Below the pieces are notes generated by a model, which was not told the DNA's origin, made no database searches, and saw only the letters and a list, made by a program, of their open reading frames with translations. Below are positions 1 through 51,453 of a DNA stretch of 51,453 bases, piece by piece. This DNA is from a virus. The first letter of the stretch is position 1, and every line of letters begins with the position of its first letter. Where the stretch lies: the IMG/VR virus record IMGVR_UViG_3300020195_000035, positions 1 to 51,453 of that record; one strand, 5' to 3'. The position numbers were made by a program, and so were the translations under genes.

Positions 1-2
1 CA

Positions 3-17
3 CCCCCCCCCCCCCCC
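3..17. repeat. Homopolymer C15 tract
   Basis: Fifteen consecutive C residues lie at the extreme left edge, four bases past the stop codon of the first leftward gene. No other homopolymer of this length was noticed. It may be an assembly or contig-end artefact, or a true G-tract on the leftward transcript. Confidence 0.9.
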
Positions 18-21
18 AATT

Positions 22-483
22 TTAATCTTCATCGGGCGGATCACACTTGGGACAACCACAATAAATGGAACCGAGAATCGGGACAACCCGATCTTCCCGT
101 TTGCATTTAACCACCGGCGCAACTTCACCACACCCTTGCAAGATGATTTCACCGTTACGCGCTAATTCTTCTGCCGGGGATTTAATTGCATAATCCATAT
201 TAGCGTACACTCGCCCGCACGATATGAGCACGCCATGATCGTCGCGCACTGTGTCGCAACTCAAAATTAAAGCGCTGGTTAGCGCGCCAATTTCTTCGGG
301 CGCAATCCACTCCCACCCGTTGCAAGTTTGATACTCAACTAATTCGATAAAAGCGCCATCGAACCCAAGTGCCGCAACCCCTTGATCTTCCACTAATTCC
401 GCCAGTTCCGCGCGGCACTCAGCATTAAGTTTGATGAGCAAGTTCCCGTTGGCAAGTTCCACGAATTCAGTAAAGCGTTGCAT
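22..483 (-). CDS. Hypothetical protein, 153 aa, cysteine-rich C-terminus
   Basis: I do not recognise the family. The protein is acidic and soluble, without signal peptide or membrane segment. Its C-terminal third holds a cluster of cysteines (CGCPKC near residue 143), which could bind a metal. The start is set by a strong Shine-Dalgarno (GGAAGGA on the minus strand, 491-497). Just upstream is a member of the phage promoter family (TTGACA, 15 bp, TATAAT, GGGAGCATAAC), so it is probably transcribed alone and early. Its stop is followed almost at once by the C15 tract at the window edge. Confidence 0.75.
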   Translation of the reverse strand: MQRFTEFVELANGNLLIKLNAECRAELAELVEDQGVAALGFDGAFIELVEYQTCNGWEWIAPEEIGALTSALILSCDTVRDDHGVLISCGRVYANMDYAIKSPAEELARNGEIILQGCGEVAPVVKCKREDRVVPILGSIYCGCPKCDPPDED

Positions 484-506
484 AGTATCATTCCTTCCGG
501 TTAAGT

Positions 507-544
507 GTTATGCTCCCATTATACTCAAAATTAAAACTTGTCAA
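507..544 (-). promoter_or_regulatory. Phage promoter family, copy 1
   Basis: On the minus strand the -35 TTGACA is at 539-544, the spacer is 15 bp, the -10 TATAAT is at 518-523, and the conserved box GGGAGCATAAC is at 507-517. The GGGA just after the -10 matches the discriminator sequence favoured by sigma region 1.2. It drives the 153-aa gene. Confidence 0.85.
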
Positions 545-547
545 GCG

Positions 548-817
548 CTACCCGGCTGTCTTTAGGGCTTCGGCATTCAAGTCCGCAACAAGCAACTGCG
601 CCTCCCGCAGCGCTTGCCCGTAAGCAGATTTTAGGCCAGCATAACGCGCGTCTACATTTTTGAATTCTTTACGCACGCCGTCATTTAGCCCGCGAACCGC
701 GTGCCACTCGCTTACGCGCGTGTCGAGTACGCGAACGTGAACCGGGCGACGATATTTTCCACCACCGGATTGTGGCGCTTTTGCAGAACGAATACTGATT
801 TTGAACGGATAAGACAT
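548..817 (-). CDS. Hypothetical protein, 89 aa, basic
   Basis: Small basic protein of unknown family, rich in Arg/Lys/Ala, with no membrane segment. A Shine-Dalgarno-like GGAAGC lies upstream of the ATG, and a family promoter lies at 842-879. Its last codons (ALKTAG, stop) and the promoter directly beyond them are copied in the opposite orientation at 4177-4206. The end of this gene plus a promoter has therefore been duplicated as a unit. The sequence shows no function. Confidence 0.7.
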   Translation of the reverse strand: MSYPFKISIRSAKAPQSGGGKYRRPVHVRVLDTRVSEWHAVRGLNDGVRKEFKNVDARYAGLKSAYGQALREAQLLVADLNAEALKTAG

Positions 818-841
818 AATGCTTCCTTTGCTTGGTTAAGT

Positions 842-879
842 GTTATGCTTCCATTATACCCAAAACTAAAACGTGTCAA
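842..879 (-). promoter_or_regulatory. Phage promoter family, copy 2
   Basis: Minus-strand TTGACA at 874-879, 15-bp spacer, TATAAT at 853-858, then the box variant GGAAGCATAAC at 842-852. It drives the 89-aa gene. Confidence 0.85.
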
Positions 880-915
880 GCGCGGCGGTTGCAAAATTAA
901 AGCAAGCAAAAGGGG

Positions 916-951
916 TTGACATTCTGAAATCTTGGATATACTTAGGGCATA
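916..951 (+). promoter_or_regulatory. Phage promoter family, copy 3 (degenerate)
   Basis: TTGACA at 916-921, 15-bp spacer, TATACT at 937-942, then a diverged box (AGGGCATAG) followed by ATTAACC, as in other copies. It is divergent from copy 2 and drives the 215-aa gene. Confidence 0.75.
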
Positions 952-974
952 GTCATTAACCGAAAGCGAGACTA

Positions 975-1622
975 ATGAATCTTAACATGGCGCTCCCATT
1001 GTCAACCCGACTTGCTAATCGCAAGGCCGGGCAAAAATACAAGAATGAAGTGTACGGCGGTTGCGCCGGAAAACTCAACAAAAGCGATAAGTGCGCTTGG
1101 TACAGTTCGCTCAAGGACGTTAAAGCCGATTATCGGTTTGTGCAGCACGCCCACAAAATTGTGCGCTTGGGCCATAACGGATGGTATGCGGACAACTTTC
1201 AAAGTGGGTTAATTTGTGGCTTCGTCGTGCGCTTACCCGGCAAGGCGGGTAAACCACGCTATCTTGCCGGGATTGAAGCAACGGAATGGGACAGCACGGC
1301 GGTATTGGCGGAGAGTTATGATGATGAGTGTGACGCCGCGCGTGCTGCCGATGGGCACGCCGAACGGTACGCGGAAGTAAGCCGGGAAGATGATTTAGAG
1401 CAATTAGTCGAGCAAGCGATTGAGGATAGGGGTGAGGAAATTACCACACTCAATACCGAAATTGCGGAATTGACCGCTGAAGTTGAGCCACTTAGCACTT
1501 GCGGCTATTTTCGCGCCGCTGCCGCACTTGAAGAATTGATTGCGGACAAGCAAGCCGAAGTCAGTAAACTTGAGAAGTCAATCAAGAAAATCACCGATGA
1601 GCCGTGGACTTTAGTGGCTTAA
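975..1622 (+). CDS. Hypothetical protein, 215 aa, C-terminal coiled coil
   Basis: No family recognised. The N-terminal 110 residues look globular. From about residue 130 the sequence is acidic and heptad-like (Leu/Ile/Glu/Lys rich, ending in a Lys-Leu-Glu-Lys-Ser-Ile-Lys-Lys stretch), which predicts a coiled coil and probable oligomerisation. The ATG follows a weak purine-rich ribosome site (GAAAGCGAG). It is the first gene of the rightward early group and is transcribed from the divergent promoter at 916. A tRNA-like fold begins 10 bases after its stop. Confidence 0.75.
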   Translation: MNLNMALPLSTRLANRKAGQKYKNEVYGGCAGKLNKSDKCAWYSSLKDVKADYRFVQHAHKIVRLGHNGWYADNFQSGLICGFVVRLPGKAGKPRYLAGIEATEWDSTAVLAESYDDECDAARAADGHAERYAEVSREDDLEQLVEQAIEDRGEEITTLNTEIAELTAEVEPLSTCGYFRAAAALEELIADKQAEVSKLEKSIKKITDEPWTLVA

Positions 1623-1632
1623 ACTTAGGCTG

Positions 1633-1685
1633 ATGCGCTGCCCGGTTTGGCGGGATATAACGCAGTTCGATTCTGCGCAGCGCAT
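1633..1685 (+). ncRNA. tRNA-like fold without anticodon arm
   Basis: An 8-bp acceptor-like stem (ATGCGCTG 1633-1640 with CAGCGCAT 1678-1685) encloses a 4-bp D-arm-like hairpin (1641-1654) and a perfect T-arm (1661-1677). The T-arm has a 5-bp stem and loop TTCGATT, with the invariant T54 T55 C56, purine 57, A58 and C61. Only six bases separate the two arms, so there is no room for an anticodon stem-loop, and no CCA is encoded. It sits in the mRNA between two genes. It could be an RNase P/Z processing signal, a tRNA remnant or a tRNA mimic. Confidence 0.5.
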
Positions 1686-1687
1686 TT

Positions 1688-1744
1688 ATGAACGACAAAG
1701 ACAAATTACAATGTGCGCGTAAACGGATTGAAGGAACAGTATGA
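1688..1744 (+). CDS. Possible 18-aa leader peptide
   Basis: A short open frame starts three bases after the tRNA-like fold and ends in TGA inside the ATGA that starts the next gene. The overlap suggests translational coupling or a leader peptide. There is no clear ribosome site of its own, because the fold occupies that position. Support comes from layout only. Confidence 0.3.
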   Translation: MNDKDKLQCARKRIEGTV

Positions 1745-1953
1745 ACACGCTCAACCAGACACTTGCGGAAATTTCACGCAAGAACGGCATCACGATTCCC
1801 CGCGAGCATTCCCCCGCTTGGCGGGTCTGGCTACGCCAATGCCAGCGCTACGTTGCGGACGGGGCAACCGGGACAACCTATAGCCGGGACATGAAACGCG
1901 CAGCTCGCGGGGAACGTCCCCGCCGGGACAACCGGGACAACCGGGACAATTAA
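1741..1953 (+). CDS. Hypothetical protein, 70 aa, Arg-rich
   Basis: Small basic protein of unknown family. A good ribosome site (GAAGGAA) precedes the ATG. The C-terminus is low complexity, with three Arg-Asp-Asn repeats encoded by a tandem CCGGGACAA motif. The stop is followed directly by the next family promoter, so the gene ends one transcription unit. The N-terminal half (TLAEISRKNGITIP) could be a short helix-turn-helix but is too brief to call. Confidence 0.6.
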   Translation: MNTLNQTLAEISRKNGITIPREHSPAWRVWLRQCQRYVADGATGTTYSRDMKRAARGERPRRDNRDNRDN

Positions 1954-1957
1954 GCGC

Positions 1958-1995
1958 TTGACATTATGCGCGTCTGTGTATAATGGGAGCATAAC
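1958..1995 (+). promoter_or_regulatory. Phage promoter family, copy 4
   Basis: TTGACA at 1958-1963, 15-bp spacer, TATAAT at 1979-1984, GGGAGCATAAC at 1985-1995. About 47 bp are identical to the copy at 5773, which points to recent duplication. It drives the 68-aa gene. Confidence 0.9.
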
Positions 1996-2026
1996 AGTTA
2001 ACCAAACAGGAAAGTGAGTTGAGACC

Positions 2027-2233
2027 ATGACCTACGCAGAAGCAACGGAAAAAATGAACACGCATAAGGGCCGGGACGTTCAATACCACCGTCCGCCAAC
2101 TGCTGGCGAGATTAAGTTCGGGTATGGCACGACTCACTACCGCACGTTCCCGTTTGAACAATGCGTTCACAAAGGTACTCGCGTGCTGAAAAAATGGTTC
2201 GTTGCCGATAACGGATTGCGGTATTATTGCTAG
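2027..2233 (+). CDS. Hypothetical protein, 68 aa
   Basis: Unknown family, rich in aromatic and basic residues, soluble. The ATG follows AGGAAAGTGAG and the promoter at 1958. Nine bases after its stop begins a 42-bp direct repeat that copies the 3' end of the following gene. The junction downstream of this gene therefore looks like a recombination scar, and its own 3' end may have been altered by it. Confidence 0.65.
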   Translation: MTYAEATEKMNTHKGRDVQYHRPPTAGEIKFGYGTTHYRTFPFEQCVHKGTRVLKKWFVADNGLRYYC

Positions 2234-2242
2234 TTGCGGGCC

Positions 2243-2284
2243 GACGTTGAGTTGTTGGAATGGGCAAGCGTGCCCGAAGGGACA
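2243..2284 (+). repeat. 42-bp direct repeat, copy A
   Basis: 40 of 42 bases match copy B at 2580-2621. In one frame it reads DVELLEWASVPEGT, the C-terminal motif of the next gene, but here it is not attached to a gene body. Its end supplies the ribosome site (GAAGGGA) for the gene starting at 2289. Confidence 0.9.
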
Positions 2285-2288
2285 CAGT

Positions 2289-2627
2289 ATGAAAGAGTCT
2301 ACAATGATCCGGGGACAACTTCGGGACACCCGCGCCATAATGAAAATGCAGCACCGGATAGCGGGCGGTATCCGGCACGGCGGGCATTCTCGCGAGAGTA
2401 TGCGCTTAAACGAGCGTATGTTTATGTTGGAAACGCGACTAAAAGTTGCGCTCAACAAAGAGAAGCACGCCACGATCAAAAGCCGGTTGGAATATCTTCG
2501 TGGTGAAATCCGCGCAGAGCGCCTTAGTTACGGCGAGATTAGCGAATTGCACTCTCTTGTTCCGTTTATCGACAAAAATGACGTTGAGTTGTTGGAATGG
2601 GCGGGCGTGCCCGAAGGGACAGCGTGA
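2289..2627 (+). CDS. Hypothetical helical phage protein, 112 aa
   Basis: All-helical protein that ends in a motif seen in many phage small hypotheticals, as far as I recall (YGEISELHSLVPFID followed by DVELLEWAGVPE). I know no function for it. I chose the ATG at 2289 because GAAGGGA precedes it at good distance; upstream in-frame ATGs run through the preceding gene. Its stop overlaps the GTG of the next gene. The last 14 residues are encoded by direct-repeat copy B. Confidence 0.65.
   Translation: MKESTMIRGQLRDTRAIMKMQHRIAGGIRHGGHSRESMRLNERMFMLETRLKVALNKEKHATIKSRLEYLRGEIRAERLSYGEISELHSLVPFIDKNDVELLEWAGVPEGTA
2580..2621 (+). repeat. 42-bp direct repeat, copy B
   Basis: This is the in-gene copy of the repeat at 2243-2284. 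It encodes the end of the 112-aa protein and carries the ribosome site GAAGGGA for the following GTG-start gene. Confidence 0.9.
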
Positions 2628-2932
2628 GACAGCGCCACACTAAACAACCGCCCCGCGCACACGGACAACGTACCCACGACTCGCGGCTTATATCCGTGAA
2701 GCACGAGCGCATAATCGGGAAGTTCGACACCGAAAAAACCGCCGCGAAGTATGCGCGAATACTAGCGGTTAGCGTTCGGGACAAACAGTACGTCTTTTCG
2801 TCGTATGACCGCGACCTGATTGTTGAGACACCCACACGGTTAACCCCTACACAGTGGGGACATCTTTACTTTGTCATCATGGGAATGCACTACGTTTTAG
2901 GCGGGCTACTTGATCCAAGCCGGGACATTTAG
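2624..2932 (+). CDS. Hypothetical protein, 102 aa, basic N-terminus
   Basis: Unknown family. The GTG start overlaps the previous stop (GTGA) and follows GAAGGGA, giving coupled translation. The first 20 residues are very basic (Arg/His/Lys). The rest is globular, with a C-terminal hydrophobic stretch (YFVIMGMHYVLGGLL) that could be a buried helix rather than a membrane span. Its stop lies two bases before the next family promoter. Confidence 0.55.
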   Translation: MRQRHTKQPPRAHGQRTHDSRLISVKHERIIGKFDTEKTAAKYARILAVSVRDKQYVFSSYDRDLIVETPTRLTPTQWGHLYFVIMGMHYVLGGLLDPSRDI

Positions 2933-2935
2933 CGC

Positions 2936-2971
2936 TTGACAACCCAATGGTTTGCGTATAATGGGAGCATA
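2936..2971 (+). promoter_or_regulatory. Phage promoter family, copy 5 (fused to ATG)
   Basis: TTGACA at 2936-2941, 15-bp spacer, TATAAT at 2957-2962, GGGAGCATA at 2963-2971, immediately followed by ATG. With +1 seven bases after the -10, the transcript would begin at about 2969 and carry almost no leader. Confidence 0.85.
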
Positions 2972-3172
2972 ATGAAACACCGATACGGAATGAAAACCCA
3001 AGCGTTTATGGTTGAGGCTGAATTTTCTACAGCCGGAAAAAAGTACCTAGAACAATTGCGTAAAAGTGATGCGCGATTCAAACACTGCCGGATCAGGGAT
3101 TGGCTTCAAGCAACTCCCAAGTTGTTGCCCCTGCGTGCTGTAATGGCAATCGGGCATGATATGTGCGCTTAA
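2972..3172 (+). CDS. Hypothetical protein, 66 aa, likely leaderless mRNA
   Basis: Small basic protein of unknown family. The ATG abuts the promoter box, leaving a predicted leader of about three bases. The only purine-rich stretch (GGGAG) would lie upstream of the transcription start. A TTG 36 bases upstream is the promoter -35 itself and is rejected as a start. A terminator-like hairpin follows the stop, so this is a one-gene transcript. Confidence 0.6.
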   Translation: MKHRYGMKTQAFMVEAEFSTAGKKYLEQLRKSDARFKHCRIRDWLQATPKLLPLRAVMAIGHDMCA

Positions 3173-3174
3173 AC

Positions 3175-3201
3175 AGTTGGATGCCCCAACTCACAATTTT
3201 T
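3175..3201 (+). terminator. Intrinsic terminator-like hairpin
   Basis: AGTTGG (3175-3180) pairs with CCAACT (3186-3191) across a 5-base loop, followed by CACAATTTTT. It ends the short transcript from 2936. The stem is only 6 bp, so strength is uncertain. Confidence 0.5.
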
Positions 3202-3227
3202 CCAACCGAAGCTGAATGGGAGCAACC

Positions 3228-3692
3228 ATGAAATCAAAGTATGACATCCAAGCCGAAGAATTCTTGACATCCACCGGGACAACCTTTCTGGCAACACTAT
3301 ATCCCGCCCCCATGCAGACCCCGCCCTCATGGGCAAAGCCGGGTAGAACCATAGCAGATGCCCCGACGTGGGGACTGCGGTACTGTGTCACGCTGACGCG
3401 CGGGCTGAAGGAAATCAAGTTCGACTACTGGGGATCGTTTGCCGAACGATCCAAGCTGTCAAATGTGAATTTTTACAGCCAACCCAATTTGGCCCGTGCG
3501 AAGGCTTATGACGTACTCACCTGCGCGCCAAAGTTCGTGCCCGACACGTTCACGGACTTCTGCGCAGAATACGGGTACTGTGAGGATAGCCGCCAAGCGC
3601 TCGCCACGTTCGAGAGCGAGCGTAAATTGTGGGAAAAGTTTGCGGGGGTATTTAGTGCCGAAGAACTCGAACGCTTGGCGGAAATTCAGTAG
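3228..3692 (+). CDS. Conserved phage/plasmid hypothetical protein, 154 aa
   Basis: The C-terminal half carries a pattern that I recall from many phage and plasmid hypotheticals: AYDVLTC, then FTDFCAEYGYCEDSR, then a helix ending FSAEELERLAEI. No biochemical role is known to me. I preferred the second ATG because GGGAG lies five bases before it. An upstream ATG at 3216 overlaps that ribosome site. The region before it (GAATGGGAGCAACC) looks like a decayed promoter-family box without a -35. Confidence 0.65.
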   Translation: MKSKYDIQAEEFLTSTGTTFLATLYPAPMQTPPSWAKPGRTIADAPTWGLRYCVTLTRGLKEIKFDYWGSFAERSKLSNVNFYSQPNLARAKAYDVLTCAPKFVPDTFTDFCAEYGYCEDSRQALATFESERKLWEKFAGVFSAEELERLAEIQ

Positions 3693-3702
3693 CATTTAGC
3701 GC

Positions 3703-3740
3703 TTGACAACCTTCAATCTTGGGTATAATGGGAGCATAAC
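3703..3740 (+). promoter_or_regulatory. Phage promoter family, copy 6
   Basis: TTGACA at 3703-3708, 15-bp spacer, TATAAT at 3724-3729, GGGAGCATAAC at 3730-3740. It is followed by the same ACTTAACCGGAAGGAA leader as copy 1. It drives the 113-aa gene. Confidence 0.9.
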
Positions 3741-3766
3741 ACTTAACCGGAAGGAACGTAGTAAAC

Positions 3767-4108
3767 ATGAACATGAATCAAGGCGACATCCAAACGGCTG
3801 CTTCCAATCGTCACGATTGCCCGAACGTCCGCAAGGGCTTTCGTTTGCTGCACAGTCTTTTAATGGCCGTGAATAGCCAGTCGGATGGTTGGGCATATTG
3901 GTCTGCCCCTAGCAAAGCCGCCGATAAGCTCATGACGCTTCTGAGGACTGCTGGCAACATTTGGTATGACACCAGCGGCACGATTACCGCCTCTGAACTC
4001 AAGAGTGCCATTTCCCCGATCCGGCGGATGGTGACCTTACAGACTGAGAAACAGAAGCAGTACGGGAACACTTTTGTGTTCGACGTGGATGCCGCCCTGA
4101 GCAACTAG
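3767..4108 (+). CDS. Hypothetical protein, 113 aa
   Basis: Unknown family, mixed alpha/beta by eye, no membrane segment and no cysteine cluster. The ATG follows GGAAGGAA in a leader nearly identical to that of the 153-aa gene at the left edge. It is transcribed from the promoter at 3703. The roughly 90 bases downstream hold a 24-codon remnant and then the next promoter. Confidence 0.65.
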   Translation: MNMNQGDIQTAASNRHDCPNVRKGFRLLHSLLMAVNSQSDGWAYWSAPSKAADKLMTLLRTAGNIWYDTSGTITASELKSAISPIRRMVTLQTEKQKQYGNTFVFDVDAALSN

Positions 4109-4122
4109 GTTACCACAGTGAT

Positions 4123-4197
4123 ATGACAGAAGCGAATGGGCTGGCTCTGCGCCATCCACGCCGAAGGATAGAAAACGCCCTAAAGACAGCCGGGTAG
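4123..4197 (+). pseudogene. 24-codon remnant ending in ALKTAG
   Basis: A short ATG frame whose last six codons and stop, together with the promoter that follows, copy the 3' end of the leftward 89-aa gene and its adjoining bases (548-575, opposite orientation). The first 18 codons do not match that gene. I read this as a leftover from duplication of a gene-end plus promoter cassette, not a functional gene. Confidence 0.45.
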
Positions 4198-4200
4198 CGC

Positions 4201-4236
4201 TTGACACGTTTTAATTTTGAGTAGAATGGGAGCATA
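4201..4236 (+). promoter_or_regulatory. Phage promoter family, copy 7 (fused to ATG)
   Basis: TTGACA at 4201-4206, 15-bp spacer, TAGAAT at 4222-4227, GGGAGCATA at 4228-4236, then ATG at 4237. The predicted +1 is the A at 4234, so the mRNA is nearly leaderless. Confidence 0.85.
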
Positions 4237-4491
4237 ATGAAATGCTGTTTATGCAAACGCTCGATCAATCCCCGAAAAGACAGACACTTTCATGCGACGT
4301 TTTGCAACTACCTTACGCAGACTTATAAGAAACTCGCGCATTGTGCGAAGTGTGACACTGACGCCACCCAAATGAAGTTGTGGGCGGCACTCTATGAGGC
4401 CGCTGAAGCTAAGAGCGCGGCAACCCGTGACTTATGGGAAAAGCAACGCATTTTACGGGAACAGCAAAACTTGGCACTTGACACGTTTTAA
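4237..4491 (+). CDS. Small zinc-finger-like protein, 84 aa
   Basis: The N-terminal half has CxxC (CLCK, residues 4-7), a histidine/cysteine group (HFHATFC) and a second CxxC (CAKC). This is consistent with a zinc ribbon or treble clef. The C-terminal half is a charged helix. There is no ribosome site; the start codon touches the promoter box, so leaderless translation is likely. The stop codon lies inside the spacer of the next promoter, whose -35 encodes part of the last residues (LDTF). Confidence 0.6.
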   Translation: MKCCLCKRSINPRKDRHFHATFCNYLTQTYKKLAHCAKCDTDATQMKLWAALYEAAEAKSAATRDLWEKQRILREQQNLALDTF

Positions 4492-4515
4492 TTTTGAGTA
4501 GAATGGGAGCATAAC
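4478..4515 (+). promoter_or_regulatory. Phage promoter family, copy 8
   Basis: TTGACA at 4478-4483, 15-bp spacer, TAGAAT at 4499-4504, GGGAGCATAAC at 4505-4515. It overlaps the end of the zinc-finger-like gene. A small hairpin (GTGCCG 4561-4566 with CGGCAC 4576-4581) lies in the roughly 80-base leader before the DUF932 gene. Confidence 0.85.
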
Positions 4516-4595
4516 CAATCGGGTTTATGTGAATCCGGTTGAGTTATGCAAAGCTGCCTTGTGCCGGGCCTTGTACGGCACATCGGAGAATCAGA

Positions 4596-5693
4596 ATGAG
4601 TAACGTACTTACCGCCGCGTCGCGCCAATGGTTCAGTCGTTCCGATGATGAGCGTTTCCTCACGCTTGAATCGCTTCGGGACAGTGTGGCGAAACGGCGA
4701 AACGAAAGTTGGACAGCCACCCCGAAAGCCAGTGACTTGCGGGTTGTGGCGGGACAGGATAACGCCCTATCCGTGGAAGTCTTTGACCCGTCTATCGGGG
4801 ATCGTCGAATGCTCGCGCCGACCAACTTGGCGTTCGGGCAACTGGCGACTTATGCCAAAGCCCCGGCAGGGTATCTTCGCCAGCTTCCGGCAGAGTTAGC
4901 CGCGATCAACCTGCAATACGGCCTTGAGCACCGGGCGATCCGGGATGAGGCTCTTGTGCTCGCCCACAGCAACGGGGACAACTCCCTGCGCGCTATGACC
5001 AGCACAAGCTACGGGCGAATCTGGGATCAGCAAGTGGTTGAGTCGGTTATGCAAGTCAATTCGGAAGGCCGGTGGAAGATTCCGGCGGCATCCTACGCGA
5101 CAGCCAACCCCAAGCGCGCCACAACCCTATACGCCAGTGACCGGGACATCTTTATTTTTCTGGTCGATGACGCTCACCCCATTGAAGTGCCGGGTGAAAA
5201 GGAACCCTTGTTCCGGGGTTTCTACACTTGGAACAGTGAAGTCGGCGCGGGCGTGTTTGGTATCGCCACGTTCCTTTATCGGTACGTTTGTGACAATAGG
5301 ATGATTTGGGGGGCTACGCAAGTGAAAGAATTGCGTATTCGACACACCGGCGGCGCGCCGGAACGCTTCGCTTACGAAGGCAGTAAATACCTTCACCAGT
5401 ACAGCAACGAAAGCCCTACAGCGCTCGTCAATCAGATCACGGCGGCAAAGCGCTTTGAGAGTGATGAAATGCAGGGTGATGCGGGTATTTCCAAGTGGCT
5501 GCAAAAGCGCGGCTTCAGCAAGGCGGTGGCTGTGGCCGCTGAGGGCAACGTAAACGCTGAAGGCGCTGGCCGATCCTTATGGGACATCATTAACGGCGTG
5601 ACCGCACACGCTCGCTCGATCCCGCACACAGATGCCCGCGTGCAACTGGAACTTGATGCGGGGCGGTTGATGAACATCGTCGCCAGCAATTAA
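4596..5693 (+). CDS. DUF932 phage/plasmid-like protein, 365 aa
   Basis: Resembles the DUF932 (phage/plasmid-like protein) family found on many phages and plasmids; its molecular role is not established. Length is typical. Family-like segments include SLRAMTSTSYGRIWD around residue 130, GFYTWNSEVGAGVFGIATF around residue 210, then YRYVCDNRMIWG and an R-x-RHTGG element. The ATG follows GGAG at 4585; a TTG 57 bases upstream lacks a ribosome site. It is the longest gene of the early cluster, has its own promoter (4478), and is followed by a strong terminator. Confidence 0.8.
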   Translation: MSNVLTAASRQWFSRSDDERFLTLESLRDSVAKRRNESWTATPKASDLRVVAGQDNALSVEVFDPSIGDRRMLAPTNLAFGQLATYAKAPAGYLRQLPAELAAINLQYGLEHRAIRDEALVLAHSNGDNSLRAMTSTSYGRIWDQQVVESVMQVNSEGRWKIPAASYATANPKRATTLYASDRDIFIFLVDDAHPIEVPGEKEPLFRGFYTWNSEVGAGVFGIATFLYRYVCDNRMIWGATQVKELRIRHTGGAPERFAYEGSKYLHQYSNESPTALVNQITAAKRFESDEMQGDAGISKWLQKRGFSKAVAVAAEGNVNAEGAGRSLWDIINGVTAHARSIPHTDARVQLELDAGRLMNIVASN

Positions 5694-5726
5694 GTGGCTA
5701 CCCGTCCGCGCGGATGGGTGAAGTAG

Positions 5727-5766
5727 CCCGGCGGGTGCAATCAAATGCCCCGCCGGGTTTTTATTT
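5727..5766 (+). terminator. Strong intrinsic terminator
   Basis: CCCGGCGGG (5727-5735) pairs perfectly with CCCGCCGGG (5749-5757), followed by TTTTTATTT. It ends the DUF932 transcript and precedes the next family promoter. Confidence 0.9.
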
Positions 5767-5772
5767 AAGGGG

Positions 5773-5810
5773 TTGACATTATGCGCGTCTGTGTATAATG
5801 GGAGCATAAC
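5773..5810 (+). promoter_or_regulatory. Phage promoter family, copy 9
   Basis: TTGACA at 5773-5778, 15-bp spacer, TATAAT at 5794-5799, GGGAGCATAAC at 5800-5810. It is identical over about 47 bp to the copy at 1958. Confidence 0.9.
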
Positions 5811-5846
5811 AGTTAACCAATACGGCGAGAGCCACAGGAGATTCAG

Positions 5847-6074
5847 ATGACGACCCAGCGGAAAAAAACGACGTATTACGTTGAGAACATTTGTGGCGGA
5901 AATGAGCAATTTTCCAGCCTTTCGCGTGCGTGCGCCGCGGCGATATCGTGGGGCAATAGGGGGACAATTGAGGACAAGAAGGGTGTTCGGCACGTCGCTC
6001 AAGATTTAGATGGCGACGGCTATCAGATTAGCGAATACGGTGCAGATGGTGACGTATTTATGGCTCGCGACTAG
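5847..6074 (+). CDS. Hypothetical protein, 75 aa
   Basis: Unknown family. It contains an acidic DLDGDGYQISE stretch near residue 53 that loosely resembles a calcium-binding EF-hand loop but lacks its exact spacing. The leader with ribosome site (CGGCGAGAGCCACAGGAG) is repeated almost exactly before the next gene, so the two genes share a duplicated 5' region. It is transcribed from the promoter at 5773. Confidence 0.6.
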   Translation: MTTQRKKTTYYVENICGGNEQFSSLSRACAAAISWGNRGTIEDKKGVRHVAQDLDGDGYQISEYGADGDVFMARD

Positions 6075-6149
6075 CGCGGGTGGGGCTTTCGGGGGGAACC
6101 GAGTCTGCCGGACGTGGACAGCAGCGGCGAGAGCCACAGGAGATTTACG

Positions 6150-6536
6150 ATGAAAACCGCATTTGGGTACAATCGAACGCAACGCCTCACAGACCTACTT
6201 GCCAGCAACGAAGTAGAGGTTAATTGGGAAGATGATTTGACCAATTCGCAAGGATGGAAAATCATCCACACCACCATCGGAAAGCGCAATTGCCTCATAC
6301 TCGACATGGGAAAATTTGGGTATGAAGCGCACCCACAAGGGGATGCGGTTTTCTGCTCCCAAGGTTATAAAAGAGGGCCGGTAGGAGAAAGTCTAAGCCT
6401 ACCGACCCCCATCGGGGAACACCTATTCTTGACGTACTTTCACTTTGCCCGCCGCAATATCGTGCAGGAAATTGCCCTTGTTGGGATCGTTCGTGCTGAC
6501 CGTTCGGACAACTTCCTTTTTCCGCTGCGCCCCTGA
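6150..6536 (+). CDS. Hypothetical protein, 128 aa, convergent overlap with scaffold gene
   Basis: Unknown family. The ATG follows ACAGGAG in a leader copied from the preceding gene. The first 75 residues look like normal coding sequence. The C-terminal 40 residues are read antisense across the end of the scaffold gene and across its terminator. The true functional end may be earlier, or the frame may have been extended by loss of a stop. No promoter precedes it; it probably shares the transcript from 5773. Confidence 0.5.
   Translation: MKTAFGYNRTQRLTDLLASNEVEVNWEDDLTNSQGWKIIHTTIGKRNCLILDMGKFGYEAHPQGDAVFCSQGYKRGPVGESLSLPTPIGEHLFLTYFHFARRNIVQEIALVGIVRADRSDNFLFPLRP
6369..6404 (-). terminator. 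Intrinsic terminator of the leftward head operon
   Basis: On the minus strand CGGTAGG and CCTACCG (6379-6385 and 6398-6404) form a 7-bp stem followed after a short G/C stretch by TTTT (6369-6372). It lies just beyond the scaffold stop, inside the convergent 128-aa frame. Confidence 0.55.
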
Positions 6537-7265
6537 TCCCGTCGCACCCCCGCCCGTGCCCTGCTCGAAAAGATAGGAATTTGTGTTGACGAACATGGTT
6601 ACATAATCTTCCACGCTCGCCTTCTCACCCTTTTCGTTCATTATGTCGTCCCGGGCCGGGACAAGATTATCCTCATCGTCGGTCGTCCAATCTGACTTGA
6701 CGATCTTGAGGATATTGACCAGAGCCTTTTCTTTGGGCTGCGCTTTATCGGTGATGGCGCTGGTTAAGCGTTGGTCGATCAGCATGTCACGGTACTTGGT
6801 TCTGTAGCTGTTTGCCGTTTCTTCGGCCTTTTTACGGCCCGTGGCCTCTGCTGCAAGTTTGGCGTCCAGATTGTCGCGCATCGCCTTCGTGCGCTTGTTC
6901 AAAACACCGTCCCAATCCCCTTTCTTAATCAACTCCCCTTCCTCAGCCTTCCCAAGATTAGTTTCCAGTTCGGACAATTCCGCTGCGCGCTCAGGTGTTA
7001 ATTCCCCGAAACCCTTCAGTGTGCCAAGCAGCGCGGCCTTTTCCCTTTCCAGCTTCTTAGCTTCGCTGCGGTATCGATCCAGATCGGCACTCAGCTTCTT
7101 GCGGCTGCCCTTGTCCGCTTCCTCATCTTCTTCGGACTTCTTGGGCGCTCCATCAACGATCAACTCAAATTCACCATCATCGTTTTCTTCGTAGAAATCG
7201 TGAAGGTGTTCAGGCACATCATTTAGTGCCTTGATCTTCACAGCCAACTTCAATTTCTTTGCCAT
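6423..7265 (-). CDS. Capsid scaffolding protein, 280 aa
   Basis: Likely internal scaffold of the procapsid. Composition is typical: highly charged, Lys/Glu/Ala rich, with a long coiled coil from about residue 45 to 160, an acidic segment before it and a Gly-rich linker near residue 240. The position after portal and MuF genes is the usual scaffold slot. GGAG lies nine bases before the ATG. Unusually, no major capsid gene follows; a terminator and the convergent early region come next. A GP20-like minor structural protein is the alternative name for this kind of protein. Confidence 0.65.
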   Translation of the reverse strand: MAKKLKLAVKIKALNDVPEHLHDFYEENDDGEFELIVDGAPKKSEEDEEADKGSRKKLSADLDRYRSEAKKLEREKAALLGTLKGFGELTPERAAELSELETNLGKAEEGELIKKGDWDGVLNKRTKAMRDNLDAKLAAEATGRKKAEETANSYRTKYRDMLIDQRLTSAITDKAQPKEKALVNILKIVKSDWTTDDEDNLVPARDDIMNEKGEKASVEDYVTMFVNTNSYLFEQGTGGGATGSGAQRKKEVVRTVSTNDPNKGNFLHDIAAGKVKVRQE

Positions 7266-7343
7266 AACAAATACTCCGTAAAAGAGACTCCGTTTGATAC
7301 CACAGCCCTGATGTTAAATTTATGGCACTGGAATAGCAACCAA

Positions 7344-7541
7344 TTACATCCACATTTCAGGTGATATTGCCAAGCGGTTGCCCTTCTTTTCCCACCAGAT
7401 GCGGTAAGCTGCCGCCCACTGGGACATCATCTTTGGGGACAACCAGACCGTACCTTCAACGTCATAGGGCTGCTCGGACACATGCACATTGCGCCACGTT
7501 CCGTTTTTAAGGGGTAGCGTAACAATTAGTATTTTAATCAT
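7344..7541 (-). CDS. Hypothetical protein, 65 aa
   Basis: Small protein rich in tryptophan (six Trp), basic, no membrane span. Its ATG lies inside the end of the MuF gene (8-base overlap), so translation is probably coupled. Position between MuF and scaffold suggests a minor head role, but nothing in the sequence identifies it. About 78 bases without a gene separate it from the scaffold start. Confidence 0.55.
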   Translation of the reverse strand: MIKILIVTLPLKNGTWRNVHVSEQPYDVEGTVWLSPKMMSQWAAAYRIWWEKKGNRLAISPEMWM

Positions 7542-8676
7542 ACTTAGCCCTCAACTGCTTTAGCGTCAGAGGCTTCAAATCACGCGAGACAAATCCCTGT
7601 AGTTTTACCTCACCAGACTTCCAAAGCCGGTATCTATACTCCCCACCTAATACCCGCTTCTGGAACTCAGGCGACTTTGTTTTGAGCCACGTTTCATAAG
7701 TCAGACTAGCGGGCACTTGGCCGTCCATTGACGCTTGTGTGCTCTCCGGCACTTGATCCAGTTCGGGGATATTTAATCCAAGCAACTCAGACCACTTCTT
7801 AACCACGGGAGTCAAAACACAACGGCAGTTATAATGCAACGCGGGCCTACCGGGAAACCTTCCCCGGTAAGGTGAATCGGGCAATGGCTTGCCGGTTTTT
7901 AGATTCCACGCTCCCCCGGACAAGGCTTGGCATCGCGGACAAGTTCTGAAATCCAATGTGGCTTGCCACTGCCACCCATCCAGCACATCCGAATTCGCTT
8001 CGTAGGTGCGCTTCAGCACTTCGTTTGATACTGTCATCGTGGCGGTGCGCACCAGTGCATCCAGAGCACTGCGGGACATCTCTAGGATACCCCCCGTAAA
8101 CTCCCGAACAGTTCTGCGCCTGCCGTTTACCGTGACTGTCCTGCGCTTGCCGGTTGGACTGCCTCTTATGCGCCTAATGATCTGGGTGTTATCCTCTCCC
8201 AAAGCGATCCCTAGCCGCAGTTGTGTCATAAACGACTGCGTGATGTTGCTTGACTGTTTCGCCCACCAGACTCTGGCGGGCGAGTCTGTAATGGCAAGGT
8301 TGGTGATGAGCACTTCAATATCAAACGGGGTAAGCCCAAACTGGACAATCTGCGCGTTGAAAACAGCATTCATTACGTCGGCCAGCGCCCCGATCTCAAT
8401 CTTACCCAACTCAATCAGCCCGGCAGTCAGCCCAAGCGCCGCTGATCCAAGCGCTTGTGAGACAGCATCTTCAATCACCGGGCGGATTGCGACGGCACGA
8501 CTCAAACGTGCTTGCGCTGTTACCCCTGAAATGTCGGCTTGATCTATGATGCGCGAAACTTCTTCTCGCAACTCACTCAAAAAAATAAGCAACTCATTGC
8601 TTAAAGCATTGGCAACCGCCGCCACGTCAATTGCGTGGACAATCAGTGCATCCGCGAGATCATCATTAAATGCCAC
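7534..8676 (-). CDS. MuF-like minor head morphogenesis protein, 380 aa
   Basis: Belongs to the Mu gpF/SPP1 gp7 head-morphogenesis group, a minor capsid protein associated with the portal. The diagnostic C-terminal block is clear: ATLDFRTCPRCQALSG, then SPYRGRFPGRPALHYNCRC, with conserved Cys, His and Pro around residues 245-295. The N-terminal 200 residues are helical. The GTG start follows GGAAG near the portal stop. Gene order terminase-portal-MuF-scaffold is canonical. Confidence 0.85.
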   Translation of the reverse strand: MAFNDDLADALIVHAIDVAAVANALSNELLIFLSELREEVSRIIDQADISGVTAQARLSRAVAIRPVIEDAVSQALGSAALGLTAGLIELGKIEIGALADVMNAVFNAQIVQFGLTPFDIEVLITNLAITDSPARVWWAKQSSNITQSFMTQLRLGIALGEDNTQIIRRIRGSPTGKRRTVTVNGRRRTVREFTGGILEMSRSALDALVRTATMTVSNEVLKRTYEANSDVLDGWQWQATLDFRTCPRCQALSGGAWNLKTGKPLPDSPYRGRFPGRPALHYNCRCVLTPVVKKWSELLGLNIPELDQVPESTQASMDGQVPASLTYETWLKTKSPEFQKRVLGGEYRYRLWKSGEVKLQGFVSRDLKPLTLKQLRAKYD

Positions 8677-10224
8677 TTAAACTTCCACGGTAACGGACGT
8701 TGCATCATCAATTTTCTCATCCGCCGGGGAACGCCCTGAATTACCCGGAAGGCTTTCTTCATCACCCACCCCCGGCAGACTTGTAACCATCCCCGGCAAG
8801 GGCAAACCCTCTGCAATTCGTGCGCGCTCTTCTTCCGGCGTGGCATCGTCGGGGTAAGCCCCCATCTGCTGCAAGTTGTAAAACCAGACCTCAAACGACA
8901 TCCCGCCGCTCTGATAGGCGTTGAACAACGCCATGAGGCGTTGGGAATCAATGACACGCACACCAAAGTCATTGTTTAATCGTATGTTGATTTCTTCCTG
9001 ATTGACCTTGCTGCTCCAATCACACAACCACCACACCACATTCGTCATACCCTCTGAAACTGTGTCGGCAATGCCCCCCAACGTGGCGTGCTCCCCGGCT
9101 TGCCGCAACAACACGGTTGCCGTGGCTTCACTTTCCTTAAAGCGTTCTTCAAGCATTCTCCCACCCGCGATTGCCATTAAGCGCTCTTTGTCGGCCAGAC
9201 CATCCCGCAAAGAAGCTATTCCAGCACCCGTGAATTCAAGCAGCATGGCCCGTGCCTCTGGATTGCTTAACTTCCACGCAGACCCCGGCCCCATCTTCAG
9301 TGTGCTGGTGTCTATGTTATCCACGCCCGTTAAAACGGGCGTAGGCAGTGCTGTATAATGTCGCCCGTGCTCAAGATCAGCACTCGTTCGATAGTGAGAC
9401 AAGTTGATATTAACCAGATCAAGCAAGGGGGGCTTGCTCGGCTGTGTGGCAAGATCGCGCGAGTTTACAAACTGAAATGGAATGAAGTCGAACGTGCCCC
9501 CTTTATTACGCTGCGGGACAATTTCACTGATTACTTTCCACGCATCTTCATGCTGCTTCGTTAAGCGCCCACTTACCGCCAGATCATCAATGTTGGTGAC
9601 TTTGTGCCAGAGCCTTTGTTTGTAAACACCATCTTCAAGCACAAGTTCGCGGTAACGGCACACAACGTCATGCGTAAAGGGATCGTCTGCGCTGCGCTCG
9701 CTGACGTATTCTTCCAACACCACCAAGATCGGACGCTCCACGCCATCAATAATTTCAAAATCCCAATTTATGATTTCTTCGGCTTTGTAAAGAATGGCAT
9801 ACGGATAAACGACATCTGCATCGCCCGACTCATTTAATGTGGCATCAACCAGAATGCCCGCCCTGCCCGTAGTGAGCACTTCATCCACTACGTTCTTGGA
9901 AAACAACTCGACGCTTTCCCCCCGTCGCCCCATGTACTTCAGATCATCCGCGTTTGCTTCAGGGTATCTATTCTGCATCTTGCGCCGGAAAATAGCACCG
10001 GACAATCCAAGAATGGTTCGCCCCGCTGCACCATAAAACATGGCGCGCGTAACGTATGCTCCATATTCCTCAGCGCTCTGCCCCGACAATCGCGGCAGAT
10101 AGGCTTCACCGGCAGATTTGATGGCTTCCTCTCCCTCAACGGCGTCACGGCACTTTACCCAGAGGGGATATTTGGCTTCATAATCAGGGTGTTTTGCGTC
10201 AACATTAAAACCCATATCAATCAC
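8677..10224 (-). CDS. Portal protein (DUF4055 type), 515 aa
   Basis: Forms the dodecameric portal ring at the capsid vertex. The N-terminus carries the DUF4055 signature (AYLPRLSGQSAEEYGAYVTR, then a GAAGRTILGLSGAIFRR segment near residue 70). A domain around residues 260-300 reads LATQPSKPPLLDLVNINLSH, followed by TPVLTGVD. The C-terminal 60 residues are acidic and Pro/Gly rich. The GTG start overlaps the stop of the DUF6527 gene, so the two are coupled. Confidence 0.85.
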   Translation of the reverse strand: MIDMGFNVDAKHPDYEAKYPLWVKCRDAVEGEEAIKSAGEAYLPRLSGQSAEEYGAYVTRAMFYGAAGRTILGLSGAIFRRKMQNRYPEANADDLKYMGRRGESVELFSKNVVDEVLTTGRAGILVDATLNESGDADVVYPYAILYKAEEIINWDFEIIDGVERPILVVLEEYVSERSADDPFTHDVVCRYRELVLEDGVYKQRLWHKVTNIDDLAVSGRLTKQHEDAWKVISEIVPQRNKGGTFDFIPFQFVNSRDLATQPSKPPLLDLVNINLSHYRTSADLEHGRHYTALPTPVLTGVDNIDTSTLKMGPGSAWKLSNPEARAMLLEFTGAGIASLRDGLADKERLMAIAGGRMLEERFKESEATATVLLRQAGEHATLGGIADTVSEGMTNVVWWLCDWSSKVNQEEINIRLNNDFGVRVIDSQRLMALFNAYQSGGMSFEVWFYNLQQMGAYPDDATPEEERARIAEGLPLPGMVTSLPGVGDEESLPGNSGRSPADEKIDDATSVTVEV

Positions 10225-10574
10225 CAGCCTTCGGTTTTCCGCAGACCCGCGTAATACAGAATTGCCGCTTCATCGAACGCGAGCATGGGCATAGATCGCT
10301 CTCGAAAGTTATGTGTACAGTCAGAACAATAGTAAATTTGACCCGCCGACACAATGAAGTGACACCGGCTGCTCATTAGGCCCGGTCGATGATCCTTCAT
10401 ATCCGGCTGATTGCACGCTTCATTCATGGAAGGTGAAAAGGTCGGGTGATCCAGAGAGCCATTAAATGACCACCGCGCGCCGGGCTTGCCTGCTTTCGGA
10501 AAACAATGATACCCACACCCTTTGTTGTGACAGAGAATCATCCAACTGTCTTTGGTTTCAACGACTAGCTGCAT
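10221..10574 (-). CDS. DUF6527-like protein, 117 aa
   Basis: Matches by eye the pattern I associate with the DUF6527 family: Trp-x-Phe-Asn-Gly-Ser-Leu-Asp-x-Pro-Thr-Phe-Ser-Pro-Ser, then RCHFIVSAGQIYYCSDCTH. The family is common near phage terminases; function is unknown. Several Cys/His pairs (CHNKGCGYHC near the N-terminus, CSDCTH near residue 84) suggest metal binding. It sits between large terminase and portal, with the start right after the terminase stop and GGGAG upstream. Confidence 0.7.
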   Translation of the reverse strand: MQLVVETKDSWMILCHNKGCGYHCFPKAGKPGARWSFNGSLDHPTFSPSMNEACNQPDMKDHRPGLMSSRCHFIVSAGQIYYCSDCTHNFRERSMPMLAFDEAAILYYAGLRKTEGW

Positions 10575-10576
10575 AA

Positions 10577-12382
10577 CTAAACTCCCGCCGTGTTGATGAC
10601 TTCCATAACATCCTTAGTAACAGGGTATAGATAAGCGACGGGATAGGAAAAGCACGCGCACAAGTGTTCGAGTTGGCGCTGCTTGTGCAGATTTTCATGG
10701 GAAAGCTGATTCAAGTGTGAGTCCAGCTTTTTGCAATTTATATCAATGGTCAGCGTGGGGTTGCTCCCCGGTCTGACGTGAAACTTTCCGTTCACGGCGT
10801 TGTACCGATCGCGCAGATTCGGATTGGATGAAGGGGCGCAAATGTTAAATCCTGCGTTTCGGATGTACCAGAAGTCAGAGCGTCCGCCCGCACTTCGGCG
10901 ATTTCCACCCGTGGCATCCGGGTAAATGTTTTGCAGCTTACCACCGAATCGATCGCGCAACACTTGGCACAGATATTCCGTATCCGCGTTCGGAAGTTCG
11001 TACTCTTTGAAAAAGTGCATGTGGTTGCCCTGCCGCCAGAACACGGCGGCAGTCATCGGGTTTACATTGAAATCCATCCCACAACCAAGCTCACAATCTT
11101 CCGGCATTGGAAGGGATACTCTGTGGATATGCTTTTTGTAGCCGTAAAAAATCAAGCCCGTGCTCAGGTTTATGAAGTTGCCTTCAACGTAGGCTTGCTG
11201 CGCTCTATCATCCAGCGACGATTGAAGCCGTGATAGATAAATCTCTGACAGGGCTTTGTTGCTGTAGGTCGGGGCATGAACCGTGCCCACATCAAACTTC
11301 TCTTTCAGTTCCCCCTCACACAAATCGTATCCCCACCCCATTTCGGGTGTTCCAACTATGTTTATTTCCAACTTTTTGGCGCTGGGGGCGCGAACACGGG
11401 CCACCATCTGATTAAACACTTCGACGGGCATCATAAATGCTTCATCAAGTGTGGCCGCTGCCAGATTGGGGCCACGCAATGAGAGCGAGTTTTCGCCGGA
11501 CAATACATAAATCAGCGCATCCCGCCCCCGATAGTTGATTTTCAATTCGTGGGTTGTTGAGTTGTATCGCCACTTGAACTTCGGGCCTAACGCCCGCTCT
11601 TTCCCCGCAAGCAATCCCTGCAATGTCGGTATGGTTGTTTTGCGCGCAAGAGGAAAGGCGGGTGAGACAATCGCTACAGGCCACGGTGCATTTTCAAGTG
11701 CTAGTGAGATTGTGCGCTTACAGGCGGAAAACGATTTACCGCTGTTGTGATGCCAGATGCCCTGCGCTAAATAATTAGCTGGCCCCGGAACAGTCAAATC
11801 ATAAAATGTACCCGGCCCTAAGTTTTCCAGCTTTACAATGCCGCGCCATCTGCTTGTGTGAGAGTCACGGGAAGCCGTTCTGATTTGTGCGCCATTGGAA
11901 AGACAAGATAAAGGAAGCCAACCTGAGCGTGTGAGAAACTTATGCTGCTTCGTAACCGTTACCGTTTTTCCATCACTTAACGTAACCCGCCATAAGTCCG
12001 CAACACCTTTAACGAAGGGTGCCGTTGCCCACCGCACTTTTGTTTGTCCATCTTGCATTAAAGACAGAACGCGGATTGATTTTCCGATCTCAGATAATTC
12101 CTGCGTAGTTTTCTCATTCCCCGTCGTGGGATCGAGTATTAGCGTTTCCGCAGAAACGCAGCCGTACCCGCCGACGAAGCACCGTATGTAGTTGGGAAGA
12201 TTCCACCAGACGCGCTGTGGTTCCCACATGCCGCCCACTTCAATTTCGCCCGTGTCTGACATGACCGGATCAGCGGTACGCCATAGACCCACCTTACCCG
12301 ATTGCAGCTTCGGAGTAGGTTTGTCGATTGCGGACATCCATAGATCGAAGGTGTCCCGCGTTTCGCCTATTGATAATTGCAC
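10577..12382 (-). CDS. terL: Terminase large subunit with mini-intein, 601 aa (462 mature)
   Basis: Packaging motor ATPase/nuclease. Once the insert at residues 75-213 is removed, the sequence joins into a perfect Walker A loop (GGYG + SGKS). Walker B is ATLDEAF. The nuclease domain shows GMDFNVNP and IYPDATGG with the expected catalytic aspartates. GTG is the likely start; the ribosome site is weak. Activity requires protein splicing, because the intein divides the ATP-binding loop. It follows the small terminase and precedes DUF6527 and portal. Confidence 0.9.
   Translation of the reverse strand: MQLSIGETRDTFDLWMSAIDKPTPKLQSGKVGLWRTADPVMSDTGEIEVGGMWEPQRVWWNLPNYIRCFVGGYGCVSAETLILDPTTGNEKTTQELSEIGKSIRVLSLMQDGQTKVRWATAPFVKGVADLWRVTLSDGKTVTVTKQHKFLTRSGWLPLSCLSNGAQIRTASRDSHTSRWRGIVKLENLGPGTFYDLTVPGPANYLAQGIWHHNSGKSFSACKRTISLALENAPWPVAIVSPAFPLARKTTIPTLQGLLAGKERALGPKFKWRYNSTTHELKINYRGRDALIYVLSGENSLSLRGPNLAAATLDEAFMMPVEVFNQMVARVRAPSAKKLEINIVGTPEMGWGYDLCEGELKEKFDVGTVHAPTYSNKALSEIYLSRLQSSLDDRAQQAYVEGNFINLSTGLIFYGYKKHIHRVSLPMPEDCELGCGMDFNVNPMTAAVFWRQGNHMHFFKEYELPNADTEYLCQVLRDRFGGKLQNIYPDATGGNRRSAGGRSDFWYIRNAGFNICAPSSNPNLRDRYNAVNGKFHVRPGSNPTLTIDINCKKLDSHLNQLSHENLHKQRQLEHLCACFSYPVAYLYPVTKDVMEVINTAGV
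11744..12160 (-). mobile_element. Mini-intein, 139 aa, in TerL Walker A loop
   Basis: Block A begins with Cys1 (CVSAETLILD). Block B has TVTKQHKFL with the TxxH histidine. Block F reads TFYDLTVPGPANYLAQGI. The end is Trp-His-His-Asn followed by extein Ser (+1), matching the conserved penultimate His and terminal Asn. At 139 residues there is no space for a homing endonuclease, so this is a minimal splicing domain. Residues Cys1, block-B His, terminal His-Asn and +1 Ser are all present, so splicing is expected to be active. Confidence 0.9.
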
Positions 12383-12397
12383 GGGAAAACCGCCCGA

Positions 12398-12853
12398 TCA
12401 GAGGAACTTGTCATCACCGCTGTAATCTTCATTGCTGCTGACCTGCTCGTACCGACCGAAATTACGCCGGTCACGTCGATCCAGAATGGTCATTTCGCGC
12501 GGCCACATGCGCGACTTGTGCATCTTGGTGATGATGCGCTTTTTGTATCCGGCAAATGCACGCCGGATTTCAACTACCAGACGCCCGAAGATTTCATCCT
12601 CAGCCGGTGTGAAATTAGCTTCGATGTATTGCTTGCCCCGTGTAGTCCACCGATAGAACGTGGATTGCCAGATGCCCAAGTAATCACAGATCGTATCAGC
12701 AGGCAATCCCTTGAGCGTCAAGTCAACAATTGCAGCAATCAATTCTTTGTCCAGCTTTCTGCGCGTGACTGCGGCACCCGGTTTACTATACGCATCATCT
12801 TCCGGGCTTTTAAGTTTCGTCTTTGGGCGCTTGTGGTTTGGCTTGAACGACAT
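12398..12853 (-). CDS. terS: Terminase small subunit, 151 aa
   Basis: DNA-recognition subunit of the packaging motor. Residues about 35-70 form a helix-turn-helix (DLTLKGLPADTICDYLGIWQ, then STFYRWTTRG), typical of TerS and of homeodomain-like phage proteins. The C-terminal half is basic and helical, suitable for oligomerisation. It lies directly upstream of TerL in the same direction. No good ribosome site is visible before the ATG. Confidence 0.75.
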   Translation of the reverse strand: MSFKPNHKRPKTKLKSPEDDAYSKPGAAVTRRKLDKELIAAIVDLTLKGLPADTICDYLGIWQSTFYRWTTRGKQYIEANFTPAEDEIFGRLVVEIRRAFAGYKKRIITKMHKSRMWPREMTILDRRDRRNFGRYEQVSSNEDYSGDDKFL

Positions 12854-12883
12854 GAACTGATGATAAACCGCTCATGTGCGATG

Positions 12884-14773
12884 TCAATCGTTTGCCAAAT
12901 CCCCTATTACTGCGCGCGCTACACTACTGCCCGATTCATCGCGGGTAACAATGAATCGATCATCGAACCCCACATGGGCAAATGCCCGATGGTCAACTAG
13001 GTACGTTGACCTGCTTGTACGCTTCACCCGCCTTGCAAAATAATCGATTAAATCCGCAATGCCTTCTTCAGATAAAAACGCAGTAGGCTCATCAAACACG
13101 TCCAGATCAAAATTGCTCTGTGTCTGCTCGCGTATCAACTCAGCCATGCCGATAGCCCCGGCAATTCGCAAGCGCTGTGTCTCGCCACCGCTCCACGATT
13201 CCCACGGTACGGCAGTTTCATTCTCAGGCGATTTTACAAAGACGTGAAAGCCCCGGCTCATCGTCCCCGCCTGCGTTTCCCGCTGGACATCAAAGCTGAC
13301 TGTCCAATCGTCCAAACCGAGATCGACAAGGGCGCTGTTCACGCTGATTTGCAACTTCAGCAACAGCCGATCAATCAACCACAAACGCAACTGGCGAAAG
13401 CCCTTGCCCCAGTATTCCAAAAGCGAGCGCTTCCATGTCAGCTTCCGGCAAGTACGGACAACCCGCAGCGCCCTAGCTTTTTTGATCCGCCGCCGGTTGA
13501 TCGCCTTCCTCAGCCGGGCACGCAGCTTGTCAGCGTCCGTTTGTGTCACTTTTCCTAGTTGGGCGGTGTTCCAGTCGATTTTAGCCTTCAAAGCGTTCCT
13601 GCGCTCGCGTAGGCCGGTTGCCCGCTTCCGTAATTTGGCTAAATGATCTTCTCGCAATCCCAAAGTAACATCAGCCTCATTAGCTTCGTCGTCCAAAGCA
13701 GCCAGAGCTTCCTTTGCCCGCCGCAACCCCCTTAGGGCGTGTACCTTTTCTGTCTCGACAAACTGCCAATCAACATCCCAGCGCTTGACCGTGGGGGCCA
13801 CCGCTTGCTTGGTCAAGCCCTGCCCGCAAGTAGGGCAGTCGCCCTTCAAGGCTTGCAGGTCGTTGATCTTGTCATCAATTTGCGACATATCGCGCTTGCA
13901 CGCTTTCACAGCTTCACGGTGCTGGTTGATGGCGTCTTTCACCTTCTGCCGCTCACCCTCAATCCGATTCAAGTCCTTTTCGTAGTCCTCTGCCTTGCTC
14001 TCAACCCAATTGACCTTATCAGACAACTTACCTTCCTGAATACGCAGCAGATCAAACTCGGCCTGATCTTTGTCGAGAGCTTCCTGAATCTCATCAACAT
14101 GAACTTGCTTTGTTCGCCGGAACTCCGCAATGTCAGCTTTCAATTCCACAATCGAGCGAGTCAACTCATCCACGACCGCCAAGTGTGTCGCTTGCCGCCC
14201 TTCCAACTTTAACAACGCTTGTGTTTTGAATGACGCCATTTGCGTGGCGCGCTTGGCGGCATCCACCCATTTATTAAGATTCAGCGCAGAGGAAAATAAC
14301 TCCAACTTCTGTGAAGCGGTCAGATCAAAAAAATACTTATTGAACTGCCCCATGAGAACGGTCAGTAAGAACGCTTCGTAATTGCACCCAATGATGCGCT
14401 CAAGTTGTTCCTGTGAAATCCTCTCCGGCTGCGCTCCATGCTTACGCAGCGTGAGGGTGTTGGGCTTATACGTTCTGCGTACAGTTAAAAATTGTTTCCT
14501 TCCAGCGCGGAATGTAAATGATACCGAAGTGTTCTCATTACACTGCCATGATTTGACACTAGGGCCACGAAGCCCGCGTGCTGTTTTGTCGTAAAGGCAG
14601 TACAGCAGAGCGTCCCACAACGACGACTTACCAACGGCGTTGCCCCCAAGCCGGGGCTTCATCAGATTCTTACCCGTAATCAAAAACAAACCACGCTTGC
14701 GACTGAACGCAAACTTAGTCTTTCGCGAGTAAGACTTGAACCCCTGAATTGTGAGGCTTCTTGGCTCAATCAT
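12884..14773 (-). CDS. SbcC/Rad50-like (gp46-like) ATPase, 629 aa
   Basis: ABC-type ATPase subunit of a two-subunit DNA exonuclease. The N-terminus GFKSYSRK is followed by Walker A GGNAVGKSS (about residues 43-51). A long coiled coil is interrupted at residues 313-316 by the zinc hook CPTC. The C-terminal lobe carries the ABC signature WSGGETQRLRIAGA and Walker B LDVFDEPT. Its partner nuclease is encoded immediately upstream (3-base gap). The pair resembles T4 gp46/gp47, which resect DNA ends for recombination-dependent replication. Confidence 0.9.
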   Translation of the reverse strand: MIEPRSLTIQGFKSYSRKTKFAFSRKRGLFLITGKNLMKPRLGGNAVGKSSLWDALLYCLYDKTARGLRGPSVKSWQCNENTSVSFTFRAGRKQFLTVRRTYKPNTLTLRKHGAQPERISQEQLERIIGCNYEAFLLTVLMGQFNKYFFDLTASQKLELFSSALNLNKWVDAAKRATQMASFKTQALLKLEGRQATHLAVVDELTRSIVELKADIAEFRRTKQVHVDEIQEALDKDQAEFDLLRIQEGKLSDKVNWVESKAEDYEKDLNRIEGERQKVKDAINQHREAVKACKRDMSQIDDKINDLQALKGDCPTCGQGLTKQAVAPTVKRWDVDWQFVETEKVHALRGLRRAKEALAALDDEANEADVTLGLREDHLAKLRKRATGLRERRNALKAKIDWNTAQLGKVTQTDADKLRARLRKAINRRRIKKARALRVVRTCRKLTWKRSLLEYWGKGFRQLRLWLIDRLLLKLQISVNSALVDLGLDDWTVSFDVQRETQAGTMSRGFHVFVKSPENETAVPWESWSGGETQRLRIAGAIGMAELIREQTQSNFDLDVFDEPTAFLSEEGIADLIDYFARRVKRTSRSTYLVDHRAFAHVGFDDRFIVTRDESGSSVARAVIGDLAND

Positions 14774-14776
14774 TTA

Positions 14777-15853
14777 TCAATCCACCAAACCTACAGAGCG
14801 CATAACACGCCGCGCCGAAACAACGTATTCAATACCCAACTTTTCTGAGCGCGCAAAATCTTGAACCAGCCGCTTTGCCGAAACCACTCTGCTTATCGTG
14901 CTCATAGCCTTATTGGTCGCAAGAATTTGTTGCATATCCACACTCACCAAAACCCAACCCTGTTTTTCTGCGCGACGGCGAACCGCCGCAACCAGCACGT
15001 CCCACAAATCATACTCATTACGCTGAATCTTGATTGTGACTTGTACTTGATCCTCAGGCTGCAAATCATAATCATCCAAATCCTGCGCATCATTGATGAT
15101 GATCTGCCACTTTCGGATAGTGGCGCGCGTCACTGACTTAAGGGTTTTGTCGGTGGTGTTGTAAATCAACACACGGGGCTGAAAGGTATCCCCGAAATGC
15201 ACGGGATAGGGGCTACCCACATAATGAATCACCCCTTGATCCGGGTTTATGCGCTTGGAATTATTCTTGTGTTCATTGTGCCGGTGCCCAAAGATTTTGA
15301 CTTTCTGCGGCATGTGAATATCCCCGGAAACAATCGTGGCGTTTGGAGCACGCTTCACCACCGTACCAGCGGTAAACCCAGCCTTTAGCTTGTGGCCGTT
15401 TGCGTAAGCACCCATGAAGGGTTGGTGCATCACCACCAATGGAGCATCCTTCGATTCGGCGTTCATGCACCACTTACGATAGTTGGCTTGGTGGGGGATC
15501 ACCCACACGTCACATCCACCGATATTCAGGACTGTTTCATTTTTAATATAAGTGACGTTATCCAACTCCCCTAAGAACTCGAAAAAGGGTTGGTCGGGGT
15601 TGATGTAATCGTGATTCCCCACGACCACTGTTACCGGCAAGACGGCGGCAAGGCGCTTCAAATACCTTGTGATCTTGGCGATTAACTCGGCGGCATGATG
15701 ATCTTTCTCATGGGTTAAATCACCCGCGATGATTAGATGATCGACCCGCCGACACTCGATCTGCTTTTGAAGCCACTTGAAAACCCGAAAGCGATAAGAG
15801 TCTAAGGGCCGCAGCGTCAAATGTAAGTCTGCTGTGATAAGAATTTTTGCCAT
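14777..15853 (-). CDS. SbcD/Mre11-like (gp47-like) nuclease, 358 aa
   Basis: Metallophosphoesterase subunit of the recombination exonuclease. Motifs in order: ILITADLHL (D-x-H), IIAGDLTHEK (GDxxH), VVVGNHDY (GNHD), and IFGHRHN. I chose the ATG giving MAKILITADLH, the usual family start; a GTG 45 bases upstream adds unconserved residues. Neither start has a clear ribosome site. The first 133 bases overlap, in another frame, the end of the upstream nuclease gene, suggesting coupled translation. Confidence 0.85.
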   Translation of the reverse strand: MAKILITADLHLTLRPLDSYRFRVFKWLQKQIECRRVDHLIIAGDLTHEKDHHAAELIAKITRYLKRLAAVLPVTVVVGNHDYINPDQPFFEFLGELDNVTYIKNETVLNIGGCDVWVIPHQANYRKWCMNAESKDAPLVVMHQPFMGAYANGHKLKAGFTAGTVVKRAPNATIVSGDIHMPQKVKIFGHRHNEHKNNSKRINPDQGVIHYVGSPYPVHFGDTFQPRVLIYNTTDKTLKSVTRATIRKWQIIINDAQDLDDYDLQPEDQVQVTIKIQRNEYDLWDVLVAAVRRRAEKQGWVLVSVDMQQILATNKAMSTISRVVSAKRLVQDFARSEKLGIEYVVSARRVMRSVGLVD

Positions 15854-16385
15854 AGAGCACACGTCGTAGCCGCCGGTAGGGAAGCAACAGGATGTCACGA
15901 AAGTAAAACCCGAAAATACCGTAGGTCGGCAGTATGATCCTGATGCCGTGCTGTGGCATCCCGCAAGTCAGCAGCAATATAGCGCCAGCTTTATTTGAGA
16001 ATACCATTTCCTCTTTGAAGTTCTGCTTTGCGATCAGAAGGGGGGCGAGTTTGCACTGCTTTGCTTTTTTTCTAGTTTGCCGCCACGCTTTTACCAGCTT
16101 TCCATGCAAGCCATAAACGGGCATGTGGTAATCAAGCTGATTCAAATGCTTACACTCAATGGAGAAGGCTTTGATGAGGGGATCACCCATCGGGTCAATG
16201 GCTGATATATCCCCGCCCTGCGTTTGCGTACCCTTCTTTTGAAATCTTCTTCGTACCGTGTCTCTGCCGCCACTCATTGCGCTGCGCCAATAGAGATCAT
16301 CCCGCGTATGGTCGCTCACCCACATGCTTAATCGCTCACAAATTATGCGCTCAAACTTTCCACCCTTAGCTTTCGGATTCTTCAT
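15720..16385 (-). CDS. PDDEXK-type endonuclease/resolvase-like protein, 221 aa
   Basis: The core has GGKFERIICERLS near the N-terminus and GGDISAIDP ... FSIECKH about residues 80-100. This matches the layout D-x(n)-E-x-K of PD-(D/E)xK nucleases, including Holliday-junction-resolvase-like phage enzymes. From about residue 178 onward the protein is read from a frame overlapping the SbcD gene, so those 44 residues are shared DNA and may be a non-conserved tail. The exact activity (resolvase or other) cannot be settled by eye. Confidence 0.6.
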   Translation of the reverse strand: MKNPKAKGGKFERIICERLSMWVSDHTRDDLYWRSAMSGGRDTVRRRFQKKGTQTQGGDISAIDPMGDPLIKAFSIECKHLNQLDYHMPVYGLHGKLVKAWRQTRKKAKQCKLAPLLIAKQNFKEEMVFSNKAGAILLLTCGMPQHGIRIILPTYGIFGFYFRDILLLPYRRLRRVLYGKNSYHSRLTFDAAALRLLSLSGFQVASKADRVSAGRSSNHRG

Positions 16386-16647
16386 TTTGTACCTTCAACA
16401 ACCCATACTCCGCTGTTTCACAAAAGCGCTTGGCAGTTCGATAAAACCAAAAGCCCGACTGTCGCCCACCATTCAATAATTCAGCGCTGCTCCAATTGAC
16501 GCTATACTGAAAACGGCCCTGTTTGAAAATGCGATACGACAACAACTTTTCTTTGGAAGTAGCACTGACTGCATACCAGCACGGAAGATCACCCCAAGTC
16601 GTGCCGGGGCTGTGTGTCCACTGAAGCATCTTGTGTATTCCGGGCAT
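16366..16647 (-). CDS. Hypothetical protein, 93 aa
   Basis: Unknown family, aromatic rich (multiple Trp and Tyr), no membrane segment. The ATG is chosen because AAAGGAG lies seven bases before it; an in-frame ATG 51 bases upstream has none. It overlaps the following nuclease start by 20 bases and directly follows the preceding stop, so it is part of the tightly packed replication operon. Confidence 0.6.
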   Translation of the reverse strand: MPGIHKMLQWTHSPGTTWGDLPCWYAVSATSKEKLLSYRIFKQGRFQYSVNWSSAELLNGGRQSGFWFYRTAKRFCETAEYGLLKVQNEESES

Positions 16648-16648
16648 A

Positions 16649-16966
16649 TCAATCTCCTTTTTCCCCACCGGCTTTGGGGTACGGTTTGAGCGCAGCATTC
16701 AAAAGAGCTTCATCAGGATTCAAGTGCACTAGAACTTTCACAGTAGGTTCCTGAAAGCTATTAGCCGCAAGTAGCATTTCCTGAATAATTATATTGGATG
16801 CTAGATCAAGCGCGGGGAACCTTGAATGATGCTGCGTAGCCAAAGGTTTCTTGCCCCGCACGGCAATAACCTCTTTTTCTTCCTGTTCCAAAAGTTCTTT
16901 ATACATAAGCAACTCTCTTACAGAAACACCAAGAAGTACATAACCACGCCTCTCCATTTGCTTCTC
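16649..16966 (-). CDS. Hypothetical protein, 105 aa, N-terminal helix
   Basis: Unknown family. A charged helical segment (RELLMYKELLEQEEKEV) lies near residues 20-36. Start choice is uncertain: ATG follows GGTGAG, but a GTG 15 bases upstream is also possible. Gene packing (stop one base from the next ATG) supports it being real. About 110 bases upstream, before recA's stop, hold only a short GC-rich hairpin and a 15-codon frame that I do not call. Confidence 0.55.
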   Translation of the reverse strand, partial: EKQMERRGYVLLGVSVRELLMYKELLEQEEKEVIAVRGKKPLATQHHSRFPALDLASNIIIQEMLLAANSFQEPTVKVLVHLNPDEALLNAALKPYPKAGGEKGD

Positions 16967-17094
16967 CATTTGTCTCACCACTTCTTTCCATCGGGCAGCG
17001 CCCGGTTTTCGTGTTTATGGTCGGCGCGCTATTTGTTGTAGGCAAGTTTCTCAGTCAGCGGGCACTGGCTTTAACTCATCTGGCATGGGTAACG

Positions 17095-18111
17095 TCATGT
17101 TTTCCCGTCGTACTTTCTGCGCACTGGCGCAAAATCCTGCTCGATCCGCCGCCACGCCTTTTTCACACCGCCGCGCAGCCGTGATCGAAAGGCTCGGTAT
17201 TCTTGGTCGGGCATGGCGTCTAATGTAACCAGATATTTTTTCAATTCCACGGCAGAGTCAAAGCCTGCTGTTTTAGCGCGTTTTACTTCCAACAACCACT
17301 TGGCCCCAGCGGTCACGTCGTCAATGCCAAAGGTGTAAATGATGGGGAACTCGCAATCCCGATGAGGCATCCCAACCTTGTTTTTATCGCACTCGGCCTT
17401 GATGTTTACACCAATGCTGCGGGGAACTCCGTTACGCACCTTCTTGACCTTGCCAATCTTTGTCAGGTACAGAATTTGTGATGCGTAGAAGTCGAGCGCA
17501 CGGCCCCCTGCGCGTTTTGTCTTTCTGCCGTACATCGCATTCACGTTGTCTCTGATCTGTGAAACAATCAGCACCGTCATATTTGCGCCGCTGATCTTCC
17601 GCACCATTTGGCGAAATAACCGACTTAGGGCTTTGGCTTTCTGCATCCCGAACCCGGCCTGCTCCCCGTCTTTCTTTTGTTCTTCCTCATCAGTCAAACT
17701 ATCGAGCGAATCCAGAATATACAGCCCGTGACGCTTGGCCGTTTTTGTTTTCTCAATGCACTGAACCAAGTCTTTAGCCAACGACTCAACCGTATCCAAC
17801 TCTTTCAAGCTGACATTCTTTAGTGGCAAGCCCTGTGTTTGAGCGTACTTTACGTCAAACGCGGACTCTCCCTCGCGGTAATAAATATCTGCCGCATCTT
17901 TGTACTTGTGATAGAAATTGGCGCAGGCTTCAATCATTAAAAGCGTTTTGCCAGCGCTACTATCCCCTATTACATTTGCGATGCGGCTCTCGGCCCACCC
18001 CCCGCCAAGCACACAATCCAGCAAGGTGCAACCAGAGCTAAAGCACTCCACCGTTTTACCCGGCTGAAAGTAGATGTTGTCAGTTTGCTTGGACAAGCGC
18101 CTTCGTTTCAT
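17095..18111 (-). CDS. recA: RecA-like recombinase, 338 aa
   Basis: Strand-exchange protein. Walker A GDSSAGKT lies at residues 49-56. The catalytic glutamate segment YREGESAFDVKYAQTQG corresponds to RecA DAEHALDPxYA. Walker B is LYILDSLDS. Loop L2 context reads SQIRDNVNAMYG and RAGGRALDFYAS, as in bacterial RecA NQIR...GGNALKFYAS. The ATG follows AAAAGGTGG; an upstream GTG is less likely. It lies below the SSB gene behind an intrinsic terminator, so its level may be set by read-through. Confidence 0.9.
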   Translation of the reverse strand: MKRRRLSKQTDNIYFQPGKTVECFSSGCTLLDCVLGGGWAESRIANVIGDSSAGKTLLMIEACANFYHKYKDAADIYYREGESAFDVKYAQTQGLPLKNVSLKELDTVESLAKDLVQCIEKTKTAKRHGLYILDSLDSLTDEEEQKKDGEQAGFGMQKAKALSRLFRQMVRKISGANMTVLIVSQIRDNVNAMYGRKTKRAGGRALDFYASQILYLTKIGKVKKVRNGVPRSIGVNIKAECDKNKVGMPHRDCEFPIIYTFGIDDVTAGAKWLLEVKRAKTAGFDSAVELKKYLVTLDAMPDQEYRAFRSRLRGGVKKAWRRIEQDFAPVRRKYDGKT

Positions 18112-18123
18112 CACTGCCACCTT

Positions 18124-18167
18124 TTAAGAAAAAGATGCCGCTGCCCGATCCTTCAGGCAACGGCATC
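18124..18167 (-). terminator. Intrinsic terminator between SSB and recA
   Basis: On the minus strand GATGCCG pairs with CGGCATC (18134-18140 and 18161-18167), with an inner TGCC/GGCA pair, followed by TTTTTCTT. It may attenuate transcription into recA. Confidence 0.75.
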
Positions 18168-18200
18168 AACATAACCCTATAAATGCACCTGCTTGAACGC

Positions 18201-19259
18201 TTAATCGTCGTCCTCGTCGTCCTCGTCACGGGATGGTTTCTTAGGCCGGGGCTTCTCGTCCTCGTCCTCGTCGTCCTCGTCACGGGATGGTTTCTTACGC
18301 CGGGGCTTCTCGTCCTCGTCGTCCTCGTCGTCCTCGTCACGGGATGGTTTCTTAGGCCGGGGCTTCTCGTCCTCGTCCTCGTCGTCCTCGTCACGGGATG
18401 GTTTCTTAGGCCGGGGCTTCTCGTCCTCGTCGTCCTCGTCCTCGTCGGCAGCAGCCCGCCGCTTTGCTGCACGATCTTTTACGTCCTCATCTTCCTCATC
18501 TTCGGCGTCATCGTGTTTTCCGCGCCGGGGCTTTTCGTCCTCATCCCCTTCTGCATCCTCATCATCCTTGTCACGCTTACCCCCAAACACCTGCGCAATG
18601 TGTTCCTCTTTGTAAAATTTCAGCATGGATGGCAGTGGAAATTCGGTGATCTTTTCCAACCACCGTGCAGCCCTGCCCGGCTCACTGGACAATTGGGTTT
18701 CCTCGCGCGATACAACCCATCCCGTGTAGCGTGTGTTTTTCTTGGTGCCGGTGCGCGTGAAATCCACATCATACCCACTCTCAGGATCATCAATAAAAAG
18801 CGTTTCGTTCGTCTTTTTATTGTAGGCTTGGGCCGAAATGTCCTTATCGGTTGACCACCCTAACGTCCAGACCATCGGGCCTTCCTTTTCCCGATTGCGG
18901 TCAATGACGTACACCAGCACCTTTTGCATCGGGCGCAACTTCTTTATGTAATCTTCGTCTTTGCCGGTGCGCTGCGCGCGTTTGGCCTCATCACAGATCG
19001 GGCAGCGGCCTTTCCCGTGTCGCTCCCGGCACAAATACGACCCGCGCCCACCCACTTCGTAATGCACATAAATGTCAATTCCAAAGTGCTTGCTGTTTTC
19101 CCAAGTCGGGGGCAAAAACCTTATTGTGTTCTCGCCTTCGGGCACTTTGAAGAACTTGATCCCCGGTTTCATAAAGCTGTCAAAATCTCCACCCTGTTGC
19201 TCCCGCCGCTCTTTGGCATCGCCCTCAGAACGCTTCTGATACTTGAATCTCGATTTCAC
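18201..19259 (-). CDS. gp32-like single-stranded DNA-binding protein, 352 aa
   Basis: T4 gp32-like SSB organisation. A basic N-terminus is followed by a core with a zinc-binding set His-x10-Cys-x8-Cys-x2-Cys (VHYEV ... YLCRERHGKGRCPICDEA), close to gp32 H-x12-C-x9-C-x2-C. After residue about 215 comes a very long acidic tail, longer than gp32's, built from four DEKPRPKKPSRDEDDED-type repeats. The acidic tail of gp32 binds replication partners; here it is greatly expanded. The GTG start follows AAAGGAG and overlaps the stop of a small membrane-protein gene. Confidence 0.8.
   Translation of the reverse strand: MKSRFKYQKRSEGDAKERREQQGGDFDSFMKPGIKFFKVPEGENTIRFLPPTWENSKHFGIDIYVHYEVGGRGSYLCRERHGKGRCPICDEAKRAQRTGKDEDYIKKLRPMQKVLVYVIDRNREKEGPMVWTLGWSTDKDISAQAYNKKTNETLFIDDPESGYDVDFTRTGTKKNTRYTGWVVSREETQLSSEPGRAARWLEKITEFPLPSMLKFYKEEHIAQVFGGKRDKDDEDAEGDEDEKPRRGKHDDAEDEEDEDVKDRAAKRRAAADEDEDDEDEKPRPKKPSRDEDDEDEDEKPRPKKPSRDEDDEDDEDEKPRRKKPSRDEDDEDEDEKPRPKKPSRDEDDEDDD
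18227..18445 (-). repeat. Four tandem 54-57 bp repeats in SSB tail
   Basis: Copies begin at 18227, 18281, 18338 and 18392 (spacing 54, 57, 54). Each encodes a basic KPSR core flanked by Asp/Glu runs. Length differences are whole codons, so the frame is kept. Expect copy-number variation by slippage. Confidence 0.9.
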
Positions 19260-19420
19260 TTAGATGCTCCTTTGTTGAAGTGCTTAATGTTTACGTCAGC
19301 CGCCACCCACTTTGCCACATGCCATATAAAGCTGGTGCAAAAAACAAAACTGAACCAGCCCAATAGTACACACAAAAACTCCACAACTTCTCCCCACGAC
19401 AACTCCATGATGTACCCCAT
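19256..19420 (-). CDS. Small single-span membrane protein, 54 aa
   Basis: Too short for most gene callers. The ATG overlaps the stop of the upstream 152-aa gene (TGATG), and its own stop overlaps the SSB GTG (GTGA). This end-to-end coupling strongly suggests a real gene. The central segment (VEFLCVLLGWFSFVFCTSF) is a clear transmembrane helix; the C-terminus is basic. A membrane peptide directly before an SSB is unexpected; it could tether or regulate the replisome. Function unknown. Confidence 0.6.
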   Translation of the reverse strand: MGYIMELSWGEVVEFLCVLLGWFSFVFCTSFIWHVAKWVAADVNIKHFNKGASK

Positions 19421-19878
19421 CAAGTGCCCCCCTTGTGCGCAGTGCGCTCACGGGGCCGCTCATACGACTTGCCTGAATCTTCCGAAAAGTAATTGGAAGT
19501 GTACAAGGCAACCAGATCGCGTAGAGCATACGAGCGCAGTTTGTAGGATTCGCGCAGAGCATCAAGCTGCGCTGATGCAGCTTGCGCAGCCAGTATTCTG
19601 CGCTTGGCTTTTCTTACCCGAATGTGGGCTGAAATCTGATTCTTGAGTTGGGTTTCTGTCGGCTTCTTTTCCCCACTGTGGGACGCCGCTTTCCGCAACT
19701 CATAATCGACCTCAGCCTCGATCTGCTTACTGCGCAATTCAGCACTGTCCTTTTCCGCAAGTGCGGACATGAACAGTTTGCTCACGCTATAAAATGTCTG
19801 CGGTTGGCGGATCAACTCTTTATCAAGATCGTCTTTACTAATCCGCAGCCCACGCTCAAGTTCCTGCAAGTCGTCCAT
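19420..19878 (-). CDS. Hypothetical helical protein, 152 aa (possible recombination mediator)
   Basis: Almost entirely helical and charged: an N-terminal LDKELIRQPQTFYSVSKLFMSAL segment, an AEVDYELRK coil, and an ALRDLVALYTSNYFS ending. This pattern recurs, as I recall, in phage replication operons, and size and position between clamp loader and SSB/recA would suit a UvsY-like loader; that is inference only. I use the ATG giving MDDLQELERG; its ribosome site is weak. It is translationally linked to the small membrane gene below. Confidence 0.55.
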   Translation of the reverse strand: MDDLQELERGLRISKDDLDKELIRQPQTFYSVSKLFMSALAEKDSAELRSKQIEAEVDYELRKAASHSGEKKPTETQLKNQISAHIRVRKAKRRILAAQAASAQLDALRESYKLRSYALRDLVALYTSNYFSEDSGKSYERPRERTAHKGGT

Positions 19879-19897
19879 GCTTAACCATACGGTGTGA

Positions 19898-20827
19898 TTA
19901 CTGAAGGACAACCCTTCCAAGCGACATTAAAACTGGATACAGCCCGTTGACGGGCGGATAAGGCTCGGCAAAGGCATCAAGCACTTCACACAAATATCCG
20001 GCCCGGCTATCTTCAGACGTGTTAAACAGAACGCTTTCGATGTAGGTACACACCACGATGCGTATGCTTTCAGCATTCTTTCCTTTCATTCGCTTTACCA
20101 GCGCAACAGCTTCAGCCCAATGAGGCTTGCCCTGCACAAGCAACTGGCACAAGTCTTTAATCTCCGCATCATCTACTTCCACGGATGCCAGCAATTCGGC
20201 AGCGTCCTCTGTGTACACCAATCCGGCACACTTCGTCAGCAGTGACAACGCCCGCCGGTACGAACCGTGTGATTCTCTAGCAATCAGCTTCAAAACACTT
20301 TCAGACGTTTGAAATAACTCTTTTGATTCCACACGCTCCAAAAGCGCAACAATATCAGCTTTCTTGGCGGGCAAAAGGTTAAACACAGTGCAGCGCGTTT
20401 TAAGAGTTTCAGGAACTTTGGAAATTTCTGTGGTGCAGAAAAACCAGTACGCACCGGCGGGGGGTTCTTCCACACTTTTAAGCAACGCCTGCAATGCCGG
20501 TTTAGAGGCCGCTTGGCATTCATCGTAGATGATCGCCCGCTTACCCGATCCCAAGCCAATAAACTGTAGCACCGATGTCAGTTCGCGGGCGTCGTCAACA
20601 CCGCTCTTAGTAGCGGCATCGACTTCTATGATGTTGTTTGATGAGCAACCCATCTCAGCCGCCACGATCCGCGCAATGGTTGTTTTGCCAACCCCCGGCG
20701 CACCCACAAATAGAAAGGCCCTGCTGGATTTACTCTTGATGATGCTGCGGAGTGCCTTTACCGTGCTCTCACAACCAATCAAATCTTCCAACACCTTCGG
20801 TCGATGTTTTGTAATCAAATCACTCAT
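19898..20827 (-). CDS. Clamp loader ATPase subunit, 309 aa
   Basis: AAA+ clamp loader of the RFC small-subunit/DnaX type, loading the sliding clamp. The N-terminus LITKHRPKVLEDLIG is typical. Walker A GAPGVGKTT is near residue 43. The Walker B position is IIYDECQ (canonical DExx). Sensor 1 reads WFFCTTE, and the arginine-finger region reads ETLKTRC (SRC motif variant). Only one loader gene is seen; small homo-oligomeric loaders are common in phages. A terminator lies upstream and the polymerase and clamp genes lie nearby. Confidence 0.85.
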   Translation of the reverse strand: MSDLITKHRPKVLEDLIGCESTVKALRSIIKSKSSRAFLFVGAPGVGKTTIARIVAAEMGCSSNNIIEVDAATKSGVDDARELTSVLQFIGLGSGKRAIIYDECQAASKPALQALLKSVEEPPAGAYWFFCTTEISKVPETLKTRCTVFNLLPAKKADIVALLERVESKELFQTSESVLKLIARESHGSYRRALSLLTKCAGLVYTEDAAELLASVEVDDAEIKDLCQLLVQGKPHWAEAVALVKRMKGKNAESIRIVVCTYIESVLFNTSEDSRAGYLCEVLDAFAEPYPPVNGLYPVLMSLGRVVLQ

Positions 20828-20840
20828 TCAACGCCTCATT

Positions 20841-20872
20841 AAAAAAACATAGCAGGCTAGTTACAGCCTGCT
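20841..20872 (-). terminator. Intrinsic terminator before clamp loader gene
   Basis: Minus-strand AGCAGGC and GCCTGCT form a 7-bp stem with an 8-base loop, then ATG and TTTTTTT (20841-20847). It separates the 219-aa gene from the clamp loader. Confidence 0.8.
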
Positions 20873-20907
20873 CTGCGGTGACGGGCAACCCCTCACACGA
20901 CTCGGCT

Positions 20908-21567
20908 TTACTTGCTTCCCTTTTTTGACTTCAACGGGCGCTTGACGAATTTAGCCTTCAGGTCGAATCGCGTTCTGCGCCGTGGCGGAAAGGCATCAAC
21001 GGGGGCGGCTTCAATCAATTTCGCGAGTGTCGTTTTTGCCAAAACCACGTCTTTCAATCCCAACCCTTTACGCTGCGCATTACGCCCGAAATAAATCTGC
21101 GTATCCACCGTTTTTTCTGACAAGGCAACACCCAACTTTTTCATTGCGCCATTCGCGCGCTTCGCTGTCCAACCAAGTGCCCCAAGTCGGCGCAGAATGC
21201 CCGTCACGGATACGCCTTCCCAAAGCAGTGAGGGACGCCCCCGCACTGACTTGCCCTTAGCGTCCACGTTCTTGCGTTTCGGCGCGCCCTTCGTTTTAAC
21301 AGAGGGGGTGTCAGCAAAACCCTTCAACAACCGCTCTGACCACTCCTTAAAGTTCAGCGACGGTGTGAAAGCGTTAATAGCCGGTTCTTTTCTGTCCACA
21401 ACCCAAAGCTCCTTTTTGTGCTGGCGCTTCCGGGTGCTATTGCGAAACTCTGCCACAACAGGGGGCAGCATTTCAAAACGATCCCCAAGTCGGTAGGGCT
21501 TGCGCTCTGCGCCCAACTGTTTTTTATACCGAAACTCCAACAAGTCCATCTTTGCTCGTTCTGACAT
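20908..21567 (-). CDS. Hypothetical basic protein, 219 aa, HTH-like domain
   Basis: Family unknown. Very basic with a Lys-rich tail. Residues about 120-165 (GILRRLGALGWTAKRANGAM, then KKLGVALSEKTVDTQIYFGR) look like a small helical DNA-binding fold. The pattern G-V-x-L-S-x2-T-x2-T-x2-Y-x2-R also ends the acidic 336-aa protein encoded at 25395. AAGGAG precedes the ATG. It lies just downstream of the polymerase with a gap of about 75 bases, and a terminator follows it. Confidence 0.6.
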   Translation of the reverse strand: MSERAKMDLLEFRYKKQLGAERKPYRLGDRFEMLPPVVAEFRNSTRKRQHKKELWVVDRKEPAINAFTPSLNFKEWSERLLKGFADTPSVKTKGAPKRKNVDAKGKSVRGRPSLLWEGVSVTGILRRLGALGWTAKRANGAMKKLGVALSEKTVDTQIYFGRNAQRKGLGLKDVVLAKTTLAKLIEAAPVDAFPPRRRTRFDLKAKFVKRPLKSKKGSK

Positions 21568-21641
21568 CTGAACATCTCCTTACTTTAGAACATGGAATTC
21601 AAGAACCCTTTTAACTATACCCCCATTAAAGAAAACTTGCG

Positions 21642-24260
21642 CTATTTATTTTTGAAATCTCGCGTATCGAATGTTTTATAGGGTTTCAAGGCATACCAGT
21701 TGGGGCCAGTTTTCACTTCTGCGGTCAAAGGCACTTTCTTGGGCCACCAATCAACCCGCGGGATGGTCATGTACTTGGCCTTGACACGAATCGCTTCATC
21801 CGCCTTATCCGAAGGATAAAAACTGGATATATCATCGTGTACAAACAAGATCGGTGCGCGCCATGGTTCGTTATTGTCCTGCGCCATTTCAAACAACCTT
21901 GTCATGGCGTCCATCACCAAATCGCCCGCAGTGCCCTGCACCCCTGCGTTAATGAGTGCGTTGTGGCTCATCGGCCCGTGCCGCCTTCGGCCACTCAAGC
22001 ACGACACAAACCCATTCTTGTCGTAGCCCTCAATAATCTCCTGTTGCCATTCCCGCACACGCTGACACTGCTTCCACAGAGCACCCTGAAGATGCTCTGC
22101 ATCGGATTGCTCGATTTCCAGATAGTAGGAAATCGCGTTGATGGATGCCCCAAAGAATGAGGGAAACACAAACTCATTCTTCACGGCAGTTCGCGCTGCT
22201 TTCTTGTCCCCGTTAAATCGCTTGTCCAGCCAACCCCTGCACCGCTTGGCAATGCGCTCCATCCATTCCGTGTGAATATCATAATTTTCCAACAAGGCTT
22301 TCAGGATGAACGGGTCGTCACTCATCGCCCCGATGACGCGGTACTCCAACTGCCCCTCGTCGGCGGCAACAAAAACGTGGCCTTCAGGTGCAGGATAACA
22401 CGCTCTGATGACTGCTGTTTTTGCATTACGCAAAGGTTGGTTCGTGACGTTTGGAGAGCGCGCACTAGCGCGCCCCGTTGAGGTGTACATCAACTCATAC
22501 TCAGGATGGATGCGTTTGTCGGGCCACACGTTTGACTGTTTGGCGTGCTCGTCCAGTGGCAGCAAGTAGGTGCTTCTGATCTTCTGCGCTTTGCGTAGCG
22601 CGAGCACATTCAGCGCAAACTTCGTGCCGATCTTAGTCAGCACTTCTTCTTCAACCGAACACTTTGCTTTCTTAGTTCCAGTGGCCGGGGTGACGATGAC
22701 TTCCTTACGATTCTTGATCTCCAAAAACAGCTTCACCATTTGAGGATTACTATCAGGATTAAATGATTCGTTGAATCGCTCCTGATACTCGGCAACCACA
22801 CTGCTACTCATCACCTTTTCCAGCCCGGCCTTGATCTCTGCTTCGTATTCCCGCAACATCTCTACCTGAACCGTAAAGTCAACGGGCATCCCCATCAATT
22901 GAGCACTCACGAAGGGGGCAACGCGCTTGAGATGGAATCTGTAAAAATCGTAGAGCTTGGCTTCAATCAGCCTGTTTTTCAAAATGCGATCCAGCTTGTG
23001 CTCATACTTACAATCCAGCGCATTATACCGACACACATCCCCAACCGGCTCTGATGATAACCGCGTCACATCGACGTTGCTGAAGTCTTTCAGGGGCAAG
23101 CCTAGATTCTCACTCGCCACAAATTGAAGCCGCAAACTGCCCTTGCGCTCGTCCAGCGCATAAGCCTTGACGAGCGTATCATCCCAATTACTTTTGCCAA
23201 GAAGTAACCAGCCATAGCGGTGAGCCAGCCATTCCAACTCAAACTTCAAATTATGCGCAATGAACCGGCCCGTGTAGGTAAACAGTAGTTTTCTAAATGC
23301 CTTATCCAACCACGCTCGGTTTTCCTCACTCCATTCTGCGCCGGGATGCTCGAACGCAATACCGATTGATCGTTTGTAGGTGCCGATTCCAATTGTGAGT
23401 ATTTTCGAGTCCGTGTGATATGGGCGGATGTGGTTTGTTTCCAGATCAACGGCAAGCCGCTTTTGAGAATAAGCCCATTCAAAAAACGCACGCACTTTCT
23501 CAATGTCCTTATCCCCCGTAGCCAGCGTGATCCCATCTTCCATTGTTTCGATGGCTTCGATCTCCGGGTCGGGCAACTCATCGACCCGATCAAACAACGT
23601 AAATAAATCCCGACGAAAAAAGCTGTGGTGCTCTTTGCCGGGAATTTTATCCTTCCCCTTTTCCTTGTCTGTATCCTCTTTCATTCTGCGCAAAATCATC
23701 CGCACGTCATTGACGGGATAAACCCAACACTCGTAATCCTGAATACGAACCGGAAAGAAACGCCCCCGGCAGATGTCCAAGCTGATCTTACTTGCGGGAA
23801 TCAACCACGACAGCGCCGTTTTTGTCACCGGCACAATGACTCTTGGGCGACTCTGTAGAATGTCCTTTTCCACCACGCCCCGAAACGCTTCTATTTCCAC
23901 GGTGGTTGGTTCGCGGTAGCCCGGCAACAGCGTGGTGACACAATTATTAAAGCGTGTGTACTGCTTGTAATCACGCGGAAGATGATCCCGAACAAACCGC
24001 CCCACCGGGCCGCCGAACGGAGCACCATCCTCATCATCCACCGCACTTGGGGCGCTGCCTAGAAGGTAAATCAGCGGGTGGTCGCTTCCCGTAGGTTTCA
24101 TCTCAGGATTATGCGCCCGCGCATTGAGTATGCCCAATGCTTTAGGCCCAAGTCTTTTCAGAGTTGCCGGATCGAACTTCTGCGCTCGCGCGCGTACTCC
24201 TTTTGGTTTTTTTAAGACGCCTTCAACCATCTCCTGCCGCGTAAAAAAACCGATGTTCAT
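21642..24260 (-). CDS. polA: Family A DNA polymerase with N-terminal UDG-like domain, 872 aa
   Basis: Residues about 60-195 resemble family 4 uracil-DNA glycosylase (GSAPSAVDDEDGAPFGG; RPRVIVPVTKTAL; VYPVNDVR), an arrangement known from SPO1 DNA polymerase; the iron-sulfur cysteines of true family 4 enzymes are not evident. The 3'-5' exonuclease shows D272-x-E274, HNLKFELEWL and Y412/D416. Polymerase motif A is D634-E-G-Q-L-E639, motif B region has K694 and SFFGAS, and motif C is H808-D-D. The ATG overlaps the clamp stop (ATGA). It is the replicative polymerase. Confidence 0.9.
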   Translation of the reverse strand: MNIGFFTRQEMVEGVLKKPKGVRARAQKFDPATLKRLGPKALGILNARAHNPEMKPTGSDHPLIYLLGSAPSAVDDEDGAPFGGPVGRFVRDHLPRDYKQYTRFNNCVTTLLPGYREPTTVEIEAFRGVVEKDILQSRPRVIVPVTKTALSWLIPASKISLDICRGRFFPVRIQDYECWVYPVNDVRMILRRMKEDTDKEKGKDKIPGKEHHSFFRRDLFTLFDRVDELPDPEIEAIETMEDGITLATGDKDIEKVRAFFEWAYSQKRLAVDLETNHIRPYHTDSKILTIGIGTYKRSIGIAFEHPGAEWSEENRAWLDKAFRKLLFTYTGRFIAHNLKFELEWLAHRYGWLLLGKSNWDDTLVKAYALDERKGSLRLQFVASENLGLPLKDFSNVDVTRLSSEPVGDVCRYNALDCKYEHKLDRILKNRLIEAKLYDFYRFHLKRVAPFVSAQLMGMPVDFTVQVEMLREYEAEIKAGLEKVMSSSVVAEYQERFNESFNPDSNPQMVKLFLEIKNRKEVIVTPATGTKKAKCSVEEEVLTKIGTKFALNVLALRKAQKIRSTYLLPLDEHAKQSNVWPDKRIHPEYELMYTSTGRASARSPNVTNQPLRNAKTAVIRACYPAPEGHVFVAADEGQLEYRVIGAMSDDPFILKALLENYDIHTEWMERIAKRCRGWLDKRFNGDKKAARTAVKNEFVFPSFFGASINAISYYLEIEQSDAEHLQGALWKQCQRVREWQQEIIEGYDKNGFVSCLSGRRRHGPMSHNALINAGVQGTAGDLVMDAMTRLFEMAQDNNEPWRAPILFVHDDISSFYPSDKADEAIRVKAKYMTIPRVDWWPKKVPLTAEVKTGPNWYALKPYKTFDTRDFKNK

Positions 24261-25309
24261 CCTTCATCTTTCTCTGAAAAAACAGGCAAACTTACCAAAT
24301 GAACCGGCCCCATTCCGTAGAACATGATGGCCCCCCGGATGACAGAAAAATGCGTGGCAGTTTTCAAGCACGACAGCACAGACTTGCTTTGAATGTTGAT
24401 GTTGAAATCTGCGCAACCCGCAATGGCAAGAGTATCAGAAATCTTCCCAACCTTGCCCCGCCCGCTGATTCGCATCAGGCCGTCTTTGACCGTAAGAGTC
24501 AGTACATCATTGTCTTTTGCCGTCAGAGCGCTGGCGCACCGCTGTAGGGCTGTGGCAAAAGACTCTGGTAAGGCCACACCATGCGCTTTGGCTGACTTGA
24601 CCAAGTTGTTTTTGAAAACATCCCGATACTTCTGCGGCTCTGCCGAACGTGCGATCTTTGAATAAACCCGAATGCCCTCAAACCGGGCCTCAATCGCATC
24701 TTTATAAAACAACAGAGACTTGAAGGCTTCTTCGGGCAAACCCGACAGCAGTTTGATGAACTGCGCGGGAAGCCTGATCGCATGGGGTATGTTGTCGCTG
24801 CGCTGAATAGGTAAAAACACACGACTGATCTGGATGTCATTTGTTGAGTACGCCGTGCAATTATCCCCACCAAAATCGAGCGTGGCCCCACTGCTCCACA
24901 TCATATCAAGCGGTAGAAAATTCATGGACACCTGAAGAAACTTCAACTGTGACAGCACCTTAGGATCAATGACTTTTAACTCTGGTTCGACCGGGGGAAC
25001 AAAGGCGAACTCTGCGGGGGGCAACAGCGTGGTTTTCAGCCGGGCTTTCCGCGACTTAAACACCACCACATCACCCTCAACCCCAAAATCAACTTGGGGG
25101 CCAGCAGAGCCAAGCCAAGCCAGTAGGGGAGCACCCTGCACGCCCCCGGCAAAGGGTACTTGCAACTCAGCTTTTACGGCCACCACGTCATTAAAAGCGT
25201 GGACTGATTTTCCTGTAAAGCAAAAGCATTGCATCACAGGTACGGATACATCCCGATGGAGCGCGGGGCTGACTGCTCTCAACGCAGCCAGTAGTTGTTC
25301 TGTTTCCAT
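24257..25309 (-). CDS. Sliding-clamp-like (DnaN-type) protein, 350 aa
   Basis: Probable polymerase processivity clamp. Length and a repeated three-lobe beta pattern fit a DnaN-like clamp. The N-terminal LLAALRAVSPALHRDVSVPV and the C-terminal FNINIQSKSVLSCLKTA segment resemble clamp domains. The four-base overlap with the polymerase start supports the assignment. The ATG follows AAAGG; an upstream in-frame start lacks a ribosome site. Sequence similarity to bacterial DnaN is weak by eye, so context carries part of the call. Confidence 0.6.
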   Translation of the reverse strand: METEQLLAALRAVSPALHRDVSVPVMQCFCFTGKSVHAFNDVVAVKAELQVPFAGGVQGAPLLAWLGSAGPQVDFGVEGDVVVFKSRKARLKTTLLPPAEFAFVPPVEPELKVIDPKVLSQLKFLQVSMNFLPLDMMWSSGATLDFGGDNCTAYSTNDIQISRVFLPIQRSDNIPHAIRLPAQFIKLLSGLPEEAFKSLLFYKDAIEARFEGIRVYSKIARSAEPQKYRDVFKNNLVKSAKAHGVALPESFATALQRCASALTAKDNDVLTLTVKDGLMRISGRGKVGKISDTLAIAGCADFNINIQSKSVLSCLKTATHFSVIRGAIMFYGMGPVHLVSLPVFSEKDEG

Positions 25310-25328
25310 TATGTGCCTTTCAAACGAA

Positions 25329-25362
25329 CGATGCCGCCCGCTGGTTAAAGAAGGCGGCATCG
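25329..25362 (-). terminator. Strong hairpin upstream of clamp gene
   Basis: CGATGCCGCC (25329-25338) pairs perfectly with GGCGGCATCG (25353-25362), a 10-bp stem with a 14-base loop. On the minus strand only TTCGTTTG follows, so it may be a weak terminator or an mRNA end/processing hairpin. Confidence 0.55.
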
Positions 25363-25394
25363 ATTTAGTTATTTATGAAAATAAGGTGTCCGCT

Positions 25395-26405
25395 TTACGT
25401 CAACCGATTCAGCTTGCGCGCCACGGCAATCATCTTTCGCGCATAGTAGGTCGTTGTGGCAATCGTGCTGTTGGACAATTCCACGCCTCTCTTTTCGGCA
25501 GCAGCCATAATTGCCGCCTTATCAACGCCTTCCTTTCGGAGCATCAACCCAAAGATGAACTCCACGCCGTCCAACTCACTCTTTTCTTTGGGGATGTGCT
25601 GCTTCACAGCCTTGTTTTTCTTGGCTTTAGGGGATTCATCATCCTCATCAATCGAATCCACCCGCTGCCGCACCTTCATTTTGGAACGCTTGCCCGAAAA
25701 AGCGGCGTCGGCAGCATCAGAGATGTCATCAACTTCCTCATTCTCCCCATCATCGTCATCGGCGACGGCTTTCGCCTTCGTCTTTGGCTTTGCGCGCTTG
25801 GGGGCATCATCCTCATCCTCATCATCCTCGTCCGCGTCCGCATCCTCATCGTCATCCATCCGAGATGCCACTGACTTCCTCATTCTCCCCATCTCGGCTG
25901 CAACTTCCGCTTTCACCTTTGCCTTTGACTTCTTGGGGGCATCTTCCTCATCATCCTCGTCCTCATCGTCGGCGCTCTCATTGTCCTCATCGTCCTCATC
26001 TGAATCATCATCAGGATCGGCATCCTCATCCTCATCCGTGCTCTCACTGCTCTCATCCTCATCCTCATCCTCATCCGCATCAGCCGTGTCCTCATCGTCC
26101 TCATCGTCCTCATCGTCCATGGCGACGGCTTTCGCCTTCGTCTTTGACTTTTTGGGGGCATCTTCCTCGGCATCCTCATTATCGATGTCCGGGAATTCGC
26201 TCACCTTTTTCCCGTCCTCAAGCAGATTGATTGAAGCGTTAAACCAATTCGCTGCCTTCTTGCTGATGCCGTCCATATCATCCGGCACGACTTTATCCAG
26301 CGCCTTGACGAACCGCGCCAGATAATCGCTGCGCTTCTCCTTCGGGGCTTGGCACTTGTGCTTCTTCCCCAACATCTTACAAAGTTCCTGTTCGATCTTG
26401 CTCAT
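25395..26405 (-). CDS. Highly acidic low-complexity protein with C-terminal HTH-like domain, 336 aa
   Basis: No family recognised. Residues 1-75 form a small globular domain. Residues about 78-265 are dominated by Asp/Glu runs, interrupted by short basic KKSKTKAKA-type patches that recur three times. The last 60 residues are a globular domain with a G-V-x-L-S-x2-T-x2-T-x2-Y-x2-R pattern shared with the basic 219-aa protein at 20908. The acidic mass could mimic DNA or bind basic partners. It lies between the sigma-like and clamp genes. Confidence 0.65.
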   Translation of the reverse strand: MSKIEQELCKMLGKKHKCQAPKEKRSDYLARFVKALDKVVPDDMDGISKKAANWFNASINLLEDGKKVSEFPDIDNEDAEEDAPKKSKTKAKAVAMDDEDDEDDEDTADADEDEDEDESSESTDEDEDADPDDDSDEDDEDNESADDEDEDDEEDAPKKSKAKVKAEVAAEMGRMRKSVASRMDDDEDADADEDDEDEDDAPKRAKPKTKAKAVADDDDGENEEVDDISDAADAAFSGKRSKMKVRQRVDSIDEDDESPKAKKNKAVKQHIPKEKSELDGVEFIFGLMLRKEGVDKAAIMAAAEKRGVELSNSTIATTTYYARKMIAVARKLNRLT

Positions 26406-26441
26406 GTACGCTCCTTATGAAAAAAATGAAGTAACACCCAA

Positions 26442-26960
26442 CTATACCACACTGGTATTTGCTTGAATGCCTTTTAATTGATTTAAGAGTGCTTTGTAAA
26501 ACGCAGCGTCACGATTCAGCGCATAAACGCAAAACTTCAGGATGCTTTCCTGATCGCGCAGAATATCAGAGGGCTTGACTTTCAGCCATTGCAGAAGTTC
26601 CAGCACTTCGCCGACTGGCCCACTCTGGTTTGCCATGAAGTCCTTTGTTACCAAGTTCTGCAAACCACTATCCTCAATGGGGGGTTCAGGCAGCGCGGGC
26701 TGCAATTGAAACCGCGTGCGATGCTTTGTGCGATGCGTGGCCTTATCGTTAAGCAGATTATGCGCAGCGCGCATATAAAGTGCTTGGAAATGCTTCGGCT
26801 CAACCGCAGGGTATTTAGCACAGAGATGCCGGTATTTCAACCAGCACTCCTGATACAAATCATCTGCTTCCATATAGTAATCAACCCGCCAGCTTTGCCG
26901 TGCAATAAACCGGCGCGTCCAGCCTTCCAAAGAGCCTTTCCACACCACTTTGTTCTGCAT
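26442..26960 (-). CDS. Sigma-70-like (region 2) transcription factor, 172 aa
   Basis: The N-terminal half resembles sigma region 2: MEADDLYQECWLKY aligns with the region 2.1/2.2 core helix that binds the polymerase clamp, and FQALYMRAAHNLLND with KATHRTKHR resembles region 2.3-2.4 followed by a basic linker. Region 4 is not clearly visible in the C-terminal 70 residues. The ATG follows AAAGGAG. It is a plausible phage sigma or anti-sigma and a candidate reader of the 15-bp-spacer promoters, although that link is speculative. Confidence 0.6.
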   Translation of the reverse strand: MQNKVVWKGSLEGWTRRFIARQSWRVDYYMEADDLYQECWLKYRHLCAKYPAVEPKHFQALYMRAAHNLLNDKATHRTKHRTRFQLQPALPEPPIEDSGLQNLVTKDFMANQSGPVGEVLELLQWLKVKPSDILRDQESILKFCVYALNRDAAFYKALLNQLKGIQANTSVV

Positions 26961-27000
26961 TCTTTTGCTCCTTTTTGTCACACGGGAAAAGTTTAGCGGA

Positions 27001-27999
27001 TTAAACAGGGGTTGGCAAATTTCTAATTTCCAGCACCATCTGCTCTATCTGCTGCTGGCTCATATCCGCTGGATCAGCCGCCTGTTCAGGCAATGGAATC
27101 ACCCACGGGGTATGCCTTGTCAGCATGGCGCTAAATTGATAGCTGCGGGAGATCGCATCTTCGTCGAAAAGCACGCAAACGCGCTTGTGCCTTTCCGCCA
27201 GCCGATCCACTTCGGCCAACTGATGCTCTGTCCACGCCACACCACACAGCGCCACCACGTTGACGTGATTTCCGGCATACGCCTGAAATTTAATGCAATC
27301 CAACGGGCCTTCCACCACCAGCAATACGTCCCCGCCTTTATTCGCCCGCGCTTGGCCCAAAACCGTGCGCTTAATGACATCCCCCTGCGGATACGTCAAA
27401 TACCGCAACCCCTCATTTTTACTAATTGTGCGCCCCGTGTAGGCCACCATCTCCGGGTGATTCTTAATAACATGATATACGGGAATAACCAACCTTCCCG
27501 CCATTCCACCAATCAGGCAATAGTGCAAATTGAACAAACTGCACGCAGTAGTGATCCCGGCGTCATCAAACCCCCGTTTTCGTAAATACTGAAGCGTTTG
27601 CTTGTTGGTTTTCAAATTAAGCCGCTGGCACTCCGGGGGAAGCTCTAGCGGCTTGAATTTATACACTTGAGTATGTTGCTGCTCTCCAATCTTGGAAATT
27701 TCAGAAAGCAGATCGCTGCTTTTGCGCAGCGACGGCGCATCATCCTGTACGAGTGTTTTTGCCTCTTTATAGCCGCAACCCAACAGAGCCATCACCAAAT
27801 TCGTCGGGTTTATCCCACGGTGCCCCTGATCCCGCCAGCAGCCCCACTTACCGCTTTCAAGATTGATGCCCATGTGTTCTGAGGGATCAGAATCACCACA
27901 AAACGGGCAATGGGTGTTTACGTTTCCCTGCTTGACGTTTTTCCCTTCCGTGATGTACGGGATGTTTCTCGCAACTAAGAACGATTGCCAATCAAACAT
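27001..27999 (-). CDS. DNA primase with zinc finger and TOPRIM, 332 aa
   Basis: DnaG-type primase. The N-terminal zinc element HCPFCGDSD ... KWGCWRDQGH lies at about residues 30-60. TOPRIM motifs are VVEGPLDCIKF (catalytic Glu) and CVLFDEDA (DxD-like). It is shorter than bacterial DnaG and lacks the C-terminal helicase-binding domain, as in many phage primases. AAAGGAG precedes the ATG, which overlaps the end of the SNF2-like helicase gene by 25 bases. Confidence 0.85.
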   Translation of the reverse strand: MFDWQSFLVARNIPYITEGKNVKQGNVNTHCPFCGDSDPSEHMGINLESGKWGCWRDQGHRGINPTNLVMALLGCGYKEAKTLVQDDAPSLRKSSDLLSEISKIGEQQHTQVYKFKPLELPPECQRLNLKTNKQTLQYLRKRGFDDAGITTACSLFNLHYCLIGGMAGRLVIPVYHVIKNHPEMVAYTGRTISKNEGLRYLTYPQGDVIKRTVLGQARANKGGDVLLVVEGPLDCIKFQAYAGNHVNVVALCGVAWTEHQLAEVDRLAERHKRVCVLFDEDAISRSYQFSAMLTRHTPWVIPLPEQAADPADMSQQQIEQMVLEIRNLPTPV

Positions 28000-29552
28000 T
28001 TTGGTTGCTCCTTTCCATCCATAATGGCGGCTTGCAGATCGCGGCCTTCCTTATGGTACTCAAGAATTTTTTCCTCAATGCTTCCCCGCACCAGCACGTC
28101 ATAGATCAGGCACTTTCGCTTCTGGCCCATGCGATAGATTCTGCGCTCCATCTGCTCGCGCACAAGCACGTCCACGGGAGATTCGTAAAACAAAATGTAC
28201 CGGCATTGCTCTTGTAAATTCAGCCCCATCGCGCCTGCCCGGCTGATAACCAGCACGCGCTTTTGACCGGACGTAAACGCCTTGATGACCTTCGGCTTAT
28301 CTTTTCCCAACGTCCCCCCGAAATAGCGAATGTTGCTGATCTTTGCTTTGGTCAGCGTATCACTGACCAACGCTCCCGATGAAATGAAGTCCGTGGCGAT
28401 AATGATCTGCTCCGTGCCCGGAATTTCACTGACCAATTCCATCAGCACTTCCAACTTGGCGTTTTTCGGCAAGGGTATTTCAATCCGCGCACCAGCGGCA
28501 TTCTTGAAAACCAAAAACCCACTTGCCAACTGTCTCATGCGCATAAACACGTTTTTGAGAAGTTGTCGGTTGCCATTTGCAGCCGTCATCTCATCACACA
28601 TTTTATCATAATGCCGGATCATTTCGGGCCGCAGTTCCGCGTACCGCTTCTGTCTTACCAGCGGGGGCAGATCAAGGCACTCTTTATCCCGATACCGAAT
28701 CGAACGATTGCGGCACATGCGATGCAGCACGGGCTGTTTATTCTTTGACAGCACCCATGTACCCCACGGAGTAAATGCACTCTCCACGTTAGTACACAAC
28801 GACTCCCTGAATATATTCAGCGCCGTGCCCAACGTCTCGCCCTTGTCAATGACATGAAACTCGGCCCATAAATCTTCGGGGTTTCTACCAAACGGCGTGC
28901 CCGTTAATCCGTAGGCAAACTCACCCGTCCATGACAGCATTTTACACAAATCAAAAGTTAGGCTGCCCCTCTTTCGGAAAGCGATTGCTTCATCAAACAC
29001 AAAACCATCGATTTTATCGACGTACTGCACCACTTTCTTTTTATCGAGTTGCAACACATTGATGAGCTTTTTTCCCTTTCGCTTTTTAACCTTATGGGCA
29101 CACATCAACATGAAAGTTGGGTAGGTGGTCAGTAGAATTTCCGATGCCATCGACAATGCTTTCAGGCGGTCGTTTTCTTTGCCGTAAACAGTAAGCACAC
29201 GAAGTTCCGGCATGAACTTCTCGATCTCGTCCTTCCACGTCTGAATAAGCCCGGAATTGGGCACCAGCACCATAAATTGCTTGGCTTCCCCCTGCTTGAT
29301 TTTGTGGCGCATAATTTCCAGCGCCACCAGCGTCTTGCCCAACCCCGGATCAAGCAAAAACAGGAATCGGGTTTTCTTCAACCCGATCAGCACGCTGCTT
29401 CGCTGATGCTTGCGTAAGCGCTCTGTGGATTCTTCGGGAAACTCACGCTTACGCAACTCACCGCGTAAATGTGAATCGTCCATCCTCTTTATGCGCTTGG
29501 AATCCCAGAGGGAGCGACTTAAAAAGCCATCGATTGCACTTTGCTTAATCAT
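27975..29552 (-). CDS. SNF2/SF2-type DNA helicase, 525 aa
   Basis: Superfamily 2 ATPase. Motif I DPGLGKTLVALEIM, motif Ia LVPNSGLIQTW, motif II FVFDEAI (DEAI in place of DEAH), motif III YGLTGTP, and motifs V/VI SRAGAMGLNLQ and REQMERRIYRMGQ. The MGQ ending of motif VI is typical of SNF2-family translocases. The ATG overlaps the DnaB-like helicase stop; an upstream start in the same frame lacks support. It may act in replication restart or branch migration, as T4 UvsW does. Confidence 0.85.
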   Translation of the reverse strand: MIKQSAIDGFLSRSLWDSKRIKRMDDSHLRGELRKREFPEESTERLRKHQRSSVLIGLKKTRFLFLLDPGLGKTLVALEIMRHKIKQGEAKQFMVLVPNSGLIQTWKDEIEKFMPELRVLTVYGKENDRLKALSMASEILLTTYPTFMLMCAHKVKKRKGKKLINVLQLDKKKVVQYVDKIDGFVFDEAIAFRKRGSLTFDLCKMLSWTGEFAYGLTGTPFGRNPEDLWAEFHVIDKGETLGTALNIFRESLCTNVESAFTPWGTWVLSKNKQPVLHRMCRNRSIRYRDKECLDLPPLVRQKRYAELRPEMIRHYDKMCDEMTAANGNRQLLKNVFMRMRQLASGFLVFKNAAGARIEIPLPKNAKLEVLMELVSEIPGTEQIIIATDFISSGALVSDTLTKAKISNIRYFGGTLGKDKPKVIKAFTSGQKRVLVISRAGAMGLNLQEQCRYILFYESPVDVLVREQMERRIYRMGQKRKCLIYDVLVRGSIEEKILEYHKEGRDLQAAIMDGKEQPKCLIGNRS

Positions 29553-29553
29553 A

Positions 29554-30999
29554 TCACAACTCGACTCCGGCACGTTCCGCCACGGCCTGCACGTCCTCGC
29601 CCGTTTCATCCTTCACCAGACTCCAATAAGATCGCTTGGGCATCCTCACGGCATCCATGCAGAATTGCCCGATGGAATAGGCTTGTGAAATCATCACGGT
29701 AAACTTATCCCGATCTCCCCGGCCCTTCTCCATCTCCAAACGCGCCAAGCCCAACTCAGCTTCCGGCTCGGTCTGGTTGTACGTCACAAACACGTCTGCC
29801 GTTTTGTATTTTCCGTAACTCAGGCCGACGTGCTTCTTGGTCAACTTTGGTGCGCCTTCACCGGCCCGATTAGCCTGCGTAGGGGCCACCACTGCCATGT
29901 TGCGCTCTATGGCAATGCCCCGCAGATCGACGTAAATCTTATCGATTTCCTGCCGCTCAAACTTGGGATCAAAGTCCATTAAATCCGGGTAATCCACGAT
30001 CAGCATGTCAGGAATAAAATTTACCCAGTGCTCCAAACCTTCCATGTACGCCTTCAGCTTTGGAATCGTCAGCGTGCCCGATGGAAACTCTTTAACGATG
30101 AGGGGTGGTTTTGATGACACATTCTTTGCCTTGCGCGTCAGCAACGTGCCAATGTTCTCATCCCTCAATGCGGGCCGGGCATTTAGCTCCATGTGCTTGA
30201 TGCCTGTGATCTCATCCCCCGCCTTCTGAAACTTGGAATAACTGACTTGCTCTTTACGCTTTGTCAGTGACAACAGCGTTTGCATACAGCGCTCCACAAC
30301 TTGCGTTTCGGGCATTTCCGTTGTTATCAAAAGCGTCGATGTGTGGTGTCTTAAATTCTGAATGGCTTGGTGAGTCACATACCAGCTTTTGCCCATGCCC
30401 GACAAACTCATCAGAATCCACATGCGCTTTCGCGCGGGCATTAAATCCGTTTCGTCAATCGGCCCGATGCCAGTTGGAAAGAAATCCCCATCGGAACGCG
30501 GGGGCACGCCCTTTCTCATCGCTTCATCAAGTCGCGTGCCTTGCTGAAACAGCGTGATGTCTGATCTTGTGATGGCAAGCAGCGCTGATTCTGCTTCGGT
30601 GATTTTCTGCTCATCTACTTCACCTTGAAGGCTTTGCACGGCTTTCTGTGAAGCCGCTTTTACGCGCTGCACCCGCGTAAACAAACTGGCTTGCGCCAGC
30701 ACATATTCAGCATTTACGCCGCGCGACGTTTGCTGAATGCTTTTGTAAATCCGCTTGTAGATTTCTCGTGAATCCTGCCGCCGACTCACAATCGTATTCA
30801 GCAGATCAATGGCGTGCTCGCCGGGAGCCTTCCTGTACTTCGTGATGTACTCAATCGCCTTTTCCGCGAAGTCCGCATAGTAAGGATCGTAATTCTTTGC
30901 GCGCAACATTCCCGCGACGAGTTTGGCATACTTTGCTTTCTTATCCGTATCGAAAAGAAGCAGCGCAACCAAGCTCTCTTGAATTGCCGAAGTGAGCAT
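29554..30999 (-). CDS. Replicative DnaB-like helicase, 481 aa
   Basis: RecA-fold replicative helicase. Walker A is SLSGMGKSW, Walker B is MLIVDYPDLM, and VVAPTQANR corresponds to the conserved Gln/Arg motif after Walker B. The N-terminal 130 residues are helical, as in DnaB. It is adjacent to primase and the SNF2-like helicase and belongs to the same leftward operon. The C-terminus is acidic. Confidence 0.85.
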   Translation of the reverse strand: MLTSAIQESLVALLLFDTDKKAKYAKLVAGMLRAKNYDPYYADFAEKAIEYITKYRKAPGEHAIDLLNTIVSRRQDSREIYKRIYKSIQQTSRGVNAEYVLAQASLFTRVQRVKAASQKAVQSLQGEVDEQKITEAESALLAITRSDITLFQQGTRLDEAMRKGVPPRSDGDFFPTGIGPIDETDLMPARKRMWILMSLSGMGKSWYVTHQAIQNLRHHTSTLLITTEMPETQVVERCMQTLLSLTKRKEQVSYSKFQKAGDEITGIKHMELNARPALRDENIGTLLTRKAKNVSSKPPLIVKEFPSGTLTIPKLKAYMEGLEHWVNFIPDMLIVDYPDLMDFDPKFERQEIDKIYVDLRGIAIERNMAVVAPTQANRAGEGAPKLTKKHVGLSYGKYKTADVFVTYNQTEPEAELGLARLEMEKGRGDRDKFTVMISQAYSIGQFCMDAVRMPKRSYWSLVKDETGEDVQAVAERAGVEL

Positions 31000-31005
31000 T
31001 AGCTT

Positions 31006-31524
31006 TTACTTTCTAAGTGGAAGATACCCATCGACCCGTTTGCCGACCACCAGCTTCAGCATTCCGTTCTGGCGATAACCCGGAAACGCAGAATCAATTG
31101 CGTCATACACCTTGCTCAAGTTAATCGCCAGCGTGCGCGTCGAAATGGGGCACATGGCATGAGAAAGCCGGTTGGCAAGCAGTTTCACCAAAAACGTCGC
31201 TCTGGTGACTTCCTGCACGCTGGTTTTGGCGTCTAACTCATCCCGCACCACGGCCAGCAGTTGTTCGGCATCGGCCTCGAACTTGTTATAGAAGTTCTGG
31301 CGGATAAACACTGCCCACGGGAGCGTTTTTAAGCGTGCCTGCGCCAGCACCGTAGTAATAGCCGTAAACGCGATTTTAGCGTCCTGCGTGCCCGCAGGGG
31401 GGCTGCTGGCGGGGGTTATAGATTCACGCTCATATAACCCCTGCGCAGCGGACACCACTCTCGCCAAGTCCTTAGTCCTCAGCGTTGCCAACCCCGACAA
31501 GATGCTGCTTACGGTGTTGCTCAT
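31006..31524 (-). CDS. Hypothetical protein, 172 aa
   Basis: Unknown family, mostly helical. Its place directly upstream of the replicative helicase would suit a helicase loader or initiator partner, but no ATPase motif is present. GAGG precedes the ATG. The gene starts inside the preceding HTH gene (53-base overlap, different frames), which suggests coupled expression of the two. Confidence 0.55.
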   Translation of the reverse strand: MSNTVSSILSGLATLRTKDLARVVSAAQGLYERESITPASSPPAGTQDAKIAFTAITTVLAQARLKTLPWAVFIRQNFYNKFEADAEQLLAVVRDELDAKTSVQEVTRATFLVKLLANRLSHAMCPISTRTLAINLSKVYDAIDSAFPGYRQNGMLKLVVGKRVDGYLPLRK

Positions 31525-31801
31525 TTTTCCTCACCGGGGCCACGGATACAATTCGGGCCTTTAACTCTCTCAACACATTCCGGCTGAAAGTCTCATCCTC
31601 TTGATCCGCCCAAAGCATTACACGGGGAAGATCAAACATGATGGCGTCTGACCGAATTCCATTTGATCCCTTAATCCGTATATAGGGCAGCTTCCTTTTG
31701 AACCGCCAGTTGTGTACCGACAACGGAATCACGTTAAACAAACGTGCCAAATCCTGTGTCGTCACCCACTCACTGATTAAACGCTCATTTCGTCTTGCCA
31801 C
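31472..31801 (-). CDS. Helix-turn-helix protein (MerR/excisionase-like), 109 aa
   Basis: The N-terminal 60 residues match a MerR-like/HTH_17 fold: TQDLARLFNVIPLSVHNWR followed by FKRKLPYIRIKGSNG, with the typical Trp-Arg then Lys/Arg-rich wing. The C-terminus is basic and not conserved-looking. The GTG start follows AGGAG. No integrase is seen, so a regulator or replication initiator role is more likely than excisionase. Confidence 0.65.
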   Translation of the reverse strand: MARRNERLISEWVTTQDLARLFNVIPLSVHNWRFKRKLPYIRIKGSNGIRSDAIMFDLPRVMLWADQEDETFSRNVLRELKARIVSVAPVRKNEQHRKQHLVGVGNAED

Positions 31802-31804
31802 TGT

Positions 31805-32008
31805 TTAACTCCTATTTCGCATCAATGAAACCAACCCCCAAACCAACCACAGCACCGAAACCAAAGGCCAGCAGCAACACACACAGAACCGCAGGGCCAC
31901 ACCAAAGTAATTTAGGTGCTTATCGGACAGATCAGCATTCAAAAGCCGCCACGAAAAAAAGACACAGGCCAGATACACAAAGGCCAGAACGTACAGAAAA
32001 ACATCCAA
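31805..32008 (-). CDS. Small membrane protein, 67 aa
   Basis: Two predicted transmembrane helices (FLYVLAFVYLACVFFSW and CVCCCWPLVSVLWLVWGLV) joined by a short polar loop, with a basic C-terminus. GAGG precedes the ATG. Function is unknown; membrane proteins at this place might act in superinfection exclusion or host-membrane modification. The gene stops just before the ribosome site of the HTH gene. Confidence 0.6.
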   Translation of the reverse strand: MDVFLYVLAFVYLACVFFSWRLLNADLSDKHLNYFGVALRFCVCCCWPLVSVLWLVWGLVSLMRNRS

Positions 32009-32023
32009 AGCAGTCCTCGTTTC

Positions 32024-32263
32024 TCAGCTTGATTTGTAACTATCAAGCGCCACTGCCGCGCACCTCAGTTGATCGGCAAATTCCAGATACAAATGTTCGA
32101 GCGCATAACACTTTCGACTTCCGTGGGTAACTGCCTGATTCGTGAGCATGATGGCTAACTCGGCCATCAGCGCAGCTTCGTGTTTTATGGTTGGCACAAA
32201 CACGTTTAACGTGGATGCGCCTTCCGGTCGCGATAACAGCAGTCTATCACACTTGTCGTTCAT
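32024..32263 (-). CDS. Hypothetical protein, 79 aa, likely leaderless mRNA
   Basis: Unknown small helical protein (VPTIKHEAALMAELAIMLT in the centre). The ATG directly abuts a member of the promoter family, leaving a predicted leader of three or four bases and no ribosome site, just as for two early genes near 2972 and 4237. This ties control of the replication operon to the early promoter set. Confidence 0.55.
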   Translation of the reverse strand: MNDKCDRLLLSRPEGASTLNVFVPTIKHEAALMAELAIMLTNQAVTHGSRKCYALEHLYLEFADQLRCAAVALDSYKSS

Positions 32264-32300
32264 GTATGCTTACATTCTACACAAAACTTGAATTAGTCAA
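32264..32300 (-). promoter_or_regulatory. Phage promoter family, copy 10 (fused to ATG)
   Basis: Minus-strand TTGACT at 32295-32300, exactly 15-bp spacer, TAGAAT at 32274-32279, then GTAAGCATAC at 32264-32273 and the ATG. It is far from the other nine copies and lies within the replication arm. Confidence 0.75.
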
Positions 32301-32355
32301 GCCTTTTATTTGAACTATACGCTACGGTCGGCGTCGGGGTGCGTTTTTCAGTGAA

Positions 32356-33045
32356 TTAAACAGGGCAAGCCGACTGTGGTTCGTTTGAAGAAAGTAAGCA
32401 CAAGCCGGGCACCGACACTCCCAATGTGCTGAACGCTGCATATCCCGCCGCTGGTGGTTGCGGGCTTCCCTCAACAACAGGCTTTGCGCCTTCGTCGGTT
32501 TTGGCAAAGGGGTTTTTTTGCTTGCACGGAACAATAGGGGATCGCCCCGTGTGGATGCGGTATTTGTTGACGACTGAAAGTGCGAACTTTTCGGCATCAT
32601 ATTCACCTCTGCGGTTGGGTAAGCGCCCCGCTAGACGGGGGCCAACTGTTCTACGGCGCTCATGCCAGTTAATTTCCCGCCGGTACTGCCACACATGCCG
32701 GAACTCATGCGCAGCCAAGTACACGATGTTATCCTGCCCAAACTCAAACGGAAACCCGGTGGGGTACATGGCGTTGATGCGCTTGAGTTTATAGCAGTTG
32801 ATGAACCTATCAGGCCACAAGCCACTACTATGCTTGGGGTAGCGCAGAATTACCAAACTGACGGTTGACGGGTTGGCTTTATACTTTCTCGGCCCACGCC
32901 CGTAGAAACAGTGACCGCTTGTAACACTGTTTTCTGTTGAACTGATCTGAACTTCCACAAGATTCGTGTTTACCCCCTTGCTTGCAAACTCAAGCAGCGG
33001 AAGCAGCATTTCGTTGGGAATGTCTGAGTCATTGTAGACGCGCAT
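32356..33045 (-). CDS. Putative zinc metallopeptidase (HExxH), 229 aa
   Basis: Contains LAAHEFRHVWQYRRE near residue 115 (HExxH zinc-binding motif, HEFRH) and a downstream YDAEKFAL that may supply a third ligand. The general layout resembles SprT-like and other small zincins, but the family is not certain. The C-terminal third is Pro/Gly rich and disordered. The ATG follows AAGGAG. It is the first gene of the long leftward replication arm, below the promoter at 33091. About 90 bases before the next gene hold only promoter copy 10. Confidence 0.6.
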   Translation of the reverse strand: MRVYNDSDIPNEMLLPLLEFASKGVNTNLVEVQISSTENSVTSGHCFYGRGPRKYKANPSTVSLVILRYPKHSSGLWPDRFINCYKLKRINAMYPTGFPFEFGQDNIVYLAAHEFRHVWQYRREINWHERRRTVGPRLAGRLPNRRGEYDAEKFALSVVNKYRIHTGRSPIVPCKQKNPFAKTDEGAKPVVEGSPQPPAAGYAAFSTLGVSVPGLCLLSSNEPQSACPV

Positions 33046-33090
33046 AATTAAATACTCCTTTTCAGTAACAATGGTTTTGTACAGAGAACA

Positions 33091-33118
33091 AGTATACATA
33101 GAACCTATCATTTGTCAA
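33091..33118 (-). promoter_or_regulatory. Leftward promoter of the replication arm
   Basis: Minus-strand TTGACA at 33113-33118, 16-bp spacer, TATACT at 33091-33096. It differs from the 15-bp family and lacks the GGGAGCATAAC box. It sits between the iteron array and the metallopeptidase gene. Confidence 0.7.
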
Positions 33119-33147
33119 GGGGCTTAGAATGAAGCGCTCTATGGTGT

Positions 33148-33325
33148 GGGGGCGCATAATGCTCTATTATGCGCATAATGCTCTATTATGCGCTGTATTA
33201 TGCGCATAATGCTGTATTATGCGCTATATTATGCGCATAATGCTGTATTATGCGCTATATTATGCGCTAAATACTATATTATGCGCTATATTATGCGCAT
33301 AATGCTTATTTATGCGCATAATGGT
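33148..33325. repeat. Phased iteron array (31-bp period), candidate origin
   Basis: Ten copies of TTATGCGC start at 33167, 33186, 33198, 33217, 33229, 33248, 33260, 33279, 33291 and 33310. Spacing alternates 19 and 12 bp exactly, giving a 31-bp unit (about three helical turns) repeated five times. A partial unit with conserved GCGC precedes it. Five of the copies extend to the palindrome TTATGCGCATAA. AT-rich DNA follows. Regular helical phasing in a divergent intergenic region is typical of replication-initiator or partition-protein binding arrays. Confidence 0.85.
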
Positions 33326-33349
33326 GGTACATTTAATTATATTTGATGT

Positions 33350-33417
33350 TAGTATAGATAGAACGAAACCACCTACCAGATTCGACCCTTTCTTCTGGTA
33401 AGTGGCTCGTTATACTA
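33350..33417. other. Long imperfect inverted repeat
   Basis: Successive arms pair in register: TAGTAT 33350-33355 with ATACTA 33412-33417, AACGA 33362-33366 with TCGTT 33407-33411, CCAC 33369-33372 with GTGG 33402-33405, and TACCAGA 33374-33380 with TCTGGTA 33394-33400. This gives about 22 base pairs with small bulges and a 13-base loop. It lies next to the iterons. It could be an origin hairpin or a structured RNA. Confidence 0.75.
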
Positions 33418-33455
33418 GATGTAGCGCTTAACAAGCCGGAGCAAGGGTTGTGAGC

Positions 33456-33490
33456 GCAGAAAGACCCTACTAAAAGTAAAGTCTTTCTGC
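33456..33490. terminator. 10-bp inverted repeat, possible terminator or RNA end
   Basis: GCAGAAAGAC (33456-33465) pairs perfectly with GTCTTTCTGC (33481-33490) across a 15-base loop. The stop codon of the tentative leftward 69-aa frame falls in the loop. No strong T-run follows on either strand. Confidence 0.45.
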
Positions 33491-33679
33491 AACCAAGCCG
33501 TCTGCAATGGGCGGTCGCTTGAAGTCTGGCGCTTTCACCATTTTCGGGGCAGGTGTGTCCACCGAGCTACAGGCCAGTTGAGCTTGCATCAGAATGATGC
33601 AGTGTGCGGTAGGGGTCGATCTCCGCACAACTTCCACTTCCAGCTTCGGCCCTTCGCATTGCAGGTTGGCCGCGACCAT
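33470..33679 (-). CDS. Tentative hypothetical protein, 69 aa
   Basis: The only frame of note in the roughly 870-base non-coding stretch 33046-33921. The ATG follows TGAGGG, the composition is protein-like (LEVEVVRRSTPTA; PDFKRPPIADGLVAERL), and no membrane span is present. No promoter of the phage family precedes it. It could equally be a chance frame within a structured regulatory region. Confidence 0.35.
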   Translation of the reverse strand: MVAANLQCEGPKLEVEVVRRSTPTAHCIILMQAQLACSSVDTPAPKMVKAPDFKRPPIADGLVAERLYF

Positions 33680-33702
33680 TAGCCCTCAGGCTCGTTTGAA
33701 GA

Positions 33703-33766
33703 TTCTCGCGTTCTGCTGGCAGTCATGCGAGAAGCATTGTGCTTCAAGCAGTATCACAAACTGCTT
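33703..33766. other. Run of three adjacent stem-loops
   Basis: TTCTCGC/GCGAGAA (33703-33709, 33727-33733), GAAGC/GCTTC (33731-33735, 33741-33745) and AAGCAGT/ACTGCTT (33746-33752, 33760-33766) are almost back to back. The first two share three bases, so they compete. The region lies upstream of the rightward promoter and may encode a small RNA or be part of the origin. Confidence 0.45.
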
Positions 33767-33828
33767 TGTAAAAAGCAACAAGTATTCCCTCGCACCCTAT
33801 GTTGGTTTTTGAGTCAAATTCAGACTTG

Positions 33829-33856
33829 TTGACAAGCATAAGTGCTGAAGTATAGG
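33829..33856 (+). promoter_or_regulatory. Possible rightward promoter
   Basis: TTGACA at 33829-33834, 16-bp spacer, TATAGG at 33851-33856. It would transcribe the five-gene rightward group. The -10 is imperfect. Confidence 0.5.
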
Positions 33857-33889
33857 ATTTTCATTGTTAAGGGGGTTTTAACCGCTTTT

Positions 33890-33906
33890 GTCCAATATAA
33901 TTGGAC
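33890..33906. promoter_or_regulatory. Operator-like palindrome over a TATAAT
   Basis: GTCCAAT-ATA-ATTGGAC is a perfect 7-bp inverted repeat with a 3-bp centre. It contains TATAAT at 33896-33901, with no good -35 at usual distance. A repressor or activator site controlling the rightward genes is likely. Confidence 0.6.
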
Positions 33907-33921
33907 GGATAGGACAATCTC

Positions 33922-34302
33922 ATGCCCGTAACCAAGTCTGACTTCAAGGTGCAGGTTGAGGCGTACAACGCCAAGATGCAGAACTACACCGCCGGATGGG
34001 GCACAGCCACGGATGAGCTTCGTGATGCGGTTGACGCACTCAACGAACTCGTCACCGACCTGCAAACATCCACCGACACCATCACCCCCGACGATCAGGA
34101 AATTCTCGATAATATCGAAATGGCCGGAAAGGGTGTCATCGGCAAGATCAACAACTTTGAAAAGTTGGAACTCCCCACGCCTTTGAAGTACCCGGAAACC
34201 AATGTGCAGCCCCAAGCCCAAAAGTCTGACGCCAAAGCGCACAAAGCTGAAGTTAAGGCGCAGAAATCGGGCACTGTCCGCCGTACTTCCAAGCGTCGTT
34301 AA
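33922..34302 (+). CDS. Hypothetical protein, 126 aa, basic tail
   Basis: Unknown family. The first 95 residues are acidic and helical (coiled-coil-like), followed by an Ala/Lys/Gln tail ending KSGTVRRTSKRR. AGGA lies at good distance before the ATG. It is first in a rightward group of five small genes that includes three membrane proteins. A small head-decoration or internal protein is possible, but nothing in the sequence confirms it. Confidence 0.6.
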   Translation: MPVTKSDFKVQVEAYNAKMQNYTAGWGTATDELRDAVDALNELVTDLQTSTDTITPDDQEILDNIEMAGKGVIGKINNFEKLELPTPLKYPETNVQPQAQKSDAKAHKAEVKAQKSGTVRRTSKRR

Positions 34303-34341
34303 GTTGTTCCGCAGCTTTTGGAAAGCCTAAAGGGATTACAC

Positions 34342-34533
34342 ATGATTGGACTCATCATTTTTATTGCGCTCATGGGGTTGCTCGTCTGGGCAGTCACAAC
34401 CTTCATCCCGATGCCCGCCAGTTTTAAGACTGCAATTTTTGTGGTTGCGGTTGTCATCTTAATTCTTGTCGTGCTGAACGCCTTTGGCCTGTTAAGTGGC
34501 GTTCGCGACGTGGATGTGCCCCGAATCGGATAG
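34342..34533 (+). CDS. Small two-span membrane protein (Thivi_2564-like), 63 aa
   Basis: Two transmembrane helices (IGLIIFIALMGLLVWAVTTF and TAIFVVAVVILILVVLNAFG) separated by the short motif IPMPASFK. This resembles small membrane proteins annotated as the Thivi_2564 family, also found in phages. I take the second ATG because AAGGGA precedes it. In a phage it could be a holin or accessory lysis protein; that is inference. Confidence 0.6.
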   Translation: MIGLIIFIALMGLLVWAVTTFIPMPASFKTAIFVVAVVILILVVLNAFGLLSGVRDVDVPRIG

Positions 34534-34555
34534 TCACTTTTGAAAGAGAGGATCA

Positions 34556-35203
34556 ATGGCCGCTTCAGGTTCGCAAACATCAGGGCACGCCTTGCCCGTT
34601 GATGCGCAGGGTGGCCCGACCATTGATCCGACCGAGAACGTCAAGGCTTTAAGTGAATCACAGGCTAAGCGCAATGATGATCTGCGTGAAATTAACAATC
34701 AGCTTCTTGACACAAAAATAGCAGCGATCAAGGAGCTTGCCCAATTACGAGCAGATCACGCGCGCGAAATCCGCATACTTGAAACAGATCGGCTTGAGAA
34801 GATTCGACAAGTGGACGTTTCCAATACGGCAATCACTGCTGCCCAACAGCTTGCCGCCATTCAAACACTCGCCGCAACAGCCGCGAGCAATGCCGATGCG
34901 CTCCGCACGGCAGTCGCCACCACAGCTACCACAATTCAGAATCAGACAGATCGCGTCGTAGGCGGAATCGTGGATCGTATCGCGGTTTTGGAAAAATCGT
35001 CCTATACCGGGGCAGGGCGTGCCGGTGTAGCCGATCCGCAAATGGAACGGTTGTCCGCGATGGTTGAAGGGCTTGCAAAAGCACAATCACAAAGCACCGG
35101 CAAAAGTGAGGGGCTAAGTGTGGCTTGGGCTGTGGTGGTCGGCGTGGCCGGATTGATCGCGACCATAATCACAATTGCTGCGGTATTCTTATCGACGAAA
35201 TAG
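34556..35203 (+). CDS. Coiled-coil protein with C-terminal membrane anchor, 215 aa
   Basis: A long coiled coil (about residues 30-130, Ala/Glu/Arg rich) ends in one transmembrane helix (VAWAVVVGVAGLIATIITIA) near the C-terminus, predicting a tail-anchored inner-membrane protein. GAGAGGA precedes the ATG. Such proteins occur in phage late regions; spanin-like or holin-associated roles are possible but unproven. Confidence 0.6.
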   Translation: MAASGSQTSGHALPVDAQGGPTIDPTENVKALSESQAKRNDDLREINNQLLDTKIAAIKELAQLRADHAREIRILETDRLEKIRQVDVSNTAITAAQQLAAIQTLAATAASNADALRTAVATTATTIQNQTDRVVGGIVDRIAVLEKSSYTGAGRAGVADPQMERLSAMVEGLAKAQSQSTGKSEGLSVAWAVVVGVAGLIATIITIAAVFLSTK

Positions 35204-35209
35204 GAACTC

Positions 35210-35518
35210 ATGCTTTTATCAACCGATCCGCTGGAATTCTTCACGCGACTCTCCAACCTTAGCGGCCCGGCAATTTTCTGTGCATTTCTATTCTCCATGT
35301 GGAAGGGTTGGATAGTATGGGGCAGAGAAAAGGATGCAGCGGAAAAAGAGCGTGCCGAACGTGAGGCACGGCTTAAAGACATGCAAAAGGAGCGCGACGA
35401 GTGGAAGCACCTCGTCATTGAGCAAATGCGACTCACTGCCCACGCGACCAACGCAACCAGCCGGGCCGTCTCAATCGCGGCTGTTGCAACGACGACGCTG
35501 CCCACAACACCGAACTAA
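35210..35518 (+). CDS. Single-span membrane protein with charged helix, 102 aa (holin-like)
   Basis: One transmembrane segment at residues 18-38 (LSGPAIFCAFLFSMWKGWIV), then a strongly charged helix (EKERAEREARLKDMQKER) and a small polar tail. The N-in/C-out or reverse topology resembles class III or spanin-like small lysis proteins. AGGAA precedes the ATG. It is grouped with two other membrane proteins but no endolysin is nearby. Confidence 0.55.
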   Translation: MLLSTDPLEFFTRLSNLSGPAIFCAFLFSMWKGWIVWGREKDAAEKERAEREARLKDMQKERDEWKHLVIEQMRLTAHATNATSRAVSIAAVATTTLPTTPN

Positions 35519-35532
35519 ATAAAGTGACACCC

Positions 35533-35748
35533 ATGAACAATGACGAAAAAACAGAAGGCAGGACGGCTCAATTGGCAGGGGAAGATGCCCTACTTTTGAA
35601 AGATGCTAAAAAGAGCGTTCAAGACCAAGCTGAGAAAATACAGGGTTTGGAGAAACGGCTTACAACCATCGAAACGATTCTGCGTGATTCTGACCCGCGC
35701 GTGTCGGGAGCGTTGGAAAAGGCGTTCGCCACAAGCACAGAGTATTGA
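35533..35748 (+). CDS. Hypothetical coiled-coil protein, 71 aa
   Basis: Acidic helical protein; the central heptad pattern (VQDQAEKIQGLEKRLTTIETI) predicts a coiled coil. Unknown family. A GTG nine bases upstream is an alternative start; neither has a strong ribosome site. It is last in the rightward group and is followed by a hairpin region. Confidence 0.5.
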   Translation: MNNDEKTEGRTAQLAGEDALLLKDAKKSVQDQAEKIQGLEKRLTTIETILRDSDPRVSGALEKAFATSTEY

Positions 35749-35761
35749 CGCGGGGCAGACG

Positions 35762-35818
35762 GCGTAGCCTTGTGTGCTATTCCTCACTCTTTTTTTGGGC
35801 CGGTGAGGGCGTCTACGC
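35762..35818. terminator. Nested hairpin between convergent operons
   Basis: GCGTAG/CTACGC (35762-35767, 35813-35818) encloses CCTCAC/GTGAGG (35782-35787, 35803-35808), with a T-run in the loop. It lies between the rightward group and the leftward tail operon and probably acts as a bidirectional terminator. Confidence 0.5.
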
Positions 35819-35851
35819 GGCACTCTCAGCGGCTTTTTGATTCAGAGGGGG

Positions 35852-36172
35852 TCAAAGTGGGGTATTCCTGCTCCACCACGCCTGCAATCGCCCTGTAAGG
35901 GTAGCTGGCCGGTCTGTGAGTGGGGTTGGCAGGCTGTGGGCGTGCTCAATGCGGTATTGGGCTTCTGCCACCATATCCTTGAGCGTATCCGCAGCCATAA
36001 CCTTCAATTCTTCCAACGCTTCCTGATGCCTCAAGTCCTTTTCAACAAGAAACTTTCTAAAGGCTGCTTCTGTTTCTGATGCAAGGCCCGCGTGAAAGCG
36101 CATCATGTTGGCAAGGCCCATTGGCTTGCCATCCACTTCGATCAGTCCCGTGTCTCTGAATTCAATCGTCAT
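35852..36172 (-). CDS. Hypothetical protein, 106 aa
   Basis: Unknown helical protein; basic C-terminus (GRLQAWWSRNTPL). AAGGTGA precedes the ATG. As the last gene of the tail operon, downstream of the DUF2793 protein, it may be a small tail-fibre accessory or chaperone. The call rests on position only. Confidence 0.5.
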   Translation of the reverse strand: MTIEFRDTGLIEVDGKPMGLANMMRFHAGLASETEAAFRKFLVEKDLRHQEALEELKVMAADTLKDMVAEAQYRIEHAHSLPTPLTDRPATLTGRLQAWWSRNTPL

Positions 36173-36186
36173 AGCCTTCACCTTGT

Positions 36187-36966
36187 TTACACCAGCGCGG
36201 CAGGAACCTTTTCAACCAGCACAAACTTACAGGAAATAGTTCCACCAGCGGCTTCCCCCACCACCTTCAAGGTGTAGGCCGTGGTGGTCAGATTCAAACT
36301 GCTTAGCGCTACTAAAATTACGGGGTTTTCGGGGACGAGTCCTTTTCCCGTAATTGATCCAAAAATGGTTACTGTCGTGTTTGAAGTTCTGGCGATGTAC
36401 ATATCAAAGAGTAGGTAGGAACCCGAAGCTGGTGCAGACGTTTCAGTAAAAATAGTGGAGTTAAAGTAAAAGCTAACAAAAGCGTCAGCGGTGGCTGTGT
36501 TTAATTCAAACCCATATTGCGCGTGCAGCATATCCCCGTCATTCACCAAAGTTGCTGCCGGGATTGAAATCGTCTTTAGGTCTGCCGGGCTTGTCGTGGT
36601 TGTGGTGATTACTATGCCGTTGCTTTGAAGGGTGATTTTGCCTTCGGCGTACCACACCGTTCCGTTGTAGCGCATAAAGCATTTTTCATCATCCACCCAA
36701 GCACGAAAGCCCTGCTTCGGTGCCAAATACTTCCACCCACTAACGTACCACGCAACCTTATTGGCTTGTGCAGCCCACACTCCCGTAGGTGCAGCACCAA
36801 TCAGATAACGATCCCCCTCTACCGGCGCTCCGGGGGGCGTATTGGTGCGATCTTTAACCGACAACTGGCATAGGGCATCCAGCCGATAGCTGTTGTCGTT
36901 GACGATGGATTCAGCGCCGTTCTGCCCCTCACTTAAAACGTCCAACGCTAATTGTGGTGTTGCCAT
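36187..36966 (-). CDS. DUF2793 tail-tip/fibre protein, 259 aa
   Basis: The N-terminal 110 residues show the DUF2793 pattern: LDALCQLSVKDRTNTPPG, EGDRYLIG, GVWAAQANKVAWYVSGW, then FRAWVDDEK. The C-terminal 140 residues are beta-rich with many Thr/Ser and form a separate domain, plausibly the receptor-binding head. DUF2793 proteins are common in phages of Alphaproteobacteria, next to the tail hub. AGGAA precedes the ATG. Confidence 0.75.
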   Translation of the reverse strand: MATPQLALDVLSEGQNGAESIVNDNSYRLDALCQLSVKDRTNTPPGAPVEGDRYLIGAAPTGVWAAQANKVAWYVSGWKYLAPKQGFRAWVDDEKCFMRYNGTVWYAEGKITLQSNGIVITTTTTSPADLKTISIPAATLVNDGDMLHAQYGFELNTATADAFVSFYFNSTIFTETSAPASGSYLLFDMYIARTSNTTVTIFGSITGKGLVPENPVILVALSSLNLTTTAYTLKVVGEAAGGTISCKFVLVEKVPAALV

Positions 36967-36981
36967 GATTCGTTCCTGTTC

Positions 36982-39300
36982 TTAAATTAAGGTTGCCGAT
37001 GCCAGATTGCCGCGCCCAACGAACCTTCCTAGTTGATATAGCTCTACATAAACTTGCCCGCCGGGTACTATCATCCCATCCTCAGTCTGAAAGCTCTTAG
37101 TGTAATTGTAAAAAGTTGCATCTGTGACGCGCACAGTCCGCAGCAACGTACCAGCTATGGTGTTCTCATAAATCAGCACGTCATACCTCTCAAATGGCTC
37201 ATCCAGCGGATTAGCGGAACCCCCGAATATGCGCGACACATAACGGGATCGACGCTGCCAAGTGATGTAGATGTCGAAAGCACCACCCTTAGACGTGTCG
37301 CGCTGAACGGGACGGGGCCGGAAATTCTTTACGTTCTCACCATTCGGTGTGAACAAGCTGCCAACATAATCCCCGGCGTTGGCATACAGGGGCACCGCCT
37401 TGACGTAGACGGGCTGATTCAGTTCTGCGGTTTCTATTGACGTAAAAGTAAGTGTATCCCGCTCTAATAATAAAAAGCGCTCACCAATAACGTGCCCGCC
37501 TAAATCACTGACATCCATAGTGTCCCGCCGACCCCGGTAGAGATTACTAAGGCGGTACTGGTTTGTGCCGATGGAAGCCACTGTTTCAAATGCAATGATC
37601 TCATTCCCGACCAAAGCCCAATTCGTTCCCCGGTTGACTTGATCTGGTGTGGCTGATGCCAGTAAACCGTCATACAGCGTGACATCCACAAAGTTCACAG
37701 TGTCTTTAACATCCACGGATGCAGAAGGCACCGCGTTTATGGTTACACCCATAGTCGCTTCACTTGAAATCCGGGCAAGCTCATCAAAGTCCACGTTATC
37801 AGTTGATGTATAAATAACCACGCCCCTGAAGTTAGCTGTGGGGCTTGTTGCGCACGCAGCAACGTAATAACCGGGCGTGTTCACAACGTCATCCGTTAAT
37901 GACGGCATATTTAATACAAGAAAAGTGATAGCTGGTGGAACATAAGGGATGTTGCCACTCGAATTACCAGACGACGTGCCCGGCGTGGAAGAAAGGGTTT
38001 GGGATTGCTCAAGCACCCCTTTTACTTGCGTGATTAAGTTGTAGCCCTGATTCGCTTCAGTTATGCGCACGGAAAATACCTGTGTGCCGTCCGTGATGAC
38101 CAGTAAATCTCCTTCCTCAATGGAAATCCACCGGGGCGGCAACGTGAATTCTGCATAAGAGCGATAAGCATAGAGACTATAAAGTTCACGCTCTGCAATT
38201 GCTCTTGCCTGTCCGGGTGTGAGCACCATAGGCATGTTGATGGTGGCCGTGATGCGATTAACACGTTCATTTAATTTAGCGCGTTGAGAAGCCTGCTGAA
38301 AGTCGTTAGTGGTGTCGATGTAGGTCACGATCATTTCATCAGGCAGTCTGCGGGTAGGATTATCTGTCAGCGTGAGCACTTGGGGCACTTGTTGGTCAAG
38401 TTCGTGCGCCGCCATGTCAATGTACTCAACATTGGTGGAACCAGAAGATTGTCTTGGAAAGAAATGAAGTGTCCCCGCGCGTTCACGGGCTTCAATTGCA
38501 AATGCCAGCAACAAAGGCTCAAGGGCTTGGATGGTGTTCTGCGGGCCGGATAAAGAATAACCCTTCACCAGATCGAGCGCACTCAGCGCGGAATAATCAA
38601 ACGCAGGTGGGATAACGCCAAGCCTACCCACAATCGTAAGCACCGCCGATGCCAGCGTAGGCGTTACAGTCTGTTTAACTAAAAACGTGAAGTTGGGAAT
38701 GCGGTTGCCAAAGTCGGCAAGCTGAAAAGCCTTTATTTTTACATAGGCAATTCCAATATGCGCCGGAACTTCACCAACCCCTTGAATTGCCTCTATGTCA
38801 GCATCGGCGGTAGTTTGTGTACCATTGTAAATATCCAAATCTTCATAGCGCACATCAAACGCACCGTTGTCGTAAATAACCTTCCCGTCTGCCCAAATGG
38901 TTTGAATACCGCTGATTGGCCCTTCACAAACACCGATTGCCACACTGATGCTGTAGCTGAATGAAGTAACTTTTTGACTCTTGCTTACCTTTGTCTTTTT
39001 CTTTTTCTCAACCAGTGGCCCGGCCCAAATCAACGTGCCTGCAATTCTGACCCCATCCCCCACGACAAAGTTGATCGGGGAACCTTCGCTGGCAGTTTGC
39101 AACTGAAAGTCATCCAGTCGTGGGCCAGTGGTTTTCTGATTATTAAAAAGAGGAAAGAGAAAGGTCTGGTCAAGAATTCCACCGATGCTGCCACCAATAG
39201 CACCGCCAATTGCAGCCCCGGTCAATCCGAGAAAAGCGCCAGTAGGGAATAACCCACCACCGATTAAACTCCCGGCGGCAAAAAGAGCAATGGTGGCAAT
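36982..39300 (-). CDS. Tail tip hub protein (gene-transfer-agent/J-like), 772 aa
   Basis: Large tail-tip protein that forms the central hub. The Gly/Ala-rich N-terminus (LIGGGLFPTGAF ... GAAIGGAIGGSIGGI) is typical. Later come a Gly/Ile beta domain (FSYSISVAIGVCEGPISGI), a segment VKGYSLSGPQ resembling phage-tail_3 domains, and fibronectin-like beta regions. No ATG, GTG or TTG fits the conserved start: an ATT at 39298-39300 lies seven bases after a perfect AAGGAAGG, while the first TTG (39225) cuts off the conserved N-terminus. Confidence 0.75.
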   Translation of the reverse strand: MATIALFAAGSLIGGGLFPTGAFLGLTGAAIGGAIGGSIGGILDQTFLFPLFNNQKTTGPRLDDFQLQTASEGSPINFVVGDGVRIAGTLIWAGPLVEKKKKTKVSKSQKVTSFSYSISVAIGVCEGPISGIQTIWADGKVIYDNGAFDVRYEDLDIYNGTQTTADADIEAIQGVGEVPAHIGIAYVKIKAFQLADFGNRIPNFTFLVKQTVTPTLASAVLTIVGRLGVIPPAFDYSALSALDLVKGYSLSGPQNTIQALEPLLLAFAIEARERAGTLHFFPRQSSGSTNVEYIDMAAHELDQQVPQVLTLTDNPTRRLPDEMIVTYIDTTNDFQQASQRAKLNERVNRITATINMPMVLTPGQARAIAERELYSLYAYRSYAEFTLPPRWISIEEGDLLVITDGTQVFSVRITEANQGYNLITQVKGVLEQSQTLSSTPGTSSGNSSGNIPYVPPAITFLVLNMPSLTDDVVNTPGYYVAACATSPTANFRGVVIYTSTDNVDFDELARISSEATMGVTINAVPSASVDVKDTVNFVDVTLYDGLLASATPDQVNRGTNWALVGNEIIAFETVASIGTNQYRLSNLYRGRRDTMDVSDLGGHVIGERFLLLERDTLTFTSIETAELNQPVYVKAVPLYANAGDYVGSLFTPNGENVKNFRPRPVQRDTSKGGAFDIYITWQRRSRYVSRIFGGSANPLDEPFERYDVLIYENTIAGTLLRTVRVTDATFYNYTKSFQTEDGMIVPGGQVYVELYQLGRFVGRGNLASATLI

Positions 39301-39314
39301 GACAACACCTTCCT

Positions 39315-39767
39315 TTATGAAACTTTGAACGCAGGATCAAAGTCTACACAAGGCACTCGCCAAATCGAATGGAGCCGCCTTTTGAATGCCCCACTAAAGC
39401 TGTGCTCAACTACCCGGCCAAGCTCTCTGTACGCATGGATCAAGCCCCTATCTGTCAATAGCCCCAAGTGTACGGGTATTTTATTTTTACCCCCGGCATG
39501 AAGAATTGCTATATCCGCAGGAGCAGCATCATCAGGATCAACCTGCGCCGCGAAAGAACTTATGGCGGGGGTAATAGCATCTGTGTGGGCGTTTGGTGCA
39601 TAAACTTCAGGGGATTTTAATTCCACACCATTTGATGAAAAGGATAAAAGGATGACTCCAACACAGTCAATGCCACTTCTTACGTCTCGCCCCAAGTGCG
39701 CAAACTTCACACCGACAAGTGATCTTGCCGCAGCGACAACCAAACGATTGTTGATCTTTGCTTCCAT
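39315..39767 (-). CDS. NlpC/P60-like tail peptidase, 150 aa
   Basis: Tail-associated cell-wall peptidase. The catalytic cysteine is in GIDCVGVIL (about residue 35) and the histidine in IPVHLGLL (about residue 98), with a following IHAYRELGRVVEH strand. These are NlpC/P60-type positions. It sits in the usual slot between the DUF2163 and hub genes and likely opens peptidoglycan during DNA entry. It should not be mistaken for the lytic endolysin. The ATG overlaps the preceding stop. Confidence 0.8.
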   Translation of the reverse strand: MEAKINNRLVVAAARSLVGVKFAHLGRDVRSGIDCVGVILLSFSSNGVELKSPEVYAPNAHTDAITPAISSFAAQVDPDDAAPADIAILHAGGKNKIPVHLGLLTDRGLIHAYRELGRVVEHSFSGAFKRRLHSIWRVPCVDFDPAFKVS

Positions 39768-40618
39768 CACTCTTTGCCATCGGGCGTTCTATATTGCACG
39801 TCTGATCCCGGAACGTAAGGAAATCCGCCGAAGCGCACACCGTTACTGAACTTGGTTTTGCAAGTGGTGAATAGCTTATCGCACCCCGCCACAATTACGA
39901 AAGTATCACCAATTACAATGTCAAAGGGTAGCGCGAGCCACAGCGACACATCACCACTGGCATTAAGGTACGTTTTAACATCAGCCACAAGATTCAAATT
40001 AGCCCCGCCCGTCCACGTCAATTTACCATAATTGAAGTAGCCATCAGCGTTCGCCAAGCCGCTTTGAAAGCGCGTGCGCGATGTAGTTACGGCAGTGACC
40101 GCGCCAGTGAAAGTGAAAGATGCCAAATTTTTTCCGCACTGCGCATCACCCAAAACGAAGCGGCAGTCCCGCGTATAGTACGAGCCAATTTCCTTCTCCA
40201 ACCACGTCGTAATGCCCGCCAGCGTTCCCTGCCATTCCTCAACGCTAAAGGTGACTTCATCAATCCAGTAGGTGTTGGTATAGAACGCCCCCAACGCCAA
40301 ATCATCCCAAGCCACCAGCAGTTCTTCCACTTTGGCGTCACGGTATCGACCTGCGCGTAGATCATCATTGGTTATTGAATCCGAAGTAATGACCCCAAGC
40401 GCATCACGGTTACGCGAGCGCATACCACTTTGCTTTTGCGCTGCGGACGCATTAAATCCAACGCCGGGATAGTAAATGTTGCTGCTAAACAAAATCTCCT
40501 GATCGTGATCCGTGAAGCGCAGAATAACCCCATCCGTGCGCGTGATGACGTAAAGCGTGCATAAACACAACGCCCCACTATCCAGCACTGCTTTTTGTGC
40601 GATGGTAAGTGTTATCAT
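39767..40618 (-). CDS. DUF2163 tail-tip protein, 283 aa
   Basis: The C-terminal block AGCDKLFTTCKTKFSNGVRF with GGFPYVPG is characteristic of DUF2163/BR0599-type phage and gene-transfer-agent tail proteins; Cys pairs may bind metal. Residues 80-100 read SITNDDLRAGRYRDAKVE, also typical. The start ATG overlaps the upstream stop (ATGA). Acts with DUF2460, NlpC and hub proteins in the tail tip. Confidence 0.85.
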   Translation of the reverse strand: MITLTIAQKAVLDSGALCLCTLYVITRTDGVILRFTDHDQEILFSSNIYYPGVGFNASAAQKQSGMRSRNRDALGVITSDSITNDDLRAGRYRDAKVEELLVAWDDLALGAFYTNTYWIDEVTFSVEEWQGTLAGITTWLEKEIGSYYTRDCRFVLGDAQCGKNLASFTFTGAVTAVTTSRTRFQSGLANADGYFNYGKLTWTGGANLNLVADVKTYLNASGDVSLWLALPFDIVIGDTFVIVAGCDKLFTTCKTKFSNGVRFGGFPYVPGSDVQYRTPDGKE

Positions 40619-42438
40619 ATTCCATCTGTCCAGTCTGACTTCCACACCGACACATTGCCCGACCCTGATGGCGCATAATGATAGCTAAGTGTATCCGGGC
40701 TTCCCCCACCATAGGTTATGATCTCAGTTCCCCCACCAGTAAGAACCGTCCAATCGCCCGTATCGAAAATAACAAAGTCATTACCCGTACCCATCCAGTT
40801 TTTAATGAAAAGCTGGATGCGCAGGCAGTCAAACACAAAGGGGCTGAGTTGCTTTATAAGCCTCATGTGAACCCGATACAATTTAGGCTCAGAGGCTACT
40901 AATGCTCCGGCGGTAATCACTGATCCCATGTCATCGGTACTGTTGATCTTTCTTCGCGCAACGTGCCATTCCAGATTGTACTCCGTGGCATTAACCAAGC
41001 CGTACCCGGTGGGTGTTACAGCACCAATAACCGGCCCCTTCATTTGGGTTACTTGCTGCATTTCTTCACTCGCAAGCATGTGCGCGCTCGCGTACATGAC
41101 TCGCGTATCCGCTCCTTTTGGTCGCGAGAAGTAGAGATTTATCGGGTCGCCCCAAACAATAGAAGTGCCCCCTGCGCCGCCCCCACTGGGTTTCGCGGAA
41201 TCAATTCCTTGTGACATCAACACAGAACCCGGCAAACCTTGAGAGGGGGGCTTCACAACGGGTGAAATCTCCGGTTGACCCGAACCGTGTTCTAAACACG
41301 CTGTATTATGAACGCGCTGGCAAGACGAGTGGATTTCTGACCACGGAGAATTGTTATCACTGAATCCCCCAAATACTGGAACTTCGATGGAAGCATTAGA
41401 AAAGAAGATATGGAAGATTCCCCCAACCTTACAATCAATGTTGTCCGCAAGTGTTCTAGGCGTCCACCGCCACATCACTTCGTAATATCTGCCGGGAATG
41501 TTTAATAGAGTGGTCTTATCTACCCAATTGTAAAAAACACCCGTGCCCTTCGTTACCCCCGCAACCAGTTCTGCGGCAGTCAGCGTGTAATCCAGTCCGG
41601 TTAGGTCGTTCAAATTCGATTCAAGTACAAACCAATTGTTTCCTTCATTAAACTGATAACCGGGGCCGGGCAATCCAGTGACGTAAAACACAGCGGGCAA
41701 AGCCGTGTTGATGGGGGTTCTTTCACAAGCCTCTCCAACTTCGCCCGGTGTCGGTGGGGGCACTTCAGGATTACCGGGCGTTGTATCCAACACAGCCGTT
41801 GAATCCACGCGAATTTCAATCAGCGAAATATCCGGCGTCTGATTCTTATTGAAGGCTTCAATGGTCAGTGAAAGAATATCCACGGCATCATCAAAACGTA
41901 CCGGCACGTCGAACTCACAGCCGCATGAAATGACATCACTAGGGGCCACCGCAGCCGCAAAAGTTATGCGCCCGGTAGCGTAATTCACAGTAAACCCACT
42001 AAGCACTTGCACATTGTTCTTACCAAGCACCAGCGTACCGACCACGGGCTTATTGATCTTGCGTGTAAAAGTCAGTGCGCCGAACGTGTACGTTTTGGCG
42101 ATCTGAAAGATAGTGAATGTTCCATCAGTGGGCTGACACACCACGTCAGAGATTGTTGGAACGCTGCGGCTATCAGCAGCCGTCGTGAAGTCCATCCAAT
42201 CTTTGAAACGAAATCCTCGCGCCGGGCCTTTTCGACCGATGTAGAATTCAATCAGCGTATCGAGTTGCGTGGATGTTTTGAGAACGGGGGCAAGATTGTA
42301 CTTATGCAGCGGGGCGCGCCAGCGCACAATTCTACGCTCCTGTCCGCCATGCAGGCGCACCACCGTATTGTTGAAGGATGGCCCGCCCCTTGAGCCAAAC
42401 GTCAAACGCTCTGGTAAACGGACTTCATCAAAATCCAT
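40615..42438 (-). CDS. DUF2460 tail protein with large C-terminal extension, 607 aa
   Basis: The first 205 residues form a DUF2460 domain (RWRAPLHKYNL; GPARGFRFKDWMDF; GTLVLGKNNVQV; FDVPVRFDDAVDIL). After a Pro-rich linker (NPEVPPPTPGEVG) follow about 370 residues not found in ordinary DUF2460 proteins, beta-rich and Trp/Asn rich, possibly a carbohydrate- or receptor-binding module. It lies next to a second, short DUF2460 gene, so tandem duplication followed by domain gain is likely. Confidence 0.75.
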   Translation of the reverse strand: MDFDEVRLPERLTFGSRGGPSFNNTVVRLHGGQERRIVRWRAPLHKYNLAPVLKTSTQLDTLIEFYIGRKGPARGFRFKDWMDFTTAADSRSVPTISDVVCQPTDGTFTIFQIAKTYTFGALTFTRKINKPVVGTLVLGKNNVQVLSGFTVNYATGRITFAAAVAPSDVISCGCEFDVPVRFDDAVDILSLTIEAFNKNQTPDISLIEIRVDSTAVLDTTPGNPEVPPPTPGEVGEACERTPINTALPAVFYVTGLPGPGYQFNEGNNWFVLESNLNDLTGLDYTLTAAELVAGVTKGTGVFYNWVDKTTLLNIPGRYYEVMWRWTPRTLADNIDCKVGGIFHIFFSNASIEVPVFGGFSDNNSPWSEIHSSCQRVHNTACLEHGSGQPEISPVVKPPSQGLPGSVLMSQGIDSAKPSGGGAGGTSIVWGDPINLYFSRPKGADTRVMYASAHMLASEEMQQVTQMKGPVIGAVTPTGYGLVNATEYNLEWHVARRKINSTDDMGSVITAGALVASEPKLYRVHMRLIKQLSPFVFDCLRIQLFIKNWMGTGNDFVIFDTGDWTVLTGGGTEIITYGGGSPDTLSYHYAPSGSGNVSVWKSDWTDGI

Positions 42439-42439
42439 T

Positions 42440-43060
42440 TTAAGTCAGCCTCAATTCAATAAGTTCCAAACTCTCAATGGAAGCGTTTTCATGGTCGTCA
42501 ATCGAAACGATAAGCTGTTCACCATTAAAGCGGACAGGGGTGTGGAATAAAAACCCCGCCTTGTATGCGCCTGTTGGGGTGTACCCCGTCAAAACGCCCG
42601 TCTCATAGTTCACCGTTACTGATCCCGTGACATTCACACCCACATCTGAAATAAGCACTGTTCCAAGAATCGGTTTATAGATGGGCTTAACAACAACGGT
42701 GCCCGCAATGTCGTAGGTTTTCGCCAAGCGATAAACACCACCCGTCAGCAGGATGGTCTGATCCAACATGGTCGGCGTGCCACGATGATTAGCCGCCGAT
42801 GAAAAATCCAGCTTGTCTTTAAGCCTAAATCCTTTAGCACTGCCGTAGTGGTTGTAATAAAAGGCGCGAATCTGATCCATTTCCGTGAACGACCGATTCT
42901 GGTAATTCACCGTGTACCGATTTAATGGAGCAGCCCACCGCGCCTTAGGGTGTGTCCAGCCACTATCCAGCGAAAACATGCGGGTAGAATACCCACGCCC
43001 ATGCTCGGTCTGATAGCCGTAACCGTGCGGCAGAATTTCTTCACTGAAGTCGTCCATCAT
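42440..43060 (-). CDS. DUF2460 tail-tip protein, 206 aa
   Basis: Complete DUF2460 domain of normal length: ARWAAPLNRYTVNYQNRS, GSAKGFRLKDKLDF, GTVLISDVGVNVTGS, FHTPVRFNGE and a closing IESLELIELRL strand. It is a paralogue of the N-terminal part of the next gene. It sits between tape measure and DUF2163 genes, the usual order of the distal tail. The start follows AAAGGTAA. Confidence 0.85.
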   Translation of the reverse strand: MMDDFSEEILPHGYGYQTEHGRGYSTRMFSLDSGWTHPKARWAAPLNRYTVNYQNRSFTEMDQIRAFYYNHYGSAKGFRLKDKLDFSSAANHRGTPTMLDQTILLTGGVYRLAKTYDIAGTVVVKPIYKPILGTVLISDVGVNVTGSVTVNYETGVLTGYTPTGAYKAGFLFHTPVRFNGEQLIVSIDDHENASIESLELIELRLT

Positions 43061-45805
43061 TTACCTTTTGCGCACTGCGCGAGAAAGGTCGCCCGTGATC
43101 TGGCTCTTGCTTCGGCGGAAGCTGTCCGCGTCTTTGGTGTAGACGTTCATTACCACATTGTTAGAACTACCGCCGTTCATCTCAACCCCCAACCGTCCGT
43201 TTGCGCCGCGTTTTAAGGGCATGATTGCTTCGGGGCCACGTTCACCCATAACGCCTATTGGAAAGGCTGTGCTGCGGCTGAACACGCCCCCGTTGGCAAA
43301 CGGTACAGCGGGCCTGAGATTGATTGCATTGTCTATTACAGCTTGTCCCGCTGCAAAGCCCACATTGGGCGAGCGGTAACTGCCGGTTGGAGCGCTTCCC
43401 CCAAACAAACCTACGCCAAAGCGACTCAAAAATCCGAATATGCCGGTGGACACGGCACTTGCGACGGGCTGTGCTACAGCCTGTTGGAACACCATCTTCA
43501 GCACAGCCTTGATGAACTCACCAATGGCTTCGGTGGCGGACTTGGCGGAGAAGATGATGTCGGTGAAGGCATCCGAAAAGGCATCCCCAACTCTGAAAGC
43601 AATTTCTTCCAATTTTTTCAACTGATTTAACTTGTCTAATGATGCAGCGTATTCATCTGTCAACTGAGTTACCTTTATCAGATCATCCCCATACGCTTCA
43701 AGCGCATCATCTTGAAAGCTGTATAATTCCAGTGTGCGCTCTTGAGCTTCCCGCGACTTACCCGCAAGCTGAATTTCCGTGCGTAGATTTTGTAATCTGC
43801 GCTCTATGTTGTTGATACTGCTGTCCTCGTTTTTTGGCCTCACCAGTTTGGACAAATCAGGCGCAAGTGCGGCACGTTCTTGTTCTTCTTTTGAGGCTTG
43901 CTGAAGCTCGTCCACCATTTTTACGAACATTGGCCCCCCCACCGCGTTCGCCATCACACCCCTTAGCCCACGGGGTTTATCCAATTCTTTGATAAAGGCA
44001 GCATACTCAGCAGAAACCACGGCGCTTAATTCCCCAAATTGCTCCTTCACCAGCTTCAGTACATCTGGGAAGTTTCCAGAAAATTGTGCTTTGACACTTT
44101 CCCAATATGACTTTCCTGTTAAGTGGTTTTCCAAACCGTGTTTGGTAGCCTTTCCTGCAAATTCAACTGCTATATTCCCCATCGTAGTTGCCAGCACACT
44201 CAGATTTAAGGCGCGCTCTTCTAAGAATTTGTTGCCTGCATCATCCAAACTTTTTCCTAAGGCTAGATAAGGATCACCCGTGGCCCCTGCGCCCAAACCA
44301 ATAGTTGCAGCTTTTGCAAGGGTTGCAAGATTAGAGTTTAGTCCGGTGTTATACGCGATTAGCGCATCAAGCACTCCTAATGGAGCACTTAAAGTTTCAA
44401 GCCCCTTTCTAACAATGCTTTTCATATTTTCCCAAAGAGATTCCCATATAAAAATAATTCCAGCTTTCGCTGCCGCAAACGCGAACTTAATGGTGCTAAG
44501 CATTGTCTGAAACGCGGAAACCATAAGCGCCCCGGCCTGCTGAACGATCTTAAACTCGTCATATAGGTATGATCCAAGCGTAAATCCGAGAACTGCTGCC
44601 GAAAGTATGGCTAACACAGCAATCAAGGGATAAAACGCAACCACAGCCCCTTTAATAGCTGCGGGCAACCCAAGAATGATTGTTTTGAAATTCAGCAGAT
44701 ATTTAGCGCCAGTATTAAGCACTCCCGCAAAAGCAATGAACCTTACTGTCGTCGAAAGCAAAGCCCCACCAATGCCTAAAAGAAAGGTAGCTACTTTAAT
44801 GGCAATGATGATCTTGAGGAATGTGCCGACAATCTGAAGAATAGGCGCGAGTCTTTCAAACAAGCGCTTTGATGCTTCCAAGCGCGGCGGAAGTCCCGCG
44901 AGCAAGCGGATCAAGTCAGTTAAAACCAAGCGTACCGGAACAATTCCCGAATAAAACTTGTTAAGAGCGCCCTTCAAGTCGAAAGCCTTTGCAGCTTCCG
45001 TGCCAATATCGCGCAACGCAAAGGTTATTTGTTCCACCACTTTGTTAAACGTACCCCGCAAACTTTCCTGCATAATTTTGGCAAGGTTTTTGAATTTAGG
45101 ATCGTTGTTAATTCCCGCTATGATAACCTTCATTGCCTCGCCGCCATCAAGTCGCCCGCGCTCTATTAACTTAAATAGCTCACCAAAGGTGCCCCCTACG
45201 GCGTCTCTAAGATAACCAAAAGAGTTGACGCCGTTCTCGGCAAGAATACGCATGTCCTGTGTAGCCACACGCCCCTTTAGCGACATCTGTGAAAGTTGGA
45301 CAATTATGCGCTCCATGTTTTGCTCAGTACCCCCCATAGCCGCAACTATGTTGGACAGTGCTTTCATGGTAGGTAGGACAGTCTCAGTCTTAAAACCAAG
45401 TGCAAGCATGTTTTTGGCAACTTCGGTTAGCCCTCTGAATTGTAGCGGCGTGTTAATCGCCAAATCCTGCAATTCCATCAACATCTGATTGGCGCGATCT
45501 ACATTCCCAACCAGTGTTTGAATGGCGACGGTTTGCTGCTCAAACTCAGCGGCCAATTTCAAACTTGCTAATGCCGTGCCTAAAAGGGTGACTGCCCCCG
45601 CCGTCTGTGCGACTAGCCCAAATAGGCCGCGATAGGCTTGACTGGCCCCATTCACCAGCGCCGTGTTTGAAAAAAAACTACGATTAAGGCGACCAACCCC
45701 GCCCGCTGCATTAACAGACGCGCCAGAAAGTTGCTGAAGCAATCGATTGACAGTGCCAAGATTACCGGAGTTGACGACGATGTTTAGTACGGCAAGATCA
45801 GCCAT
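43061..45805 (-). CDS. Tape measure protein, 914 aa
   Basis: Sets tail length and ends up in the tail tube lumen. The N-terminal 230 residues match the tape-measure domain (TPLQFRGLTEVAKNMLALGF; GRVATQDMRILAENGVNSFG). The middle carries several hydrophobic helices (near residues 330-430) and coiled coil. The C-terminus ends with the lambda-like module FANGGVFSRSTAFPIGVMGE then PEAIMPLKRG. By the usual rule of about 1.5 angstrom per residue, the tail would be about 135-140 nm. AAGGAG precedes the ATG. Confidence 0.9.
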   Translation of the reverse strand: MADLAVLNIVVNSGNLGTVNRLLQQLSGASVNAAGGVGRLNRSFFSNTALVNGASQAYRGLFGLVAQTAGAVTLLGTALASLKLAAEFEQQTVAIQTLVGNVDRANQMLMELQDLAINTPLQFRGLTEVAKNMLALGFKTETVLPTMKALSNIVAAMGGTEQNMERIIVQLSQMSLKGRVATQDMRILAENGVNSFGYLRDAVGGTFGELFKLIERGRLDGGEAMKVIIAGINNDPKFKNLAKIMQESLRGTFNKVVEQITFALRDIGTEAAKAFDLKGALNKFYSGIVPVRLVLTDLIRLLAGLPPRLEASKRLFERLAPILQIVGTFLKIIIAIKVATFLLGIGGALLSTTVRFIAFAGVLNTGAKYLLNFKTIILGLPAAIKGAVVAFYPLIAVLAILSAAVLGFTLGSYLYDEFKIVQQAGALMVSAFQTMLSTIKFAFAAAKAGIIFIWESLWENMKSIVRKGLETLSAPLGVLDALIAYNTGLNSNLATLAKAATIGLGAGATGDPYLALGKSLDDAGNKFLEERALNLSVLATTMGNIAVEFAGKATKHGLENHLTGKSYWESVKAQFSGNFPDVLKLVKEQFGELSAVVSAEYAAFIKELDKPRGLRGVMANAVGGPMFVKMVDELQQASKEEQERAALAPDLSKLVRPKNEDSSINNIERRLQNLRTEIQLAGKSREAQERTLELYSFQDDALEAYGDDLIKVTQLTDEYAASLDKLNQLKKLEEIAFRVGDAFSDAFTDIIFSAKSATEAIGEFIKAVLKMVFQQAVAQPVASAVSTGIFGFLSRFGVGLFGGSAPTGSYRSPNVGFAAGQAVIDNAINLRPAVPFANGGVFSRSTAFPIGVMGERGPEAIMPLKRGANGRLGVEMNGGSSNNVVMNVYTKDADSFRRSKSQITGDLSRAVRKR

Positions 45806-45817
45806 TGAATAAACTCC

Positions 45818-46186
45818 TTAGTTGGAAGTTTCCTTTGTTTTGGCGGTCGTTGCAAGCATAACCATATCAAGCTGTTTTAGCGTGTTGATTTCCCACGGCT
45901 CAAAATCCACACCCATCAGCGCAGAATAGGCGAGAATTTCATTGTATAGAATGGGAAGTGGGCCTAGCCCGTACTGGCGGGTTTGATTCAATTGAAGGAA
46001 GGCTTCCCAAAGGTACAGCAACACAAAGGGAATTTCAGCGTCAGAAAGTTCAGCAGCTTGCGCAACTTTTTGCCAGCCCTTAGACCGTGAGGCTTGCCGC
46101 AGATGGGCTTCTAATGCCACGCCCTTCTCATCTGTTTTGTCCAGCTTGAATCGATCTTCAGCGGCGGCTAAAAGCTGCGCTATCAG
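45818..46186 (-). CDS. Frameshift extension of tail assembly chaperone (GT-like)
   Basis: A 122-codon frame with no start of its own worth trusting; a GTG at 46120 has no ribosome site, and strong coding signal runs upstream of it to the slippery site. A -1 slip at GGGAAAC (46186-46192) joins it to the upstream gene, making a 257-residue fusion. Lambda G/GT and many siphophages use the same device before the tape measure gene. Helical, as expected for the T part. Confidence 0.8.
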   Translation of the reverse strand: MIAQLLAAAEDRFKLDKTDEKGVALEAHLRQASRSKGWQKVAQAAELSDAEIPFVLLYLWEAFLQLNQTRQYGLGPLPILYNEILAYSALMGVDFEPWEINTLKQLDMVMLATTAKTKETSN

Positions 46187-46590
46187 TTTCCCAAGAAGTT
46201 GCTTCGGTCGTTAAGAAACTCGTCCACTTGTAGGCAGAGCCAGCCACACGCATCGTACAGCCTTCTGATGTCATCGGGGCTATCAACGGAGTGTCCTTCA
46301 AACTCGACGTTCTCAAGCTCAACCGTAGCCGCTACGCGAAGGGCAGCAGCACTCTCAACCAAGCCTTCCACGTCTGCCCCACCGCTTCCCCGGCGTCCCC
46401 CAAGCACGCTCTTGAGGCTTTTGGTTTGTGCATCTTTTTGCGACTTGAGGGATTCTCTGGATTCGGGGTTACGCAGCAGGATTCGCACAGTACCACGGGA
46501 ATCGTCGATGGGCTTTCCGGTTGAGGGGTTGATGACGGTAAGCCACTCGGCCTCTTTGATGTTTTTGTTGATGTTGGAAAAGTCGGGCAT
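46183..46590 (-). CDS. Tail assembly chaperone (G-like), 135 aa
   Basis: Position between tail tube and tape measure genes and the frameshift at its 3' end identify it as the short chaperone product. The slippery heptamer G-GGA-AAC lies in the zero frame directly before the TGA stop. The sequence itself is hydrophilic with a central VEGLVESAAALRVAATVE helix. GGAG precedes the ATG. It binds the tape measure protein during tail assembly in related phages. Confidence 0.8.
   Translation of the reverse strand: MPDFSNINKNIKEAEWLTVINPSTGKPIDDSRGTVRILLRNPESRESLKSQKDAQTKSLKSVLGGRRGSGGADVEGLVESAAALRVAATVELENVEFEGHSVDSPDDIRRLYDACGWLCLQVDEFLNDRSNFLGN
46186..46192 (-). promoter_or_regulatory. Programmed -1 frameshift site GGGAAAC
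   Basis: A perfect X-XXY-YYZ heptamer on the minus strand, read G GGA AAC in the zero frame with TGA next. Lambda uses GGGAAAG at the same place. Confidence 0.85.
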
Positions 46591-46635
46591 GGGAATCTTT
46601 GCTCCTGAGTTCGGGCCACAAGGTTGCGCAGCAAA

Positions 46636-47790
46636 TTAAGTGTTGCTGCGTTGAATCGTCATTGTCGTGTTATACGTCGCGTGCACCAGCCCCATGAAGG
46701 CTTGGTTGGCAACAATCGGGCCGGTGCGGGGCGGGTCTTTTTCGTTGCTGCTAATTTTCAGCCGGGGCACCACTATGGTCATAAAATTCACACCATCAAG
46801 ATCATCAAACCGGACAGACAGCGCGATTTCATCCTCATTAAAGAAGTTGTTGAAATCAGCCGCGTCTGCCATGAATGCCGAAATGCTGCCGCTCACGCGG
46901 GCATCCCCTTCAAAAACTTCAGGAGAAAACCGACTGCCAATAACGCCCTGCGTTGTGCGGTTGTTGTTGAGCGTAAATTCCAATGAAGTGCAAGCAGCAT
47001 TTTCAACGGCAGACTTAATGAAGATGCCATCAAACGCCGAAAAAGGAGAAGTGGTTGGCGCAGCCGTTGGCGTACCGAGTGAAGTACCACTCTGCACCCC
47101 AAAGGATAGGCCCAACAAAGTCAACGCACATGTAACCATTTGTTCCGGCGTAGCTGTCACGGTGAGTTGGTTCACGGCCACGCCCCGATAAACTTCGTAC
47201 AGCGGGACATCGGAAAAACGTCGCTCGAATGTGAAAGTTTTAAGCGTTGAGCCAATGTCTAAGCGCTTGCCGGGGTAGACCAATGTACGCCCACCCGCAG
47301 CAGCGACAGTAACTAGAGTAGTTGCCAGCACCGTAATGGTCGTGGTTCCAACTGCCGTGACTACCCACGTTCCATTGTTGGCGGGGTTCGCAAAACTCGC
47401 GGTGCGAATGGTATCGCCTATGCGAAAACCATCCGCCGTAAACGATCCGGCTGACCGCGTGAACAGATTGGGTGAAGTCGCCCCAAAGTCCGGGCCACCC
47501 GCTACGACAACAGCAGCCCACGTTCCACCCATCGCGGCTTCAAGCATGTCATCGTAAGACTGACTGCCAAGTTCAAAACCAACCGTGCCCGTCGCGGAAT
47601 TAAATCCGTGCCGCATATCGGCCACTTGCCGATCTTCCCGCCCCTCGTTCGATTCGAGTGTGTTGATACTTGGATTTATGGAGCGTTGTGTGTTGCGCAA
47701 GCGCTTCATTGTGGGGGCTGCGGGAGTGACGCCCTGTGTCACTTCAGCGACGTAGGAAAGGCCAACTCTTGCGGCAGAAGCTAAAGGCAT
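46636..47790 (-). CDS. Major tail tube protein, 384 aa
   Basis: Beta-rich protein with the start pattern ASAARVGLSYVAEVTQGVTP typical of large siphophage tail-tube proteins. An internal Gly/Thr/Val-rich insert (about residues 110-190) is probably an Ig-like domain. The ATG follows AGGAG; upstream in-frame starts do not. Located between the tail terminator and chaperone genes, as expected. It should not be read as the major capsid protein. Confidence 0.75.
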   Translation of the reverse strand: MPLASAARVGLSYVAEVTQGVTPAAPTMKRLRNTQRSINPSINTLESNEGREDRQVADMRHGFNSATGTVGFELGSQSYDDMLEAAMGGTWAAVVVAGGPDFGATSPNLFTRSAGSFTADGFRIGDTIRTASFANPANNGTWVVTAVGTTTITVLATTLVTVAAAGGRTLVYPGKRLDIGSTLKTFTFERRFSDVPLYEVYRGVAVNQLTVTATPEQMVTCALTLLGLSFGVQSGTSLGTPTAAPTTSPFSAFDGIFIKSAVENAACTSLEFTLNNNRTTQGVIGSRFSPEVFEGDARVSGSISAFMADAADFNNFFNEDEIALSVRFDDLDGVNFMTIVVPRLKISSNEKDPPRTGPIVANQAFMGLVHATYNTTMTIQRSNT

Positions 47791-47798
47791 AACGACTC

Positions 47799-48215
47799 CT
47801 AATTGTTTGCTGACCCGTAAACTCGCCAACTGATTAAGGTTGGCACTATGTACCACGGCTCGTCAATGAACCCTGATACGGTTTCTGCGCGGTCTATTGC
47901 AACCTCTAAAGCCCCCGATTGCAAACTTTGTGGAACCGCGAACTGTTCCTTGATTGCCTTAGCCAGCACGCCCGCAATCTTTGTTCCTTTTCCCGTTGGC
48001 CCGTGTACGGCAAACGTGATGATCCCTGTGGCGCTGACCAGATCGCTCGCTACTTGGCGTTCCCCATCCACCAAAAAGCGCTCACTCACCCACATTGCAT
48101 TATCCGGTGGATTAAATGCCGTGTTTTCATATTTGCGATAAGCGGCAACGGGCAACCCGGCAGTCAATGCAAAATGACTGCGCAGAAGGATTCTGACAGC
48201 TTCAAGATCAATCAT
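47799..48215 (-). CDS. Tail terminator/completion protein, 138 aa
   Basis: Small alpha/beta protein of the size of tail terminators that cap the tail tube. Features: N-terminal helix LEAVRILLRSHFAL, a DAMWVSERFLVDGER-like region, and a Trp-rich C-terminal strand (DEPWYIVPTLISWRVYG). It overlaps the previous stop (ATGA). The assignment depends on synteny: it lies between the HK97 gp10-like gene and the tail tube. Confidence 0.65.
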   Translation of the reverse strand: MIDLEAVRILLRSHFALTAGLPVAAYRKYENTAFNPPDNAMWVSERFLVDGERQVASDLVSATGIITFAVHGPTGKGTKIAGVLAKAIKEQFAVPQSLQSGALEVAIDRAETVSGFIDEPWYIVPTLISWRVYGSANN

Positions 48216-48706
48216 GGAATCCTCGCACCAGCGCCATGCTTATTGATGACATTAACTATGCGCACTAGTTCAGCCTGCATTTCCAAAAACGTCCGGTACA
48301 TGTGCTTGTCGCCCGAACCCCCAACTCGGTTTTCCAGAAAATCCGAATAGTAAATGTTGTTGGTCAAATAGGCGGGCGTCCCGAACTTTGCTCTATCAGC
48401 CACCGCCGCGTTTTCCTTACCCGCATCACGAAAAATGGTTGGAAGTCCGGGCGGGGTTTCAGCTTTGGCAAGAGAGGCGTTGCCCGACACGTCAAACACG
48501 TTGTATTGCGCTTTCAAATCAGGCTTGCCAATGCTTAATCGCCAGTTACCCCGGCTTCTGCCGGTACGCACCCGGTTTTTTATCATCACGCTTTTTAACC
48601 CCGTCAATAACAGGGCGCGCAGAATGATGTCGGGCTTGGCTCTGGTTTTGTTGATGAACGCCGTGATGTCGTTCACAAAAGAATAATTATTGCCTTTCTT
48701 AGCCAC
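48212..48706 (-). CDS. HK97 gp10-like tail completion/neck protein, 164 aa
   Basis: Carries a pattern typical of the gp10-like neck family: an N-terminal helix, VRTGRSRGNWRLSIGKPD in the middle, then AYLTNNIYYSDFLENRVG and a C-terminal helix. The GTG start is preceded by AAGGAG. Together with neighbours it joins head and tail. Confidence 0.7.
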   Translation of the reverse strand: MAKKGNNYSFVNDITAFINKTRAKPDIILRALLLTGLKSVMIKNRVRTGRSRGNWRLSIGKPDLKAQYNVFDVSGNASLAKAETPPGLPTIFRDAGKENAAVADRAKFGTPAYLTNNIYYSDFLENRVGGSGDKHMYRTFLEMQAELVRIVNVINKHGAGARIP

Positions 48707-48711
48707 AACCT

Positions 48712-49077
48712 TTACTCCTTCAAATGCAGCACATAAGCCGCAACTTCATCACCAGAGTAGATTGGATCAGCCCGCACAACTTTGAAATCAAACCCATCAA
48801 ACAAGTATCGGTCTGTTTTTGGATCAGGCTCAATGGCTAAACCAAGTGCCCCGACAATCACCCACGCCGTAGTTCCCAATTGCAACGAAGCCTCTTTGTA
48901 CTGGTAAGTGTAATCAGATGGGGGTGAGGCTCGAACGGTGGTGTTTACCGACGCTGATACGTTATCCCCGGTCACGGGGTCGTAGGTTTCGGTTTCTCTG
49001 AAAATGATACCATCCACGCCCAACGAAGCGAGAACGGACTTGGTGAGTTTGCGAAAAAGGGTATCAAGTGCTGCCAT
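48712..49077 (-). CDS. Head closure / head-tail connector protein, 121 aa
   Basis: Beta-rich small protein with a helical N-terminus and an internal RETETYDPVTGDN hairpin. The size and position between the adaptor and gp10-like genes fit a head-closure (stopper) protein. No diagnostic residues were recognised, so the call is mainly contextual. Confidence 0.55.
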   Translation of the reverse strand: MAALDTLFRKLTKSVLASLGVDGIIFRETETYDPVTGDNVSASVNTTVRASPPSDYTYQYKEASLQLGTTAWVIVGALGLAIEPDPKTDRYLFDGFDFKVVRADPIYSGDEVAAYVLHLKE

Positions 49078-49078
49078 T

Positions 49079-49618
49079 TCAACTTCGCGCGGTTTTTATA
49101 TGACTCAGGGTAAGGCCGCCCCCCATATTAGAAATACCCAAAGATGCCAGCAGCAGCCGCACTCTTTCAGGTATCGCGCTGAGGGCTTGCGCTTCACTAA
49201 ACTTCACCTTCAAAGGCCCGATTACGGCTTCACTAACGATGCGGCCAAGTTCTCGATCAAGCGTTGAGCCTGCAAACGGATCACTGCCAATAAGGACAAT
49301 GGCAAGCTCACAAGTGGCTCTTTTAAGGAGCGTGGGGATTTCATCGTAATCGAATTCTTCGTAGTCGTAAGACATGGCCCCGACACGGGGCCACCGCAAG
49401 GCTTGCTCCACCGTCCGCTTCGTTCCCACAAACGTAAAAGCACTGTCAATCAGAAAGGTGGCTTCAATAAGCGCGCGGGGCTTGGTTGTGGTATCACCAA
49501 CCAAAATGCTAGTCCAAACTTCGGAATTAAGGCGTTCTTCTGAAAAGTAAATGTCTGCCTCAGCTACCGTGACGTAGGAGTTGGCAGTTGCCGATTTTGG
49601 AGTGGCATTAAGGGGCAT
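49079..49618 (-). CDS. Head-tail adaptor (gp6/DnaT-like connector), 179 aa
   Basis: The pattern SYVTVAEADIYFSEERLNSE followed by RALIEATFLIDSA, QALRWPRVGA and RATCELAIVL is typical of the phage connector family often annotated as DnaT-like single-stranded-DNA-binding protein. It docks on the portal. The start follows GAGATAA. It is the first clear connector gene when entering from the right. Confidence 0.75.
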   Translation of the reverse strand: MPLNATPKSATANSYVTVAEADIYFSEERLNSEVWTSILVGDTTTKPRALIEATFLIDSAFTFVGTKRTVEQALRWPRVGAMSYDYEEFDYDEIPTLLKRATCELAIVLIGSDPFAGSTLDRELGRIVSEAVIGPLKVKFSEAQALSAIPERVRLLLASLGISNMGGGLTLSHIKTARS

Positions 49619-49667
49619 ACGGGTTTATCTCAAACAAAGCCCCGGTGCGTCTTACAGCACAGTTGGT

Positions 49668-49865
49668 TTACTTATTTTTGCGATTTGACGTTTTGGCGTC
49701 CTCGTCGCCCTCAACTTCCTCGCCGTTGGTGGAAAGGCGCTTGCGCTTAAGTGCAACCTTTTCGTGAAGATCATCATCGAAATCGGCTTCGTTGATGCGG
49801 ATTTGCTCCCCTGATTCTTTCAGGGTCACAAGAATGGTGGGCACAAGGTCAACATTATCAGGCAT
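49668..49865 (-). CDS. Hypothetical acidic protein, 65 aa
   Basis: Small, charged (many Asp/Glu then Lys/Arg), unknown family. AAGGAG precedes the ATG; an in-frame ATG 27 bases upstream lacks it. Placed between head and connector genes, so a minor head protein is possible. Confidence 0.6.
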   Translation of the reverse strand: MPDNVDLVPTILVTLKESGEQIRINEADFDDDLHEKVALKRKRLSTNGEEVEGDEDAKTSNRKNK

Positions 49866-49926
49866 GGCAGACTCCTTTTCAAAAAATGCCACGAAAATGT
49901 GGCGGTTAAACGATCAAAGTAAAATA

Positions 49927-50292
49927 TCAGGGCGTGGGGCCAACTTCAATATAGCCCACGGCATTAAACCAAACGGCATCCGCCCCCACATTCTGAAAGG
50001 CACCATTTATGCCTTGACTGTTGCACATCGGGATTACGTTACCCCAATAATGCCCTAATGTCGTAGCGGTTGGATTATAGCCTCTGAAAATCTTTCCATC
50101 AGTTCCGCCCGTTGCACCATGCACAACAGCGTTGATTAAAGCACTGGTGGTTGAAGCGATGTTAAGCGAAATGTAAAAAACACGATCCTTCGCCGCAATC
50201 ACAGCAACTTCATTCGTGAGCAAATCACGCCAGACAATTGCGCTTGAAGTAACCCCCGGAATGGATTGAGCCGCATAGATTGCACGTTGCAT
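49927..50292 (-). CDS. Hypothetical structural protein, 121 aa
   Basis: Unknown family; Gly/Ala/Asn rich with alternating hydrophobic strands, suggesting a beta structure, and a hydrophobic FYISLNIASTTSALINAV segment. GGAGAT precedes the chosen ATG. Its composition and its place beside the beta-helix protein suggest a head fibre, decoration or assembly accessory. Confidence 0.55.
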   Translation of the reverse strand: MQRAIYAAQSIPGVTSSAIVWRDLLTNEVAVIAAKDRVFYISLNIASTTSALINAVVHGATGGTDGKIFRGYNPTATTLGHYWGNVIPMCNSQGINGAFQNVGADAVWFNAVGYIEVGPTP

Positions 50293-50334
50293 GAGTGATC
50301 TCCAAACAAAAACAAACGACCGATACAAGAAAGG

Positions 50335-51291
50335 CTACCAAGTACGAGCAGCAGCAGCAATCTTCTTAAATTCTGACGTAAGACTCGTGGCGTTCGGGAA
50401 ACCCAAACTCTTGAATGCCCCACTCTTGCAATTCAAAAGAGCCACTTTAGCACTAGGGCATCCGCCGAACTGTTTGTTGGTTATCGCAACATCTCCACCA
50501 ATCTTGCGCGGGTCACGTTGCGGGAAAGTGATACCTTCCCCGGCAAAATGAGGATCACCCGTCAACATGATGTATCCGCGTGATTTTACGTTTTTGAACA
50601 TTACTGAAGCGTGCGGCATAGCTTTGTAAGGCGCGCCATCATTTCCGCGCGGGTTTAGCCGCCCCACTGAAAAGGAAGTGGATTCAGAATTCTCCAACAC
50701 CATATTGCCGTGGCGCAATTGAATGCCTTCGTTGCCCTGATCGTTATTGGTGTTATCCACCTTGACATTTTTAGCAATGCCAAATGCTCCCATGAATCGC
50801 AATCCGGCCTGCCCACCGTCTTTTCTCCGTGGCCCACCTACGGAACCGAAGCGCACATGAAATCCATCAATGTCCATGTTGCGCACGTCGCCGGGGCGCG
50901 AAGGAACGTACTTCTTGGTGGCGGGGTCAAGTTTCAGCATCCAATTGCCGATGTAGCCACCATACCCAAACAACGGAGCATTAAATACAGCGTTTCTGAT
51001 GAGGCACTTTGTTCCATAGTCACCATGAATAAGCTGGCCCGGCCCCACCAGATTATTTGCATCGTAGATTTCAACTTCACCCCCGGCGAGCACGACCAGC
51101 CTTGACCAATTTGGAACTTTAATTGCCACGTCGGTTAAGTAGAGTTTGAGCTTCCCACCCTTAACCACTTTGAACATGCTAAAATACTTCCCGATTTTAT
51201 CCAGCGCAGAAAGGTCAAGGTAATCCCCCTTCTGATATTTAACGGTTAGGGGTTTGCTGACAATCGTTTCTTTCAAGATCGTGCGTTTCAT
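50335..51291 (-). CDS. Right-handed beta-helix protein, 318 aa
   Basis: Repeating strands with Gly, Asn and stacked hydrophobics (SRLVVLAGGEVEIYDANNLV; AFGIAKNVKVDNTNND; MVLENSESTS) indicate a parallel beta-helix, the fold of many tail spikes and pectate-lyase-like adhesins. No catalytic set can be assigned by eye. AAGGAT precedes the ATG. It lies between a glycine-rich fibre gene and the connector genes, so it may decorate the head or be a spike encoded away from the tail tip. Confidence 0.6.
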   Translation of the reverse strand: MKRTILKETIVSKPLTVKYQKGDYLDLSALDKIGKYFSMFKVVKGGKLKLYLTDVAIKVPNWSRLVVLAGGEVEIYDANNLVGPGQLIHGDYGTKCLIRNAVFNAPLFGYGGYIGNWMLKLDPATKKYVPSRPGDVRNMDIDGFHVRFGSVGGPRRKDGGQAGLRFMGAFGIAKNVKVDNTNNDQGNEGIQLRHGNMVLENSESTSFSVGRLNPRGNDGAPYKAMPHASVMFKNVKSRGYIMLTGDPHFAGEGITFPQRDPRKIGGDVAITNKQFGGCPSAKVALLNCKSGAFKSLGFPNATSLTSEFKKIAAAARTW

Positions 51292-51313
51292 CTGAAAATC
51301 CTTCTGTTAAAGT

Positions 51314-51453
51314 CTAGTTCGGGTAGAACGTAACAATTATTTTTCCTGCACCACCTAAGCCGCCAGCATCCAAACTACCACCACCGCCGCCACCGCCGCC
51401 GGGCGTGGCCCCGTTAAAACCGGGGCCACCGTTCGGGCCGCCCCCACCACCAT
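51314..51453 (-). CDS. Glycine-rich fibre-like protein, 3' end (truncated)
   Basis: Only the last 46 codons are in the window; the start lies beyond the right edge. The residues are mostly Gly with Pro, Asn and Ala, ending GGLGGAGKIIVTFYPN. A Gly-rich stretch closing with a short hydrophobic IIVTFY strand is a common ending of phage fibre or glycine-rich surface proteins. Confidence 0.65.
   Translation of the reverse strand, partial: GGGGGPNGGPGFNGATPGGGGGGGGSLDAGGLGGAGKIIVTFYPN

Follow-up and report, generated by a model that had tools for sequence, protein, structure and literature searches.

The window, i.e., the whole 51,453-nucleotide stretch of viral DNA analyzed here (IMG/VR record IMGVR_UViG_3300020195_000035, positions 1 to 51,453), hosts ten sites that combine a TTGACA-like -35 hexamer with a TATAAT-like -10 hexamer (10/10), and each of them is followed by an ORF on the same strand. 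Three of these putative promoters (copies 5, 7, and 10) are near-leaderless by prediction. The copies, their targets, and the other features considered in this study are as follows:

507..549 (core 518-544), minus strand: promoter copy 1, TTGACA-N15-TATAAT-GGGAGCATAAC with AGCGC upstream; target ORF 22-483 (minus), ATG at 483, predicted leader 28 nt
842..884 (core 853-879), minus strand: promoter copy 2, TTGACA-N15-TATAAT-GGAAGCATAAC; target ORF 548-817 (minus), ATG at 817, predicted leader 29 nt
911..953 (core 916-942), plus strand: promoter copy 3, TTGACA-N15-TATACT-TAGGGCATAGT, the most diverged box of all copies; target ATG at 975 (plus), predicted leader 26 nt
975..1622, plus strand: gene behind copy 3, with distant homologues in Pseudomonas phages
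1953..1995 (core 1958-1984), plus strand: promoter copy 4; ATG at 2027 downstream
2931..2972 (core 2936-2962), plus strand: promoter copy 5, near-leaderless; ATG at 2972, predicted leader 3 nt
3698..3740 (core 3703-3729), plus strand: promoter copy 6; ATG at 3767, predicted leader 31 nt
4177..4237 (core 4201-4227), plus strand: promoter copy 7, with TAGAAT as its -10, near-leaderless; ATG at 4237
4477..4515 (core 4478-4504), plus strand: promoter copy 8, preceding the DUF932 gene
4539..5693, plus strand: DUF932-domain gene behind copy 8, starting at TTG 4539 or ATG 4596
5768..5810 (core 5773-5799), plus strand: promoter copy 9, adjoining a stem-loop and T-run just upstream; target ATG at 5847 (plus), with AGGAG before the start codon
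26442..26981, minus strand: candidate sigma-like protein, 179 aa, region 2 only
32264..32305 (core 32274-32300), minus strand: promoter copy 10, TTGACT-N15-TAGAAT-GTAAGCATAC, near-leaderless; target ATG at 32263 (minus), predicted leader 4 nt
33091..33118, minus strand: comparison promoter, TTGACA-N16-TATACT, no downstream box; ORF start at 33045

An earlier note on this DNA had described a ten-copy family with a strict 15-bp spacer, and our pattern scan bears this out: TTGACW-N15-TAKAMT has exactly ten matches in the window, as compared to a mean of 0.05 and a maximum of 1 in 100 dinucleotide shuffles, and a chance origin was rejected on this basis. When all spacers of 12-21 bp were scanned, perfect TTGACA/TATAAT pairs were found at 6 sites, all with a 15-bp spacer, and allowing up to one mismatch yielded 9 sites at 15 bp and 2 at 16 bp. 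A scan with a box-only weight matrix (the last 4 spacer bases, the -10, and 10 bases downstream), leaving the -35 free, returned the same ten sites. They score 16.9-32.6 bits, values that are circular because the matrix was trained on these very sites, although the spacing was nevertheless free; the best -35 among spacers of 12-21 bp lay at 15 bp in all ten. The next match reached 10.3 bits and there was no other clear member, with 17 matches of at least 9 bits in the real sequence vs a mean of 2.6 in Markov-shuffled controls. A -35 misplaced by 1-2 bases (giving 16 or 17 bp) was rejected, since the shift would swap the invariant TTGAC for a hexamer with varying first bases. The tenth copy, formerly placed at 32264, does exist, but its core lies at 32274-32300 on the minus strand and only its downstream box reaches 32264. 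Judged by their sequence, the ten sites are a promoter family. Since the comparison promoter at 33118 (minus strand) has a 16-bp spacer, not every strong-looking promoter of the window is at 15 bp.

A conserved downstream box is present in all copies, as had been noted, but it is the exact GGGAGCATAA in only 7 of 10, and the remaining three carry the variants GGAAGCATAAC (853), TAGGGCATAGT (916), and GTAAGCATACA (32274). Similarly, the AGCGC reported upstream of the -35 is exact in five copies, whereas the motif is better given as AGSGS, two of whose positions are G in 9/10 copies each. Conservation was also said to run past the -10, and it does: mean pairwise identity among representatives of the six lineages defined below is 0.73 for +1..+11, next to 0.94 for the -35, 0.89 for the -10, and 0.76 for AGSGS, vs 0.32 for spacer positions 1-8, 0.27 upstream, and 0.34 for +20..+40. 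Conservation is thus concentrated in what would be the contact regions. In addition, GCATA is invariant across copies, and TG occurs two bases upstream of the -10 in all ten, whereas the canonical extended -10 (TG one base upstream of the hexamer) is found in none of them and in 15 of 61 17-bp control phage promoters. To our knowledge, AGSGS corresponds to no sigma element; it and the TG at a non-canonical offset (10/10) are points that reading by a host sigma factor does not explain.

By spacer sequence, the copies fall into ~six lineages (518/853/4201/4478; 1958/5773; 916; 2936; 3703; and 32274) and therefore do not represent ten independent events. Copies 4 and 9 (1958/5773) are identical over 48 bp, copies 7 and 8 (4201/4478) over 38 bp with abrupt edges, and copies 1 and 7 (518/4201) have a 61-bp block in common with 2 mismatches, while similarity in the far flanks of the copied blocks is near chance. 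These alignments suggest that the promoter was dispersed in cassette form, while the diverged spacers held their length. At the control frequency of 1/81 given below, six of six lineages at 15 bp would have a probability of ~4e-12, although this figure assumes independent lineages, an assumption that common descent violates. If the sigma factor that reads the sites is a host one preferring 17 bp, a strict 15 bp in all six lineages would be unexpected.

A stem-loop (terminator) is the defining feature of the cassettes called PeSLs. In T4-like phages, these mobile cassettes combine a promoter with a stem-loop (Arbiol 2010 and Comeau 2014, as cited in PMC4503421). The window is similar in having copied regulatory cassettes before small genes in a plastic region and, more specifically, in that a repeated, putatively early promoter was duplicated whole in front of various genes. 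It differs in the stem-loop, which was not found as part of the copied block in any of the ten copies folded; a strong one lies directly upstream of one copy in ten (5773), the only one to stand out (z -2.2) when the upstream 80 nt were searched. Rfam returned no match.

TTGACA combined with TATAAT-N5-CATAAC is common in unrelated phage contigs, where 61 of 81 distinct sites have a 17-bp spacer and only 1 has 15 bp; the view that a 15-bp spacer is unusual therefore holds. As the CATAAC box is widespread at 17 bp, it is probably a general start-site element, and what stands out is the lock at 15 bp. Across 80 virus loci with DUF932 relatives, 37 sites were found (12 at 17 bp, 1 at 15 bp), and across 80 genome loci only 2; eight alphaproteobacterial genomes gave 3 perfect-pair sites in total, too few for a judgement on spacers. 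The exact family motif had no match in either the virus or the genome contig collection once the window's own record was excluded. The array is absent from the nearest annotated kin (SSP002 and ZHS), the only close kin by DNA polymerase is a near-identical fragment (L019) whose span does not include the island, and a direct-repeat search of four distant DUF932 loci revealed no similar repeat family. A BLAST search of one copy against phages yielded only matches with E ~8 (Microbacterium phages and a cyanophage), and TATAATGGGAGCATAAC, present in 5 virus contigs, never had TTGACA at promoter distance and was judged a chance occurrence. Our literature search, with subscription journals mostly outside its reach and thus no proof of absence, found no strictly 15-bp family of phage early promoters. 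Fixed 15-bp spacing is rare among the comparable phage promoters sampled.

Two further IMG/VR records host comparable families. In G010, a 331,849-bp virus contig with a T4-like terminase, 49 of 63 early-type promoter sites have a 15-bp spacer, and they share with the window TTGACA/T, TATAAT, a CATAA start box, and small genes behind; they differ in a discriminator that starts with C, an A before the -10, the canonical TG offset where TG is present, the lack of AGSGS, and a Shine-Dalgarno sequence directly behind the start box. With 15 bp thus also used by a contig unrelated to the window, this spacing appears to be a workable phage solution. The second record, G001 (162,690 bp), has a large family locked mainly at 16 bp (20 of 27 sites), some of whose copies have a GCATAAC-type start box, as in the window; unlike the window family, it has a CCGATA-like element within the spacer.

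We consider it likely (probability roughly 0.7) that a tailed phage uses the ten sites as early promoters, which unmodified host RNA polymerase reads with its housekeeping sigma factor; they would have spread by copying, with 15 bp being a founder trait kept by selection. The sigma factor would be of the sigma-70/sigma-A type, and the functional unit would extend from roughly AGSGS, ahead of the -35, through the ATAAC box at the start site. This small regulatory cassette would have been copied repeatedly, mostly within a single 6-kb island, to positions ahead of small and probably accessory genes, and where it abuts the start codon (three places) the predicted mRNA would be nearly leaderless. 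The 15-bp spacer would have been carried along by copying, and selection may have kept its length in copies with otherwise diverged spacer sequence. Native E. coli spacers range from 15 to 21 bp with an optimum of 17 (PMC8695583), which places 15 bp at the lower edge of the working range. T4 early promoters, described as being read by host polymerase and as having a consensus that reaches past the core elements (PMC2988021), are likewise many near-identical strong promoters before early genes; they differ from the window family, whose activity is predicted, in that its spacer is 15 bp and its TG lies one base further upstream than in the sigma-70 -35/TGn/-10 arrangement.

The earlier note's proposal of a dedicated factor or operator protein as the probable reader of the sites is not supported, as the -35, the -10, the GGGA discriminator, and the CA start site all belong to the repertoire of housekeeping sigma factors, and no such dedicated reader is needed. 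Moreover, E. coli consensus promoters with random 15-19 bp spacers are reported to be highly active (PMC8695583). One version, in which TTTTGNG-TATAAT-GGGAGCATAAC and/or AGSGS is read by a DNA-binding activator or repressor from the phage or the host, and 15 bp makes for a deliberately weak promoter needing or controlled by that protein, would account for conservation beyond the usual sigma contacts (AGSGS, the offset-2 TG, and invariant GCATA). We nevertheless regard it as unlikely: the CATAAC part is common to many unrelated phages at 17 bp, T4 early promoters are described as similarly over-conserved with host polymerase (PMC2988021), the block shows no palindrome by eye, and no DNA-binding regulator was recognized among the 46 ORFs scanned (part of the ORFs, with libraries varying by ORF).

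It is improbable that the sites are read by an alternative sigma factor favouring short spacers, whether encoded by host, phage, or some other mobile element. A precedent is sigma-N of Bacillus subtilis, which belongs to a plasmid. Its promoters are described with 15-bp spacers and it works well on linear DNA (PMC7824091), so that spacing and a mobile element are common to both cases, whereas the window's -35 and -10 hexamers match the housekeeping consensus. The only sigma-like protein found in the window (26442-26981) has a weak region-2 match (13.0-13.5 bits vs the Pfam cut-off of 24) and a low-confidence structure model (pLDDT 53.7); with no region 4 seen, it is unlikely to recognize a -35 element such as TTGACA. 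G010 encodes an ECF-like sigma whose sequence seems to include a region 4, but the -35 of ECF promoters is usually of the GGAAC type. T4 gp55-type late sigmas combine region 2 homology with late TATAAATA promoters; TATAAATA occurs once in the window, at chance level, and T4-type late promoters were rejected. A phage RNA polymerase as the reader was likewise dismissed, given the housekeeping consensus of the sites and no match to the RNA polymerase beta family in the record. Least probable of all is that the housekeeping sigma of the host lineage works best at ~15 bp and the spacer is normal there, as two unrelated virus records locked at 15 bp and G001 locked at 16 bp might suggest, but the window itself contains a consensus-like 16-bp promoter (33118).

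Spacer length is usually seen as a means of tuning individual promoters. That two unrelated viral families are locked at 15 bp, vs 17 bp in most comparable phage promoters sampled, provides a natural experiment on nominally suboptimal spacing. More speculatively, and we hold this to be rather doubtful, early promoters with 15-bp spacers may form a class of their own, with separate origins in two or more phage lineages (those of the window and G010). Their spacing would be tuned to linear, relaxed incoming DNA, such that they would be active as the DNA enters and lose activity after supercoiling or circularisation; the window's displaced TpG step and its AGSGS would offset the two missing bp. 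If true, spacer length would serve as a timer without a regulatory protein. The exact-edged copied cassette also offers a clean case of regulatory DNA spreading before probable accessory genes outside the T4 group. Caulobacter phages of the phiCbK type likewise have distant homologues of the gene behind copy 3 (975..1622), located in their terminal repeats.

In the window, which is an entire IMG/VR virus record (51,453 bases, classed as linear), a pattern scan found ten TTGACW-N15-TAKAMT sites, compared with 0.05 in shuffled sequence. When spacers of 12-21 bp were scanned, the six perfect TTGACA/TATAAT pairs all had 15 bp, and allowing one mismatch gave nine pairs with 15 bp and two with 16 bp. 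A weight matrix trained on the ten copies, which covered the -10 together with the last four bases of the spacer and the ten bases after the -10 and put no constraint on the -35, recovered the same ten sites at 16.9-32.6 bits, followed by a gap to the next score of 10.3 bits, and the best -35 lay at 15 bp in all ten. Weaker members, or members with another spacer, were not seen in the window. The ten-copy family with a constant 15-bp spacer described in the earlier note is thus confirmed.

Judging from shared sequence, the ten copies (named here by start position) are not independent of one another. Spacer identity divides them into about six lineages, with 12-15 of the 15 spacer bases shared within a lineage and 5-10 between lineages. 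Copies 4201 and 4478 are identical over 38 bp, from one base before the -35 through GCATAA, and have unlike flanks; 1958 and 5773 are identical over 48 bp starting at the -35; and 518 and 4201 share, two mismatches aside, a block of 61 bp, which takes in the end of the preceding sequence. Between lineage representatives, identity is kept in the -35 (0.94), the -10 (0.89), AGSGS upstream of the -35 (0.76), and the downstream box (0.73), whereas it is near chance in spacer bases 1-8 (0.32) and the far flanks (0.27 and 0.34). Collectively, these data indicate a cassette that was copied as one unit and whose spacer kept its length while the spacer sequence drifted. The strict 15 bp would therefore be partly inheritance, and its retention in diverged lineages suggests selection.

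All ten copies share TTGAC and TA.A.T; each also has a TG two bases ahead of the -10 and GCATA in positions 5-9 behind it, and GGGAGCATAA is exact in seven. Nine copies have T at spacer base 4, and G occupies the second and the fourth base of AGSGS in nine copies each. We know of no reader of this element. With transcription placed as starting seven bases after the -10 (an inferred position), predicted transcripts begin with AUAAC, AUAAUG, AUAGU, or AUACAUG, and three copies (2936, 4201, and 32274) have predicted leaders of 3 or 4 nt, six others of 26-41 nt; from copy 4478 to the DUF932 gene, the leader would be 28 nt with a TTG start and 85 nt with an ATG start.

The conserved downstream box had been taken as the mark of a special factor, an idea that wider comparison does not support. 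Scanning viral_contigs for TTGACA-N(13-20)-TATAAT-N5-CATAAC returned at least 120 stretches, from which 80 loci with 89 sites (81 distinct) were kept. Among the matches listed, the distinct sites had spacers of 15 bp (1), 16 bp (13), 17 bp (61), 18 bp (5), and 20 bp (1). The CATAAC start-site box is thus widespread and goes with 17 bp; in our reading, it probably serves initiation in phages generally. The GGGAG part of the window's box is absent from the commonest discriminators of the 81-site sample.

Families with a locked spacer exist elsewhere. Of the 84 stretches that matched TTGACA-N15-TATAAT-N5-CATA, 80 loci were kept, and only 2 of these 80 contained at least three 15-bp sites (TTGACA or TTGACT); both come from G010, the first of two virus contigs with such families:

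G010: IMGVR_UViG_3300037851_000141, 331,849 bases, loci L336 and L388
G001: IMGVR_UViG_3300025816_000006, 163-kb virus contig, loci L024, L035, and L036

Over the whole G010 record, 49 of 63 TTGACW-TATAAT sites have 15 bp, 13 have 16 bp, and 1 has 20 bp; beyond 260 kb, the share is 48 of 55. The G001 family is mainly 16 bp (20 of 27; 17 bp in six, 15 bp in one). Together with the window, these counts establish locked-spacer families, two of them at 15 bp. The two 15-bp families are seemingly unrelated: G010 has a T4-like terminase, and window island proteins other than DUF932 had no match in the G010 stretches compared (E 1e-3); for DUF932 itself, the best 20 matches argue neither way. Most G010 15-bp promoters sit shortly before a start codon. 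In G001 promoters, the spacer contains a CCGATA-like element, and a CATAAC-type start box is often present. In 80 virus loci with DUF932 relatives, the 37 sites (at most one mismatch) had spacers of 12 (1), 13 (4), 14 (2), 15 (1), 16 (7), 17 (12), 18 (5), 20 (1), and 21 bp (4).

The replication and head genes of the window resemble those of Vibrio phage SSP002, and its replication genes and early-type region with DUF932 resemble those of Edwardsiella phage ZHS. The polymerase stands at about 30% and the terminase at 43%. Since these two relatives have almost no consensus promoters (3 sites and 0 sites with at most one mismatch), the family does not appear ancestral to the group. For DUF932 relatives in bacterial genomes (42-46%), each of the 80 loci kept came from alphaproteobacteria or bore only the title Proteobacteria, a match too distant for naming a host.

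The best explanation, to which we assign a probability of about 0.7, is that these are copied early promoter cassettes with a conserved short spacer that would be served by host polymerase. No RNA polymerase beta match was found in the window record. The promoter elements match those used by the housekeeping factor, and in E. coli, consensus promoters carrying random spacers are described as strongest at 17 bp but highly expressed throughout 15-19 bp (PMC8695583), making a special reader unnecessary; native sigma-70 promoters are given spacers of 15-21 bp in the same source. T4 early promoters likewise are described as having extra consensus around the core and being read by host polymerase (PMC2988021). 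A dedicated regulator reading the sites, as the earlier note proposed, is accordingly unlikely. An alternative sigma, for which B. subtilis sigma-N with its 15-bp spacers offers a precedent (PMC7824091), is less probable still, given the one candidate in the window:

26442-26981: sigma-like ORF, weak sigma region-2 match (13.5 and 13.0 bits; cut-off 24)

Its relatives in some Vibrio phages are annotated as putative sigma (about 21% identity, E 0.006-0.01), and an Edwardsiella relative (36%, E 7e-7) as hypothetical. Region 4 was not evident in the alignment as read by eye, so the product could hardly read a -35. That 15 bp is preferred host-wide is the least credible reading. The host-polymerase explanation leaves the displaced TG unexplained: the canonical extended -10 (TG one base before) occurs in none of the ten copies, and canonical versus two-base offsets number 15/61 versus 3/61 in 17-bp control promoters and 11/37 versus 0/37 in G010.

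Sigma-N is also described as active on linear DNA (PMC7824091), and by analogy relaxed incoming phage DNA may favour short spacers. Against this, the effect of spacer length on supercoiling response in E. coli is reported as minor and non-significant after correction for strength (PMC8695583).

Several other features of the window were observed. Between two gene blocks, AT-rich and partly palindromic repeats form an array around TATGCGCATAATGC (33152-33323), a possible replication origin or control region. The N-terminal part of the Family A DNA polymerase (21642-24260) matches uracil-DNA glycosylase (Pfam UDG, residues 57-196), which looks like a fusion. In the terminase large subunit (10577-12382), the terminase domain is directly preceded by an intein-splicing-like match that falls short of the Pfam cut-off and suggests an inserted or residual intein. 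The gp32-like single-strand binding protein gene contains 54-bp tandem repeats (18208-18446). The contig ends in a poly-C run and a G+C-rich repeat; if it is circular or permuted (stretches 1-6400 and 50335-51291), the promoter island is flanked by the scaffold gene (6423-7265) on one side and by the next head genes on the other, most of the island's genes being on the opposite strand.

Follow-up and report, generated by a model that had tools for sequence, protein, structure and literature searches.

A directional 9-mer array beside the least stable DNA of a tailed-phage record is a candidate iteron-type replication origin

The window, that is, the whole stretch of DNA analyzed in this study, is an entire linear IMG/VR virus record of 51,453 bp (G000). 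Its gene content is that of a tailed phage that encodes its own replisome. The replisome genes comprise a DnaB-like helicase, an SNF2-type helicase, a DnaG-type primase, a sliding clamp, a clamp loader, SSB, UvsX, and SbcCD as well as a family A polymerase (21642-24260), and head and tail genes are also encoded. The largest intergenic gap of the window, 870 bp, lies between a leftward gene starting at 33051 and a rightward gene starting at 33922, and it contains a repeat array. Downstream of the array lies an operon that encodes DnaB helicase, a second helicase, primase, clamp, polymerase, and clamp loader. A sigma-70-like promoter of this leftward operon (TTGACA-16-TATACT, 33091-33118, minus strand, 11 of 12 matches) is located about 34 bp left of the array, and a sigma-70-like promoter at 33829-33858 (plus strand) serves the rightward genes (33922 onward). 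The first gene of the operon (32356-33051, minus strand) encodes a product with a HEFRH motif, a weak DUF6782 metallopeptidase-like match (E 0.005, below the Pfam cut-off), and a 31% identical homologue in the viral locus L130. Further along the minus strand lie an ORF of 79 aa with no match (32024-32263), a 109-aa winged helix-turn-helix (wHTH) protein of the HTH_17 / BldC-Xis-Nu1 type (31472-31801), a 172-aa all-helical protein of an unnamed family (31006-31524), the DnaB-like replicative helicase (29554-30999, phrog_19 E 1.7e-39), the SNF2-type helicase (27975-29609), and the DnaG/Toprim primase (27001-27999). Elsewhere, the SSB gene contains 54/111-bp tandem repeats at 18205-18447 (an acidic DE-rich tail). 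A scan for tRNAs and known RNAs returned nothing at gathering thresholds, and weak Rfam matches on the array were put down to chance.

The array occupies 33152-33321 (plus strand) and consists of ten forward copies of ATTATGCGC (33167-33317) and six reverse half-sites. The forward TTATGCGC copies start at 33167, 33186, 33198, 33217, 33229, 33248, 33260, 33279, 33291, and 33310, all in a single orientation, with gaps of 19, 12, 19, 12, 19, 12, 19, 12, and 19 bp; the reverse TTATGCGC copies start at 33152, 33171, 33202, 33233, 33295, and 33314. Units of 19 bp (A, ATTATGCGCATAATGCTNT) alternate with units of 12 bp (B, ATTATGCGCTAT). The 9-mer ATTATGCGC is intact in nine of the ten units, the last being TTTATGCGC, and the palindrome is incomplete in half of them. 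The sequence-only reading of this DNA had described ten TTATGCGC copies with alternating 19/12-bp spacing and a 31-bp period, five complete TTATGCGCATAA palindromes, and a position between diverging transcription units next to AT-rich DNA. The copies and spacing were reproduced by recounting and the period by Tandem Repeats Finder (31-bp period, 5.1 copies, 90% matches), a recount likewise gave five palindromes, and the position is borne out by the two gene starts and the adjoining AT-rich DNA. Because TTATGCGC matches 38 times in the whole window versus 2.4 times in shuffles, and dinucleotide shuffles of the array itself contain at most 3 copies each, a chance origin of the array is excluded.

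To a partial extent, the array is helically phased. Its vector strength reaches 0.75 with a pitch of 10.5 bp/turn and 0.87 with one of 10.35 bp/turn, and random gaps of 10-25 bp attained 0.75 in 0.4% of trials (p 0.004). A second record, G001 (IMGVR_UViG_3300015360_000149), is 99.6% identical to the window over 11.7 kb of tail genes and carries a shorter array with the unit order A A B A' B, a spacing of 19, 19, 12, and 19 bp, and vector strengths of 0.61 and 0.73 at the same two pitches. Thus, the array had been read as exact and helically phased, and the 19/12 spacing is indeed exact in the window, whereas the phasing is partial and neither the alternation nor the 31-bp period is kept in G001. 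ATTATGCGC is present in all G001 units, and the spacers and the second palindrome half drift between the two arrays. Since G001 keeps the ATTATGCGC core although its units are fewer, do not alternate strictly, and form palindromes only in part, the selected element is the directional 9-mer, neither the palindrome nor the strict 19/12 alternation. G001 also runs 11 kb beyond the right end of the window (G001 17897-29035; window end 51453) with no match to the left end of the window, so the window record probably covers less than a complete genome.

The least stable DNA of the 51-kb record, located by nearest-neighbor scans with windows of 30, 40, 60, and 100 bp, adjoins the array at 33305-33367 and represents a candidate DNA-unwinding element. 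Its 30-40 bp core at 33328-33367 is 80-87% AT. In G001, the least stable segment is found at the equivalent position relative to the array, despite the replacement of the neighboring ~490 bp, which are unrelated to those of the window. Two features of iteron origins are therefore seen at this locus, namely, many direct repeats of the same orientation in non-coding DNA and an adjacent AT-rich, easily melted element, the latter likewise in G001. However, intergenic DNA is AT-rich in general, and the stability minimum is thus support for an origin, not proof. As a separate observation, the non-coding stretch to the right of the array (33345-33840) folds much better than shuffles (z about -4 on the plus strand and -5 on the minus strand) and has no match in Rfam; its G001 counterpart of ~490 bp is unrelated and unstructured.

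The 109-aa protein belongs to a family with six members in related phages. HTH_17 is matched by six of six members (best E 2.6e-5), whereas the match of the window's own protein alone is below the Pfam cut-off. The PDB profile matches include lambda Nu1 (1e-4) and BldC (0.008), with RppC also among the closest. The modeled structure is a winged HTH with a core pLDDT of about 88-91 and disordered ends, and Foldseek gave probabilities of 0.98-0.99 to BldC, Pukovnik Xis, and RacA at E-values of 0.1-0.35, which are not significant. By sequence and fold, the protein falls into the HTH_17 / BldC-like class. Modeling covered the window and viral-contig sequences, with the rows of Edwardsiella phage ZHS left out, and the HTH-family alignment is too diverged to serve as a scanning profile. 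For the 172-aa protein, the AF2 model is confident and all-helical (pLDDT 89.7). There was no Pfam or PHROG match and no Foldseek match with E<=0.001, and neither sequence nor fold placed it among the helicase loaders (lambda P, DnaC/DnaI, T4 gp59); only gene order and position make it a candidate helicase loader. In line with the sequence-only reading, in which no initiator of known type had been recognized, roughly 50 window ORFs scanned in PHROGs and/or Pfam gave no match to lambda O, Rep/RepA, RepA_N, or DnaA. Four DnaA boxes occur in the window, none of them near the array.

To compare the locus with its relatives, 80 viral loci were gathered by DnaB alignment. The HTH-172aa-DnaB gene order is syntenic in L017 and L018, and profile searches located the HTH family further in L016, L024, and Edwardsiella phage vB_EpM_ZHS (OM621816). 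In about 33 related loci, a member of the 172-aa family is encoded directly ahead of DnaB, and most relatives with this pair have no recognizable HTH of the 109-aa protein's family. On the 61-kb contig G007 (locus L024), an intergenic tandem array (7862-7963) comes directly after the HTH gene (7488-7790); it consists of 3.4 copies of the 30-bp unit AACCTCTACACAGCAGGGATAGCATAATTC, and every unit contains the complement of ATTATGC. This array differs from that of the window, and ATTATGC is common to both. In contrast, phage ZHS shares with the window a homologous HTH, a 172-aa-type protein, a DnaB-like helicase, a clamp, a polymerase, and a clamp loader, yet its scanned 39-kb stretch contains no iteron array, and L016, L017, and L018, which also have HTH homologues, show no comparable array in the DNA examined. 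Across the HTH relatives, the sites have a 7-bp core in common at best. Collectively, synteny, fold class, and the co-occurrence with an array in G007 make the 109-aa protein, to which the sequence-only reading had already pointed, the leading candidate for the array binder. Three other loci (L014, L015, and L130) looked promising at first and turned out to be unrelated, and a second repeat region of G007 (0.9-2.1 kb) reads as tail-like coding repeats. In L017, an inverted repeat (CATAACTATATCATG / CGTGATATAGTTATG, L017:9220-9320) flanks the HTH gene promoter and is a candidate autoregulatory operator.

The sequence-only reading had proposed a cumulative GC-skew plot as a check. The raw skew of the window falls nearly throughout, because most genes are on the minus strand, and it shows no minimum or turning point at the array. 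Fourfold-site GC skew was therefore regressed on the direction of each gene and its side of the array, with a permutation test. After this correction, a residual switch occurs at the array (r=+0.052, permutation p=0.003); its sign is the one predicted for forks that move apart, and the leading strands are G-rich on either side. The corrected skew agrees in sign with an origin at the array, but the best single break is at 42-44 kb instead of 33 kb, and 32 kb ranks fourth. The TA skew follows a different pattern from the GC skew, and for this reason the GC-skew switch is moderate evidence for an origin. In G007, the residual switch is similar (r=+0.051, p=0.014), the best break (46-47 kb) is at the array, and the cumulative GC-skew minimum (46,876 of 61,008) is about 0.2-0.5 kb from the array (47,088-47,336). 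Phage ZHS has no residual skew switch of the right sign. Both skew and AT-richness at the window array are confounded with divergent transcription, as is the skew minimum at the G007 array. A switch of TTCTGCGC strand polarity at 33 kb (11+/3- left and 1+/7- right, p=0.006) was dropped because it is post hoc and absent from the extra 11 kb of G001.

Based on these observations, the balance tips slightly toward the array and its adjacent AT-rich segment being the iteron-type replication origin of the phage. This reading is supported because the segment is the least stable DNA, the corrected skew switches with the right sign, the array is upstream of the replication operon, and G007 has a parallel arrangement. 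Against it stand the raw skew without a minimum, the best break at 42-44 kb, the 31-bp phasing that is not conserved, the absence of arrays in L016, L017, L018, and ZHS, the ATTATGCGC sites in early promoters, and the lack of a nearby DnaA box. The origin proposed by the sequence-only reading accordingly keeps its standing as a candidate, with these reservations.

The sites outside the array bear on this question. TTATGCGC occurs there 22 times in the window; in coding DNA, it is present 20 times against the 2.3 copies that synonymous-codon shuffles predict (at most 7 in any of 300), whereas the comparison words TTATGCGA, TTATGCGG, and TTATGCGT total 1. ATTATGCGC is about 9-fold over-represented genome-wide, and the 11 kb of G001 without a window counterpart contain 3 TTATGCGC sites versus 0.2 expected. 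Coding DNA contains 8-9 times as many copies of TTATGCGC, and likewise of TTCTGCGC, as codon shuffles do, in several frames and both orientations (for example, at 8166, 14798, 15247, 16343, 23156, 23251, 24109, 26519, and 26758); this over-representation was not seen in distant relatives. Seven near-identical early promoters of the form TTGACA-N17-TA(T/G)AATGGGAGCATAA are found at 518 (minus strand), 1984, 2962, 3729, 4227, 4504, and 5799. In the promoter TTGACATTATGCGCGTCTGTGTATAAT (1960-1985, plus strand), the ATTATGCGC core lies in the -35/-10 spacer, and it is embedded likewise in a second one (5774-5800, plus strand); these two of the seven are nearly identical copies. Together, the dispersed sites hint that the array binder might have a wider regulatory or genome-organizing role.

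The presence of ATTATGCGC inside two early promoters (at 1960 and 5774) points to a regulator. The array could be an operator and no origin: the HTH protein or another regulator would bind ATTATGCGC and control the divergent promoters, chiefly that at 33118-33091, plus the two early promoters, as a high-occupancy or autoregulatory switch. Consistent with this, the strong leftward promoter is about 34 bp from the array edge, the HTH gene belongs to the operon downstream of the array, a single ATTATGC in L017 lies immediately next to the -35 box of the promoter of the HTH gene, and BldC-type proteins are transcription regulators (PMC5859096). However, ten to sixteen sites exceed the usual need of an operator, the site is found in no more than two of the seven early promoters, these two being copies of each other, and the genome-wide stability minimum beside the array and the skew switches would be left unexplained. 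We keep the operator as a serious, though less likely, alternative, mainly because the dispersed and promoter sites hint at a wider role of the binder. Origin and operator roles may also coexist, as with plasmid Rep proteins.

It is conceivable, though unlikely, that the array is an origin or operator whose binder is not the HTH protein, but either a factor of the host or a different phage protein, for example the product of an unassigned ORF; this overlaps with both preceding readings, so the confidences given to them are not exclusive. No array was seen in four of the six HTH-family phages, the sites of the HTH relatives have no more than a 7-bp core in common, and several early ORFs are without assignment. 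Nevertheless, searches of about 85,000 genomes, and of plasmids and phages, turned up no array of the motif, which gives no sign of a host site, and no initiator-type protein was recognized elsewhere in the window. Iterons borrowed from a host were rejected on the same search: in the genomes, ATTATGCGCNNNATTATGCGC gave only isolated matches, most of them coincidences of the coding type, and a single short repeat in a Treponema MAG; plasmids yielded no match, and phages only two 22-bp chance matches. Finally, a packaging (pac/cos), partition (parS-like), or recombination site is highly improbable: lambda Nu1, with RppC the closest PDB profile match, is a terminase subunit that binds repeated sites, and the array of G001 lies about 0.2 kb from the start of its contig, but the terminase genes are 20 kb off with their own small subunit (12398-12853), no ParA/ParB was recognized, and no contig ends at the array itself.

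In its anatomy, the window array matches an iteron origin with respect to the repeats, the partial phasing, and the AT-rich neighbor of ~40 bp, as lambda and plasmid origins have phased iterons and a neighboring AT-rich region of about 40 bp (PMC5043065). As in lambda ori, where O binds the iterons and P loads the helicase, repeated sites lie by a ~40-bp AT-rich opening region, with binder and loader genes adjacent in a replication operon (PMC5043065). In contrast to lambda, whose sites are inside the initiator gene, the window has intergenic, directional 9-mers with 12/19 spacing, its candidate binder, the 109-aa HTH_17 protein, bears no relation to O, and the phage encodes its own DnaB. The iteron plasmids (P1, F, RK2, and R6K, with RepA/Rep) likewise have direct repeats roughly in helical phase and an adjacent AT-rich unwinding element (PMC5043065), whereas in the window no Rep protein is recognized, 12/19-bp units alternate, and no DnaA boxes are nearby. 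In the PLE satellite origin of Vibrio cholerae, too, the initiator sites are semi-palindromic repeats in intergenic DNA (PMC7145576, PMC8263062); however, PLE has three ~30-bp repeats bound by RepA_N, which was not found in the window. The candidate binder shares its fold class with the small winged-HTH proteins BldC, Xis, RdfS, and RacA, of which BldC forms head-to-tail oligomers on direct repeats with strong DNA distortion (PMC5859096) and RdfS oligomerizes along DNA in filaments similar to BldC (PMC11963761). These proteins, in contrast, are transcription, excision, or chromosome-anchoring factors. A text search of the literature did not find a protein of this type as a replication initiator, and to our knowledge, none is known. 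An HTH-protein initiator, if true, would therefore have no described counterpart among initiators in the literature searched.

Under the origin reading, the phage itself would supply the protein that binds the directional 9-mers cooperatively (most probably the HTH_17 protein of 109 aa), with the bound copies roughly on one helix face. The bound protein may then bend the DNA and open the AT-rich element at 33305-33367. The DnaB-like phage helicase would subsequently be loaded, probably aided by the 172-aa protein, and the phage primase and polymerase would start forks leaving in both directions. More speculatively, we propose a module, itself rather doubtful, in which a BldC/Xis-type wHTH protein coats 9-bp direct repeats and opens the origin, an all-helical family hands over a DnaB-like helicase, and the same wHTH protein represses early promoters and acts at some twenty further dispersed sites. 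Only a minority of phages that encode a replisome have a known origin and initiator, and a defined 180-bp array with a melting element and two small candidate proteins makes this candidate origin directly testable. If the HTH protein is the binder, a regulator/excisionase fold would gain a replication-initiator role, and the 172-aa family would become a helicase-loader candidate in dozens of phages. Apart from these loci, a distant DnaB relative (L084:17200-17620) contains several inverted TTCGCCAGTTTCCGACCG copies and several TTATCCACA boxes, which possibly mark another origin.
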